The translations under genes were made by a program, and so were the position numbers. The notes under the pieces are model-generated. The model was not told where the DNA came from, ran no database searches, and worked only from the letters and a program-made list of their open reading frames with translations. Positions 1-64,000 of a stretch of DNA of 64,000 bases are shown here, one piece after another. How positions within the stretch are numbered: position 1 is the stretch's first letter; the number at the start of each line of letters is the position of its first letter. This DNA comes from Herbidospora sakaeratensis (GTDB taxonomy: Bacteria > Actinomycetota > Actinomycetes > Streptosporangiales > Streptosporangiaceae): contig NZ_BBXC01000007.1 of the NCBI RefSeq assembly GCF_001570525.1, forward strand, positions 857,364 to 921,363. The letters are read 5' to 3'.

Positions 1-644
1 TCGCGCTGAACCCGAAGGAGGCCAACGACCCGCGCTGCGTGGACGTCCTCGACGAGCTGCCGCGCTACCTCGAGAAGGACGGCGTGGTCGCGGTCGGCGA
101 GGTCGGCTACGACTCGATGACGAAGGAGGAGGACGAGGCCTTCACGCGTCAGCTCGACTTGGCGAAGGAGCACGAGCTGCCGATCATGGTCCACACCCCG
201 CACCGCGACAAGGCCGCCGGCACGAAGCGGACCCTCGACGTCGTGCGCGAGTCGGGCATCGCGCCCGGCATGGTCGTGGTCGACCACCTCAACGAGATGA
301 CCGTGCGGATGGTCGTCGAGTCGGGCAGCTGGGCCGCGTTCTCGATCTACCCCGACACCAAGATGGACGAGGACCGCATGGTCCGCATCCTCCAGGAGTT
401 CGGCACCGACCGGATGCTGGTCAACTCGGCCGCCGACTGGGGCCGCAGCGACCCGCTGAAGACCCGCAAGACCGGCGACGCGATGCTGGCCGCCGGGTTC
501 ACCGCCGACGACGTCGACAAGGTGCTGTGGCGCAACCCGGTCGAGTTCTACGGCCAGTCGGGCCGCCTCGACCTGGACGACCTGAAGACCGACGAGACCT
601 TCGAGGGCAACTCGGTGCTGCGCGGCGTGCGCAAGGACGCCTGA
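1..644 (+). CDS. TatD-family metal hydrolase, ebo cluster type (5' end outside window)
   Basis: The open frame runs in from the left edge (first full codon at base 3) and ends in TGA at 642-644, so only the C-terminal part, about 213 residues, is present. The metal-ligand pattern of TatD-like TIM-barrel hydrolases is visible: GEVGYD, then MVHTPHRD, VVDHLNE and finally NSAADWG. The next gene starts one base after the stop and is a clear EboE, so this is most likely the TatD-like hydrolase (EboB) of an ebo operon. That operon is described as moving or maturing small metabolites at the envelope; the actual substrate is unknown. The GTG at 39-41 is internal, because coding sequence with matching composition continues upstream of it. 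Confidence 0.8.
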   Translation, partial: ALNPKEANDPRCVDVLDELPRYLEKDGVVAVGEVGYDSMTKEEDEAFTRQLDLAKEHELPIMVHTPHRDKAAGTKRTLDVVRESGIAPGMVVVDHLNEMTVRMVVESGSWAAFSIYPDTKMDEDRMVRILQEFGTDRMLVNSAADWGRSDPLKTRKTGDAMLAAGFTADDVDKVLWRNPVEFYGQSGRLDLDDLKTDETFEGNSVLRGVRKDA

Positions 645-645
645 C

Positions 646-1797
646 ATGCGGCTCCGGCATCCCGACGGGTCGACGGTGCACGTCGCCTACTGCACCAACG
701 TCCACCCCGCCGAAAGCCTGGAGGGTGTCCTGGGCCAGCTCGCCCGCTTCGGCGAGCCGGTCCGGGAGGCCCTCGGCGTCGACCGCCTGGGCCTCGGCCT
801 GTGGCTGGCGCGCGACGTCGCCACCGCCCTGGTCGAGGACCCGGTCCAGGTGGTGCGGCTGCGCCGCGAGCTGGCCGCGCGGGGCCTGGAGGTGGTGACG
901 CTGAACGCGTTCCCCTACCGGGGCTTCCACGACCCGGTGGTCAAGCGCAAGGTGTACGTCCCCGACTGGACCACCCACGACCGGCTGCGCTACACCCTCG
1001 ACTGCGCCTCGGTGCTGGCCGGGCTGCTGCCCGACGACGCCGCGCGGGGCAGCGTCTCGACGCTGCCGCTGGCCTGGCGGACCGACTGGGACCCGTCCCG
1101 GGCGGCCGAGGCGCGCGGCAGGCTGGGCGAACTGGCCGAGGGGCTCTCGAAGCTGGCCGCCTCCAGCGGCCGGACCATCCGGGTGGCCCTCGAACCCGAG
1201 CCCGGCTGCGTGGTGGAGACGATCGAGCAGGCGTGCGCGGAGTTCGCCGGCCTCGACCACGACTGGCTCGGGGTCTGTCTGGACGTCTGCCACCTGGCCG
1301 TGCAGTTCGAGGACCCGGTGGAGGCGCTGGCCTCCCTCGGCCGGGCGGGCCTGCCGGTCGTGAAGACCCAGGCGTCGTGCGCCCTGCACGTCGAGGACCC
1401 CGCGTCCGCCAAGGCCGAGCTGGCCGCCTTCCACGAGGAGCGGTTCCTGCACCAGACGCGGGAACGCGGCGGCGGGTCGTGCGACGACCTCGACGAGGCC
1501 CTCGCCGGCCTGCCCGGGGACGACGCGTGGCGGGTGCACTTCCACCTGCCGCTGCACGCCGACCCCGAGCCGCCGCTGTCGAGCACGAGCGGCGTGCTGA
1601 CCAGCACTCTGGAGGCCCTCTTCGGCGGCCCGGCGGCGCTGACCGACCACGTCGAGGTGGAGACCTACACCTGGCAGGTCCTCCCCGAGGACCGCCGCCC
1701 GCAGGGAGACGCGGGCCTGGTGGCGGGCCTCGCCGCCGAGCTCGCCTGGACGCGCGACCGCCTGGTCGCGCTCGGACTGGAGGACGTGGCCCGATGA
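646..1797 (+). CDS. eboE: EboE, TIM-barrel sugar-phosphate isomerase-like metabolite traffic protein
   Basis: A 383-residue protein of the xylose-isomerase/AP-endonuclease-like TIM-barrel superfamily, of normal EboE length. The N-terminal YCTNVHPAES segment is characteristic of EboE. Likely metal and substrate residues lie in LEPEPG, CLDVCH and VHFHLPLHAD. EboE is known as a member of the ebo gene set, which is linked to export of scytonemin precursors in cyanobacteria and occurs with other prenylated or secondary metabolites in bacteria. The reaction is not established. The gene starts one base after the TatD-like gene and its stop overlaps the next start as ATGA, so translation is probably coupled along this operon. 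Confidence 0.85.
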   Translation: MRLRHPDGSTVHVAYCTNVHPAESLEGVLGQLARFGEPVREALGVDRLGLGLWLARDVATALVEDPVQVVRLRRELAARGLEVVTLNAFPYRGFHDPVVKRKVYVPDWTTHDRLRYTLDCASVLAGLLPDDAARGSVSTLPLAWRTDWDPSRAAEARGRLGELAEGLSKLAASSGRTIRVALEPEPGCVVETIEQACAEFAGLDHDWLGVCLDVCHLAVQFEDPVEALASLGRAGLPVVKTQASCALHVEDPASAKAELAAFHEERFLHQTRERGGGSCDDLDEALAGLPGDDAWRVHFHLPLHADPEPPLSSTSGVLTSTLEALFGGPAALTDHVEVETYTWQVLPEDRRPQGDAGLVAGLAAELAWTRDRLVALGLEDVAR

Positions 1798-2588
1798 CGA
1801 GACTGCTGGCCCGGTTGCTGATCGCGGTGCTCTGCCTGGGCACGACGACGGTCCTCCTGGAGGGCCCGGCGTTCGCCCACGGCCAGCTCGTCGAGTCGAC
1901 CCCCGAGAAGGGCGGCACCCTCGCCGAGGCGCGCCAGACCCTGACGTTCTGGTTCACCGAGGCGCCGCCGCGCAACGCCCACTTCACCCTGACCGGCCCC
2001 GGTGGCGAGCGCCTCGAACAGCCGTGGCTCGTCGGCGCGAGCAAGCGCCTCGACGAGCCGGTCACGGAGCTGTTCCTGATCGACGGCAAGTGGGAGCCGC
2101 GCCTCTACCACGAGGGCTACTCGGTCGAGCTCCCCGTCGCCTACTGGCCGAAGGCGGGCGACTACACGGTCGAGTACCTGTCGATCGCCAGCGACGGCGA
2201 GCAGGTCAAGGGGAAGGTGGAGTTCAGCTACGCGGGCAAGCCCACCAAGGCCCCCGACGGCTGGACCGAGCCGACCGCCGGCCCCGACCCCGGCCTGCTG
2301 GCCGCGATCGAGGCGGCCCACTCGCAGGAGAACCAGCAGCCGGCGACCCTGCCGTCCACCGACACCCAGACCGTGACGACGGCCGCGCCCAGCGTGGCCC
2401 CGTCGCCGGTCGCGGCGCCCGACACGGGCGACGACAGCCCGCTGGTCTGGCTGATCCCGGTCGTGCTGGGCGTCGGCGTGGTGGTCCTGCTGGCGCGGGC
2501 GATGCGGCGTCCACCGGCGAAGAAGACCGGCCGGTCGGGGAACCCCGCGAAGAACAACCGGCCCAAGGCCGGCGCGAAGAAACGTTGA
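1794..2588 (+). CDS. CopC-domain copper-binding protein, membrane anchored
   Basis: The ATG at 1794 overlaps the EboE stop (ATGA). The 264-residue product has a signal peptide ending near PAFAHGQLVES. This places a histidine at the mature N-terminus followed by a CopC-type beta-sandwich, the usual copper(II) ligand arrangement in CopC/YcnJ/PcoC proteins. The fold runs to about residue 150. A Pro/Thr/Ala-rich linker follows, then one membrane segment (roughly residues 216-235, VWLIPVVLGVGVVVLLA) and a Lys/Arg-rich cytoplasmic tail, so the domain is displayed outside the cell. Methionine-rich copper(I) motifs are not evident. Together with the two genes downstream it suggests envelope copper binding or delivery. 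Its place behind eboE is unusual, and a link to ebo function is only inferred. Confidence 0.82.
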   Translation: MTRLLARLLIAVLCLGTTTVLLEGPAFAHGQLVESTPEKGGTLAEARQTLTFWFTEAPPRNAHFTLTGPGGERLEQPWLVGASKRLDEPVTELFLIDGKWEPRLYHEGYSVELPVAYWPKAGDYTVEYLSIASDGEQVKGKVEFSYAGKPTKAPDGWTEPTAGPDPGLLAAIEAAHSQENQQPATLPSTDTQTVTTAAPSVAPSPVAAPDTGDDSPLVWLIPVVLGVGVVVLLARAMRRPPAKKTGRSGNPAKNNRPKAGAKKR

Positions 2589-2599
2589 CTGGAGAACCG

Positions 2600-2944
2600 A
2601 TGAGACACCTCGCCGCGCTGCTCGTGGCGGTCCTGGCCCTCACGGGCTGCGCCACCGGAGGCCCGGCCGCCGCGGTGGGCCCGATCAAGGAGATCACGAT
2701 CACGATCTCCGGCAAGAAGGTCAGCCCGCCGCCGGGCCGGATCGAGGTCCGCCTCAACCAGGGCGTCAAGCTCACCGTGACCAGCGACGTCGCCGACGAG
2801 GCCCACGTCCACGGCTACGACAAGGCCGCGACGCTGCTGCCGAACCACCCCTCGGTCATCTCGTTCCTGGCCGACGAGACCGGGTTGTTCGAGGTGGAGA
2901 CGCACGACCAGGGCCTCCAGCTCTTCCAGCTCGTGGTGAGCTGA
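2600..2944 (+). CDS. Cupredoxin-like lipoprotein
   Basis: A 114-residue protein whose ATG at 2600 is preceded by GGAG at 2591-2594. The N-terminus is a lipoprotein signal with lipobox LTGC, so it should be tethered outside the membrane through the cysteine near residue 17. The remainder resembles a small cupredoxin/EfeO-like beta-barrel: a VRLNQGVKLTVTSDVADEAHVHGYD segment typical of a metal-adjacent loop, then a C-terminal VETHDQG before LFQLVVS. Histidines in HVHG and in THDQ are candidate copper ligands, but the classical Cys-x-x-x-x-His-x-x-x-x-Met cluster is absent, so it may carry metal without being an electron carrier. It lies between a CopC-like protein and a membrane protein and overlaps the latter's start by one base. 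Confidence 0.7.
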   Translation: MRHLAALLVAVLALTGCATGGPAAAVGPIKEITITISGKKVSPPPGRIEVRLNQGVKLTVTSDVADEAHVHGYDKAATLLPNHPSVISFLADETGLFEVETHDQGLQLFQLVVS

Positions 2945-4227
2945 TGCTGCTCGCGCACGGCGTGGGCGGCCGTCAGGACCTGCCCATCCCGTTCTCGGCC
3001 GCCCTGATCGGCGCGATCGTCTGCCTCGTGGTGTCGTTCGCCGCGCTGGGGTTCCTCTGGCGGGAGCCCCGGCTCGGCCTCGGCCTCGACGACGCCCGCC
3101 CCCTGCCCAGGTTCCTGCAGTGGCGGGCGCCCGAGTGGGTGTGGCGGGCGGTCGGGCTGGTCGCGACGGCGTACTTCCTGATCGGCTTCTTCGGGCCGGA
3201 CGACGCCGACAACCCGACGGCCGGGGTGGTCTACGTCCTGTTCTGGGTCGGGCTGGTGCCGCTGTCGCTGGTGTTCGGCGGGGTGTGGCGGCTGTTCAAC
3301 CCGCTGCGCACCGTCGTCCTGCTGGTCCGGGGCGACCGCGCGGCCCGCCCGCTGCCCGAGCGGCTCGGCTACTGGCCGGCCGCCGCCGGGTTGTTCGCCT
3401 TCGTCTGGCTGGAGCTGGTCGCCCCCGGGCGCGTGACCCTGCCGGTCATCGGCGGGTGGCTTGCCCTGTACGCCCTCGCGATGCTCGCCGGCGGGTTCGT
3501 CTACGGCGTGCGGTGGTTCGACAAGGGCGACGCCTTCGAGGTGTACAGCGACCTGGCGGGGCGGCTCTCCCCGGTCGCCCGGCGCGACGACGGCGTGCTG
3601 GTCTGGCGCAACCCCCTCGACGGCATGACCACGCTGCGCCCCGCGCCGGGCCTGGTCGTGCTGGTGATCGTGCTGCTGGGCTCGACCATGTACGACAGCG
3701 TCTCCAACGCGCCGGTCTGGGTCAGGTTCGTCCAGGAGAACAGCCTGCCCTCACCCGTGCTGGGCACGGCCGGCCTGGTGTTCGTGATCCTGGTCGTCCT
3801 GGCCGCCTACCTGCTGGCCACCCGGCTGGCCGGCCGGCGCGGCATGGCGGAACAGGGCCGGACGGCGGGCGAGATCGCCCACTCGATCGTGCCGATCGCC
3901 ATCGGCTACGTGCTGGCCCACTACTTCACCCTGTTCCTGTACGAGGGCCAGCGCACCCTCGCCCTGCTCTCCGACCCCCTGATGACCGGCGCGAACTGGC
4001 TCGGCACGGCCGGATGGACGATCCAGTCGGCGTTCCTGACCCCCGCCGCCGTGGCCATGCTCCAGGTGACCCTGATCGTCATCGGCCACGTCCTGGGCAC
4101 GGCCCTGGCCCACGACCGGGCCCTGGTGCTGTTCCCGAGGCGCACGGCCGTGGCGGGCCAGGTGCCCCTGCTGGTGCTGATGGTCGTCTACACCGTCACG
4201 GGGCTGATGTTGCTGTTCGCCGCGTAG
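2944..4227 (+). CDS. Polytopic membrane protein, copper operon associated
   Basis: A 427-residue very hydrophobic protein. Its ATG shares one base with the preceding TGA (TGATG), so it is translationally coupled to the cupredoxin-like lipoprotein. I count about nine or ten likely membrane segments, beginning near residue 17 (ALIGAIVCLVVSFAALGFLW) and ending at the C-terminus (VPLLVLMVVYTVTGLMLLFA). Histidines lie at or in membrane segments (VLAHYFTLFLY and IGHVLGTALAH), which would suit metal handling. Similar uncharacterised proteins are known next to cupredoxin-like genes in actinobacteria; I cannot assign a Pfam family with confidence. Function is unknown, probably transport or assembly of copper in the membrane. 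Confidence 0.6.
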   Translation: MLLAHGVGGRQDLPIPFSAALIGAIVCLVVSFAALGFLWREPRLGLGLDDARPLPRFLQWRAPEWVWRAVGLVATAYFLIGFFGPDDADNPTAGVVYVLFWVGLVPLSLVFGGVWRLFNPLRTVVLLVRGDRAARPLPERLGYWPAAAGLFAFVWLELVAPGRVTLPVIGGWLALYALAMLAGGFVYGVRWFDKGDAFEVYSDLAGRLSPVARRDDGVLVWRNPLDGMTTLRPAPGLVVLVIVLLGSTMYDSVSNAPVWVRFVQENSLPSPVLGTAGLVFVILVVLAAYLLATRLAGRRGMAEQGRTAGEIAHSIVPIAIGYVLAHYFTLFLYEGQRTLALLSDPLMTGANWLGTAGWTIQSAFLTPAAVAMLQVTLIVIGHVLGTALAHDRALVLFPRRTAVAGQVPLLVLMVVYTVTGLMLLFAA

Positions 4228-4231
4228 CCCG

Positions 4232-4966
4232 TCAGGAGAACTTGGTCTTCGGCCGGGGCTCCAGCTCGCCGTCGACGTAGACGTCGACCTTCTCGTTGTA
4301 GAAGGCGACCAGCCCGGCGATCTTCTGGCTCTCGGGCAGCGGCGTGCGGTAGGACCAGGCGAGGTCCTTGCCGCCGTTGACCGACCAGTATTCGGCCGAC
4401 CCCTTGTAGGGGCAGTGGGTGACGGTGTCGGTCGCCTCCAGCAGGTCGAACCGCACGTCGGTCTTGGGCAGGTAGTACCGCGCCGGCAGCCCGGTCTCGA
4501 ACAGGATGCGCCCGTTCCGGGAGTCGGCGACGGTCTGCCCGTTCACCTCGACCCGGATGTGCCGCGAGGAGGGCAGGATGTCCACCCGGGTGTACGGGTC
4601 GCGCGGGTGGACGAAGACCTCCTCGTCCTCCTCGAACCAGGCGTCCATGGCGTCCCACTCGAACCGGACGTGGTTCCGGATCTCCTCGATCGGCGAGTCG
4701 GCGTAGACGATCGCCGGAGCCTCCTTGCCGCCGGACGTCACCGTGTAGAGGGTGGCGTCGCCCCGCGAGGGCGAGTGCGGCCCCGGCCCGGCCTCCTTGA
4801 GCGCGCCGGGCACGACGTCCGTGATCGGGATGTAGTAGGTCGGATAGTAGGGCGCCTCCCAGACCATCAGCGCCGAGGTGGTGTCGGCCACCGGCTGACC
4901 GCCGAGGTAAACGCGCAGACGTTTGGCCGTCGGCTCCAGCCGGACTCGGCCTCTGGTTGTCGTCAT
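4232..4966 (-). CDS. Tandem DUF427 protein
   Basis: A 244-residue soluble protein with two DUF427 repeats. The first occupies about residues 8-115 (RVYLGGQPVADT, then APYYPTYYIP), the second about 125-240 (RVEVNGQTVADS, then LPARYYLPKTDV, HCPYKGSAEYWSV). The second repeat keeps the CPYKG motif and a WSY segment typical of the family. DUF427 proteins are small beta-rich proteins of unknown biochemical role, widespread in actinobacteria. The gene converges on the copper operon with only four bases between the two stops and is divergent from the SGNH hydrolase gene. No Shine-Dalgarno is obvious before the ATG at 4966. Confidence 0.85.
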   Translation of the reverse strand: MTTTRGRVRLEPTAKRLRVYLGGQPVADTTSALMVWEAPYYPTYYIPITDVVPGALKEAGPGPHSPSRGDATLYTVTSGGKEAPAIVYADSPIEEIRNHVRFEWDAMDAWFEEDEEVFVHPRDPYTRVDILPSSRHIRVEVNGQTVADSRNGRILFETGLPARYYLPKTDVRFDLLEATDTVTHCPYKGSAEYWSVNGGKDLAWSYRTPLPESQKIAGLVAFYNEKVDVYVDGELEPRPKTKFS

Positions 4967-5110
4967 ACCGGCGGAAACCGTGCCGGCAGGGGCGGTATTC
5001 CGGGAAATTTTCAGCGCACCGGTCGGCTGGGGCGGCCGCCGCCGCAGGCAGGCGTGCCGGACGTCGAAGGCGAGACCGGGCGCTCTTGACGGCCGGATCC
5101 GGCCGATGCG

Positions 5111-5126
5111 ATGTTAGCGCTCACAT
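5111..5126. promoter_or_regulatory. LacI-family type operator
   Basis: ATGTTAGCGCTCACAT is a 16-base near-perfect palindrome centred on AGCGCT, with one mismatched pair out of eight. It lies about 25 bases before the ATG of the secreted SGNH hydrolase. This is the form of operator bound by LacI-family sugar repressors that control polysaccharide-degradation genes in actinobacteria. The repressor itself is not in the window. Confidence 0.55.
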
Positions 5127-5151
5127 TCAGTGCTCCCGCGAGAGGCCGGTC

Positions 5152-6291
5152 ATGTCTGCTGGGAAACGATTACTCACCATGGTGCTCGGAGCCGTGACCG
5201 TGCTCGCCCTCCTGGTGGGCGTCCGGGTGACCGCCGCCCAGGCGGAGTCGAACGGCGGGGTGCGCGTCATGCCCCTGGGCGACTCCATCACCGAGGGCAC
5301 CCAGGTGCCCGGCGGTTACCGCATCGGGTTGTGGCAGCGGCTGGCCGCCGCCCGCTACACCGTCGACTTCGTCGGCACCCAGTTCAACGGGCCGGGCTCG
5401 CTCGGCGACCACGATCACCAGGGGCATCCCGGCTGGCGCATCGACCAGATCGACGCCAACGTCACCGGCTGGTTGCGCACGCACAACCCGCGCACCGTGC
5501 TGCTGCACATCGGCACCAACGACATCCTGCAGAACTACAACGTGTCCACCGCGCCCCAGCGGCTGTCCACGCTGATCGACCGCATCACCGCGACGGTCCC
5601 GAACGCCGACGTCTTCGTCGCGACCATCATCCCGCTGTCGTCGGCCGGCCAGGCGGCCGCGGCCCGCACCTTCAACGCGGCCATCCCGGACATCGTCTGG
5701 AGCAAGGTCTCCGCCGGCAAGCGGGTGCACCTGGTCGACATGTACAGCAAGCTCACCACCGGCGACCTGATCGACGGCATCCACCCGACGGCGGGCGGCT
5801 ACGACAAGATGGCCGCCGCCTGGTACGCGGCCCTCCAGTCGGTCCCCGGCACCATCGGCACTCCGGGTGTCCCCCCGAGCCCGACCCCCACCCCGTCCCC
5901 GTCGGGGACGAGCTCCATCCGCGGTGTCGCTTCGAACCGGTGCGTGGACGTCACGGGCGTCTCCCAGGCCAACGGCGCGCAGGCGCAGATCTGGGACTGC
6001 AACGGGCAGGCCAACCAGCGGTGGACCGCCACCTCGGCGGGCGAGTTGCGCGTCTACGGATCCAAGTGCCTGGACGTGAACGGCGGCTCCACCGCCGACG
6101 GCGCATCAGTGATCATCTGGGACTGCAACGGCCAGAACAACCAGAAGTGGCGCTTCAACACTGACGGCAGCATCACCGCCATCGGCGCGAACAAGTGCCT
6201 GGACGCCCCCAACTATTCGACGGCCAACGGGGTGAAACTGCAGATCTGGTCCTGCAACGGGCAGGCCAACCAGCGCTGGAACCGCACCTGA
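5152..6291 (+). CDS. Secreted SGNH/GDSL hydrolase with C-terminal ricin-type lectin domain
   Basis: A 379-residue secreted esterase-like protein. Residues 1-32 form a signal peptide (LAAQA-type end at TAAQAES). The SGNH catalytic blocks are all visible: GDSITEG with nucleophile Ser45, GTND with Asn123, and DGIHPTAGGYDKM with Asp208 and His211. A Pro/Thr/Ser linker (about residues 243-260) leads to a ricin-B/CBM13 beta-trefoil with three QxW repeats (NQRW, NQKW, NQRW) in the last 125 residues. The combination points to deacetylation or de-esterification of a plant or fungal polysaccharide, probably xylan-like; this is inferred from the family. The start at 5152 was chosen because it gives a proper signal peptide and follows the palindromic operator; upstream in-frame codons would bury it. 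Confidence 0.9.
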   Translation: MSAGKRLLTMVLGAVTVLALLVGVRVTAAQAESNGGVRVMPLGDSITEGTQVPGGYRIGLWQRLAAARYTVDFVGTQFNGPGSLGDHDHQGHPGWRIDQIDANVTGWLRTHNPRTVLLHIGTNDILQNYNVSTAPQRLSTLIDRITATVPNADVFVATIIPLSSAGQAAAARTFNAAIPDIVWSKVSAGKRVHLVDMYSKLTTGDLIDGIHPTAGGYDKMAAAWYAALQSVPGTIGTPGVPPSPTPTPSPSGTSSIRGVASNRCVDVTGVSQANGAQAQIWDCNGQANQRWTATSAGELRVYGSKCLDVNGGSTADGASVIIWDCNGQNNQKWRFNTDGSITAIGANKCLDAPNYSTANGVKLQIWSCNGQANQRWNRT

Positions 6292-6298
6292 CCCCGGC

Positions 6299-6931
6299 TC
6301 AGCGGCGGCAGCGCACCTCCGTGCGGGTGGTCGTGGCCGTCCCGTCGACGAGGCGGTGGACCTGACAGGCCCCCGGGGGCGCCTCACGGCTGGCCACCAC
6401 GACCGCGAGACCCTCCTTGGTGAGGCGGCCGAGCGGGTCGAGGTCGGCGGGCGCGTCGAGGAGCAGGATCCGGGGGTTGGCCATCAGGGCCCGGCCCACG
6501 GCGGCGGCCTGGTGTTCGGTGAGGGAAAGCGCCGCGGCGTGAGCGCGGCGCTTTTCCCGCAGGTACGGATAGAGCTCGTAGACCCGGCTCAGGTTCCACG
6601 GCCCGGACGCTCCCCAGCGCGCGCCGACCAGGAGGTTCTCCTCCACGGTGAGCGAGGTGAACAAACGATGATTCTGCGGCATCAGACACAACCCACGGGC
6701 TTTCCGCCATTCAGGGCGTTCCCGGGTGATGTCGGTGTCGTTGAAACGAATCGTCCCGTTCGCGGCGGGGTGCAGGCCGACGACGGTGCGCAGCAGCGTC
6801 GTCTTTCCCGAGCCGGGGCCGCCCACGATCGCGTGGTGTTCTCCCTGCTCAACCCGTATCGTGACGGCGCGGATCGCGCGCGCGGTGCCATATCCGGCGG
6901 ACAGTGCGGTGACTTCCAGTACGGCCTTCAT
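6299..6931 (-). CDS. Orphan LivF-like ABC ATPase with degenerate catalytic motifs
   Basis: A 210-residue ATPase most like LivF, the branched-chain amino acid ABC subunit, but shorter than the usual ~235 residues. Walker A is intact (GGPGSGKTT, about residues 37-45). The signature motif, normally LSGGE, reads LSLTEHQ. Walker B reads ILLLDAPAD, so the catalytic glutamate after the aspartate is alanine. The usual Glu-Gln-His switch region is replaced by VVASREAPPG. It can probably bind but hardly hydrolyse ATP. No permease or binding-protein gene is adjacent and no Shine-Dalgarno precedes the ATG. It could be a decaying remnant or a regulatory nucleotide-binding protein. Confidence 0.7.
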   Translation of the reverse strand: MKAVLEVTALSAGYGTARAIRAVTIRVEQGEHHAIVGGPGSGKTTLLRTVVGLHPAANGTIRFNDTDITRERPEWRKARGLCLMPQNHRLFTSLTVEENLLVGARWGASGPWNLSRVYELYPYLREKRRAHAAALSLTEHQAAAVGRALMANPRILLLDAPADLDPLGRLTKEGLAVVVASREAPPGACQVHRLVDGTATTTRTEVRCRR

Positions 6932-6989
6932 TTGCGGTCAATTGTGGAAATTGCGGCAAGCTTTCGTCTTGTACCTAACGGCACACGAC

Positions 6990-7018
6990 TTGACGCAGAG
7001 CGCACCGAGTCCCAATCT
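6990..7018 (+). promoter_or_regulatory. Candidate sigma-70-type promoter of the AraC regulator
   Basis: TTGACG at 6990-6995 and CAATCT at 7013-7018 are separated by 17 bases. The ATG of the AraC-family gene is only six bases beyond the -10 element and no Shine-Dalgarno is visible, which suggests a leaderless transcript, common in actinobacteria. Confidence 0.4.
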
Positions 7019-7024
7019 GCACAC

Positions 7025-8026
7025 ATGCTCTATATCGCTCACACTGCGGGCGTGCCCGTCGAGGAGCGTCAGGATTTCTGGCAGGATGTCGTTTCTTCGG
7101 CGTTTGTACCGCTTGAAGCTGTTTTTCCGAAAGACCGTTTTGACGGGAAACTCCGGTCCACCTCACTGGGCCCGATCGACGTGATCGACGTCGGCGCGAC
7201 GGCCCACCAGGCCCGCCGGACCCCGCGACTGGTGTCGGCCGCGCCGTCCGACACCCTGAAGCTCGGCCTGTTCGTGCGCGGTCGCGGCCGGTTGGAGCAG
7301 GGCGGCCGGCAGGCCGTCGTCGAGACCGGCGAGATGGCCGTGTACGACACCGACCGCCCCTACTGGCTCGACTTCGACGTGCCGACCCGCATGGTCGTGT
7401 TGTTGTTCCCGCGCGCCATGCTCGGGCTGCCCCCCGACCGGGTCGACGAGGTGACCGGCAGGTCGATCCCGAGCACCGGTGGCATCGGCGCCCTGGTCGC
7501 GCCGTTCCTGCTGCGCCTCGCGGGCCACCTCGACGACGTCGAGGTCCGCGACGGCGCCCGGCTGGCCGGCAACGTCGTCGACCTGGTCGCGACGATGCTG
7601 GCCGACCGGCTCGACCTGCCCCCGGCCGACCCCGACGCCGCGCGGCGGGCGATGTTGCTGCGCATCACGTCGTACATCGAAGCGCACCTGGGCGACCCCG
7701 GCCTCGACCCGGCGCGGATCGCGGCCGCCCACTACATCTCCACCCGCTACCTGCACAAACTCTTCAGCGCCGAGAGCACGACGGTGGCCGCCTGGATCCG
7801 CACCCGCCGCCTGGACCGCTGCGTCCGCGACCTGCGCGACCCGCTCCAGGCGGCCCGTCCGGTCAGCGCGATCGGCGCGCAGTGGGGCTTCCCGGACGCC
7901 TCCCACTTCAGCCGCCTGTTCAAGGCCGCCTACGGCCTCTCACCCCGCGACTACCGCAGCGCGGTGGGCGAGGACGGAGTCGCGGATCTCACCCGCCCTG
8001 ATCGCCGTGGTCGACAGCAGGGTTGA
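7025..8026 (+). CDS. AraC-family transcriptional regulator
   Basis: A 333-residue regulator. Residues ~40-180 form an AraC-binding-like sensor domain (cupin-like, with GRGRLEQGG and ETGEMAVYDTDRPYWLDF). Residues ~215-320 are an AraC/XylS DNA-binding domain with two helix-turn-helix units, the second ending in the family signature GFPDASHFSRLFKAAYGLSPRDYR. The ATG at 7025 was preferred to upstream in-frame starts because the sensor domain begins just after it. It sits directly beside the siderophore hydroxylase gene, and their 3' ends overlap by 87 bases in convergent orientation. A role in siderophore control is possible, but the family also regulates many catabolic genes. Confidence 0.85.
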   Translation: MLYIAHTAGVPVEERQDFWQDVVSSAFVPLEAVFPKDRFDGKLRSTSLGPIDVIDVGATAHQARRTPRLVSAAPSDTLKLGLFVRGRGRLEQGGRQAVVETGEMAVYDTDRPYWLDFDVPTRMVVLLFPRAMLGLPPDRVDEVTGRSIPSTGGIGALVAPFLLRLAGHLDDVEVRDGARLAGNVVDLVATMLADRLDLPPADPDAARRAMLLRITSYIEAHLGDPGLDPARIAAAHYISTRYLHKLFSAESTTVAAWIRTRRLDRCVRDLRDPLQAARPVSAIGAQWGFPDASHFSRLFKAAYGLSPRDYRSAVGEDGVADLTRPDRRGRQQG

Positions 8027-9229
8027 GGTCAGGCCGTGGGAGTGCTCGGTGCCGCCCTGGAGGTAGACGCCGGCGGTCACGGCGGAGGCGAACTGGACGC
8101 GGTGGTCACGGCTCACCCGGAGCGCGTCCTCGTCGTCGCGCAGGCACAGTTTGCCCGCCTCGCCGAGCAGCGCGGCCACGTCGTGGGGACGGTAGCCCGT
8201 GGCGTGCACCAGCACGTCGGCCTCGATCGTGACGTGCTCGCCGGTCGGCAGGTACTCGACGGTCACCCGCAGGCCGCCGGGGCCCTCCTCGACGTCGCGG
8301 ATGCGCGAGACGTTGAGCATCTGGAGCCGCTGGCGGCCGTGCACCTTCTCGCGGTACATGGTGGCGTACAGGGCCTGGATCAGGTCCATGTCGACCACGG
8401 AGTAGTTGGTGCTGCGGTGGTAGTCGACGAGCGACTGCTTCACCTCTGCGGGGGCGGTGAAGTAGACGTCGACCGCGTCGGGGTCGAAGATGCGGTTGGC
8501 GAACGGGCTGTCGTCGGCGGGGGTGTAGCCGTACTTGGCGAAGACCGCGCAGACCTCGGCGTCGGTGAACGTGCGGTGGAGGTAGTCGACCGCCTCGGCG
8601 GCGCTCTGGCCCGCGCCGAGCACTAACGCGCGGGAGATCCGGTCACCGCCGGCCACCTTTTCGGCCACCTTCGGCACCAGCCCGCTGGTGTGCCACACCC
8701 GGTCCGAGAGCACCGTCCCGGGCGGCAGGTGCGGCTCCAGGCCGACCGCCACCGAGATGTTCCGGGCCCGGCGGACCCGGCCGTCGGAGGTGAACACGTC
8801 GAAGTAACGGATCTCGCCGTCCTCCTTGACGCCCTTCACCGCGGTCACCTCGGCCGAGTAGGTCACCGCGTGCGCCATCCGCGCCGCCGCCCACTCGAAG
8901 TAGTCGTGGAACTCGGCGCGGAGCGGGAAGAGCGTCTTCTGGTTCAGGAAGTCGACCAGGCGGCCCTTGTCCCGCAGGTAGCAGAGGAAACTGAACTCGC
9001 TGGCCGGATTCCGCATCGTGACCAGGTCCTTCGGAAAGGAGACCTGCATCGTCGCGTCGTCGATGAGCATGCCCCGGTGCCAGCCGAAGCGCGGCTGTTT
9101 CTCCAGGAAGGCGGCGGCCATCCTGTCCGATGGCGCGGCCTGCGCGTTGTGTTCCTCGATGGCTATGGCCAGTGCCAGGTTCGACGGCCCGAATCCGATC
9201 CCCAGAACGTCGTAGACCATCGTGGTCAC
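7940..9229 (-). CDS. L-ornithine/L-lysine N-hydroxylase (siderophore monooxygenase)
   Basis: A 429-residue flavin-dependent N-hydroxylating monooxygenase of the SidA/PvdA/IucD family. It makes N-hydroxy-ornithine or -lysine from the amino acid, NADPH and O2. The FAD-binding GIGFGPSNLALA motif is near the N-terminus, the NADPH-binding VLGAGQSAAE motif is central, and the HATGY motif is near the C-terminus. Ornithine is the likelier substrate because NRPS module 3 has a hydroxyornithine code. I chose GTG at 9229 because GGGAGG lies 7 bases upstream of it; the ATG at 9220 is too far from that site. It is divergent from the formyltransferase across an iron box. Its 3' end overlaps the AraC gene by 87 bases. 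Confidence 0.9.
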   Translation of the reverse strand: MTTMVYDVLGIGFGPSNLALAIAIEEHNAQAAPSDRMAAAFLEKQPRFGWHRGMLIDDATMQVSFPKDLVTMRNPASEFSFLCYLRDKGRLVDFLNQKTLFPLRAEFHDYFEWAAARMAHAVTYSAEVTAVKGVKEDGEIRYFDVFTSDGRVRRARNISVAVGLEPHLPPGTVLSDRVWHTSGLVPKVAEKVAGGDRISRALVLGAGQSAAEAVDYLHRTFTDAEVCAVFAKYGYTPADDSPFANRIFDPDAVDVYFTAPAEVKQSLVDYHRSTNYSVVDMDLIQALYATMYREKVHGRQRLQMLNVSRIRDVEEGPGGLRVTVEYLPTGEHVTIEADVLVHATGYRPHDVAALLGEAGKLCLRDDEDALRVSRDHRVQFASAVTAGVYLQGGTEHSHGLTSTLLSTTAIRAGEIRDSVLAHRAAVVAG

Positions 9230-9261
9230 GCGATCGCCTCCCTTGTCGCTCGTATGGTAAA

Positions 9262-9280
9262 TAAGGTTAGCCTTACCTTG
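9262..9280. promoter_or_regulatory. Iron box (DmdR/IdeR-type operator), divergent
   Basis: The 19 bases TAAGGTTAGCCTTACCTTG match the actinobacterial consensus TTAGGTTAGGCTAACCTAA at 14 positions and keep the AGGTTAG...ACCT core. The site lies between the divergent hydroxylase and formyltransferase starts and probably represses both when iron is sufficient. Confidence 0.8.
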
Positions 9281-9312
9281 CAATATTGGCCGACGGAGAG
9301 GGAGCCCCCACC

Positions 9313-10251
9313 ATGCGGGTCGTCATGTTCGGACACCAGACCTGGGGGCACCGCACCCTGCGGGCGCTGCTGGAGTCGTCGCACGAGGTCGTGCTGGCGG
9401 TGACCCATCCGAAGAGCGACCACGCGTACGAGAAGATCTGGGACGACAGCGTCGCCGACCTGGCCGCCGAGCACGACGTGCCCGTCCTGCTGCGCAACCG
9501 CCCGACCGACCCCGAATTACTGCAGGCCGTGAAGGACGCGCAGGCCGACGTCATCGTGGCCAACAACTGGCGCACGTGGCTGCCCCCGGAGATCTACGAC
9601 CTGCCCCCCCACGGCACCCTGAACGTGCACGACTCGCTGCTGCCGAAGTACGCCGGCTTCTCACCCATCATCTGGGCCCTCATCAACGGCGAACCCGAGG
9701 TCGGCGTGACCGCCCACCGCATGACCGAGGACCTCGACGCGGGCGACATCCTCCTCCAGCGCTCGGTCCCGGTCACCCCCACGTCGACCGCGACCGACCT
9801 GTTCTTCGCCACCGTCGACCTCATCGCCCCGATCGTCCACGAGGGCCTCGACCTCATCGAGTCGGGCCGCGCGGTCTGGACGCCCCAGGACCGCTCGCAG
9901 GCGTCCTTCTTCCACAAGCGCGCCGTCGACGACAGCCGCATCGACTGGACGTGGCCCGCGGAGGACCTGGAGCGCCTCGTGCGCGCCCAGTCCGACCCGT
10001 ACCCGAACGCCTTCACCTTCCACAAGGGCGAACGCGTGCGCGTCCTGGAGGCCGCGGTGTCCGAGGGCAACTACGGCGGCACGCCGGGACGGGTGTTCAT
10101 CCGCGAGGGCGACGGCATCGTCATCGTGGCGGGCCGCGACGCGCGGTCGGGCCGGCTTCCGGGCCTGGCGATCAGAAAGGTCCGCCTCGACGACGGGACC
10201 GAACTCGCGGCGACGGAGTACTTCCGCACGATGGGCGGCTACCTGGGCTGA
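9313..10251 (+). CDS. Formyltransferase for N-hydroxyornithine (Fmt-like)
   Basis: A 312-residue protein of the methionyl-tRNA formyltransferase fold, which transfers a formyl group from 10-formyltetrahydrofolate. The catalytic region is clear: NVHDSLLPKYAGFSP (Asn and His, about residues 105-120) and DAGDIL with the Asp near residue 146. A C-terminal OB-like domain follows (about residues 220-310). It lies beside the N-hydroxylase and shares its iron box, which indicates formation of N5-formyl-N5-hydroxyornithine as in coelichelin-type siderophores rather than initiator tRNA formylation. A strong ribosome site (GGAGAGGGAG, 9295-9304) precedes the ATG. The codon at 9517-9519 is TTA, rare in such genomes, so translation may depend on the bldA leucyl-tRNA. 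Confidence 0.85.
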   Translation: MRVVMFGHQTWGHRTLRALLESSHEVVLAVTHPKSDHAYEKIWDDSVADLAAEHDVPVLLRNRPTDPELLQAVKDAQADVIVANNWRTWLPPEIYDLPPHGTLNVHDSLLPKYAGFSPIIWALINGEPEVGVTAHRMTEDLDAGDILLQRSVPVTPTSTATDLFFATVDLIAPIVHEGLDLIESGRAVWTPQDRSQASFFHKRAVDDSRIDWTWPAEDLERLVRAQSDPYPNAFTFHKGERVRVLEAAVSEGNYGGTPGRVFIREGDGIVIVAGRDARSGRLPGLAIRKVRLDDGTELAATEYFRTMGGYLG

Positions 10252-10295
10252 CCGCAATAAGCGGTACGAGGGGCGCTGATGCCTAAGGTGAGCTC

Positions 10296-11036
10296 ATGCC
10301 GACGAGCGGAACGCCTGAAGAGATGAGCGGTGACCGCTGCTCATCTCTAAAGGCGCACCATCTCGCGGTATCCCAGCTCATAGTGGAGTGGTCCGGACCG
10401 CGCGATGTCTTCGCGGCCGCCCTGCGCATGCATCAGTTGTGGGTCCCCAAGCCCACGTCCGTCACCTTTCAGCGTGGCGCGTGGTGGAGTGAGGCAATTC
10501 GTCGGCGGCTCGCGGATCTAGTCGGATACGAGCCTTCGCGTCGACCGGAATGTCACGATTGCTGCGCCAGCCGGAACCTCGAAACAGCTCTGGCCGGGTT
10601 CGAACGCTCGCGCCGCCTCATCTCTCCCAAGAGAATCCCGTCGCTGCTAGTCCGCCGGGAACTGCTCCCGTCGATGAAGCCCGTTTCCCCGTTCGATCCC
10701 GTTCTCGCCACCGGTGCCCTCTTCGAAGGTCCGCTGCCCGCGCTCTCCTCGTTCGACGCGCTCCTCCGGGTGGTTCCGCCGATCCGGCTCGCCCTGGCTC
10801 GCCAGCCCGACCATCCCGAGATGCTGCTTCGGCTGCTGCGGCGCGTGATCCGCCTCGTCGTGCTCTACCGAAGGCTCGTAACCGCCCATTTCAGAAGGTT
10901 GTCGCACCTCCCCAGGTTCAGCCTGCTCGTGCGATCCGTCATGCTCCGGTTCGGTCATCGTCACGACGGTGACGACCACCTTGGCCTTCCGCCGCGCCGA
11001 TTCATGTTCACGGCGGGGGTGGCGACGACCGTCTGA
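10296..11036 (+). CDS. Uncertain open frame, possible gene or gene relic
   Basis: The 830 bases between the formyltransferase and the next small gene hold only this 246-codon frame. AAGGTG lies five bases before its ATG. The first ~110 residues look protein-like (QLIVEWSGPRDVF, then a Cys cluster CHDCCAS). The remainder is a basic, Leu/Arg/Pro-rich stretch without recognisable domain character. Third-position GC is lower than in neighbouring genes, and the antisense strand is open over part of it. I recognise no family. It may be a horizontally acquired orphan, or a real N-terminal part run on into non-coding sequence. Confidence 0.3.
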   Translation: MPTSGTPEEMSGDRCSSLKAHHLAVSQLIVEWSGPRDVFAAALRMHQLWVPKPTSVTFQRGAWWSEAIRRRLADLVGYEPSRRPECHDCCASRNLETALAGFERSRRLISPKRIPSLLVRRELLPSMKPVSPFDPVLATGALFEGPLPALSSFDALLRVVPPIRLALARQPDHPEMLLRLLRRVIRLVVLYRRLVTAHFRRLSHLPRFSLLVRSVMLRFGHRHDGDDHLGLPPRRFMFTAGVATTV

Positions 11037-11082
11037 TCGATCGCCCCCCGCTTCCTGCGGAAGACCGGGAGATCGAACCCAG

Positions 11083-11289
11083 ATGGACATCCTCCTCCGC
11101 GTCATGGCGGAGCTGGTTCCCGCGGCGGGATGGGCCGCCGCACTACTGGCGACGGTGGTCGTCGCCTTCGTGTTGTACGTCGGGGTCGCCATGGCGGCCA
11201 CCCTGCTGAGCGGCGACCGGGAGACGGCCAGGGTCCGTTACCGCGTCTTCGCCGACCTGCTGGAGCTGTTCCGAAGGCGGCCGAGATGA
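11083..11289 (+). CDS. Small single-pass membrane protein
   Basis: A 68-residue protein with one strong membrane segment (about residues 14-42, AGWAAALLATVVVAFVLYVG) and a short basic tail (LFRRRPR). GGGAGA precedes the ATG at 11083. Its stop overlaps the start of the next gene as ATGA, so the two are coupled. I recognise no family; pairs of a tiny membrane protein and a recombinase-like helix-turn-helix protein occur in actinobacteria without known function. Confidence 0.55.
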   Translation: MDILLRVMAELVPAAGWAAALLATVVVAFVLYVGVAMAATLLSGDRETARVRYRVFADLLELFRRRPR

Positions 11290-11519
11290 CCGCGGTCGAG
11301 CCCTCTCGCCGCCGGGGCCGGCCGCCGTGCTGCCCGCCCGACGTGGCGATGCGGGTCGTCGAACTGCGCGATCAGGGGTTGAGCCTGGCCGCCATCAGCC
11401 GCGTCCTCAACGACGAGGGGGTGCGAACCCCGGCGGGCGGCCGGTTGTGGCAGAAGTCCCACGTGGACCGGCTGCTGCACACGCTCCACGCGCGGGACCT
11501 GCGCGACGACCGGTCATGA
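11286..11519 (+). CDS. Small recombinase-type helix-turn-helix protein
   Basis: A 77-residue basic protein with the pattern [20 protein letters not shown] then [17 protein letters not shown]. This is the helix-turn-helix/recombinase-linker module found in large serine recombinases, but here it stands alone without the catalytic domain. It may be a DNA-binding regulator or a recombinase relic. It overlaps the small membrane protein gene by four bases. Its stop region overlaps the convergent 3' end of the siderophore importer ATPase gene by six bases. Confidence 0.6.
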
Positions 11520-12308
11520 GGTGTGGTGGCGGCCCATCGGGATGACCAGTGGGGTTCCGCTCACCGGGTCGGTCGTCACCTGGCAGCGCAGGTCGAAGAC
11601 CTCCGCCACGTTCTCGGCCGTGATGACGTCGGCCGGGTCGCCCTCCGCGACGATCCGGCCGCCCTTCATGGCGATCACGTGGTCGGCGTAGCGGCACGCC
11701 TGGTTGAGGTCGTGCAGGACCATCACGATCGTGCGGCCCTCGTTGCGGTTCAGGTCGTGGATCAGGTCCAGGACGTCGATCTGGTGCGCCAGGTCGAGGT
11801 AGGTCGTCGGCTCGTCCAGGAGCAGCACGGGCGTCCCCTGGGCGACCGCCATCGCGATCCACGCCCGCTGGCGCTGGCCGCCCGACAGCTCGTCGACCGC
11901 GCGGCCGGCCAGGTCGGCGATGCCCGTCGCGGCCAGGGCGCCGTGGACGGCCGCCTCGTCGGCCTTCGACCACTGCCGCCACCAGGTCTGGTGGGGGGAG
12001 CGGCCGCGGGTCACCAGGTCGAGCACGGTCAGGCCCTCGGGGGCCGTCGGGCCCTGCGGCAGGATGCCCAGTTGCCGGGCCAGCTCCCGGGTCGGGATCG
12101 AGTGCAGGGCGCGCCCGTCGAGCTGCACGGCGCCCTTGCGGGGGGACAACAACCGGGCCAGCGCGCGCAGCAGCGTCGACTTGCCGCAGGCGTTGGCGCC
12201 GACGATGGCGGTGATGCGGCCCGGGGGCACCTTCACGTCGAGGTCGTCGACGACGACGCGCTGGTCGTAGGCGAGCTGGAGGCCGCCGGCCTGGAGTTCG
12301 GGAATCAT
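11514..12308 (-). CDS. Iron-siderophore ABC importer, ATP-binding subunit (FepC type)
   Basis: A 264-residue ATPase of the FepC/FhuC/FecE group. Walker A reads GANACGKST (about residues 37-45), the signature motif is [14 protein letters not shown], Walker B is [12 protein letters not shown], and the switch histidine lies in [10 protein letters not shown]. All catalytic residues are intact. It is the last gene of a three-gene importer operon after two FecCD permeases, six bases downstream of the second, and should power uptake of ferri-siderophore delivered by the binding lipoprotein encoded at 54468-55547. The operon starts at the iron box near 14439. Confidence 0.92.
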
Positions 12309-12314
12309 GGGGGG

Positions 12315-13376
12315 TCAGCCTCCTGAGCCCGCGCGGTTGGCGCGGATGAGCAGCCAGAGCAGAATCGGGGCACCGAGGACGCCGGTGACGATGCCGACCG
12401 GGAGTTCCATCGGGAACAGCCGGGCGGCGGCGAGGTCGGAGCCGACCACGAACAGCGCGCCGGTCAGGCCCGCCGCGAGCGGGGGAGGCCAGGCGGTGCC
12501 GGCCAGCCGCTGGGCGATCTGGGGGGCGGCCAGGGCGACGAACGCGATGGGGCCGCCGGCGGCGGTGCCGAAGGCGACCAGGCCGACGCCGGTGACGAGC
12601 AGGGCGAGCCGGACGAACTGGACGCGGGTGCCGAGGCCGATCGCCACGTCGTCGCCCAGCTGGAGGGTGCGGGTGAGGCGGCCGAGCGCCAGGGCCGCCG
12701 GGACCAGCACGGCCATGGTGAGCGCCAGCGGCAGGGCCTGGGACCAGTCGCGGCCGTTGAGGTTGCCGGTGAGCCAGCCGAGGGCGGCGTGCGCCTGGAA
12801 CTGCATGCCGCGGGCGACCAGGTAGTCGGTGGCGGAGGTGGCCATCCACTGGAGGCCGATGCCGACCAGGATGATGCGGTAGCCGGTGGTGCCGCGCCGC
12901 CAGGCCAGGACGTACACGAGAGCGGCCATGACGAACGTGCCGAGCAGGCCGAGCACCTGCGTGCTGACGGTGCTGGTCCAGCCGAAGACGATGCCGGCGA
13001 CCACGGCGGTGCCGGCGCCCTGGGTGAAGCCGATCATGTCGGGGCTGGCCAGCGCGTTGCGGGTCATCGTCTGGAAGATCGCGCCCGACAGGCCGAACGC
13101 GAAGCCGACCAGCACGCCCACGACGGCGCGCGGCAGCCGCAGCTCCTGCACGATCAGCAGGGTGCCCGGGTCGCCGACGCCGACGACCGCCTTCAGTGCC
13201 TCGGTGAAGGTGATGGGGAAGTCGCCCATCGACACCGCCCAGCCCACCGCGAGGAAGGTGGCCGCGGCCAGCGCGGTGCAGACGGTGATCAGGCGGGGGC
13301 GCAGCCGCCCGGAGAGGGGCGGCAGGGCGAGCCGGAAGTGCGCGCCCGATTTGGGGGAGAGGGTCTTGGTCGCCAC
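12315..13376 (-). CDS. Iron-siderophore ABC importer permease (FecCD family, FepG type)
   Basis: A 353-residue FecCD-family permease with the usual ten or so membrane segments. The conserved GFAFGLSGAIFQTMTRNALA and GPIAFVALAAPQIAQRL segments, which contact the binding protein and the ATPase, are both present. The start is GTG at 13376, one base past the stop of the upstream permease gene, with GGAGGTG just before it. It should form a heterodimeric channel with the product of the upstream gene. Confidence 0.93.
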   Translation of the reverse strand: MATKTLSPKSGAHFRLALPPLSGRLRPRLITVCTALAAATFLAVGWAVSMGDFPITFTEALKAVVGVGDPGTLLIVQELRLPRAVVGVLVGFAFGLSGAIFQTMTRNALASPDMIGFTQGAGTAVVAGIVFGWTSTVSTQVLGLLGTFVMAALVYVLAWRRGTTGYRIILVGIGLQWMATSATDYLVARGMQFQAHAALGWLTGNLNGRDWSQALPLALTMAVLVPAALALGRLTRTLQLGDDVAIGLGTRVQFVRLALLVTGVGLVAFGTAAGGPIAFVALAAPQIAQRLAGTAWPPPLAAGLTGALFVVGSDLAAARLFPMELPVGIVTGVLGAPILLWLLIRANRAGSGG

Positions 13377-13377
13377 G

Positions 13378-14427
13378 TCACACCTCCGCCAGCTTGCGGC
13401 GGCGGACCAGCATGATGAAGAACGGCCCGCCCAGGAACGCGATCAGCACGCCGGCCTGCACCTCCGTCGGTTTGGCGATCAGGCGGCCGGCGATGTCGGC
13501 CACGAGCAGCAGCGCCGGGGCGATCAGCGCCGAGAGGGGCAGCAGCCAGCGGTGGTCGGGGCCGAGGCCGGCCGCCTGGGCCAGCGCGCGGGCCACGTGG
13601 GGCACGACCAGGCCGATGAAGACGACCGGGCCGATCGCGGCGACGGCCGCGCCGGTCAGCAGCATGATGGCGACCACCCCCTGGGTGCGGACCAGGGCCA
13701 GGTTGCGGCCCAGCGAGGTGGCCACGTCGTCGCCGAGCGCGAGGCTGTTGAGCGCGGGCGCCGAGGCGAGGGCGAGCACCGCGCCGACCACCACGAACGG
13801 GAGGATCTGCACGGCCACGTCGCCGTTGAGCCCGGCCAGCGATCCGGCCGACCAGAAGCGGTAGCGGTCGAGCGCCTCGACGTCCATGAGGACCATCGCG
13901 CTGGTCACCGAGCCGAGGAACGCGGTCACCGCGATGCCGGCCAGGGCGAGCTTCACCGGGGTGAGGCCCGAGCGGCCCATGCGGCCCAGCACGAACACGA
14001 CCACGCTGGCCGCCGCCGCGCCGAGCAGGGCGAACCAGATGAAGCCGTAGAGGGTGCCGATGCCGAAGGCGACGATCGAGACGACGATGCCGAACGACGC
14101 GCCGGCGCTGACGCCGAGCAGGCCCGGGTCGGCGAGCGGGTTGCGGGTGAGCGCCTGCATCAGGGTGCCGCCCAGGCCGATGGCGACGCCGGCGGTCAGG
14201 CCGATGGCGGTGCGGGGGCCGCGGACCGACCAGACGATGTTCTCGACGTTCGACGACACCGGGTCTCCGGTGACGGCGGCGACGACCTGGCCGAGGGGGA
14301 TCGCGACGGGACCGAGCGCCAGGGACAGCAGGCAGACGAGGACGAGCAGGGCGACCAGCAGGGTCAGCAGCACCGCTGGCCGGACCCCGGGGGGTGACTT
14401 ACTGGGAGTAACTGAACCGATCGCCAC
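13378..14427 (-). CDS. Iron-siderophore ABC importer permease (FecCD family, FepD type)
   Basis: A 349-residue FecCD-family permease and first gene of the importer operon. Conserved segments include GVAIGLGGTLMQALTRNPLADPGLLGVSAG (quoted in parts: GGTLMQALTRNPLA and GLLGVSAGAS) and GPVVFIGLVVPHVARAL, the coupling-helix region. The start is GTG at 14427 with GAGG at 14431-14434 on the complement. The iron box at 14439-14457 lies directly upstream, so transcription should be blocked when iron is plentiful. Confidence 0.93.
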   Translation of the reverse strand: MAIGSVTPSKSPPGVRPAVLLTLLVALLVLVCLLSLALGPVAIPLGQVVAAVTGDPVSSNVENIVWSVRGPRTAIGLTAGVAIGLGGTLMQALTRNPLADPGLLGVSAGASFGIVVSIVAFGIGTLYGFIWFALLGAAAASVVVFVLGRMGRSGLTPVKLALAGIAVTAFLGSVTSAMVLMDVEALDRYRFWSAGSLAGLNGDVAVQILPFVVVGAVLALASAPALNSLALGDDVATSLGRNLALVRTQGVVAIMLLTGAAVAAIGPVVFIGLVVPHVARALAQAAGLGPDHRWLLPLSALIAPALLLVADIAGRLIAKPTEVQAGVLIAFLGGPFFIMLVRRRKLAEV

Positions 14428-14438
14428 GAATCCTCATC

Positions 14439-14457
14439 TTAGGTTAGGCAGCCCTTA
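14439..14457. promoter_or_regulatory. Iron box upstream of the siderophore importer operon
   Basis: TTAGGTTAGGCAGCCCTTA matches the 19-base iron box consensus at about 15 positions; its left half-site is perfect. It sits 12 bases from the GTG of the first permease gene and on its promoter side. A weaker half-site (TTTAGGT, 14473-14479) lies between it and the NRPS-side box. Confidence 0.8.
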
Positions 14458-14495
14458 ACTCTAGCGCCCGGGTTTAGGTAGCCTTTCCCGAGAAC

Positions 14496-14514
14496 TTAGG
14501 TAATGCTTACCTTA
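14496..14514. promoter_or_regulatory. Iron box upstream of the NRPS gene
   Basis: TTAGGTAATGCTTACCTTA matches the iron box consensus at about 14 of 19 positions with symmetrical AGGTAA/TTACCT arms. It lies 37-55 bases before the GTG at 14551 and overlaps the earlier in-frame ATG at 14503. This argues that the protein starts at 14551 and not within the operator. Confidence 0.78.
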
Positions 14515-14550
14515 GTAGTAGCGTTTATGGTTTGGGAGGCTCGGTCTTTC

Positions 14551-34520
<19,970 letters not shown>

Positions 34521-34524
<4 letters not shown>

Positions 34525-34718
34525 GCAGCAACCCGTTCGAGAACCCCGACGGCGTGTACACCGTCCTGGTGAACGAGGAGGGCCAGCACAGCCTGTGGCC
34601 CGAGTTCGCCGACGTGCCCGCGGGCTGGACGGTGAGCTTCGGGCCGGCGGCGCGGCAGGCGTGCCTGGACCACATCGAGGCGACGTGGACGGACATGCGC
34701 CCCAAGAGCCTGCGATAG
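34521..34718 (+). CDS. mbtH: MbtH-family NRPS chaperone
   Basis: A 65-residue MbtH-like protein. The family pattern is complete: [19 protein letters not shown], then [14 protein letters not shown], and the C-terminal [14 protein letters not shown]. Such proteins bind A domains and are often needed for their solubility and activity. Its ATG overlaps the NRPS stop (ATGA), so the two are co-translated and it is surely the partner of that enzyme. It is the last gene before a strong terminator. Confidence 0.97.
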
Positions 34719-34722
34719 CACG

Positions 34723-34758
34723 AGAGGGCCGGGCTCTACCGGGGCCTGGCCCTCTTTG
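34723..34758 (+). terminator. Rho-independent terminator after mbtH
   Basis: AGAGGGCC at 34723-34730 pairs perfectly with GGCCCTCT at 34748-34755, and GGGC/GCCT can extend the stem inwards. TTTGTT follows. It ends the NRPS-mbtH transcript before the convergent caspase-HSP90 gene. Confidence 0.8.
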
Positions 34759-34805
34759 TTCGTATAGCACCTGATCAACACGCGAAGAATGATCAGACTT
34801 GAGGT

Positions 34806-37800
34806 TTATGGGTTCTCGGCCCTGTTCAGCAACTCTGGGACGGTGGGGATCTCTGGCAATATGAAGCCGAGTGACCGAAATCGCTCGACCACGGCATGCA
34901 CCGGCAGATTGGTTTGGACCGCTCCGGCGAAAATGTTCCAGAGCGGCACGGGTTTCTCCTGGTCGAGCCACCAGCTCCAATTCCCGTATCGGAAGGAGCT
35001 GAGTGTTTTCGTCGCTGAGAAATCGCTGAGCTCGCGACTCATGAGAATCAGGTCAGTAGCGTCTATGGGCGTCTCTGGCAAAGCGGGCCAGTTCAACCCG
35101 AGGGCCGCCAGCCTTGTAACCGTTTTCTCGATAGTCCATTTCAGCCGTCCTGCCGCAGTGAAGACGTGCCCCAGTGGGACAAGTTGGCCGTCCAGCCACG
35201 GTTTGCCGCCGGTGAGAGACCGGCTGACCAGGATGCGGTCACCAGGCTGTACGCGGCCAACGGAGAAGTAGGGAGGCGGCACCAAATAGCCCAATTGTGT
35301 GAGTCTCTCTGCGATTTCTCCAACGGGGCGATCGAGCTTCTCAGCCACCGTCACAAGGTGACCGATGCGGACCGGTCTCAAATCGTCGCCAACCCATTGA
35401 CTTAAACGGGTTTCCTCGTTTGCATCCCCGATGCCGAGAGCTACGTCGTCGCCTTCCCTGACGTCTCCGGCGGTCAGTAGAGATTGTGGAACGTCGAAGC
35501 CGAGTTCCGTCAGCCGCCTGGCGACCTCTTCGACGCCACGGCCGAGCTTGAATGCGGCCTCCACGATGTGTCGGGAATCCACGATTGCGGTTATAGTGAG
35601 CCACTGGGGCGTTCCGTCGAAATGTAGGTCCAGAATATCGAGGTCATCTTCGCGCGCGATTGCGAGGGAAGCCGGCACCCGAAACCCTAGCCTGGCCAAG
35701 CGTGCGGCGATGTCTCCGATCGGCTTGCTGGTCTTCTTCGCCGCCATCAGCAGATGACCGATAGGAACGACGGGAATCCCCGGCAGCATGGGAGGTCTTC
35801 CATCGAAGTTCCTGCTCATCAGAACCAGATCATCCGAGCTGAGTCGGCCCCTGATTGGTAGCTCGTGCGGCACCGTGAATGAGAAGTCCCGTAGCCTCTC
35901 GGCGACAGCATCGACGTCTCGTCCAAGTTGGGCGGCGACTGCCACCACATGTCCGACTGATATAGGTTCTTGATTTTTTGGGCTATCAGATAATCGGAGC
36001 CAAGGTCCCGCGCCGTTGAGATCCCGGCTGAGAAGAATCCGATCCGAGGGTTCGGCTCGCTGGACGTCGATGCCAGCCGGTACAAGGAAACCGAATTCGG
36101 ATAGCCGATCGATGACTTGCTTGATTGGCCGCCCGAGTTGGATCGCCGCAGTGGCGATATGCCCAGCGAGCGCCGCTGGTGGTGTGTCGGGGATGAGATC
36201 TACATCCAGCGAAGTGCCGTAGCGATGCAGATCCTTACTCAGGAGAACCAGGTCGGACTCTTCGGCTGACCCAATGGTCCGCAGTTCGGATGGCACCTCG
36301 TAGCCCAGGTCGTTGAGGCGTTGGGCGATCTCTCCGATACCGTAACCAGTTTCAAGTGCTGCGCGTACGAAATGCAATCTGGGTACGGGCCCCTCGCGTG
36401 TCAGCCAGGATTCTTCCAATCTCGAATAGAGTGCATCCGGCCTTCCGCTGAGGACAATCACGTCGGTGGGGCGAGCCGCAGGAGCATCTGTCGAGCAGGG
36501 ACCGCCTTCAGCGGCACGCAAAGCCGCCAGGCGCCAGATGACCAGATCGTCGGGCAGGGGGCGGATGCCCTCATATTCGCGGCGTCGTGCCACGCTGTCG
36601 GCTACATAGTCCGGTTGCCGATAGCTGATCGCCGATGGGATGAGATCGCGATCCATGGAGAAAAACCCTAACCGGCCGAAATTGATCTCGTGTCCGTTCA
36701 GCTCGATGGACTTCCCTGTCGAAACCATTTCAGAGAAGACCAGGTCTGCGATGACGGGATGTGCGTGGATTAGTTCGCTGAGCCAATCGAAAGTCGGCCG
36801 AATGGGGGTGCTGTTACCTGCGAATTGTTTCACGGCGCGTGATAGCACTCGGACCATAACTTCTGCGTTTCGGGCAGAGTCAAGCATCGACGCGCGGTCG
36901 ATGGTGAGCTCCGGACTGTGCTCGCCACTGAGATTGACGACCATTCCGAAACTGGTTGTATCGGTTCGAAGGCCGTCCGCCAAAATGTATTCCAGGCCTT
37001 CCCGCCACCAGACCGGCCCACGGGAGTGCTTATCGGAGACCAGTTCTCCGTCCACTCGCAATTCCATCGGGTTCCACTGGATCCGGTCGTCGCCGTCGGC
37101 GGCCTCGACAGAGAACTCCGAGTAGCTCAGGATTCGGGTGAGCGTCGCAGTGCAGGACACGGATTCCGCGTCGCCGGTGGTCCGCAGGTGAAGACGGACG
37201 ACCGTGCCGGCATCTTGGCCCGGGCCGCAGTCCTGGATGTGAAAGAGCGTTCCAGGGCCTGCGATGGACACCTGGAGACGGCGGCCGGGCCGTCCATCCC
37301 GCCCCAGTCGGCAGGTCGTGACCGTGATCTCGTCGGCGAGCATAAAATAGCTCAGCACCCCGATGCCGAACTGACTGTTCGGATACAGCAGGACCGGAGG
37401 TTCGAGCTTGTCCCACTCCGCCTGCTCCTCGATGAACTCGGGTAGTTCGGCGAATCGCACACCGGCTTGCGCGAAGACGTCGCGGAGTTCTCTCACCCCC
37501 ATCCCGATGCCGTTGTCGACACAGTCGATGTAGGGGCGGCCCTGTTCGTCGATTCCCTGTGAGAAGCCGATGCGTCCCTCCCACTCGGGGAGCTTGACAC
37601 CGGTACGGCGGAGATACTCGGTTCGGGCTTTTCTGTAACGGCAGGCGTCGAGGGCGTTTTGGTAGACCTCCCGTAGAGCGAGGTCGCGTTCGGAGTACAG
37701 CCGTTCACCCATCAGCAGTTCCTGGACGCGCTCCTCGTCGAGTCGGAACCTGATACCCGCCGACGTGTATGTGGCCACGCCGTCGGACTCGGCCGCCCGG

Positions 37801-39602
37801 ACCTGATCGGCGTCCGCGCGACCGGGCAGCCCGACGAGTTCGGCGAGTGACGGGTCGTCGGTGTTGCCGATGTCTGCGAGGATCTGGTTGAGATCGGTCA
37901 CGTGCTCCCGCAGGGCGACTTCGACCGCGGGATGCGAGCAGGCGGCTCTGAGGACACGCCCCGCTCCCCGGGGCTCCCAACGGGCCTGGTCGATCGTTTG
38001 GAGCACGTCCTGGGGTGCCAATGACCGAACGATGCCGATGTGATCCACCAGGACGCCCCCCAGCCGGGTCACCTCGATGGCCATGCGATGGGCCACGACC
38101 ACGAGGTAGGCCACCAGCCGTTCCCTGATCGCCTGTTCTCCGATGCGGCCCGGCGCGATCAGATGGGTGGCCATGAGCCCGTGCGGCCGGTCTGTGCGTG
38201 CGATGAACCCGGGGTCGGCGTACAGCAGCCGGATCAGTTCACTCAGCCGGGCGGTCGTGAGAACCTCGCTGAGCAGGCCGGATTCGGGCGTGTGCCCGTC
38301 GAGGGAGACCGCGACCGCCTGCGAACCGAAGGAGGTGGCCTGCCGGGTGATCCAGCGATGGAGAAGCCACCATCCGATCTCCTTCGGCACAGCGGTGTCT
38401 CCTCTGCCGGCCGCATCCACGGCCCGACGGAGCAGTCGGGGATAACTCCGCGCGTATACCTCGTACGCCTTGCGCTGCGGATTGGGCGCGTTGACCGGGC
38501 TCAGATCCGTAGGGCTGACGGCACTCGCGTGGGCCACGATGTGCGCCCAGTGCGTGTCGTGCACGAACGGGGCCGTCACTAGCAACGCGGCCTCCGCGGG
38601 GGACAGGCTCAGGCCGTCGAGCAGGGACCCCAGGATGAAGTTCATCCGCTCACTCATTCTTAGCGCGAACCGGGAGTCGTGCCACGGATCCTCGGCCAGC
38701 CTTCCGGCGGCCGTCCACCGGTGGGCGGCCAGACGCCTGACCACAGAGATGACGTCCTCACGCAGTTCTGCGCTTCCGGAACCCTTGTGCGTCTTCTTCC
38801 AGGCGATGTGCGTGGCGGCGGCCTCCGCCCAGTCGTCTCCGTCTCCTATGACCGACGACCGGCCCGGCAGCACGACGAAGGCATCGTGGTCGACTTCTCC
38901 CGCCAGCCGCACCTGCTGATCCGGAAGGCGGCGTTCCATGGCCAGGGCCGACAATTTGGCGGCGACCTGGCTCTTCAGGCCCGACAGGGTGGTCGGCGCG
39001 ACTCCCTCGCTGATGGCGAGTTCGACGGCACGCGCGAACAGGCTGAAGGATCCACCGCCGGACTGGCTTGGCACGTACCGCGCGACCTCGCCGGGCGAGC
39101 ACGGGAACAACCAGGCGACGTTCCGGCGGGCGGCCTTGGCGATCTTATCTTGCGCCCATGCGGTGCGGGTGAAAGCCGACTTGGTGTTCTCGTGGAAACC
39201 CTCGCGGCAGGCGTCCACCACGAAGAGAATGCCGGCTGCGCTGCTCTGGTCGATCATGGTGCCCCAGGCGGTCAGGGGCACCGCGACCTCGGCCAGGCTC
39301 AGCCACTTTAGGTCCGCGTCGCTCGGCAGCAGGTAGTCGATATTGTTGGCGTGGGCCCCATGTCCGCTGAGATAGATCAGCAGAGTGTCACCCGGATTTG
39401 CGGTGACGAGAAACCGGCTGACCTCGGTTCTGATCCGGGTCTGTCCCAGACGGCCACCCTCGCCGGCGATCTCCACCGTGTACTCGCGTGTCTCGAGGGC
39501 CACGGCGACGTTAACCAGATCGTCGGCTACAAAGGGAAGGTCCTTGATGTCGGGATCGTCATACTCGGCCACTCCTACGAGGAGTGCCCTGAACCTGCCC
39601 AC
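34806..39602 (-). CDS. Caspase - HSP90-like ATPase - tandem wHTH-like repeat protein (conflict system)
   Basis: A 1598-residue multidomain protein. Residues ~1-250 are a caspase/metacaspase-type peptidase (C14) with the dyad His81 (YLSGHGAH) and Cys132 (FVVDACREGF). Residues ~260-600 are mostly helical and resemble the inactive HD-type region of conflict proteins (AALLVTAPFVHDTHW). Residues ~640-950 form an HSP90/GHKL-type ATPase: N-box REVYQNALDACRYR (~645), DNGIGM (~700) and GIGVLSYFM (~745). From ~1070 to the end there are about eight repeats of ~66 residues with the pattern GHhhxxAxxLgrpIxxVaxRLxxLGFxVP followed by DxxLLSRdL, probably winged-HTH-like. This matches the NTP-dependent conflict proteins with caspase effectors described in multicellular bacteria; the trigger and substrate are unknown. 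Start GTG 39602, 9 bases after the upstream gene. GC content is visibly lower than in the NRPS. Confidence 0.85.
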   Translation of the reverse strand: MGRFRALLVGVAEYDDPDIKDLPFVADDLVNVAVALETREYTVEIAGEGGRLGQTRIRTEVSRFLVTANPGDTLLIYLSGHGAHANNIDYLLPSDADLKWLSLAEVAVPLTAWGTMIDQSSAAGILFVVDACREGFHENTKSAFTRTAWAQDKIAKAARRNVAWLFPCSPGEVARYVPSQSGGGSFSLFARAVELAISEGVAPTTLSGLKSQVAAKLSALAMERRLPDQQVRLAGEVDHDAFVVLPGRSSVIGDGDDWAEAAATHIAWKKTHKGSGSAELREDVISVVRRLAAHRWTAAGRLAEDPWHDSRFALRMSERMNFILGSLLDGLSLSPAEAALLVTAPFVHDTHWAHIVAHASAVSPTDLSPVNAPNPQRKAYEVYARSYPRLLRRAVDAAGRGDTAVPKEIGWWLLHRWITRQATSFGSQAVAVSLDGHTPESGLLSEVLTTARLSELIRLLYADPGFIARTDRPHGLMATHLIAPGRIGEQAIRERLVAYLVVVAHRMAIEVTRLGGVLVDHIGIVRSLAPQDVLQTIDQARWEPRGAGRVLRAACSHPAVEVALREHVTDLNQILADIGNTDDPSLAELVGLPGRADADQVRAAESDGVATYTSAGIRFRLDEERVQELLMGERLYSERDLALREVYQNALDACRYRKARTEYLRRTGVKLPEWEGRIGFSQGIDEQGRPYIDCVDNGIGMGVRELRDVFAQAGVRFAELPEFIEEQAEWDKLEPPVLLYPNSQFGIGVLSYFMLADEITVTTCRLGRDGRPGRRLQVSIAGPGTLFHIQDCGPGQDAGTVVRLHLRTTGDAESVSCTATLTRILSYSEFSVEAADGDDRIQWNPMELRVDGELVSDKHSRGPVWWREGLEYILADGLRTDTTSFGMVVNLSGEHSPELTIDRASMLDSARNAEVMVRVLSRAVKQFAGNSTPIRPTFDWLSELIHAHPVIADLVFSEMVSTGKSIELNGHEINFGRLGFFSMDRDLIPSAISYRQPDYVADSVARRREYEGIRPLPDDLVIWRLAALRAAEGGPCSTDAPAARPTDVIVLSGRPDALYSRLEESWLTREGPVPRLHFVRAALETGYGIGEIAQRLNDLGYEVPSELRTIGSAEESDLVLLSKDLHRYGTSLDVDLIPDTPPAALAGHIATAAIQLGRPIKQVIDRLSEFGFLVPAGIDVQRAEPSDRILLSRDLNGAGPWLRLSDSPKNQEPISVGHVVAVAAQLGRDVDAVAERLRDFSFTVPHELPIRGRLSSDDLVLMSRNFDGRPPMLPGIPVVPIGHLLMAAKKTSKPIGDIAARLARLGFRVPASLAIAREDDLDILDLHFDGTPQWLTITAIVDSRHIVEAAFKLGRGVEEVARRLTELGFDVPQSLLTAGDVREGDDVALGIGDANEETRLSQWVGDDLRPVRIGHLVTVAEKLDRPVGEIAERLTQLGYLVPPPYFSVGRVQPGDRILVSRSLTGGKPWLDGQLVPLGHVFTAAGRLKWTIEKTVTRLAALGLNWPALPETPIDATDLILMSRELSDFSATKTLSSFRYGNWSWWLDQEKPVPLWNIFAGAVQTNLPVHAVVERFRSLGFILPEIPTVPELLNRAENP

Positions 39603-39611
39603 GATCCCGCC

Positions 39612-39938
39612 TCAGGTGCCGAACACCAGCGTGATGGCCGCTGTGGCGCCGACTTTGGCGGTGCCGATGAGCTGGATGCCGCCTTCGCCGGTGATCTCCA
39701 CGCCGATCTGGGCCTCCTTGAGCCGCAGCCCGTCTGTCGACTTCGCCATGTCCTCGAACACGGCGCGCAGAGACTCGGCTGTTTGTCGCAGGTTCTCCCG
39801 GAGTACGTCGACGGGGATCTGACGGAGGACCGCTGAGTGATCCGCCCCTGGAAACAGACCCATCGTGGAGTCCTGGTCGTCGTCAGAGACGATGAAGGTC
39901 AGGGAGTCGATCACAGGAGGGAATGAAGGTTCTTGCAC
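39612..39938 (-). CDS. Small peptidase-co-occurring (Pepco/Trypco-like) protein
   Basis: A 108-residue protein. The core is an amphipathic helix (PVDVLRENLRQTAESLRAVF, about residues 43-62) followed by beta-rich sequence LKEAQIGVEITGEGGIQLIG and AKVGATAAITLVF. This is the layout of the small Pepco/Trypco domains found next to caspase- or trypsin-type effectors in bacterial conflict loci; I assign it by pattern, not by search. The start is GTG at 39938 with AGAGGA upstream, and only nine bases separate its stop from the caspase-HSP90 start. It is therefore the first gene of a two-gene operon and likely an adaptor or sensor for the peptidase. Confidence 0.7.
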   Translation of the reverse strand: MQEPSFPPVIDSLTFIVSDDDQDSTMGLFPGADHSAVLRQIPVDVLRENLRQTAESLRAVFEDMAKSTDGLRLKEAQIGVEITGEGGIQLIGTAKVGATAAITLVFGT

Positions 39939-40175
39939 CGCGTGTCCTCTTCAGTCGAACCTCGATTGCCACGATAGGAACCAGGCTGTCACGATCACGC
40001 CAGGCGCGCCACACGATCCGATCCCAAGGAAACACGCTTTCCGGCCCGGGCTCGTTGTGATCACCGTATGAGCGGATTGTCGCGGCAAGACATGATCGTC
40101 CGTCCCGTGAGGATTGTCGGTCGGGATCGCTAGGTTGTCGCTACTTTCCCGCTTTGATCCTTGCGAGGTACCGGC

Positions 40176-43100
40176 ATGTCCACGGAACGGAAGCTGACCC
40201 ACGTCAGCGGCGATTCGGCCAAGTTCTGGCACGTCACACAGGACGCCACCGACCTGGTCATCCGGTACGGACGCCTCGACGCCGACGGGCGCACGCAGGT
40301 CAAGTCGTTCACCTCCGAGGCCGCCGCGACGGCCGCCCTCGAGAAGCTGGTGGCCGAGAAGCTGCGCAAGGGCTACACCGAAGACGGCACGCCGGAAGCG
40401 GCCGGGCCGGTCGACGAAGACGTGTTCACGATGCCGGCCGCCTGGTTACGCGCCCTCCACCCCCGCCGGGGCGGGGTGCGGGTGCCCGCGCGGCGGCGTG
40501 ACCCCGAGGCGTCCGCGAAGGTCGCCGCGACGCTGGCCGGGCAGCGGCAGATGGTCGTCGACTGTCTGGAGCTGACCACCGATCCCGACATCGCCGCGGC
40601 GGGCGCGGCCTACCTCGACGGCGACGCCGGGAGCGGGCCGTTGGGCGCGGCGGTGGTCGCCGAGGTGGTGGCCGCCCACCTCGACTGGCACGACTCGACG
40701 ACGTTGCCCGCCTTCGCGGAGGCGTGGTTGTCGGAACACGGCACGGTGTTCGCGGCGAAGGCGGTGGCGGAGCTGCTCTCGCTCAAGTGCGGAGACGACC
40801 ACTACTACTACCGCAGTGGCCAGCCTGCCATGCCGGTCCGGCGGCTGCCCGCCGGCGGCGTCTCCCGCTGGTGGTACGGCTCCGCGGCCGATCTGCCGGC
40901 GCGGGTCCGGGCCGACGTGGCGGCGGCGAGTGACGAGGAGTACGCCGAGGTGGTCGCCGTGCTGACCCGGTGCCGTGCGGCGGGGCCGCACCAGCGGATG
41001 GCCGCGTCCTATCTCGCGCCGACCGAGGTCGCATGGGTCGACGCCGACTGCGCCGAGGCGGCCTCACTCGGCACGGGCCACGGTCAGGGGCTGGTCACCG
41101 CGATCAGCACCCCGGCGCAGGCGGCGCTCATCGTCGACGACCTGCGGCTCTACTACGTGAGCAGCAGCCTCGCGGTGCCGGCCACGGTCGTCGACGGCAT
41201 GGGCGAGGCGGCCGTGCCGGTGCTGGCCGGGTGGCTCGACCGGACCGACGGGGCCGACGAACGGCGGCGGCTGCAGGCGGTCCTCGCCGAGCTGCCGGGC
41301 GACGCGGCGATGCAGGCGCTGATCGACCGCGTCGACGGGAAGTACGGCCAGCCGGCGCTGCTGCGGGCGGCGGCCCGCTTTCCCCGCCGGGCGATGCGGC
41401 TGATGGCGGCGTCCGGGGTGAAGGTCGTGGCCGACATGTTGCGGGCGCACGTGCTGGCCCATCCCGCGCTGGTCGAGGAGGTGCTGGCGGAGGTCGGCGG
41501 CGTGGCCGCGCAGCGGATCGGCGCCGTCGAGGCCACGGCGGCCGTCGCGGTCGCGCCGCCCGAGGCCCTGCCCGAGGTGCTGGTCAGCCCGCCGTGGGCC
41601 CGCGCCCGGCCGGTCCGCACGCCGGTGGTGGTGGACGGCCTGGTGTGCGCCGACGAACCGGCGGTGGTGTGGGGGCCGGGCGAGCGGGACGCCTGGAGGT
41701 CGAGCGCCCCGAAGTGGTTCGCCCGAAGTCAGCGGACCTGGGAGCAGATCGCCGCCTCCGGGACCCGACCGGACCAGATCGGCTGGTTCGACGGCCCGAC
41801 CCTGGTCGTGGTCGGGCCGGAGGAACTGGCCCGGCAGTTCCTCGACACGTGGCGCCCGGACGACATGTGGCGGGCCTCCGACTGGATGCGGGCGGCGGTC
41901 GCCAGGTTCGAGACGGCGGCGCTGCCCCTGGCGGTCCACTGCGCCAGGAAGCAACCCGCGGACATCGCGCCGTCTCTGCTGCCGTTCGCCGCGCCCGAGG
42001 TCGCGGGGCTGATGGCCGAGTGGCTGACCCGGCTCAAGTCGGTGCGGGCGACCGCGCTGGCCTGGTTCTCGCGGCATCCCGACGCCGCCGCCCGCGCGCT
42101 GGTCCCCCCGGCGCTGGGCAAGGCCGGGGCGGCCCGCCGCCAGGCCGAGCAGGCCCTGTCGGCGCTGGCCGCGGGCGGGCACCGCGACGCCGTGACGCGG
42201 GCCGCCGCCGGATACGGCCCGGCCGCCGAGGCCGCCGTCGCCGACCTGCTCGCGGCCGGTCCGCTCGACGGGCTGCCCGCCCGGATGCCGACCCTGCCCG
42301 AGTGGGCCGACCCCTCGATCCTGACGCCGATCCGGTTGCGCGGCGGCGGGGACGCGCTGCCGCTCGCGGCGGCCCGCCACGTGGTGACCATGCTGGCGAT
42401 CTCCCGGCCCGGCGACCCCTACGCCGGAATCGCCCAGGTCAAGGAGGCGTGCGACGAGCGGAGCCTGGCCGACTTCGGGTGGGCGCTGTTCCAGCGGTGG
42501 CAGTCCGCCGGGCATCCGTCCAAGGAGAGCTGGATGTTCGACGCCCTCGCGCTGATCGGCGACGACGAGACCGTGCGGCGGCTGACCCCGCTGATCCGGG
42601 TCTGGCCCGGCGAGGGCGGGCACGCCCGCGCGGTCACCGGCCTCGACGTCCTGGCCGCGCTCGGGACCGAGGTCGCGCTGATGCACCTCCACGGCATCGC
42701 CGAGAAGGTCAAGTTCACCGGGCTCAAGAACCGGGCGCGGCAGAAGATGGCCGAGGTCGCCGCCCAGCTGAACCTGACGCCGGAGGAGCTGGCCGACCGG
42801 CTGGTGCCCGACTTCGGGCTGGCCGCCGACGGCAGCCTGACCCTCGACTACGGCCCCCGCCGGTTCGTCGTCGGCTTCGACGAGCAGCTCAAGCCCTATG
42901 TCGTGGACGCCGCCGGCAAGCGCCTCAAGAGCCTGCCCAAGCCGGGCGTCAAGGACGACGCCGAGCTGGCGCCGGAGGCGTACCGGCGATTCGCGGGCCT
43001 GAAGAAGGACGTGCGCACGGTGGCCGCCGACAACATCCGCCGCCTGGAGCGGGCGATGGCCGACCGGCGCCGCTGGAGCGCCGACGACTTCGCCCGGCTG

Positions 43101-43667
43101 TTCGTCGGCCACCCGCTGTTGTGGCACATCACCCGGCGGCTGGTCTGGGGCTGCTACGACGCCGAAGGCAGGCAGGTCGACTCGTTCCGGGTCGCCGAGG
43201 ACCGCGGCTTCGCCGACGCCGACGACGAGACGCTGACCCTGCCCGACGGGGTCACCATCGGGCTCGTCCACCCGCTGGAGCTGGGGGAGGCGCTCGCCGT
43301 CTGGGCCGAGGTGTTCGCCGACTACGAGATCCTGCAGCCGTTCCCCCAGCTGGGCCGGGAGGTCTTCACCTCGGCCGACGACTTCGTCGAGGCGCGGTTC
43401 ACCAAGATCCCGACCGGGCGGGTGCTCGGCCTGGAGCGGCGCGGCTGGCGGCGGGGCGCGCCGCAGGACGCCGGCTGGCAGGGGTGGATCGAGCGCGACC
43501 TGCCCGGCGGCGCGACCCTGACGATCGGCCTCGATCCCGGGGTGCCGATCGGCTACGTCGAGATGGAGGAGGAGCAGACCCTCATGGTCTCGCCCGAGCA
43601 CTTCACCGGCCTCGACCCCGTCACCGCCTCCGAGATCATGCGCGACCTCCAGGAGCTCGTCCGATGA
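40176..43667 (+). CDS. WGR and DUF4132 domain protein (YehI/MolR-like)
   Basis: A 1163-residue protein and first gene of a five-gene operon. Residues ~1-75 are a WGR domain (KFWHVTQDATDLVIRYGRLDADG, then KSFTSEAAATAALEKLVAEK), a nucleic-acid-associated module also found in PARP proteins. The long middle is HEAT-like helical sequence, and the C-terminal ~300 residues are DUF4132 (YRRFAGLKKDVRTVAADNIRRLE, HPLLWHITRRLVWG). It is related to E. coli YehI/MolR. ATG 40176 has GAGG seven bases upstream, which decides against the earlier in-frame start at 40161. A rare TTA codon lies at 40446-40448. The next four genes follow with overlaps or a two-base gap, the same gene set as the E. coli yeh locus. 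Confidence 0.88.
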   Translation: MSTERKLTHVSGDSAKFWHVTQDATDLVIRYGRLDADGRTQVKSFTSEAAATAALEKLVAEKLRKGYTEDGTPEAAGPVDEDVFTMPAAWLRALHPRRGGVRVPARRRDPEASAKVAATLAGQRQMVVDCLELTTDPDIAAAGAAYLDGDAGSGPLGAAVVAEVVAAHLDWHDSTTLPAFAEAWLSEHGTVFAAKAVAELLSLKCGDDHYYYRSGQPAMPVRRLPAGGVSRWWYGSAADLPARVRADVAAASDEEYAEVVAVLTRCRAAGPHQRMAASYLAPTEVAWVDADCAEAASLGTGHGQGLVTAISTPAQAALIVDDLRLYYVSSSLAVPATVVDGMGEAAVPVLAGWLDRTDGADERRRLQAVLAELPGDAAMQALIDRVDGKYGQPALLRAAARFPRRAMRLMAASGVKVVADMLRAHVLAHPALVEEVLAEVGGVAAQRIGAVEATAAVAVAPPEALPEVLVSPPWARARPVRTPVVVDGLVCADEPAVVWGPGERDAWRSSAPKWFARSQRTWEQIAASGTRPDQIGWFDGPTLVVVGPEELARQFLDTWRPDDMWRASDWMRAAVARFETAALPLAVHCARKQPADIAPSLLPFAAPEVAGLMAEWLTRLKSVRATALAWFSRHPDAAARALVPPALGKAGAARRQAEQALSALAAGGHRDAVTRAAAGYGPAAEAAVADLLAAGPLDGLPARMPTLPEWADPSILTPIRLRGGGDALPLAAARHVVTMLAISRPGDPYAGIAQVKEACDERSLADFGWALFQRWQSAGHPSKESWMFDALALIGDDETVRRLTPLIRVWPGEGGHARAVTGLDVLAALGTEVALMHLHGIAEKVKFTGLKNRARQKMAEVAAQLNLTPEELADRLVPDFGLAADGSLTLDYGPRRFVVGFDEQLKPYVVDAAGKRLKSLPKPGVKDDAELAPEAYRRFAGLKKDVRTVAADNIRRLERAMADRRRWSADDFARLFVGHPLLWHITRRLVWGCYDAEGRQVDSFRVAEDRGFADADDETLTLPDGVTIGLVHPLELGEALAVWAEVFADYEILQPFPQLGREVFTSADDFVEARFTKIPTGRVLGLERRGWRRGAPQDAGWQGWIERDLPGGATLTIGLDPGVPIGYVEMEEEQTLMVSPEHFTGLDPVTASEIMRDLQELVR

Positions 43668-44731
43668 CCACCGACCACGTCCAGCGGCCCCCGGCCGAGG
43701 TCCGCCACGCCGACGAGCTGGCCCGGCTCCGCGCGACCGACGACGGCGACCGGCCGCCCGGCTGGGCGCTGAGCCTGCGGGCCGCCCGCCGGTTCGTCAT
43801 CGGCGACGAGAAGCTCGGCGTCACCCGCAAGTTCGTCGGCGACCCGTCGCTGATCGACCGCGCCCTGGTGACGCTCGCGACCAGCCGGGGGCTGATGCTC
43901 GTCGGCGAGCCGGGCACCGCCAAGTCGTTGTTGTCGGAACTGCTCGCGGCGGCGGTCAGCGGCACGTCCACCCTCACCATCCAGGGCGGCGCGGCCACCA
44001 CCGAAGACCAGATCAGGTACTCGTGGAACTACGCGCTGCTGGTCGCCGAAGGGCCGTCGCCCCGGTCGCTGGTGGCCGCCCCGCTGCTGCGCGGCATGGC
44101 CGAGGGCAGGGTGGTGCGCTTCGAGGAGATCACCCGCTGCCCGCTGGAGGTGCAGGACTGCCTGCTGTCGCCGCTGTCCGACCGGGTGCTCGCCATCCCC
44201 GAGCTGACCGGCCCCGACGCCATGGTGTTCGCCCGCGAGGGCTTCAGCGTCATCGCCACCGCCAACACCCGCGACCGGGGCGTCAACGAGATGAGCGCCG
44301 CGCTCAAGCGGCGCTTCAACTTCGAGACCGTCTTCCCGATCGCCGACTTCGACACCGAGTTGTCGCTGGTCGAGGCCGAGGCCGCGGCGCTGCTGAAGCG
44401 CTCCGGGGTCGGCGCGCCGCCGCGCCGCGACGTGCTGGAGGTGCTGGTCAGGGCGTTCCGCGAGTTGCGGCAGGGACAGACCGCGCGGGGCGACGCCACC
44501 GACCGGCTGTCGGGCGTGATGAGCACCGCCGAGGCCGTCTCGGTCGCGCACGCCGTCGGGCTGCGCGGCTGGTTCCTGCGCGGCGAGCCCGGCACCGCCG
44601 CCGACCTGGTGACCTGCCTGGCGGGCACGGCCGCCAAGGACAGCCCCGACGACCTGGCCAAACTCCGCAGGTACCTGGAGCGCCAAGGCTCCGGGCCCCT
44701 GTACGAGGCCCGTCACCTCCTGCCGGGCTGA
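43664..44731 (+). CDS. MoxR-type AAA+ ATPase (YehL-like)
   Basis: A 355-residue AAA+ ATPase of the MoxR branch. Walker A reads GEPGTAKS (about residues 83-90). Walker B is VVRFEEITR, with Glu in place of the usual first acidic Asp. Sensor 1 is VIATANTRDRG, and the arginine-rich ALKRRFNFE segment matches the MoxR second arginine region. MoxR ATPases work with vWA proteins as remodelling chaperones, and the vWA partner is encoded two genes downstream. The ATG overlaps the stop of the WGR-DUF4132 gene (ATGA). Confidence 0.9.
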   Translation: MTTDHVQRPPAEVRHADELARLRATDDGDRPPGWALSLRAARRFVIGDEKLGVTRKFVGDPSLIDRALVTLATSRGLMLVGEPGTAKSLLSELLAAAVSGTSTLTIQGGAATTEDQIRYSWNYALLVAEGPSPRSLVAAPLLRGMAEGRVVRFEEITRCPLEVQDCLLSPLSDRVLAIPELTGPDAMVFAREGFSVIATANTRDRGVNEMSAALKRRFNFETVFPIADFDTELSLVEAEAAALLKRSGVGAPPRRDVLEVLVRAFRELRQGQTARGDATDRLSGVMSTAEAVSVAHAVGLRGWFLRGEPGTAADLVTCLAGTAAKDSPDDLAKLRRYLERQGSGPLYEARHLLPG

Positions 44732-44733
44732 CG

Positions 44734-46998
44734 ATGACCGCCACCTTCATCGGCGTCCGGCACCACAGCCCCGCCTGCGCGCGGCTGGTCGCCGACACGA
44801 TCATCGCCCTGCGGCCGGCGTACGTGCTGGTCGAAGGCCCGGCCGACATGAACCCCCGGATCGGCGAGCTGCTGCTGGGGCACGACCTGCCGATCGCCGT
44901 CTACACCGGCTACCGCGACGCGGAGCGCCGGCACGGCTCGTGGGCGCCGCTGTGCGACTACTCGCCGGAGTGGACGGCGCTGACCGCCGGTCGCGACGCC
45001 GGCGCGCAACTGCGGTTCATCGACCTGCCCGCCTGGCATCCGGCGCTGGCCGAGGTGCGCAACCGCTACGCCGACGCCGAGGCCCGCTACGCCGAGGTGA
45101 CCGAGCGGCTCTGCGCCGCCTTCGCCGTCGACAACGCCGACGCGCTCTGGGACCACCTGTTCGAGATCGAACCCGCCGACGGCCTGGCCGAGCGGCTGGC
45201 CGCCTACTTCGATCTCGTCCGGGGAGACGCCCGCCCCGCCGCCGACGACGTGGCGCGGGAGGCGTACATGGCGCACTGGATCCGGGCGGCAGTCGCCGAC
45301 GCCGGTGACCGGCCGGTGGTCGTGGTCACCGGAGGCTTCCACCGACCGGCGCTGGTCCGGCTCGCCGAGGAGGGCGACCGGTCGTGGCCGGAGCTGCCCG
45401 AACCGCCCGGCGGCGCGGTCGTCGGCAGCTACCTGGTGCCCTACTCGTTCCGGCGGCTGGACGCCTTCGACGGCTACCAGTCGGGCATGCCGTCGCCCGC
45501 CTACTACCAGCACCTGTGGGAGTCGGGCCCGCGCGAGGCCGCGCGCCGGCTCACCGAGGCGGTGACCACCCGCTTGCGGGCCCGGCGGCAGCAGGTCTCC
45601 ACCGCCGACCTGATCGCCGCCGGCGCCACCGCCGAGGGCCTGGCGGCGGTACGCGGCCACGTCTGCCCCGCCCGCGCCGACGTGCTCGACGGGCTGGCGA
45701 GCGCGCTGGTCAGCGAGGCGCTGGAGACGCCGCTGCCGTGGGCGACCGGCGGCCGGATCCGGCCCGGCGGGCACCCCGTCATCGTCGAGATGGTCGCGGC
45801 GCTCAGCGGCGACCGGGTCGGCCGGCTGCACCCGTCGACCCCGCTGCCGCCGCTGGTGCACGCCGTCGCCGACCGGCTGCGCGCCATGGGGCTCGACGGC
45901 TCCGGCGAGATCCGCCTCGACCTCAGGAAGGACGCCGACCTCGAGCGCAGCCGCCTGCTGCACCGGCTGCGCGTGCTGGCGATCCCAGGGGTGGTCCGCG
46001 ACTCCGGGCCGCATCCGGCGGGCGATCCCGTCCCGGCCGAGCAGTGGACGCTGACCGACTCCGACGACCGCATGCCCGCCCTCATCGAGGCCGGCGGCTA
46101 CGGCGTCGACCCCGGGGAGGCGGCCGCCGCCCTGCTCGCCGAACGTGTCTCCGGCCCGCCGGCCGACCTCGACGTGCTGGCCGGCCTGCTCTTCGACGCG
46201 GCGTTGTGCGGCGTCGGCGAGCTGACCGGCCGGGTGCTCGACGACCTGGCGCGGGCCGTCCGCGCGGCGGCCGACCTGGGGTCGCTGGGCCGCACGCTGA
46301 ACGTCGTCCTGGCCATGTGGCGGCACGACGGCCTGTTCCACACGGGCGGCGGCCCGGCGTTCGGCACGCTGATCGCGGCGGCCGTCGACCGTGCGTTGTG
46401 GCTGGCCGAGGGCGTGCGCGGCGGTCCCGCCCCGGCCGACCCCAGGCGGATCGAGGCGATGGCGGCCGTCCGCGACGCGCTGACCCACGCCGCGACGCCG
46501 CTCGGGCTGGACGTCGCGGCCGCCCTCGGCGTCGCCGACCGGGTCGCCGCCTTCTCGGACGCGCCGCCCGACCTGCGCGGGGCCGCGTTCGGGCTGGGCT
46601 GGTCGCTGCGCGGCACGGCCGCCGCCGACCCCGGCCGGGCGGTGCGCGGCACGTTCACCCCCGCCCTGGCGGGCGACTGGCTGGCCGGGCTGTTCGCCCT
46701 GGCCCGCGAAGAGGTGCTGCACACCCCCGGGATGCTGGAGCTGCTCGACGAGCTGGTCGAGGCGATGACCGACGACGACTTCCTGATCGCGCTCCCAGCG
46801 CTGCGCCAGGCGTTCGCCTACTTCCCGCCCCGCGAACGGCACCTCATCGCCGCCCGGCTGGTCGCCCTGCGCGCGGGCGGCGCCTCCGGGCCCGACCTGA
46901 TGCGGCTCGACGCGACCCCGGAGCTGGTGGCGGCCGGGATGACACTGGACGAACGGGTCGACACGGTGCTGCGCCGGGAGGGACTGATCACATCATGA
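44734..46998 (+). CDS. DUF5682 protein (YehM-like)
   Basis: A 754-residue protein of the DUF5682 family, always seen beside MoxR ATPase, vWA and SWIM genes. The N-terminus (TFIGVRHHSPACARLV, then VLVEGPADMNPRIGELL) is highly conserved and reminiscent of TraB/ChaN-like folds with His and Glu pairs. The segment VVVVTGGFHRPALVRLAEEG resembles the second half of that fold. The rest is helical. No catalytic role is proven. It starts three bases after the ATPase gene and overlaps the vWA gene by four bases. Confidence 0.85.
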   Translation: MTATFIGVRHHSPACARLVADTIIALRPAYVLVEGPADMNPRIGELLLGHDLPIAVYTGYRDAERRHGSWAPLCDYSPEWTALTAGRDAGAQLRFIDLPAWHPALAEVRNRYADAEARYAEVTERLCAAFAVDNADALWDHLFEIEPADGLAERLAAYFDLVRGDARPAADDVAREAYMAHWIRAAVADAGDRPVVVVTGGFHRPALVRLAEEGDRSWPELPEPPGGAVVGSYLVPYSFRRLDAFDGYQSGMPSPAYYQHLWESGPREAARRLTEAVTTRLRARRQQVSTADLIAAGATAEGLAAVRGHVCPARADVLDGLASALVSEALETPLPWATGGRIRPGGHPVIVEMVAALSGDRVGRLHPSTPLPPLVHAVADRLRAMGLDGSGEIRLDLRKDADLERSRLLHRLRVLAIPGVVRDSGPHPAGDPVPAEQWTLTDSDDRMPALIEAGGYGVDPGEAAAALLAERVSGPPADLDVLAGLLFDAALCGVGELTGRVLDDLARAVRAAADLGSLGRTLNVVLAMWRHDGLFHTGGGPAFGTLIAAAVDRALWLAEGVRGGPAPADPRRIEAMAAVRDALTHAATPLGLDVAAALGVADRVAAFSDAPPDLRGAAFGLGWSLRGTAAADPGRAVRGTFTPALAGDWLAGLFALAREEVLHTPGMLELLDELVEAMTDDDFLIALPALRQAFAYFPPRERHLIAARLVALRAGGASGPDLMRLDATPELVAAGMTLDERVDTVLRREGLITS

Positions 46999-48122
46999 CC
47001 GACCCCACCCTCGAACGCTGGCGGCTGCTGCTCGGCGAACCCGGCGGCGCCTGCCTCGGCGGGCAAGGGCTGAGCACCCAGGCGGCCGCCCGCGACGCGG
47101 CCATGGACTGGCTATACGGCCGCGACGACGACCTGCGCCGCCGGGGCGTCCGGCGCCCCCGCGAGGCCGGTTCGGGCCCGTCGGCGCTGACCACCGTCGA
47201 CTGGCTCGACGACATCACCCGGCTGTTCCCCAAGGAGACCGTCGAACGGCTGCAGCGCGACGCGGTCGAACGCTACGAGATCCACGACGTGGTCACCGAC
47301 CCCGACGTGCTGGCCCGCATCGAGCCCAACCCGGCGCTGCTCAAGGCGGTGCTGCGGACCAAGCACCTGATGAACCCGCAGGTGCTCCGGCTGGCCCGGC
47401 GGATCGTCGAGGCGGTCGTCCGCGACCTGACGGACCGGCTCGCCACCGAGGTCCGGACCGCCTTCTCCGGCGCGAAGGCGCGCCGCCCCGGACGGCTGAA
47501 GCAGGCCCGAAACTTCGACCTGACCCGGACCCTGCGCGCCAACCTCGGCCGCTACCGGCCCGAGACCGGCAAGGTCGTCATCGAGACCCCCTACTTCTTC
47601 ACCCGCACCCGCCGTCACCTCGACCCGTGGCAGGTGATCCTGCTCGTCGACCAGTCGGGCTCCATGGTCGACTCCGTGATCCACTCGGCGGTCACCGCGG
47701 CCTGCCTGTGGGGGCTGCCGGGGGTGCGCACCCACCTGGTCGCCTTCGACACCGAGGTCGTCGACCTGACCGCCGACGTCGACGACCCGGTCGACCTGCT
47801 CATGAAGGTCCAGCTGGGCGGTGGCACCGACATCGCCCGCGCCGCCGCCTACGGCGCCGGCCTGATCGAGCGGCCCCGCAACGCGATCGTGGTGCTGATC
47901 TCCGACTTCTACGAGGGCGGCGGCCCCGACCGGCTGGTGCGCACCGTGCGCGGCCTGGTCGAACAGGGCAGCACGGTGCTCTGCCTGGCCGCCCTGGACG
48001 AACAGGCCAACCCCGACTACGACCGGGCGACCGCCCAGCGCCTGGCGAACGCGGGGGCGCACGTGGGCGCGATGACCCCGGGAGAACTGGCGTCCTTCGT
48101 CGCGGAGCACGTGGGCCGATGA
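46995..48122 (+). CDS. von Willebrand factor A domain protein (YehP-like)
   Basis: A 375-residue protein. After an N-terminal helical part (~200 residues) comes a vWA domain with a complete metal-ion-dependent adhesion site: DQSGSMVDS, the threonine in GGGTDIAR, and ISDFYEGG. It should bind a divalent metal and a partner, presumably the MoxR ATPase complex. ATGA overlaps link it to both neighbours. Confidence 0.9.
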   Translation: MTDPTLERWRLLLGEPGGACLGGQGLSTQAAARDAAMDWLYGRDDDLRRRGVRRPREAGSGPSALTTVDWLDDITRLFPKETVERLQRDAVERYEIHDVVTDPDVLARIEPNPALLKAVLRTKHLMNPQVLRLARRIVEAVVRDLTDRLATEVRTAFSGAKARRPGRLKQARNFDLTRTLRANLGRYRPETGKVVIETPYFFTRTRRHLDPWQVILLVDQSGSMVDSVIHSAVTAACLWGLPGVRTHLVAFDTEVVDLTADVDDPVDLLMKVQLGGGTDIARAAAYGAGLIERPRNAIVVLISDFYEGGGPDRLVRTVRGLVEQGSTVLCLAALDEQANPDYDRATAQRLANAGAHVGAMTPGELASFVAEHVGR

Positions 48123-50035
48123 GAACCGACCTGCTCGCCCTCACCCCCGACTCCCTCGCGGCCCTGACCAACCGGGGCCTGGTCAAACGCGCGACCCGGG
48201 ACCTCGACACCGCCGCCCCGGCCCTGCGCACCGACCCCGACGGCACCGTCCACGGCGACTTCCCCGGCGGCCCGGCCGTCAGCCTCCCGCCCGGCGGCCT
48301 CGACGGGGGCAGCTGCACCTGCGCCGCCACGGGCGTCTGCCGCCATCTGATCGGCCTGGTGCTGGCGTACCAGCGTGCCGGCCAGAGCCCGGACGAGCCC
48401 GCCGCCCTGCCCTGGTCGCCCGGACAGGTCACCGACGACGAGCTCACCGCCAGGATCGGAGCGCGGTCGATGGCCGCCGCCCGGCGGACCGAGAAGGCCG
48501 GGTACACCGCGCGGGTGCGCCGGGCCACCGCCGCCGACCCGGTGCCGCAGGTCGAGCTGGCCACCGCGACCGTGCGGTTCCTGGTGCCCGGCGACCTGGG
48601 GTTCGTGCACACCGACGCCGCCGACGGGAGCTGGGACGACGTCGTCGCGCTGGCGGTGTGGGCGTGCCGGGCCGCCGACGAGCGGCATCCCGGCGCGGCC
48701 GACGTGCGGATCGACGTCGGGGGAGTCGCCGAGGAGGGCGCGGGGTCGGGGCTGGAGCGGGCGCTCGTGCTGGCCGGGACGGTGCTGCGCGAGGGCGCGA
48801 CGCATCTCGGCGCGGGGTTCGAGGCCGTCGTCGCCGACGTGCGGCGGCACCTCGACGAGGCCGGGCTGCGCTGGCCGCTGCTGGCCGTCGACGACCTCTC
48901 CGACCAGCTGGCCGCCTACCACGGCCGCGGCGCCCACTACCGTCCCGAACTGCTCGCGGGCCACCTCGCCGAGCTGCACGCCCGCCATCGGGCGGTGACC
49001 CGGCCGGACGCCACCCTGCGCAGCAGCGTCCTGGGCACCGCCGAGGCCGCCGAGACGCCGCTGCGGCGGGCCCGGCTCGACGGTCTCGGCTGCCGGATCA
49101 GGGCGATCGGCGGGCGGCGGATCGCCGAGGTCTACCTCGCCCACGCCGCGAGCGGCGGCGTGTTCGTGCTGCGCCGCCACTGGGACGACGACGAGGCCGA
49201 CGGCCCGGTCCTGGCCCGGCGGCGGATCGGCGCCACCCCGCTGGCCGCGCTCGCGGCGGGCAACCTCGTCACCGAGTCGGCCGTGCGCAGCGCCAGCCGG
49301 GAACTGCGCCTGGCCACCGGACGGATCGCCAAGACCACCGTCAGCCCGTCACGCGGCCTCTGGGACGGGCTGCCGCCGTCGATCCTGGCCGCCGACGTCG
49401 CCGTCCTGGCCCGGGAGCTGGACGCCCTCCCGCCCCGTCCGATCCGGCCGAGGATCGAGGCGGAACTGGTCAGGGTCGTCCCGGTCGCCGGGGTGGAGAC
49501 CGTCAGCTACGCCCCCGGCGACCAGCGCCTCGACGCCGTGATCGCCGACCAGGCGGGCGACACGGCGACGGTCAGCGCCGTCCACACCGCCGCCGCGCCC
49601 GGCCGCCTCGACGCGCTGGCCGCCGCGCTCACCGGCGGGGAGGCGCGGTTCGTCAGCGGCGTCGTCCGGCGCACGGCCGGGACGGTGGTCATCGAGCCGA
49701 TCGGCCTGGCGGCCGGAGACCGGGTGGTCGTGCCCGACCTGACGGCACCCGCCGAGACCGGCGGTCTCACGGTCACCGCCGCCCCGGCCGCCGACCCGCT
49801 CACGGCCGCGCTGACCGAGACGAGGGACCTGCTCGCCGAGGCCGCCCACCACGGCCTGAGCCATCTGCCGCCGACCTACGGCACCCGGCTCGCCGCCGAA
49901 GCGGACCGGCTGGCCACCCTCGGCCTGCGCCGCGCCGCCGCGGCCGTCACCGCCTTCGCGGCCGCTCGGACCGAAGGCACCTGGGTCGACGCGTATCTGC
50001 GCCTGGAACTCGCCCTCGACCTGATTTTTCCGTAG
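48119..50035 (+). CDS. SWIM zinc-finger protein (YehQ-like)
   Basis: A 638-residue protein with a SWIM-type zinc finger near residues 65-76 (SCTCAATGVCRH, the CxCx(n)CxH pattern). SWIM domains bind DNA or protein. The remaining sequence is Ala/Leu/Arg-rich and helical without a domain I recognise. It is the last gene of the five-gene set and overlaps the vWA gene by four bases; 89 bases separate it from the STAND-WD40 gene. The set as a whole matches the MoxR-vWA conflict-type operons. Confidence 0.85.
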   Translation: MRTDLLALTPDSLAALTNRGLVKRATRDLDTAAPALRTDPDGTVHGDFPGGPAVSLPPGGLDGGSCTCAATGVCRHLIGLVLAYQRAGQSPDEPAALPWSPGQVTDDELTARIGARSMAAARRTEKAGYTARVRRATAADPVPQVELATATVRFLVPGDLGFVHTDAADGSWDDVVALAVWACRAADERHPGAADVRIDVGGVAEEGAGSGLERALVLAGTVLREGATHLGAGFEAVVADVRRHLDEAGLRWPLLAVDDLSDQLAAYHGRGAHYRPELLAGHLAELHARHRAVTRPDATLRSSVLGTAEAAETPLRRARLDGLGCRIRAIGGRRIAEVYLAHAASGGVFVLRRHWDDDEADGPVLARRRIGATPLAALAAGNLVTESAVRSASRELRLATGRIAKTTVSPSRGLWDGLPPSILAADVAVLARELDALPPRPIRPRIEAELVRVVPVAGVETVSYAPGDQRLDAVIADQAGDTATVSAVHTAAAPGRLDALAAALTGGEARFVSGVVRRTAGTVVIEPIGLAAGDRVVVPDLTAPAETGGLTVTAAPAADPLTAALTETRDLLAEAAHHGLSHLPPTYGTRLAAEADRLATLGLRRAAAAVTAFAAARTEGTWVDAYLRLELALDLIFP

Positions 50036-50124
50036 CGATCGACGCCCATTCCACGATGCCATGGTGGACCCGCGAGTCGTGCCGACACGAGGGATGGACC
50101 GGGAAGAGACGACGGGGGTCGCGC

Positions 50125-53100
50125 GTGGAGGTGCCGGAGCCGATCACCTCCGCGCGGGAAGGCGCCCGGAACTGGGTCCGGCGGGCCTGTGCGGCGTCGG
50201 CTCGGGGGGTGGCCTGGGCGAGTCCGCGAGCGATGCTCGCCGGGCTCTGCGCGAGTGCGCTGCTGCCGATCGCCATGGCCGATTCGGGAGCCGAGGCCGG
50301 ATTGGTCGTGCTGGGGTCGGTCGGTTCCAACGTGCTGGCGACCCTGATCAGCCAATCCCTGGACGCCGCCCGCGCCCGCACCCGGCTCCGGTCGTCCACG
50401 GCGGAAGCGCCGACGCACCCGGACGGACCCGACCCCGCGTTCGCGGACCAGGTCCGCGAGGAGATCGCCGCCCGCATCGAAGAGGTCCTGTCGCGCCAGG
50501 ACGGGCAGGCGACAGAACTGGCCGGGACCCTCGCGGTCGTCCTGGAGCGCATCGACGCCACCGCGCTGATCATCCGTGACGTGGTCGTCGACGGTCACGA
50601 CCGCCTGCTGGAGGACCTCAAGACCGGATTCACCGAGCTGGGAGATCAGCTGGACGGGATCTCTCCGCTGCTGCGGGGGCTGGACGGTTCGATCCTGCAC
50701 ATCCAGCGGACCCTGTCGCAGCAGGCGGCCGAACGGCGACTCGATCGATCCCGGCACGAGTTCATGATCGCGCTGCTGCTGGAGTTCCACGAGCAGCTGA
50801 CCGAACTCATCGGCCGCCCGCCCGGGGACGCGAACCCGGCGGGGCGGGCCGAGCAGTGGATCGACTGTCCCTACCAAGGGCTGCGCCCTTTCGGTCCCGA
50901 CCAGGCGGGGGTCTTCTTCGGCCGGAGGCAGTCGACCGCCCGGCTGCTCACCATGGTCGTCGCCCACGTCCATGACGGGCCGATCATCGTGACCGGTGAC
51001 TCCGGAGCGGGGAAGTCCTCCCTGCTGCGGGCCGGCCTGGTGCCCAAACTCGACTGGACGCCGATCGTCTTCGACCTCGGCGCCGATCCGTTGCGGATGC
51101 TGGCCGTCCAGATGGCCGCACGCTGCAACGCCGACGCCGATCAGGTTCTGGCCGAGCTGCGTGCCGACCCCGCCGGGGCCGCGATCCGGAGGGGACGGCA
51201 GATTCTGGAGATCGACCGGATCCGGCGTGCTTCCGGCGAAAGGCGGCTGATCCTGGTCGTCGACCAGTTCGAGGAGCTCTTCACGCTGGCGTCCGGCCCG
51301 TCGGCCGACCTCGAAGAGGTGGACCGGTTCCTGACGGCGGTCGACGCTCTCACCCGCCCGGCCGCCGAGGGCGCGCCGGATGAGCCGGTCGGGGTCGTCG
51401 TGCTCGCGATCCGCGGAGATTTCCTGGGACGCTGTGCCGCCTATCCGATCCTGGTGCGCGCCTTGGAGCGACGCACGTTCGTGCTCGGCCCGATGACCGA
51501 ACAGGAACTGCGCCGGACCATCACCGGGCCCGCCGCCGCGGCGGGGCTGCGCGTGGAGGAAGGGCTGGCGCAGCAGATCGTCGAGGACCTCGTCAGCCAC
51601 GTGCGCGGAACGTCGGGTCCGGACCTGGCGGGGGCCCTGCCGCTGCTCTCCGTCGCCATGGCGCGCACCTGGGCCAACCGGGAAGGCGACCGGTTGACCC
51701 ACGCGGCCTACGACCGGGCCGGTGGGGTCGCGTCCGCCGTCACCGACGCGGCCGAGGCCACGTACGCCGATCTGGATTCCGGGCAACGGCGGATCGCGCG
51801 GCGGATCTTCCTGGCGCTGACCGTCACCGGCTCCGACGGGCGGAGCACCCGGCGTCGCGCGTTCCCGGGCGAGCTCACGTCGGCCTGCGCACCCGACCCG
51901 CCCCAAGCGGTGTGGCAGGTCGTGGAGGCCTTCACAGCGGCGCGGCTCATGGTCGTCGCGCAGGTCGACGATCCGGGAGACGACGCCGGAAGTGTCGTCG
52001 AACTCGCGCACGACATCCTGGTGACGACGTGGCCACGCCTCCACGGGTGGCTGAAGGAGGACCTCGACGACCGGGTCCTGCACGGAACGATCCTGCGCGA
52101 CGCCGCCGCCTGGCGCGAGGCCGCCGACGACGCGGCGTTCCTCTACCGGGGCGCACGCCTGGAGACCGCCCGTCTCGCGGCCGGGCGCTGGCGTGCCGAC
52201 CCCGGCCGCTATCCGGCCCTGACCCCCCTCGCCGGCGAGTTCCTCCGGGACGGCGCCCGGGCCGCCACCCGCTACCGGCGTCGCTGGCGCACGTTGTCGA
52301 TGTTCCTGGCCGGATTCCTGGTGATCGCCGTCACGGCGGGCGTGATCGCTCTTCGTTTCGGTCTCGACGCGCGGACGCGCAACGCCGAGGTGCTCTCCCG
52401 GCAGATAGTGACCTACGGCCGGTCGTTCTCCGACGATCCCGTCACCTCGGCACGTCTCATCGCCGCCGCGTGGTCCATCGCGCCGACGGAGGAGGCGCGG
52501 GCCGCGATGGTCGCCCTGGTCAGTTCGCCGATCCGGGGAACCGTGACCCATCTCGGGGATGTGACGGCGCTCGGTCCGACCGGGACGATCATGGCCTCGG
52601 CCACGTCCGAACGCGTGCGGACCTGGAATCTCGCCACGCGTGAACCGGTGCACGACTTCCCGGTGTCCGAATGGCTGACCGCGCCCCACTCGCTGGCCCT
52701 GGACCCCGGCGGGAGATTCCTGGCCACGGGGGAGTTCGCGGACGTCCGCATCTGGGACCTGGCGGAACGTGCACCCGTCGGCCGATCGTTGGGCAGCCAT
52801 CGCGGCGACGTCACCACCGTGGCCTTCAGTCCTGACGGCGCCCGTCTGGTCTCCGTCTCGCAGGAGGGCATCCAGATCTGGGACCTGGCGAGCCGACGGA
52901 GAGTCGGCCCGGTCCTGGGCAGGCGAACGGATTCGATTCAGTCTCTCGCCTACAACCCGGACGGCACCCGTCTCGCCTCCGGCGAGTTCGGGAAGGTGCG
53001 GATCTGGGATCCGGAGACCGGCAGGCGGGCCGGTCCGACCATCACCGGATTCGCGGGAGAGGTGCCGACGCTGGCATTCAGTCCCGACGGGGGACGGCTG

Positions 53101-54411
53101 GCCTTCGTGATCTCCACGAAGATACACATCCATGACGCGGTCACCGGCGAGGCGGTCGGTCCGCCGCTGACCGGGCACACCGGGACGGTCAACTCCCTGG
53201 TCTTCAGTGACGACGGCGCGCGTCTGATCTCCGGAGCCGACGACGGGATACGGATCTGGGACACGGCCGCACATGAGCAGATCGGCGCCCTCGGTGATCC
53301 CGATCGCGAGGTGACCGCGGTGGCGTTCGCCGCGAACGGCGATCTGCTCTCGGACGAAAGCGGAGACGTCCGTATCTGGGACGCCACCACGCACCAGCAG
53401 GTGGGCGGCAGCCTGAGTGGGCACGAGGCGTGGGTGGAGTCGGTGACCTTCGACCACGGCGGCGCCCGGATAGCCTCCGCGTCCGCCGACAAGACCGTGC
53501 GCGTCTGGGACACCGCCACGCACCGGCAGATCGGGGCGCCCATGTCCCACGACGGAGGGGCGACCGCCGTCGCGTTCAGCCCGGACGGCACCCGCCTCGC
53601 GTCGGCCGCCGGGGACATGACGGTGCGGATCTGGGACCCCGCCACCCGGCAACCGGTGGGCGTCGCTCTCCGGGGTCACGTCGACAGGGCGAATGCCGGG
53701 GGGACGGTCACCTCGGTCGCCTTCAGCCCGGACGGCGCCGACCTGGTGTCCGCCGCCGATGACGCGACGCTGCGGATCTGGGACCTGTCGACGCGGAAAC
53801 AGGTCGGCACACCCCTCGTCGGCCGTACCCGCTGGATGAACTCGGTGGCCTACAGCCCCGACGGAGAACGTCTCGTGTCCGGTTCGAACGACAGGTCCGT
53901 CCGGATCTGGGACACCGGCACACACGAGCAGATCGGCGCCACCATGGTCGGGCACACGGGCGCGGTGAACGCCGTCGACTTCAGTCCCGACGGCGGGTAC
54001 GTGGCGTCCTCCTCCGACGACGGCACCGTGCGGATGTGGGACGCGGCCACCTCCAGGCAGGCCGGCACCCCCCTGACCGGGCACACCGGCCGGGTGACCT
54101 CGGTGACGTTCAGTCCGGACGGCACGTACGCGGCGTCCTCCTCCGACGACGGCACCGTGCGGATGTGGGACACGGCCACGCACCAAGAGGTCGGCATCCT
54201 GAAGACGGGCCCCGCCGACGACGTGGCCTTCTCTCCGGACGGAAAACTGCTCGCCACGGCGAACACCGACTCGACCGTCCGGATCTGGGACGTCGGAATG
54301 CCGGCCGACCTGCTCGGCGCGGTGTGCGCCATCGCGGGCCGCGGTCTCACCTCCCGGGAATGGCGGCAGCACATCGCCGACGTCGGCCATCGGCCCACCT
54401 GCGGCCCGTGA
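50125..54411 (+). CDS. STAND NTPase with 14 WD40 blades
   Basis: A 1428-residue protein. A hydrophobic N-terminal segment (residues ~33-75) and a helical, coiled-coil-like part lead to the CPYQGLRPFGPDQAGVFFGR motif that opens the nSTAND1 NTPase module. Walker A is GDSGAGKSSLL (~residue 292) and Walker B is LILVVDQFEELF (~378). A membrane segment (SMFLAGFLVIAVTAGVIAL, ~725) precedes 14 WD40 repeats, each ending in a variant of VRIWD, enough for two seven-bladed propellers. STAND proteins with beta-propellers act as ligand-triggered switches, many of them immune sensors; the effector of this one is not evident. GTG 50125 has GGGGG upstream; ATG 50056 is an alternative without a ribosome site. 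Confidence 0.85.
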   Translation: MEVPEPITSAREGARNWVRRACAASARGVAWASPRAMLAGLCASALLPIAMADSGAEAGLVVLGSVGSNVLATLISQSLDAARARTRLRSSTAEAPTHPDGPDPAFADQVREEIAARIEEVLSRQDGQATELAGTLAVVLERIDATALIIRDVVVDGHDRLLEDLKTGFTELGDQLDGISPLLRGLDGSILHIQRTLSQQAAERRLDRSRHEFMIALLLEFHEQLTELIGRPPGDANPAGRAEQWIDCPYQGLRPFGPDQAGVFFGRRQSTARLLTMVVAHVHDGPIIVTGDSGAGKSSLLRAGLVPKLDWTPIVFDLGADPLRMLAVQMAARCNADADQVLAELRADPAGAAIRRGRQILEIDRIRRASGERRLILVVDQFEELFTLASGPSADLEEVDRFLTAVDALTRPAAEGAPDEPVGVVVLAIRGDFLGRCAAYPILVRALERRTFVLGPMTEQELRRTITGPAAAAGLRVEEGLAQQIVEDLVSHVRGTSGPDLAGALPLLSVAMARTWANREGDRLTHAAYDRAGGVASAVTDAAEATYADLDSGQRRIARRIFLALTVTGSDGRSTRRRAFPGELTSACAPDPPQAVWQVVEAFTAARLMVVAQVDDPGDDAGSVVELAHDILVTTWPRLHGWLKEDLDDRVLHGTILRDAAAWREAADDAAFLYRGARLETARLAAGRWRADPGRYPALTPLAGEFLRDGARAATRYRRRWRTLSMFLAGFLVIAVTAGVIALRFGLDARTRNAEVLSRQIVTYGRSFSDDPVTSARLIAAAWSIAPTEEARAAMVALVSSPIRGTVTHLGDVTALGPTGTIMASATSERVRTWNLATREPVHDFPVSEWLTAPHSLALDPGGRFLATGEFADVRIWDLAERAPVGRSLGSHRGDVTTVAFSPDGARLVSVSQEGIQIWDLASRRRVGPVLGRRTDSIQSLAYNPDGTRLASGEFGKVRIWDPETGRRAGPTITGFAGEVPTLAFSPDGGRLAFVISTKIHIHDAVTGEAVGPPLTGHTGTVNSLVFSDDGARLISGADDGIRIWDTAAHEQIGALGDPDREVTAVAFAANGDLLSDESGDVRIWDATTHQQVGGSLSGHEAWVESVTFDHGGARIASASADKTVRVWDTATHRQIGAPMSHDGGATAVAFSPDGTRLASAAGDMTVRIWDPATRQPVGVALRGHVDRANAGGTVTSVAFSPDGADLVSAADDATLRIWDLSTRKQVGTPLVGRTRWMNSVAYSPDGERLVSGSNDRSVRIWDTGTHEQIGATMVGHTGAVNAVDFSPDGGYVASSSDDGTVRMWDAATSRQAGTPLTGHTGRVTSVTFSPDGTYAASSSDDGTVRMWDTATHQEVGILKTGPADDVAFSPDGKLLATANTDSTVRIWDVGMPADLLGAVCAIAGRGLTSREWRQHIADVGHRPTCGP

Positions 54412-54414
54412 CGA

Positions 54415-54447
54415 CGGAGGCCGGGCCCCGCGCGGGCCCGGCCTCCG
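54415..54447. terminator. Bidirectional terminator between convergent genes
   Basis: CGGAGGCCGGGCCC (54415-54428) and its exact reverse complement (54434-54447) flank a five-base loop, giving a perfect 14-bp GC stem. It lies between the 3' ends of the STAND-WD40 gene and the siderophore-binding protein gene and can serve both. Confidence 0.8.
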
Positions 54448-54467
54448 GTTCTCTCGAAGTGTGCCGG

Positions 54468-55547
54468 TCAGTCGGCGGCCGGCTCCACCGTGGTCGCGGG
54501 GTCGCCGTCGACCGCCTGGGCCAGCTGCGGCACCAGGCGGTCGAGCACGTACGGCAGCGACAACACCGTCACGAACGAGAACGCCACGCCGTAGTTGGTG
54601 CTCTCGCCGATGAAGACCTCGCGGCCCTCGGCGACGACCTTCATGTCCTTGTAGACGGCGTCCTTGTGCAGCGTCTCGACGTCCTTCTTGGTGTCGGGCA
54701 CCGTCCAGATGATGAGGTCCTGGTCGAGCAGGTCGCTGCGCTCCTTGGAGATGCTGGCGCCGAACTGGTCGCCGATCACCGAGTCGAGGTCCGACGGCAG
54801 GCTGAAGCCCAGGGAGACGAGGTTGCGGGAGCGGGTGTCCTGGCTGCCGTACACGAAGAAGCCCTCATAGGGCGTGGCCACGACGGCCTTCTTGCCGGCG
54901 AACTCCGGGTGCTCGGCGGCCATCGTCTTGAACTTGGTCTCGACCTCGTTGACCAGCGTCTTCGCCTCGGCCTCCTTGCCGAGCGCCTTGCCGGTGATGA
55001 GGGTCTGCTCCTGCCACGGGATGCCGTAGTCGTTGTACGCCGCCGGCTGCGCCACGACGGGGGCGAACTTCGACAGGGTCTCGTACTGCTCCTTGGTCAG
55101 GCCGGCGTACAGGGCGAGGATCAGGTCGGGCTTGAGGGCCGCGATCTTCTCGACCTGCGGGCCGGTGCCCGGGTCCTCCAGCAGCGTCGGGACGGGCGCG
55201 CCGTTCAGCTTCGGCGTGGCCCACGGGCCGATCGCGCCGGGGAAGCCGCCGAACCAGTTGGTGGTGCCCACCGGCACGACGCCGAGGGCGATGGCGGCGT
55301 CCTGGTCGGTCAGGCCGACGGTGAAGATGCGCTGCGGCGCGGCCGGGATCGTCGTGGAGCCGAACTTGTGCTCGATCGTCACCGGGAAGGCGGCGGCGGG
55401 GGCCGTCGTCCCGGCCGGAGGGGCGGCCGGGGCCGACGCGGCGGGGGTTGCCGTCTCCGACGACGACCCGCAGGCGGCGACGGTGCCGAGCAGGAGGGAG
55501 GAGGCGAGCACCGCGGCGAACCGGATGCCTCTCGTAATGCCGAGCAT
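54468..55547 (-). CDS. Iron-siderophore ABC transporter substrate-binding lipoprotein (FepB/FhuD type)
   Basis: A 359-residue lipoprotein. The signal ends at TVAAC (lipobox, Cys near residue 26), followed by an Ala/Pro/Thr-rich tether. The periplasmic-binding fold of the FepB/FhuD class follows, with IPAAPQRIFTVGLTDQDAAIALG and IAALKPDLILAL as conserved landmarks and a long helix linking two lobes. It should capture the ferri-siderophore at the cell surface for the FecCD importer encoded at 11514-14427, since no permease gene is adjacent. The ATG at 55547 has AAGGAA upstream, which overlaps the stop of the exporter gene before it. Confidence 0.92.
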   Translation of the reverse strand: MLGITRGIRFAAVLASSLLLGTVAACGSSSETATPAASAPAAPPAGTTAPAAAFPVTIEHKFGSTTIPAAPQRIFTVGLTDQDAAIALGVVPVGTTNWFGGFPGAIGPWATPKLNGAPVPTLLEDPGTGPQVEKIAALKPDLILALYAGLTKEQYETLSKFAPVVAQPAAYNDYGIPWQEQTLITGKALGKEAEAKTLVNEVETKFKTMAAEHPEFAGKKAVVATPYEGFFVYGSQDTRSRNLVSLGFSLPSDLDSVIGDQFGASISKERSDLLDQDLIIWTVPDTKKDVETLHKDAVYKDMKVVAEGREVFIGESTNYGVAFSFVTVLSLPYVLDRLVPQLAQAVDGDPATTVEPAAD

Positions 55548-55556
55548 CGAATTTCC

Positions 55557-57281
55557 TTATTCGAGGGGGTTTTCACTGGTGGGGCGGACTCCGGACCACG
55601 CCGCCCAGAGGGAGGCGTACCGGCCGCCGGAGGAGCGCAGCTCGTCGTGCGGGCCGCTCTCCACGATTCGGCCGCCGTCCATGACGACGACCCGGTCGGT
55701 CGCCGCCGCCTGGGTGAGGCGGTGGGCGACGATGAGGGCCGTGCGGCCCTCGACGGTGGTCTCGATGGCCTTCTCCAGCACCCGCGCCCCGGCGCTGCCC
55801 GCCTCGGCGGTCGCCTCGTCGAGCACGGCCACGGGCGGGTCGGCCAGGATCAGCCGGGCCAGCGCGAGCTGCTGGATCTGGGTCGCGGTGAGGCGGTGGC
55901 CGCCCTCGCCGACGACGGTGGCCAGGCCCTCGGGCAGGGTCTCGGCCCAGGTGAGCGCGTCGACCCGGGTCAGCGCCTCGCGCAGGTCGGCGTCGGTGGC
56001 GTCGGGGCGGGCCAGCCGCAGGTCGTCGGCCAGCGGGCCGGCGAAGACGTGCACGTCCTGGGTGACCATGCCGACCTCGCCGGGCACGGCGATCGTCCCG
56101 TTCGACGGCCGGTGGATGCCGGCGATCAGCTTCGCCAGCGTCGTCTTCCCGGCGCCGCTCGCGCCGACCAGGGCGACCCGCTCGCCCGCGCCGATCGTCA
56201 GGTCGACGTCGTGGAGCACGGGCCGGCCCTCGTCGTAGGCGTGGCCGAGCCCGGAGACCTCGATCCGCGGGGCCGCCGGCCGGTCGAGGGCGGCCGGTTC
56301 GGGCAGGTCGACGACGCCGACCAGGCGGGCCATCGCGGCGCCCGCCGACTGGGCGTCGTCGATCAGCACCAGGGCGGTGTTCACCGGGGCGAACAGGGAG
56401 TGGAAGTAGAGGGCGGCGGCGGTGGCCGTGCCGATCGAGGCGGCGCCCGAACGCACCATGAAGAACCCGGCGACCAGCACGGCGGCCAAGCCCGCGTATT
56501 CGGCGATGTGAAGGCGGCTGTAGAAGCGCAGCACCAGGTTGACGCCGCGCATGGTCAGGTCGACGGCCGTGGTCGAGCGTTCGGCGACCCTGGCGGTGTG
56601 GCCGGCCTCCAGCCGGAACGCCCGCACGGTCGTCGCGCCGCCGATGGTGTCGAGGAGCTGCTGCTGCTGGGCGCCCCCGGCCACCCGCTGGCGGGCGTAG
56701 AGGGGACCGGCGTGGCGGACGTACCAGCGCGCGGTGTGCCACTGGACCGGCACCGAGACCAGCGCGGCCAGCAGGAACCGCCAGTCGAGGATCGCCAGCG
56801 CGCCCAGGGTCAGCACGATCGCCAGGCCCGAGCGGGCCATCTCGGGCAGCGCGACCCGGACGGCCTCGGCGATCAGCGAGACGTCGCCGGTCACCCGGGC
56901 GGTCAGGTCGCCCGACCCGGCCCGTTCCACCTGTTCGAGCGGCAGCCGCATCGCCCGGTCGACGAACCGCTCGCGCAGCCGGGCCAGCACGGTCTCGCCG
57001 AGACGCGACACCAGCGCCAGCCCGAGGGTCATCGCGCCGCCCTGGGTGACCGCGACCACGACCAGCGCCAGCACCGGCGCGGTGATCGCGGCGGCGGGCT
57101 CCCCGGCGTCGACCAGGTCGACGATGGAGCCGAGCAGCGGCTGGGTGAGCAGCCCGATCGAGGTGGCCACGACCATCACGGCGAACCCGCCGAGGGCCAG
57201 CGCGCGATGGGGGCGGACCAGGTCGAACAGCACCGCGCGGGTGCGCGCCGCCGTGGCGACGGGGAGCAGTTCGCGGCTCAC
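55557..57281 (-). CDS. ABC exporter half-transporter, intact Walker A, degenerate signature
   Basis: A 574-residue type IV ABC half-transporter: six membrane segments (residues ~15-300) and a C-terminal ATPase domain. Walker A is canonical (LVGASGAGKTT, ~375) and Walker B reads VAVLDEATAE with the catalytic Glu. The signature motif is LTATQIQQLALARL instead of LSGGQ. It pairs with the next gene upstream, whose ATPase has the opposite defects. Start GTG 57281 overlaps the upstream stop (GTGA). Its place in an iron-box operon ending with the siderophore-binding protein suggests siderophore export, or uptake as in IrtAB. Confidence 0.9.
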   Translation of the reverse strand: MSRELLPVATAARTRAVLFDLVRPHRALALGGFAVMVVATSIGLLTQPLLGSIVDLVDAGEPAAAITAPVLALVVVAVTQGGAMTLGLALVSRLGETVLARLRERFVDRAMRLPLEQVERAGSGDLTARVTGDVSLIAEAVRVALPEMARSGLAIVLTLGALAILDWRFLLAALVSVPVQWHTARWYVRHAGPLYARQRVAGGAQQQQLLDTIGGATTVRAFRLEAGHTARVAERSTTAVDLTMRGVNLVLRFYSRLHIAEYAGLAAVLVAGFFMVRSGAASIGTATAAALYFHSLFAPVNTALVLIDDAQSAGAAMARLVGVVDLPEPAALDRPAAPRIEVSGLGHAYDEGRPVLHDVDLTIGAGERVALVGASGAGKTTLAKLIAGIHRPSNGTIAVPGEVGMVTQDVHVFAGPLADDLRLARPDATDADLREALTRVDALTWAETLPEGLATVVGEGGHRLTATQIQQLALARLILADPPVAVLDEATAEAGSAGARVLEKAIETTVEGRTALIVAHRLTQAAATDRVVVMDGGRIVESGPHDELRSSGGRYASLWAAWSGVRPTSENPLE

Positions 57282-58933
57282 GCGAGCACCGCCGTCCGGT
57301 AGGTCGCGTTGCGGGTCACCAGGTCGGCGTGCGGGGCGGCGTCGGTGATGCGGCCGCCGTCGAGCAGCACCACCCGGTCGGCCACCGCGAGCAGCGCGGG
57401 GGAGGTGGTCACCAGGATCGTGGTGCGGTCGCGCCGGACGTCGCGCAACCGGGAGGCGATGCGCGCCTCGGTCACCGCGTCGACCGCGGTGGTGGGGTCG
57501 TGGACGACCAGGACCGCGCGGTCGGCCGCCAGCGCCCTGGCCAGGGCGACCCGCTGCCGCTGACCGCCCGAGAGCGACTGGCCGCGTTCGCCGACGTGCC
57601 CGTCGAGCCCGCCGGGCAGTTCGTCGGCCACCTCGTCGGCGCCGGCCGCGGCCATGGCCTCGGGACGGTCGCCGCCGACGTTCTCGCGCAGGGTGCCCTC
57701 GAACAGGTCGGCGTCGTGGTCGGCGACCAGCACCACCGCGCGCAGCGCGGCCGGGTCGAGGTCGGCCAGCGCCACCCCGTCGAGCTCCACGGTCCCGGAC
57801 GCCGGGTCGGCGGTCCGGCCCAGGCAGCGCAGCAGGCTGACCGCGTCGGCCGGGTCGACGGCCGCGACTCCGAGCACCTCGCCGGGGGCCACCTCCAGGT
57901 CGACGCCCTTCAGGGTGTCGTGGGAGACGGCGCGGAGGCGGAGCGAGCCGCGTACCGGAAAGGGAAGTTCAGAGGTGCCGGCGGCGATGGCGTGGGGCGC
58001 GGCGAGCACCTCCGCGATCCGGGCCGCCGAGGCCCGGCCCATCGCGAACTGGGCGTTCACCCAGGCGAAGACCTCCAGCGGGCCGATCAGGAACAGTGCG
58101 AGGCCGACGGCCGAGACGAGTTCGCCGAGCGTGATCGCGCCCGAGGCGGCCAGCCGGCCGCCGACCAGCGCCACGACGGCGATGAAGACGCCGGTGAGCG
58201 CGACGACCAGGCCCGTCTGCAGGGCCTCGGCGCGGGCCGCGCGCAGCGTCGCGGCGAGGGAGTCGCCGCTGGTCACCCGGTAGCGGGCGACGGCGGCGGT
58301 CTCGGCGCCGATGCCCTTCAGCACCCGCAGCCCCTTGATCAGGTCGGCCGCGACGCCGGACGCGTGCGCGGCGCGGTCCTGCTGGTCTTCGCTCGCCTTC
58401 TCCAGCGGCTTGCTCAGCAGGTGGCCGAGGAACAGCAGCAGGGGAGTGCCGGCCAGCACGACCAGGCCGAGCGGCACCGAGATGCGCAGCAGGACGATCG
58501 CCGCGACGACGATGCCCGTCAGCGCCGAGAAGGCCAGCATCACCGACATGTTGACCGCGCCGACACGCTTGGCGTCCTCGGTCGCGGTGTTGGTCAGCGC
58601 GCCGGGCAGCCGTCCCTCCTCCGCGCCGCCGCGCGCGTCGAGCACCCGCGCCACGAGCTCCATGCGCAGCGTGTGACCGGCCCGCTCGGCGGCCCGTTCA
58701 CCGGCGCGCGCGCCGAAGCGGTAGGAGAACGACAACACGACGTACACGACGGCCAGCACGACGAGCCACCGGGCCAGCGCGGGCAGGTCGCCCGCCGCCA
58801 CCCCCTGGTCGATGACCACGCCGATCAGCACCGGCACCATGACCTCACCGGCCTGGTGGGCGGCGCCCAGCACGGCGCCGGTGACGACGTCGCGGCGCTG
58901 CCCCGAGATCGCCCGCCACAGGACAGCCCTCAC
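57278..58933 (-). CDS. ABC exporter half-transporter, no Walker A, intact signature
   Basis: A 551-residue ABC half-transporter with six membrane segments and a C-terminal ATPase-like domain. The Walker A position reads GVAAVDPADAVSLLR, lacking the GxxGxGK[ST] loop altogether. Walker B is VLVVHDPTTAVD, so the Mg-binding Asp and catalytic Glu are His and Asp. The signature motif [15 protein letters not shown] is perfect. It can only contribute the signature half of one ATP site, formed with the partner encoded downstream. GTG 58933 follows GGAGG by seven bases. It is the first gene after the iron box at 58965. Confidence 0.9.
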   Translation of the reverse strand: MRAVLWRAISGQRRDVVTGAVLGAAHQAGEVMVPVLIGVVIDQGVAAGDLPALARWLVVLAVVYVVLSFSYRFGARAGERAAERAGHTLRMELVARVLDARGGAEEGRLPGALTNTATEDAKRVGAVNMSVMLAFSALTGIVVAAIVLLRISVPLGLVVLAGTPLLLFLGHLLSKPLEKASEDQQDRAAHASGVAADLIKGLRVLKGIGAETAAVARYRVTSGDSLAATLRAARAEALQTGLVVALTGVFIAVVALVGGRLAASGAITLGELVSAVGLALFLIGPLEVFAWVNAQFAMGRASAARIAEVLAAPHAIAAGTSELPFPVRGSLRLRAVSHDTLKGVDLEVAPGEVLGVAAVDPADAVSLLRCLGRTADPASGTVELDGVALADLDPAALRAVVLVADHDADLFEGTLRENVGGDRPEAMAAAGADEVADELPGGLDGHVGERGQSLSGGQRQRVALARALAADRAVLVVHDPTTAVDAVTEARIASRLRDVRRDRTTILVTTSPALLAVADRVVLLDGGRITDAAPHADLVTRNATYRTAVLA

Positions 58934-58964
58934 CCGTCACCCTCCGCCTCGCCCTTGGTCAAAC

Positions 58965-58983
58965 TTAGGTAAGGCTACACTAA
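58965..58983. promoter_or_regulatory. Iron box upstream of the exporter/binding-protein operon
   Basis: TTAGGTAAGGCTACACTAA matches 16 of 19 positions of the consensus. It is 32 bases from the GTG of the first exporter gene and also close to the 3' end of the vWA-fusion gene, which is transcribed in the same direction. Confidence 0.82.
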
Positions 58984-59002
58984 CCCAGTGGCGCGGGCCA
59001 GT

Positions 59003-60733
59003 TCAGAAGTTCGAGATCACCGATGTGAAGACCCGCTGGATGTGCGCCTCGTCGCCGGATTCGTAGGCGACGCCGTCGGTCGCCTCGGCCATCCGCGTCA
59101 GCACCTCCTGGTCGGCGGCGCCCCCGTAGCCGATGGTGAACAGGCGGACCGGTTCGTCGGACGTCGTCTCCTTGACGCGGGTGATGAGATTGTCGAGGGT
59201 CAGGCCGTCGTCCTCGTTCGCGCCGTCGGTGAGCAGCACGACCGCGTTGATCGACCCCGGTTCGGCCTCGGCGGCCATCGCGCCGAGCGCGGCCGCCGCC
59301 GTGTCGTAGAGGCCGGTGCCGCCGCCCGGCGTGAGGCCGTCGATGAGGCCGCGCAGTTTGTCCCTGTTGTCCTTCATCGGCTCGGTCGTCAGCAGCTCCA
59401 GGTGGTCCCTCTCCCCGTCGAGGTGGGTGGAGAAGATCCACAGGCCGACGCGGTCGGCGTCGGTGAACTGGCCGAGCGAGGCGTTCGCCGCCCGTTTGGC
59501 CAGGGTCAGCGCGCTCTCGCCGAAGAGCTCGACCGAGCTCTCCATCGAGCCCGACACGTCGAGCACCAGCAGCACGTTGGCCGGTTTCCGCAGCTCCCGC
59601 CACGAGGTCAGGACCGCGTCGAGCACGTGCGCCGACGGCGGCCGCAGCAGGCCGGGCAGCGGTGCGGCGTCCTGCTGCAGCGGCCCCGTGGCGCCGTCGT
59701 GGGAGCGGTAGCCGTACAGCATGAAGCGCTCCTGCACCCGCGGACTGTGCAGATGCCGCAGGAAGGCGGCGGCGACCGTGCGCTTCGGCGCGTCCATCCA
59801 GGCCAGTTCGATGTACGGGTGGTCGGAGACCGTCGTCCCCTCTTCAGGGCTGATCGCGACCAGCGGCACCTTCGGCGGCAGATGGTCGCCGAGCGTCGCC
59901 GGATCGCCCGACGGATTGCCCCGGTTGTAGTCGGTGACGAACTTCTCCTCCAGCGTCACCGCGGAGATGTAGCCGAGGGCCGAGCCCCTGTCGTCGGCCT
60001 TCTGCATGTTCTCCAGGAACGCGATCGCGGTCTCGCCGTAGTGCACGATCGACTGCTCGATGGCCCGCACGAACTCCCGGTTCTCCTTCTTCTGTACGTC
60101 GCCCGTCGTGAGATCCCCGGTCGTGCCGGTGGCGGCGAAGAAGGCGGCGACGGTCGCGTTCAGCCCGGAGGTCGAGAAGTTCGGATTGGTCTTGCCGAGC
60201 CGGAACGGCCCCCATTCGGGATGCCCGTGCGCCCCCCAGCCGCGGGGGTCACGGGCGAGCGCCGCCAGATCCCGCCACCCGATCGGCTCCCCGGGCCACC
60301 CCAGCGCCTCGGCCATCGGCTTCGGCATCGCGATCGTCAGCGGCGAGGTGACGATCGGCACGGGTGGCGCCGTGGCAGCGACGCCACCCGTGTCCTTCGC
60401 GCGGTGCTCCAGCAACGTGAGCCACACCGACGCGGTCGGCGCCCACACGTCGGGCCGCGGACCGTCGAGGTCGACGTCCCAGCCGCGCGCGAGCGCCTCC
60501 ATTCCGGTCCCTGAGTTGACCTCGTCGACGACCACCCGCCCGCAGGCGCGGGCGCCGAACCCGGCGGCCGCCTCCCGTAACAGCTCGACCTTGTCCTGCG
60601 AGGAGGCGACGCGGATCTCGGTGAGCCCCTGCGGGCAACCCGGCGCGCTGTCGGGCCGGTTGACCCACCACAATCCGGCCACCAGCGCCGCCGACACCAC
60701 GACGGCCACCCCGAACGCCGCCGGCCGCTTCAC
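59003..60733 (-). CDS. Extracellular solute-binding protein fused to a vWA domain
   Basis: A 576-residue exported protein. A signal anchor (residues ~7-25) is followed by a periplasmic-binding-protein-like part: TEIRVASSQDKVELLREAA, SPLTIAMPKPMAEALG, and NSGTGMEALA, resembling type II solute-binding proteins. The C-terminal ~200 residues are a vWA domain with a full metal site (LDVSGSMESS, GGGTGLYD, LLTDGANEDDG). The pairing suggests surface ligand binding coupled to metal-dependent protein contacts. No ABC permease is adjacent. It starts at GTG 60733 and lies 82 bases downstream of a small lipoprotein gene. Confidence 0.85.
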   Translation of the reverse strand: MKRPAAFGVAVVVSAALVAGLWWVNRPDSAPGCPQGLTEIRVASSQDKVELLREAAAGFGARACGRVVVDEVNSGTGMEALARGWDVDLDGPRPDVWAPTASVWLTLLEHRAKDTGGVAATAPPVPIVTSPLTIAMPKPMAEALGWPGEPIGWRDLAALARDPRGWGAHGHPEWGPFRLGKTNPNFSTSGLNATVAAFFAATGTTGDLTTGDVQKKENREFVRAIEQSIVHYGETAIAFLENMQKADDRGSALGYISAVTLEEKFVTDYNRGNPSGDPATLGDHLPPKVPLVAISPEEGTTVSDHPYIELAWMDAPKRTVAAAFLRHLHSPRVQERFMLYGYRSHDGATGPLQQDAAPLPGLLRPPSAHVLDAVLTSWRELRKPANVLLVLDVSGSMESSVELFGESALTLAKRAANASLGQFTDADRVGLWIFSTHLDGERDHLELLTTEPMKDNRDKLRGLIDGLTPGGGTGLYDTAAAALGAMAAEAEPGSINAVVLLTDGANEDDGLTLDNLITRVKETTSDEPVRLFTIGYGGAADQEVLTRMAEATDGVAYESGDEAHIQRVFTSVISNF

Positions 60734-60815
60734 GTCCTGCCTGCTTCGCGGAGTGCGGGTCCGTGCTCATGCGCCGACCGGGTTGTGTGGGGATCGCGCG
60801 CGTTTTTCGGCCGCC

Positions 60816-61226
60816 TCATGTCCCGCACACCTCGTTGAGCGCCTTCCCCTGCTGCCGGAGCGCCGCCTCCAGCTTGTCGACGTTCTCCTGGCGCTGCCGG
60901 TCGGACTCGACCTTCGCGAGGTACTGCTCGGCGATGGTGTCGCCGGTGGTGGTCACCTGCGTGGGCCGGAACCCGGCCATCGTCTTCTCGAGCGCGGTGA
61001 GCGCGTTCTTGACGCCCTCGTCGGCGGCCCCGGCGGCGGTGGTGCGTAACCGGTCGCCGGTCGCCTCGGTCATCAGGCGCACCACCTCCTCGGGGGCCAC
61101 GTCGGTGATGCTCAGCGCGTAGGCGACGAGCTTGCGGCCGTCGCCGCACGCCTTCGTGTCGGCCTCGCTCAGCCCGCCGCATCCCGCGAGCAGCAGCACG
61201 GACCCGGCGATCAGCAGCCGCCGCAT
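60816..61226 (-). CDS. Small lipoprotein of unknown function
   Basis: A 136-residue protein with a lipoprotein signal (lipobox LLAGC, Cys near residue 16). The mature part is helical with two more Cys (TKACGDG and the final EVCGT) that could form a disulfide. Its C-terminal half is heptad-like (VESDRQRQENVDKLEAALRQ). The start shares one base with the stop of the MHS transporter gene, so it is co-translated. I recognise no family. Confidence 0.7.
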   Translation of the reverse strand: MRRLLIAGSVLLLAGCGGLSEADTKACGDGRKLVAYALSITDVAPEEVVRLMTEATGDRLRTTAAGAADEGVKNALTALEKTMAGFRPTQVTTTGDTIAEQYLAKVESDRQRQENVDKLEAALRQQGKALNEVCGT

Positions 61227-62485
61227 CAGACCCGCACCTCCGCCTTGGCGGGCGCCGCGATCACGCCGGCGGCGGTGATCCCCAGCGCGACCAGCACGTA
61301 GAGCGAGATCGCCAGAGTGGTGCCGAACCGGTCGAGCAGCGCCAGCGCGATGATCGGCGCCAGCGCCCCGCCCAGCACCCCCGCCAGCTGGTAGCCCATC
61401 GACGCCCCGCTGTAGCGCAGCCGGGTGCTGAACAACTCGGCGATGAACGCGGCCTGCGGTCCGTACATGGCCGCATGGCAGGCCAGCGCCACCACCGTCG
61501 CGAACACGATGAGCGCGAACGACCCCGTGTCGAGCAGCGGGAAGAACACGAACGCCCACACCGCCGCGCCCGCCGCCCCCGCCAGGTAGACGGGCTTGCG
61601 GCCGACCCGGTCGGACAGCGCGCCGAACAACGGGATCAGGAACAACTGGCACGCCGACGCGATCAGCACCGCGTTCAGCCCCGTCTGCCGGTCGAGGTTC
61701 AGCGTGCCGGTGACGTAGGTGAGGATGTAGAGGGTGAACGTGTAGAACGCGACGTCGACCCCGATGCGCGCGGCGATGGCCGACAACAGGGCGCGCGGAT
61801 GCGTGGTGATCACGTCGATCAGCGGCATGCGGGCCTTGGCGGGCATCTCGGCGTACAGAGGCGACTCGGCGACCCGCACCCGGATCCAGAGCCCCACCCC
61901 CACGAGCACGCCCGACAGCAGGAACGGGATCCGCCACCCCCAGTCGAGGAACGCCTGCTCGGGCAGGGTCGCCGACAACACCCCGAGCGCCCCGGCCGCC
62001 AGCAGGTTCCCGGCCGGCACCCCGACCTGCGGCCAGCTGGCGTTGAAGCCCTTCCGGGCGGGGTCGCCGTGCTCCATCGTCATCACCACCGCGCCGCCCC
62101 ACTCGCCGCCGAGGCCGAGCCCCTGCAGGAAGCGCAACGTCACGAGCAGGACCGGCGCGGCCACGCCGATGGCGGCGTAGGTCGGCAGCAGCCCGATGAG
62201 GAACGTCGCGACCCCCATCAGCAGGAGCGTCGCGACCAGCACCCCCCGGCGCCCGACCCGGTCGCCGAAGTGGCCGAACACGATGCCGCCCAGCGGCCGG
62301 GCGACGAAGCCGACCGCGTAGGTCGTGAGGGCGAGCAGGGTGCCGGTGAGCGGCTCGAACGTCGGGAAGAAGACCTTGCCGAAGACGAGGGTGGCGGCGG
62401 TGCCGTAGAGGAAGAAGTCGTACCACTCCAGGGACGTGCCGATCAGGCTTGCGACGATCACCCGGCGGGACTGGGAGGTTGCCAT
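61226..62485 (-). CDS. MFS transporter, metabolite:H+ symporter (MHS) family
   Basis: A 419-residue 12-segment transporter of the MHS branch (ProP/ShiA/KgtP relatives). Landmarks are the first membrane segment SLEWYDFFLYGTAA, the loop 2-3 motif GHFGDRVGRRG, and RFLQGLGLGGEWGGAV. Such proteins take up small organic acids, osmolytes or aromatics by proton symport; the substrate here is unknown. It is divergent from a GntR regulator, which probably controls it through the palindrome at 62525. Confidence 0.9.
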   Translation of the reverse strand: MATSQSRRVIVASLIGTSLEWYDFFLYGTAATLVFGKVFFPTFEPLTGTLLALTTYAVGFVARPLGGIVFGHFGDRVGRRGVLVATLLLMGVATFLIGLLPTYAAIGVAAPVLLVTLRFLQGLGLGGEWGGAVVMTMEHGDPARKGFNASWPQVGVPAGNLLAAGALGVLSATLPEQAFLDWGWRIPFLLSGVLVGVGLWIRVRVAESPLYAEMPAKARMPLIDVITTHPRALLSAIAARIGVDVAFYTFTLYILTYVTGTLNLDRQTGLNAVLIASACQLFLIPLFGALSDRVGRKPVYLAGAAGAAVWAFVFFPLLDTGSFALIVFATVVALACHAAMYGPQAAFIAELFSTRLRYSGASMGYQLAGVLGGALAPIIALALLDRFGTTLAISLYVLVALGITAAGVIAAPAKAEVRV

Positions 62486-62524
62486 GACGCTCCTTCGTGG
62501 GGAGGTGGGCCATTTTCAACATAA

Positions 62525-62541
62525 GAATCGTTGAACAATTC
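62525..62541. promoter_or_regulatory. Candidate GntR operator
   Basis: GAATCGTTGAACAATTC is a 17-base palindrome with one mismatched pair besides the centre. It lies in the AT-richer stretch between the divergent MHS transporter and GntR genes, the expected place for autoregulation. Confidence 0.5.
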
Positions 62542-62576
62542 GACAAGGGGTTTGTTCTCATGTTTTGCTGGTTACC

Positions 62577-63248
62577 GTGCGTGAACAGACGACCGGGCCC
62601 CATCTCCTGCGAACCAGCACCGCCGAACTCGTCGCGGGCGTGCTCCGCGACCGCATCGCCCAAGCGGTCTACGCACCCGGCGAACGCCTCTCCGAAGAGG
62701 CCATCGGCGCCGAACTGGAGATCTCCCGCAACACCTTGCGCGAGGCGTTCCGCCTGCTCGGCCACGAGAGACTGCTCGTGCACAAGCTCAACCGGGGCGT
62801 GTTCGTCCGGGTCCTGTCGGCCTCTGACGTGAAAGACCTCTACCTGGTGCGCCGCGTCATCGAATGCGCGGCCGTGCGCAACTCGGCCGGGGGAGACGTC
62901 ACGGCCTGCCGGGAGGCGGTCGAAGACGGCGAACGGGCGGCTGCCGCCGATCAGTGGCGCGACGTGGGGACGGCGAACCTGCGCTTCCACCAGGCTCTGG
63001 TGGCGCTGCACGGGAGTTCACGGCTCGACGAGCTGATGGGGCAGCTGCTGGCCGAGCTGCGGCTCGTCTTTCACGTGATGGAGAACCCGGGGGCGTTTCA
63101 CGCGCCGTTCGTGGCCCGGAACCGGGTGCTGACGGGGTTGCTGGAGGAGGGGCGCGTGGGGGAGGCGGAGCGGTACCTGTCGCGGTATCTGGATGACGCG
63201 GAGGCTTTACTGCAGGCGGCGTTCAGCTCGGGATCCCAGCCCGGCTGA
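62577..63248 (+). CDS. GntR-family regulator (FadR/FCD subfamily)
   Basis: A 223-residue regulator if the GTG at 62577 is used; TTG at 62565 is an in-frame alternative and neither has a good ribosome site. Residues ~8-75 are a winged helix (ELVAGVLRDRIAQAVYAPGERLSEEAIG, given here as landmarks VLRDRIAQAV and PGERLSEEAIG, then NTLREAFRLL). The C-terminal part is an FCD ligand-binding domain (VRRVIECAAVRN, FHQALVALHGS, YLSRYLDDAE). It is probably the local regulator of the divergent MHS transporter; effector unknown. Confidence 0.85.
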   Translation: MREQTTGPHLLRTSTAELVAGVLRDRIAQAVYAPGERLSEEAIGAELEISRNTLREAFRLLGHERLLVHKLNRGVFVRVLSASDVKDLYLVRRVIECAAVRNSAGGDVTACREAVEDGERAAAADQWRDVGTANLRFHQALVALHGSSRLDELMGQLLAELRLVFHVMENPGAFHAPFVARNRVLTGLLEEGRVGEAERYLSRYLDDAEALLQAAFSSGSQPG

Positions 63249-63509
63249 CCTGGGCTGGGGCGGCTGTGTGATTCGGGGTCCGGATCTGATGTTCAGGACG
63301 ATCCGTTTCACGACCGGCCAGAGACCGACTTGAGCTGGGTCTGGGGCGGCGTCGCTCCGCATCACAACCGGAGTGCAACTTGAGATGGTGATCCGGCCAC
63401 GCCTGCGACTCCTGGCCGAACCAACAGCCGACAGGTGGCCACCTCGACCGGCGAGGTGCTGTTCTGCTGGCGATCGTGAAGGTTGGCCTGATCGGGGAGG
63501 CCGGGTATT

Positions 63510-64000
63510 TCAGCCGAGGATCGCCATTCCCGCCGGCGGAAGGGTGACTCGCACCAGCGCGCGGCCCTCGTGGTGGACGACCGAAGGCGGGGTCGCCTCC
63601 CCGTAGAGCACCGACAGGACCGAGCCCTCCGGATGGAACGGGCGGTGGATGGTGACCAGGGCCGTCATCGGGTTGAGGGTCGGGTTGAGGGCCACCAGGA
63701 CCTCGCGGTCGTGGAGGATGCGCGACCACGCCGTCAGTTCGCCCGTCGCCGGCAGCCGGAACGGGCCGCCCGTCGAGATCTCCCGCAGGTACATGCGCCC
63801 CCGCCGCAGCGCCAGCCCCACGCCGTCGGGGCGGTTGCGCACCGCCGCCAGTTCCCGGATCCTCCGGTACGCCGGATGCTCCGGATCGAAGAAGTGACAC
63901 CCCTGGGTGCCGAACGCCCCGAACGTCCCGCCGAACATCGACTCGCGGATGTAACGGTCGTCGCCCCCGGCCGGTGACGCGCCGTCGAAGGCCTGCTCAG
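63510..64000 (-). CDS. Alpha-amylase-family protein, C-terminal part (5' end outside window)
   Basis: The frame enters from the right edge and ends at TGA 63510-63512, leaving about 162 residues. DDRYIRESMFGGTFGAF followed by CHFFDPEHPAYRRI is typical of the end of the catalytic barrel in bacterial GH13 alpha-amylase-like proteins. A C-terminal beta-sandwich follows (GGPFRLPATGELTAWSRIL, HDREVLVALNP). The ATG at 63938 is internal. The catalytic residues lie beyond the window. The 261 bases between this stop and the GntR gene show no gene or clear structure. Confidence 0.75.
   Translation of the reverse strand, partial: EQAFDGASPAGGDDRYIRESMFGGTFGAFGTQGCHFFDPEHPAYRRIRELAAVRNRPDGVGLALRRGRMYLREISTGGPFRLPATGELTAWSRILHDREVLVALNPTLNPMTALVTIHRPFHPEGSVLSVLYGEATPPSVVHHEGRALVRVTLPPAGMAILG

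Follow-up and report, generated by a model that had tools for sequence, protein, structure and literature searches.

A caspase–HSP90–wHTH protein with a Pepco partner in Herbidospora sakaeratensis: a possible NLR-like defence or cell-death protein

Results

A two-gene unit with a caspase, an HSP90-type ATPase and a repeat array

The window, i.e. the whole 64,000-nucleotide stretch of DNA analysed here from the soil bacterium Herbidospora sakaeratensis, carries on its minus strand a small Pepco gene followed by a large gene, P0001, which starts 9 nt after the Pepco stop codon. The features of the locus are as follows:

39612..39938, minus: Pepco protein, 108 aa, GTG start, first gene of the unit (Pfam PF24393, 59.2 bits, cut-off 27)
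34806..39602, minus: large gene P0001, 1598 aa, GTG start, with caspase, iHD, HSP90-type ATPase and wHTH array (open reading frame and Pfam)
38889..39593, minus: caspase domain, residues 4–238 (Peptidase_C14, 43.1 bits, and aligned dyad)
39360–39362 and 39207–39209, minus: codons of His81 and Cys132 (aligned caspase dyad)
37791..38831, minus: iHD-CE helical domain, residues 258–604 (PF24401, 312.1 bits)
37113..37751, minus: HSP90-type N-terminal ATPase, residues 618–830 (HtpG/TRAP1 chains, NCBIfam, invariant residues)
36894–36899, minus: conserved DR, residues 902–903, downstream of the ATPase (column counts among relatives)
34863..36413, minus: eight wHTH repeats, residues 1064–1580 (PF24410 in eight stretches, own model, predicted structure)

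On the opposite strand, an NRPS-like frame of 6673 aa (14503–34524, plus) stops about 280 nt short of the end of P0001 in convergent orientation.

The Pfam scores at the locus are far beyond chance. Peptidase_C14 matched residues 5–192 of P0001 (43.1 bits, cut-off 21.4), iHD-CE and the overlapping HD-CE scored 312.1 and 122.5 bits (cut-off 27 for each), and wHTH-HSP90_Na-assoc (PF24410) reached 309.8 bits over eight stretches (cut-off 23). Together with the Pepco match, they place the locus in the Pfam-named Pepco/caspase/iHD/HSP90/wHTH class. The HSP90 part had no match in Pfam; in NCBIfam it was matched by the HtpG model with an E-value of 1.1e-14 and 53.8 bits, below the equivalog cut-off of 371, and solved HtpG/TRAP1 chains matched residues 627–816 (best E 2.1e-9). 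These searches bear out the order of caspase, HD-like helical region, HSP90 ATPase and repeats, and the tightly linked Pepco-like partner, which the original prediction had drawn from the sequence alone.

The catalytic residues also agree with that prediction. Alignment to relatives identified H81 and C132 as the catalytic pair, and the Peptidase_C14 match with an intact dyad makes P0001 a predicted protease. The N-box, DNGIGM and GIG boxes are present as claimed: E645, N649, D696, G698, G700, G746, G748, T800 and R903 are identical in 80/80 aligned chassis sequences, indicating a predicted ATPase of the HSP90-type GHKL family. We take R903 to resemble, by its position, the catalytic arginine of the HSP90 middle domain. 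The HD pair of the iHD domain is not conserved (H in 34/80 and D in 17/80 aligned sequences), so HD enzyme activity is unlikely. The caspase scores 50.3 bits with the NCBIfam model of the EACC1-associated subfamily, below its cut-off of 140, and falls outside that subfamily, and a PADLOC scan of the locus returned the generic caspase model only (E 2.5e-9). The host genome encodes at least one other caspase, according to a PF00656 search that missed the window's own.

The N-terminal module is exchanged on a constant chassis

Relatives were classified in 84 rows (83 distinct), comprising 80 relatives, the window locus and three further loci; the comparison set beside the window locus thus has 83 rows and 82 distinct loci. 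The 80 are part of 374 confirmed relatives, which sets the scope of all counts from this main set. L014 and L018 are the same record, as are L016 and L033. The tree and the repeat counts leave out L077 (broken), L094 and L095 (cut by contig ends) and L016 (the copy of L033). A second survey listed 27 loci, of which three were already known, one was L124 and 23 were checked; seven of the 23 were copies of earlier loci. With L124, it provided 17 new loci, whose visible sequence ended about 1500 nt before the iHD match, L124 excepted.

Throughout these loci, the iHD-HSP90-wHTH chassis is constant and preceded by a variable N-terminus: an intact caspase, a TIR domain with a caspase lacking its cysteine, an amyloid-like motif, or nothing recognised. 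An intact caspase stands in front of iHD in 45 of the 84 rows, a caspase without the catalytic cysteine in 8 (7 distinct), and no caspase in 31. The N-terminal class changes at least eight times on the tree of 80 chassis. Six of the 17 new loci have a TIR domain with a caspase lacking its cysteine (by motif) and no Pepco, and five have a chassis gene with neither caspase nor Pepco, one of them a fragment.

TIR_2 was counted by Pfam in 7 of the 78 N-termini scanned, a count over the set rather than by row; it is present in L016/L033, and TIR and caspase share one frame in near-identical copies of the other six loci with cysteine-less caspases. By sequence, the seven distinct cysteine-less caspase proteins are TIR fusions. 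The catalytic cysteine is lost in 13/13 distinct TIR-caspase loci over both surveys (L026, L029, L032, L033, L035, L036, L047, L130, L132, L134, L138, L140 and L143), as would befit a pseudoprotease retained in another role. Retention of the dead domain suggests a structural role of the fold.

A G-rich V-x-Q pattern, defined post hoc after inspection of the sequences, occurs in 7/28 caspase-less rows with enough sequence, compared with 0/43 intact rows, 0/7 degenerate rows and 0.3% of shuffles. Such N-termini presumably resemble bacterial amyloid signalling motifs. Short amyloid-like N-termini were seen in L015, L075, L079, L082, L085, L086, L089, L092, L096 and L097, seven of which fit the pattern and the rest by eye. 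A Dactylosporangium clade (L020, L021, L022, L023, L027, L028, L062 and L064) has the chassis with eight repeats and lacks any recognised N-terminal module.

Partner genes track the caspase

In the main set, Pepco accompanies 34/39 intact caspases of the non-DCC type, 0/6 of the DCC type, 0/8 degenerate rows and 1/31 caspase-less rows. The last is L071, a decaying locus whose caspase is gone and whose chassis gene is split. An EACC1-like protein lies directly upstream in 6/6 DCC-caspase loci and in no other locus of the main set; the L074 copy is above the Pfam cut-off (39.2 against 23.6), and the remaining five were called by our own profile. The seven distinct dead-caspase/TIR proteins have neither partner. 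EACC1 had no match in window positions 30001–50000, where Pepco occupies the position directly 5' of P0001. The distance from Pepco to the called start is within 16 nt in 26/34 relatives, L071 included; the exceptions are L051, L057 and L059 (167–215 nt), L071 (59 nt), L058 (a match 4.5 kb away) and three loci with over-extended start calls. Because the DCC caspase requires three changes on the chassis tree, the partner appears to travel along with its caspase. On a Streptomyces plasmid, a caspase of 527 aa follows Pepco after 10 nt; Pfam finds no chassis domain in it, and by eye a membrane segment is likely.

The second survey added three intact caspases with Pepco (L145, L146 and L124) and three without (L141, L144 and L147), bringing the Pepco-free intact caspases of both surveys to eight (also L040, L048, L076, L095 and L017). 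L123 has Pepco, and no caspase was found within 12 kb. Judged from gene neighbourhoods, Pepco thus implies an intact caspase nearly always, and an intact caspase implies Pepco less strictly; the small partner tracks the caspase rather than the ATPase or the array, which is new relative to the original prediction. An independent-pairs test of this link had four pairs from starred branches (sign test, best possible p 0.25), too few for significance. A mirror-tree of 27 loci, which further omits rows lacking one or the other gene as well as L058, L061, L070, L049 and L051, gave Pepco correlations of 0.85 with iHD and 0.83 with the caspase (partial 0.29 and 0.27); since iHD ties equally, it does not discriminate, and we discarded it as support. 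Two further arrangements were seen. An Azospirillum plasmid (L122) carries two caspase-chassis paralogues (3017–7993, plus, and 16298–20956, minus), one with Pepco just upstream and the other without a Pepco match, and in L127, a chassis gene without its own caspase has EACC1 and a DCC-type caspase as neighbours on the other strand.

The Pepco model was weak (pLDDT 64.2, pTM 0.53), and a Foldseek search with it against solved structures returned nothing at E ≤ 0.001; nor did the Pepco profile match any PDB sequence. Pepcos (P0002 and L108–L112) have a weak likeness in layout to the CU044_2847 family, which we take to be Trypco1-like. Kinship with Trypco1 is a lead only (hhalign probability 4.8; 9/32 Pepcos weakly match NF041216, best E 0.0058). 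We guess that the name stands for peptidase-co-occurring.

Pepco might be a substrate of the caspase, i.e. a small pro-effector or signal protein activated by cutting. Its rarity beside dead or absent caspases (1/39 such rows) and its strong conservation (dN/dS 0.07) would fit. However, a conserved flexible cut site was not identified in Pepco, and a substrate explains the translation-coupled gene order no better than a cofactor. We regard this possibility as unlikely.

The repeat array is old and usually the most divergent part

Our own model also counted eight repeats, with start-to-start distances of 48–88 residues (mean 68), close to the eight repeats of about 66 residues noticed originally. 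The structure prediction proposed for them gave a confident model of 548 residues (mean pLDDT 86.7, pTM 0.81). Foldseek found nothing at E ≤ 0.001 among solved structures for this model, which leaves the earlier suggestion that the array reads nucleic acid without a structural match. A DNA repeat search found no close DNA-level copies among the repeats, indicating that they are old. Identity is 56% between orthologous repeats and 37% between repeats of one protein. Because orthologous repeats keep their register, the repeats are old duplications and shuffling was rejected; their diversity within one protein had been taken as a sign of pattern reading, which is not supported.

Among close pairs of relatives, the array diverges most in 13/16, and in 10/10 of the pairs bearing a caspase-like domain. 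Between L057 and L059, for instance, identity is 96% for the caspase and 61% for the array. The three exceptions belong to one effector-free clade, Dactylosporangium, where array and core are equally conserved; in the L038/L046 pair, from another clade, the array is fast although no effector was recognised. In six armed pairs, some sharing a member, dN/dS is 0.24–0.65 for the array and 0.12–0.30 for the core, array dS being inflated by lower GC3. No regional array dN/dS exceeds 1, and positive selection was rejected. This divergence supports the original view of the protein as an ATP-gated protease whose array would act as a reader.

The roles could also be reversed. For EACC1-caspase proteins, which have many different C-termini, Kaur et al. 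2020 (eLife e52696) propose that the caspase cleaves the polypeptide it belongs to and that the C-terminus is the effector. By analogy, the caspase would be constant, with Pepco as its sensor or activator, and would free iHD-HSP90-wHTH as the effector. The chassis does occur behind EACC1-caspases in our set, and one Pepco-caspase bears another C-terminus. However, the chassis also stands behind TIR domains with cysteine-less caspases and without any caspase (31/84 rows), where a self-cut is impossible, and the array is the fastest part, as a sensor should be, even though effectors, too, can vary. The reversed order appears improbable.

Distribution

The system is patchy, being present in 5/60 relatives and 27/393 class members. 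Most hosts among the 80 of 374 confirmed relatives are actinomycetes, presumably mycelial bacteria. A viral origin found no support: 83 pattern matches in viral_contigs yielded 0 confirmed cases, and one phage record covered 13% of the query. A plasmid origin was likewise rejected, as none of six plasmid records reached 80% coverage. No empty site was readable among the seven genus members checked, because the flanking DUF4132 stretch matched near full length in its own genome and G004 only.

The actinomycete hosts, together with the slow array and lack of a recognised effector in Dactylosporangium, might point to a role in the regulation or development of mycelial bacteria in place of immunity. 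The patchy presence and the fast array in most close pairs speak against such a role, which we find rather implausible.

Discussion

A possible mechanism

We propose, with a probability of about 0.5, that P0001 acts in cell death or defence in the manner of an NLR, an HSP90-type ATPase taking the place of the STAND NTPase. We observed the domains, the catalytic residues, the exchange of modules, the partner specificity and the array divergence. The NLR-like reading is supported by the constant chassis with exchanged N-terminal modules, changing class at least eight times, and by the invariant ATPase residues. The tie between partner and caspase is supported by Pepco with non-DCC caspases, EACC1 with DCC caspases and Pepco beside a chassis-free caspase, and the array is read as a sensor because of its divergence and its higher dN/dS in armed pairs.

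The ligand, dimerisation, activation, sign of Pepco action and outcome that we infer would be connected as follows. The C-terminal wHTH array would bind a foreign or stress-derived ligand, and binding would release the iHD/HSP90 module to bind ATP and then to close or dimerise in the fashion of HSP90. Two caspase domains might thereby be brought together and switched on, and the activated caspases would cut cell proteins or a pro-effector, leading to cell death or growth arrest. Pepco, translated first, would bind the caspase part and most likely keep it soluble and latent, acting as its cofactor or gatekeeper. Against this reading count the eight Pepco-free intact caspases, Pepco without a caspase in L071 and L123, the p-value of at best 0.25, the undiscriminating mirror-tree, the fast array of L038/L046 and the array dN/dS of at most 1.

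Comparison with known systems

Because its parts are named Pfam families, this kind of protein is already known and the class has been noticed, its function being putative. The families iHD-CE, HD-CE, wHTH-HSP90_Na-assoc and Pepco, all above cut-off here, are names of parts to which no function is attached. A word search of the 2020 and 2021 eLife papers found neither HSP90, Pepco nor iHD. In open-access literature, with subscription journals mostly outside and some searches swamped by unrelated papers, we found no paper on a bacterial caspase-HSP90 receptor. Since this coverage is partial, the partner swap and the array result may already be in print elsewhere.

The EACC1-caspase two-gene system (eLife e52696) likewise has a small 5' gene followed by an N-terminal caspase with a large C-terminal part, and six chassis relatives carry EACC1 itself; however, the 5' gene there is EACC1, described with a membrane helix (Kaur et al. 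2020), whereas it is Pepco at this locus. The canu caspase-nuclease defence (Science 2025, PMC12799240) also combines a bacterial caspase with a small linked partner and acts against phage T4 by experiment. The canu caspase and the small protein CanB together form a soluble complex, which makes CanB the closest experimentally tested parallel to a small partner of a caspase and favours the proposed reading of Pepco; Hsp90 and Pepco are unmentioned in the text (PMC12799240).

P0001 shares its three-part layout with bacterial and eukaryotic NLR/STAND receptors, from which it differs in its HSP90-like switch and wHTH repeats. The NLR plan consists of an exchangeable N-terminal effector or adaptor, a central NTP switch and C-terminal repeats. 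Scans with Pfam, NCBIfam and PADLOC found no STAND-type P-loop NTPase, so P0001 may function in the manner of an NLR without being one by its sequence. We tentatively suggest that bacteria might have found another way of realising the NLR plan, with an HSP90-type ATP clamp standing in for STAND. Whole effector cassettes would be swapped on one chassis, namely a caspase together with its dedicated partner (Pepco or EACC1), TIR in front of a dead caspase, or amyloid-like adaptor motifs, and recognition would fall to the fast-evolving wHTH array. The array divergence would then mark where recognition sits, and the Pepco/EACC1 swap would offer a direct route to how bacterial caspases are restrained. 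If so, HSP90-family ATPases could themselves be immune switches, beyond chaperoning immune receptors, and bacteria would own a STAND-free analogue of NLRs.
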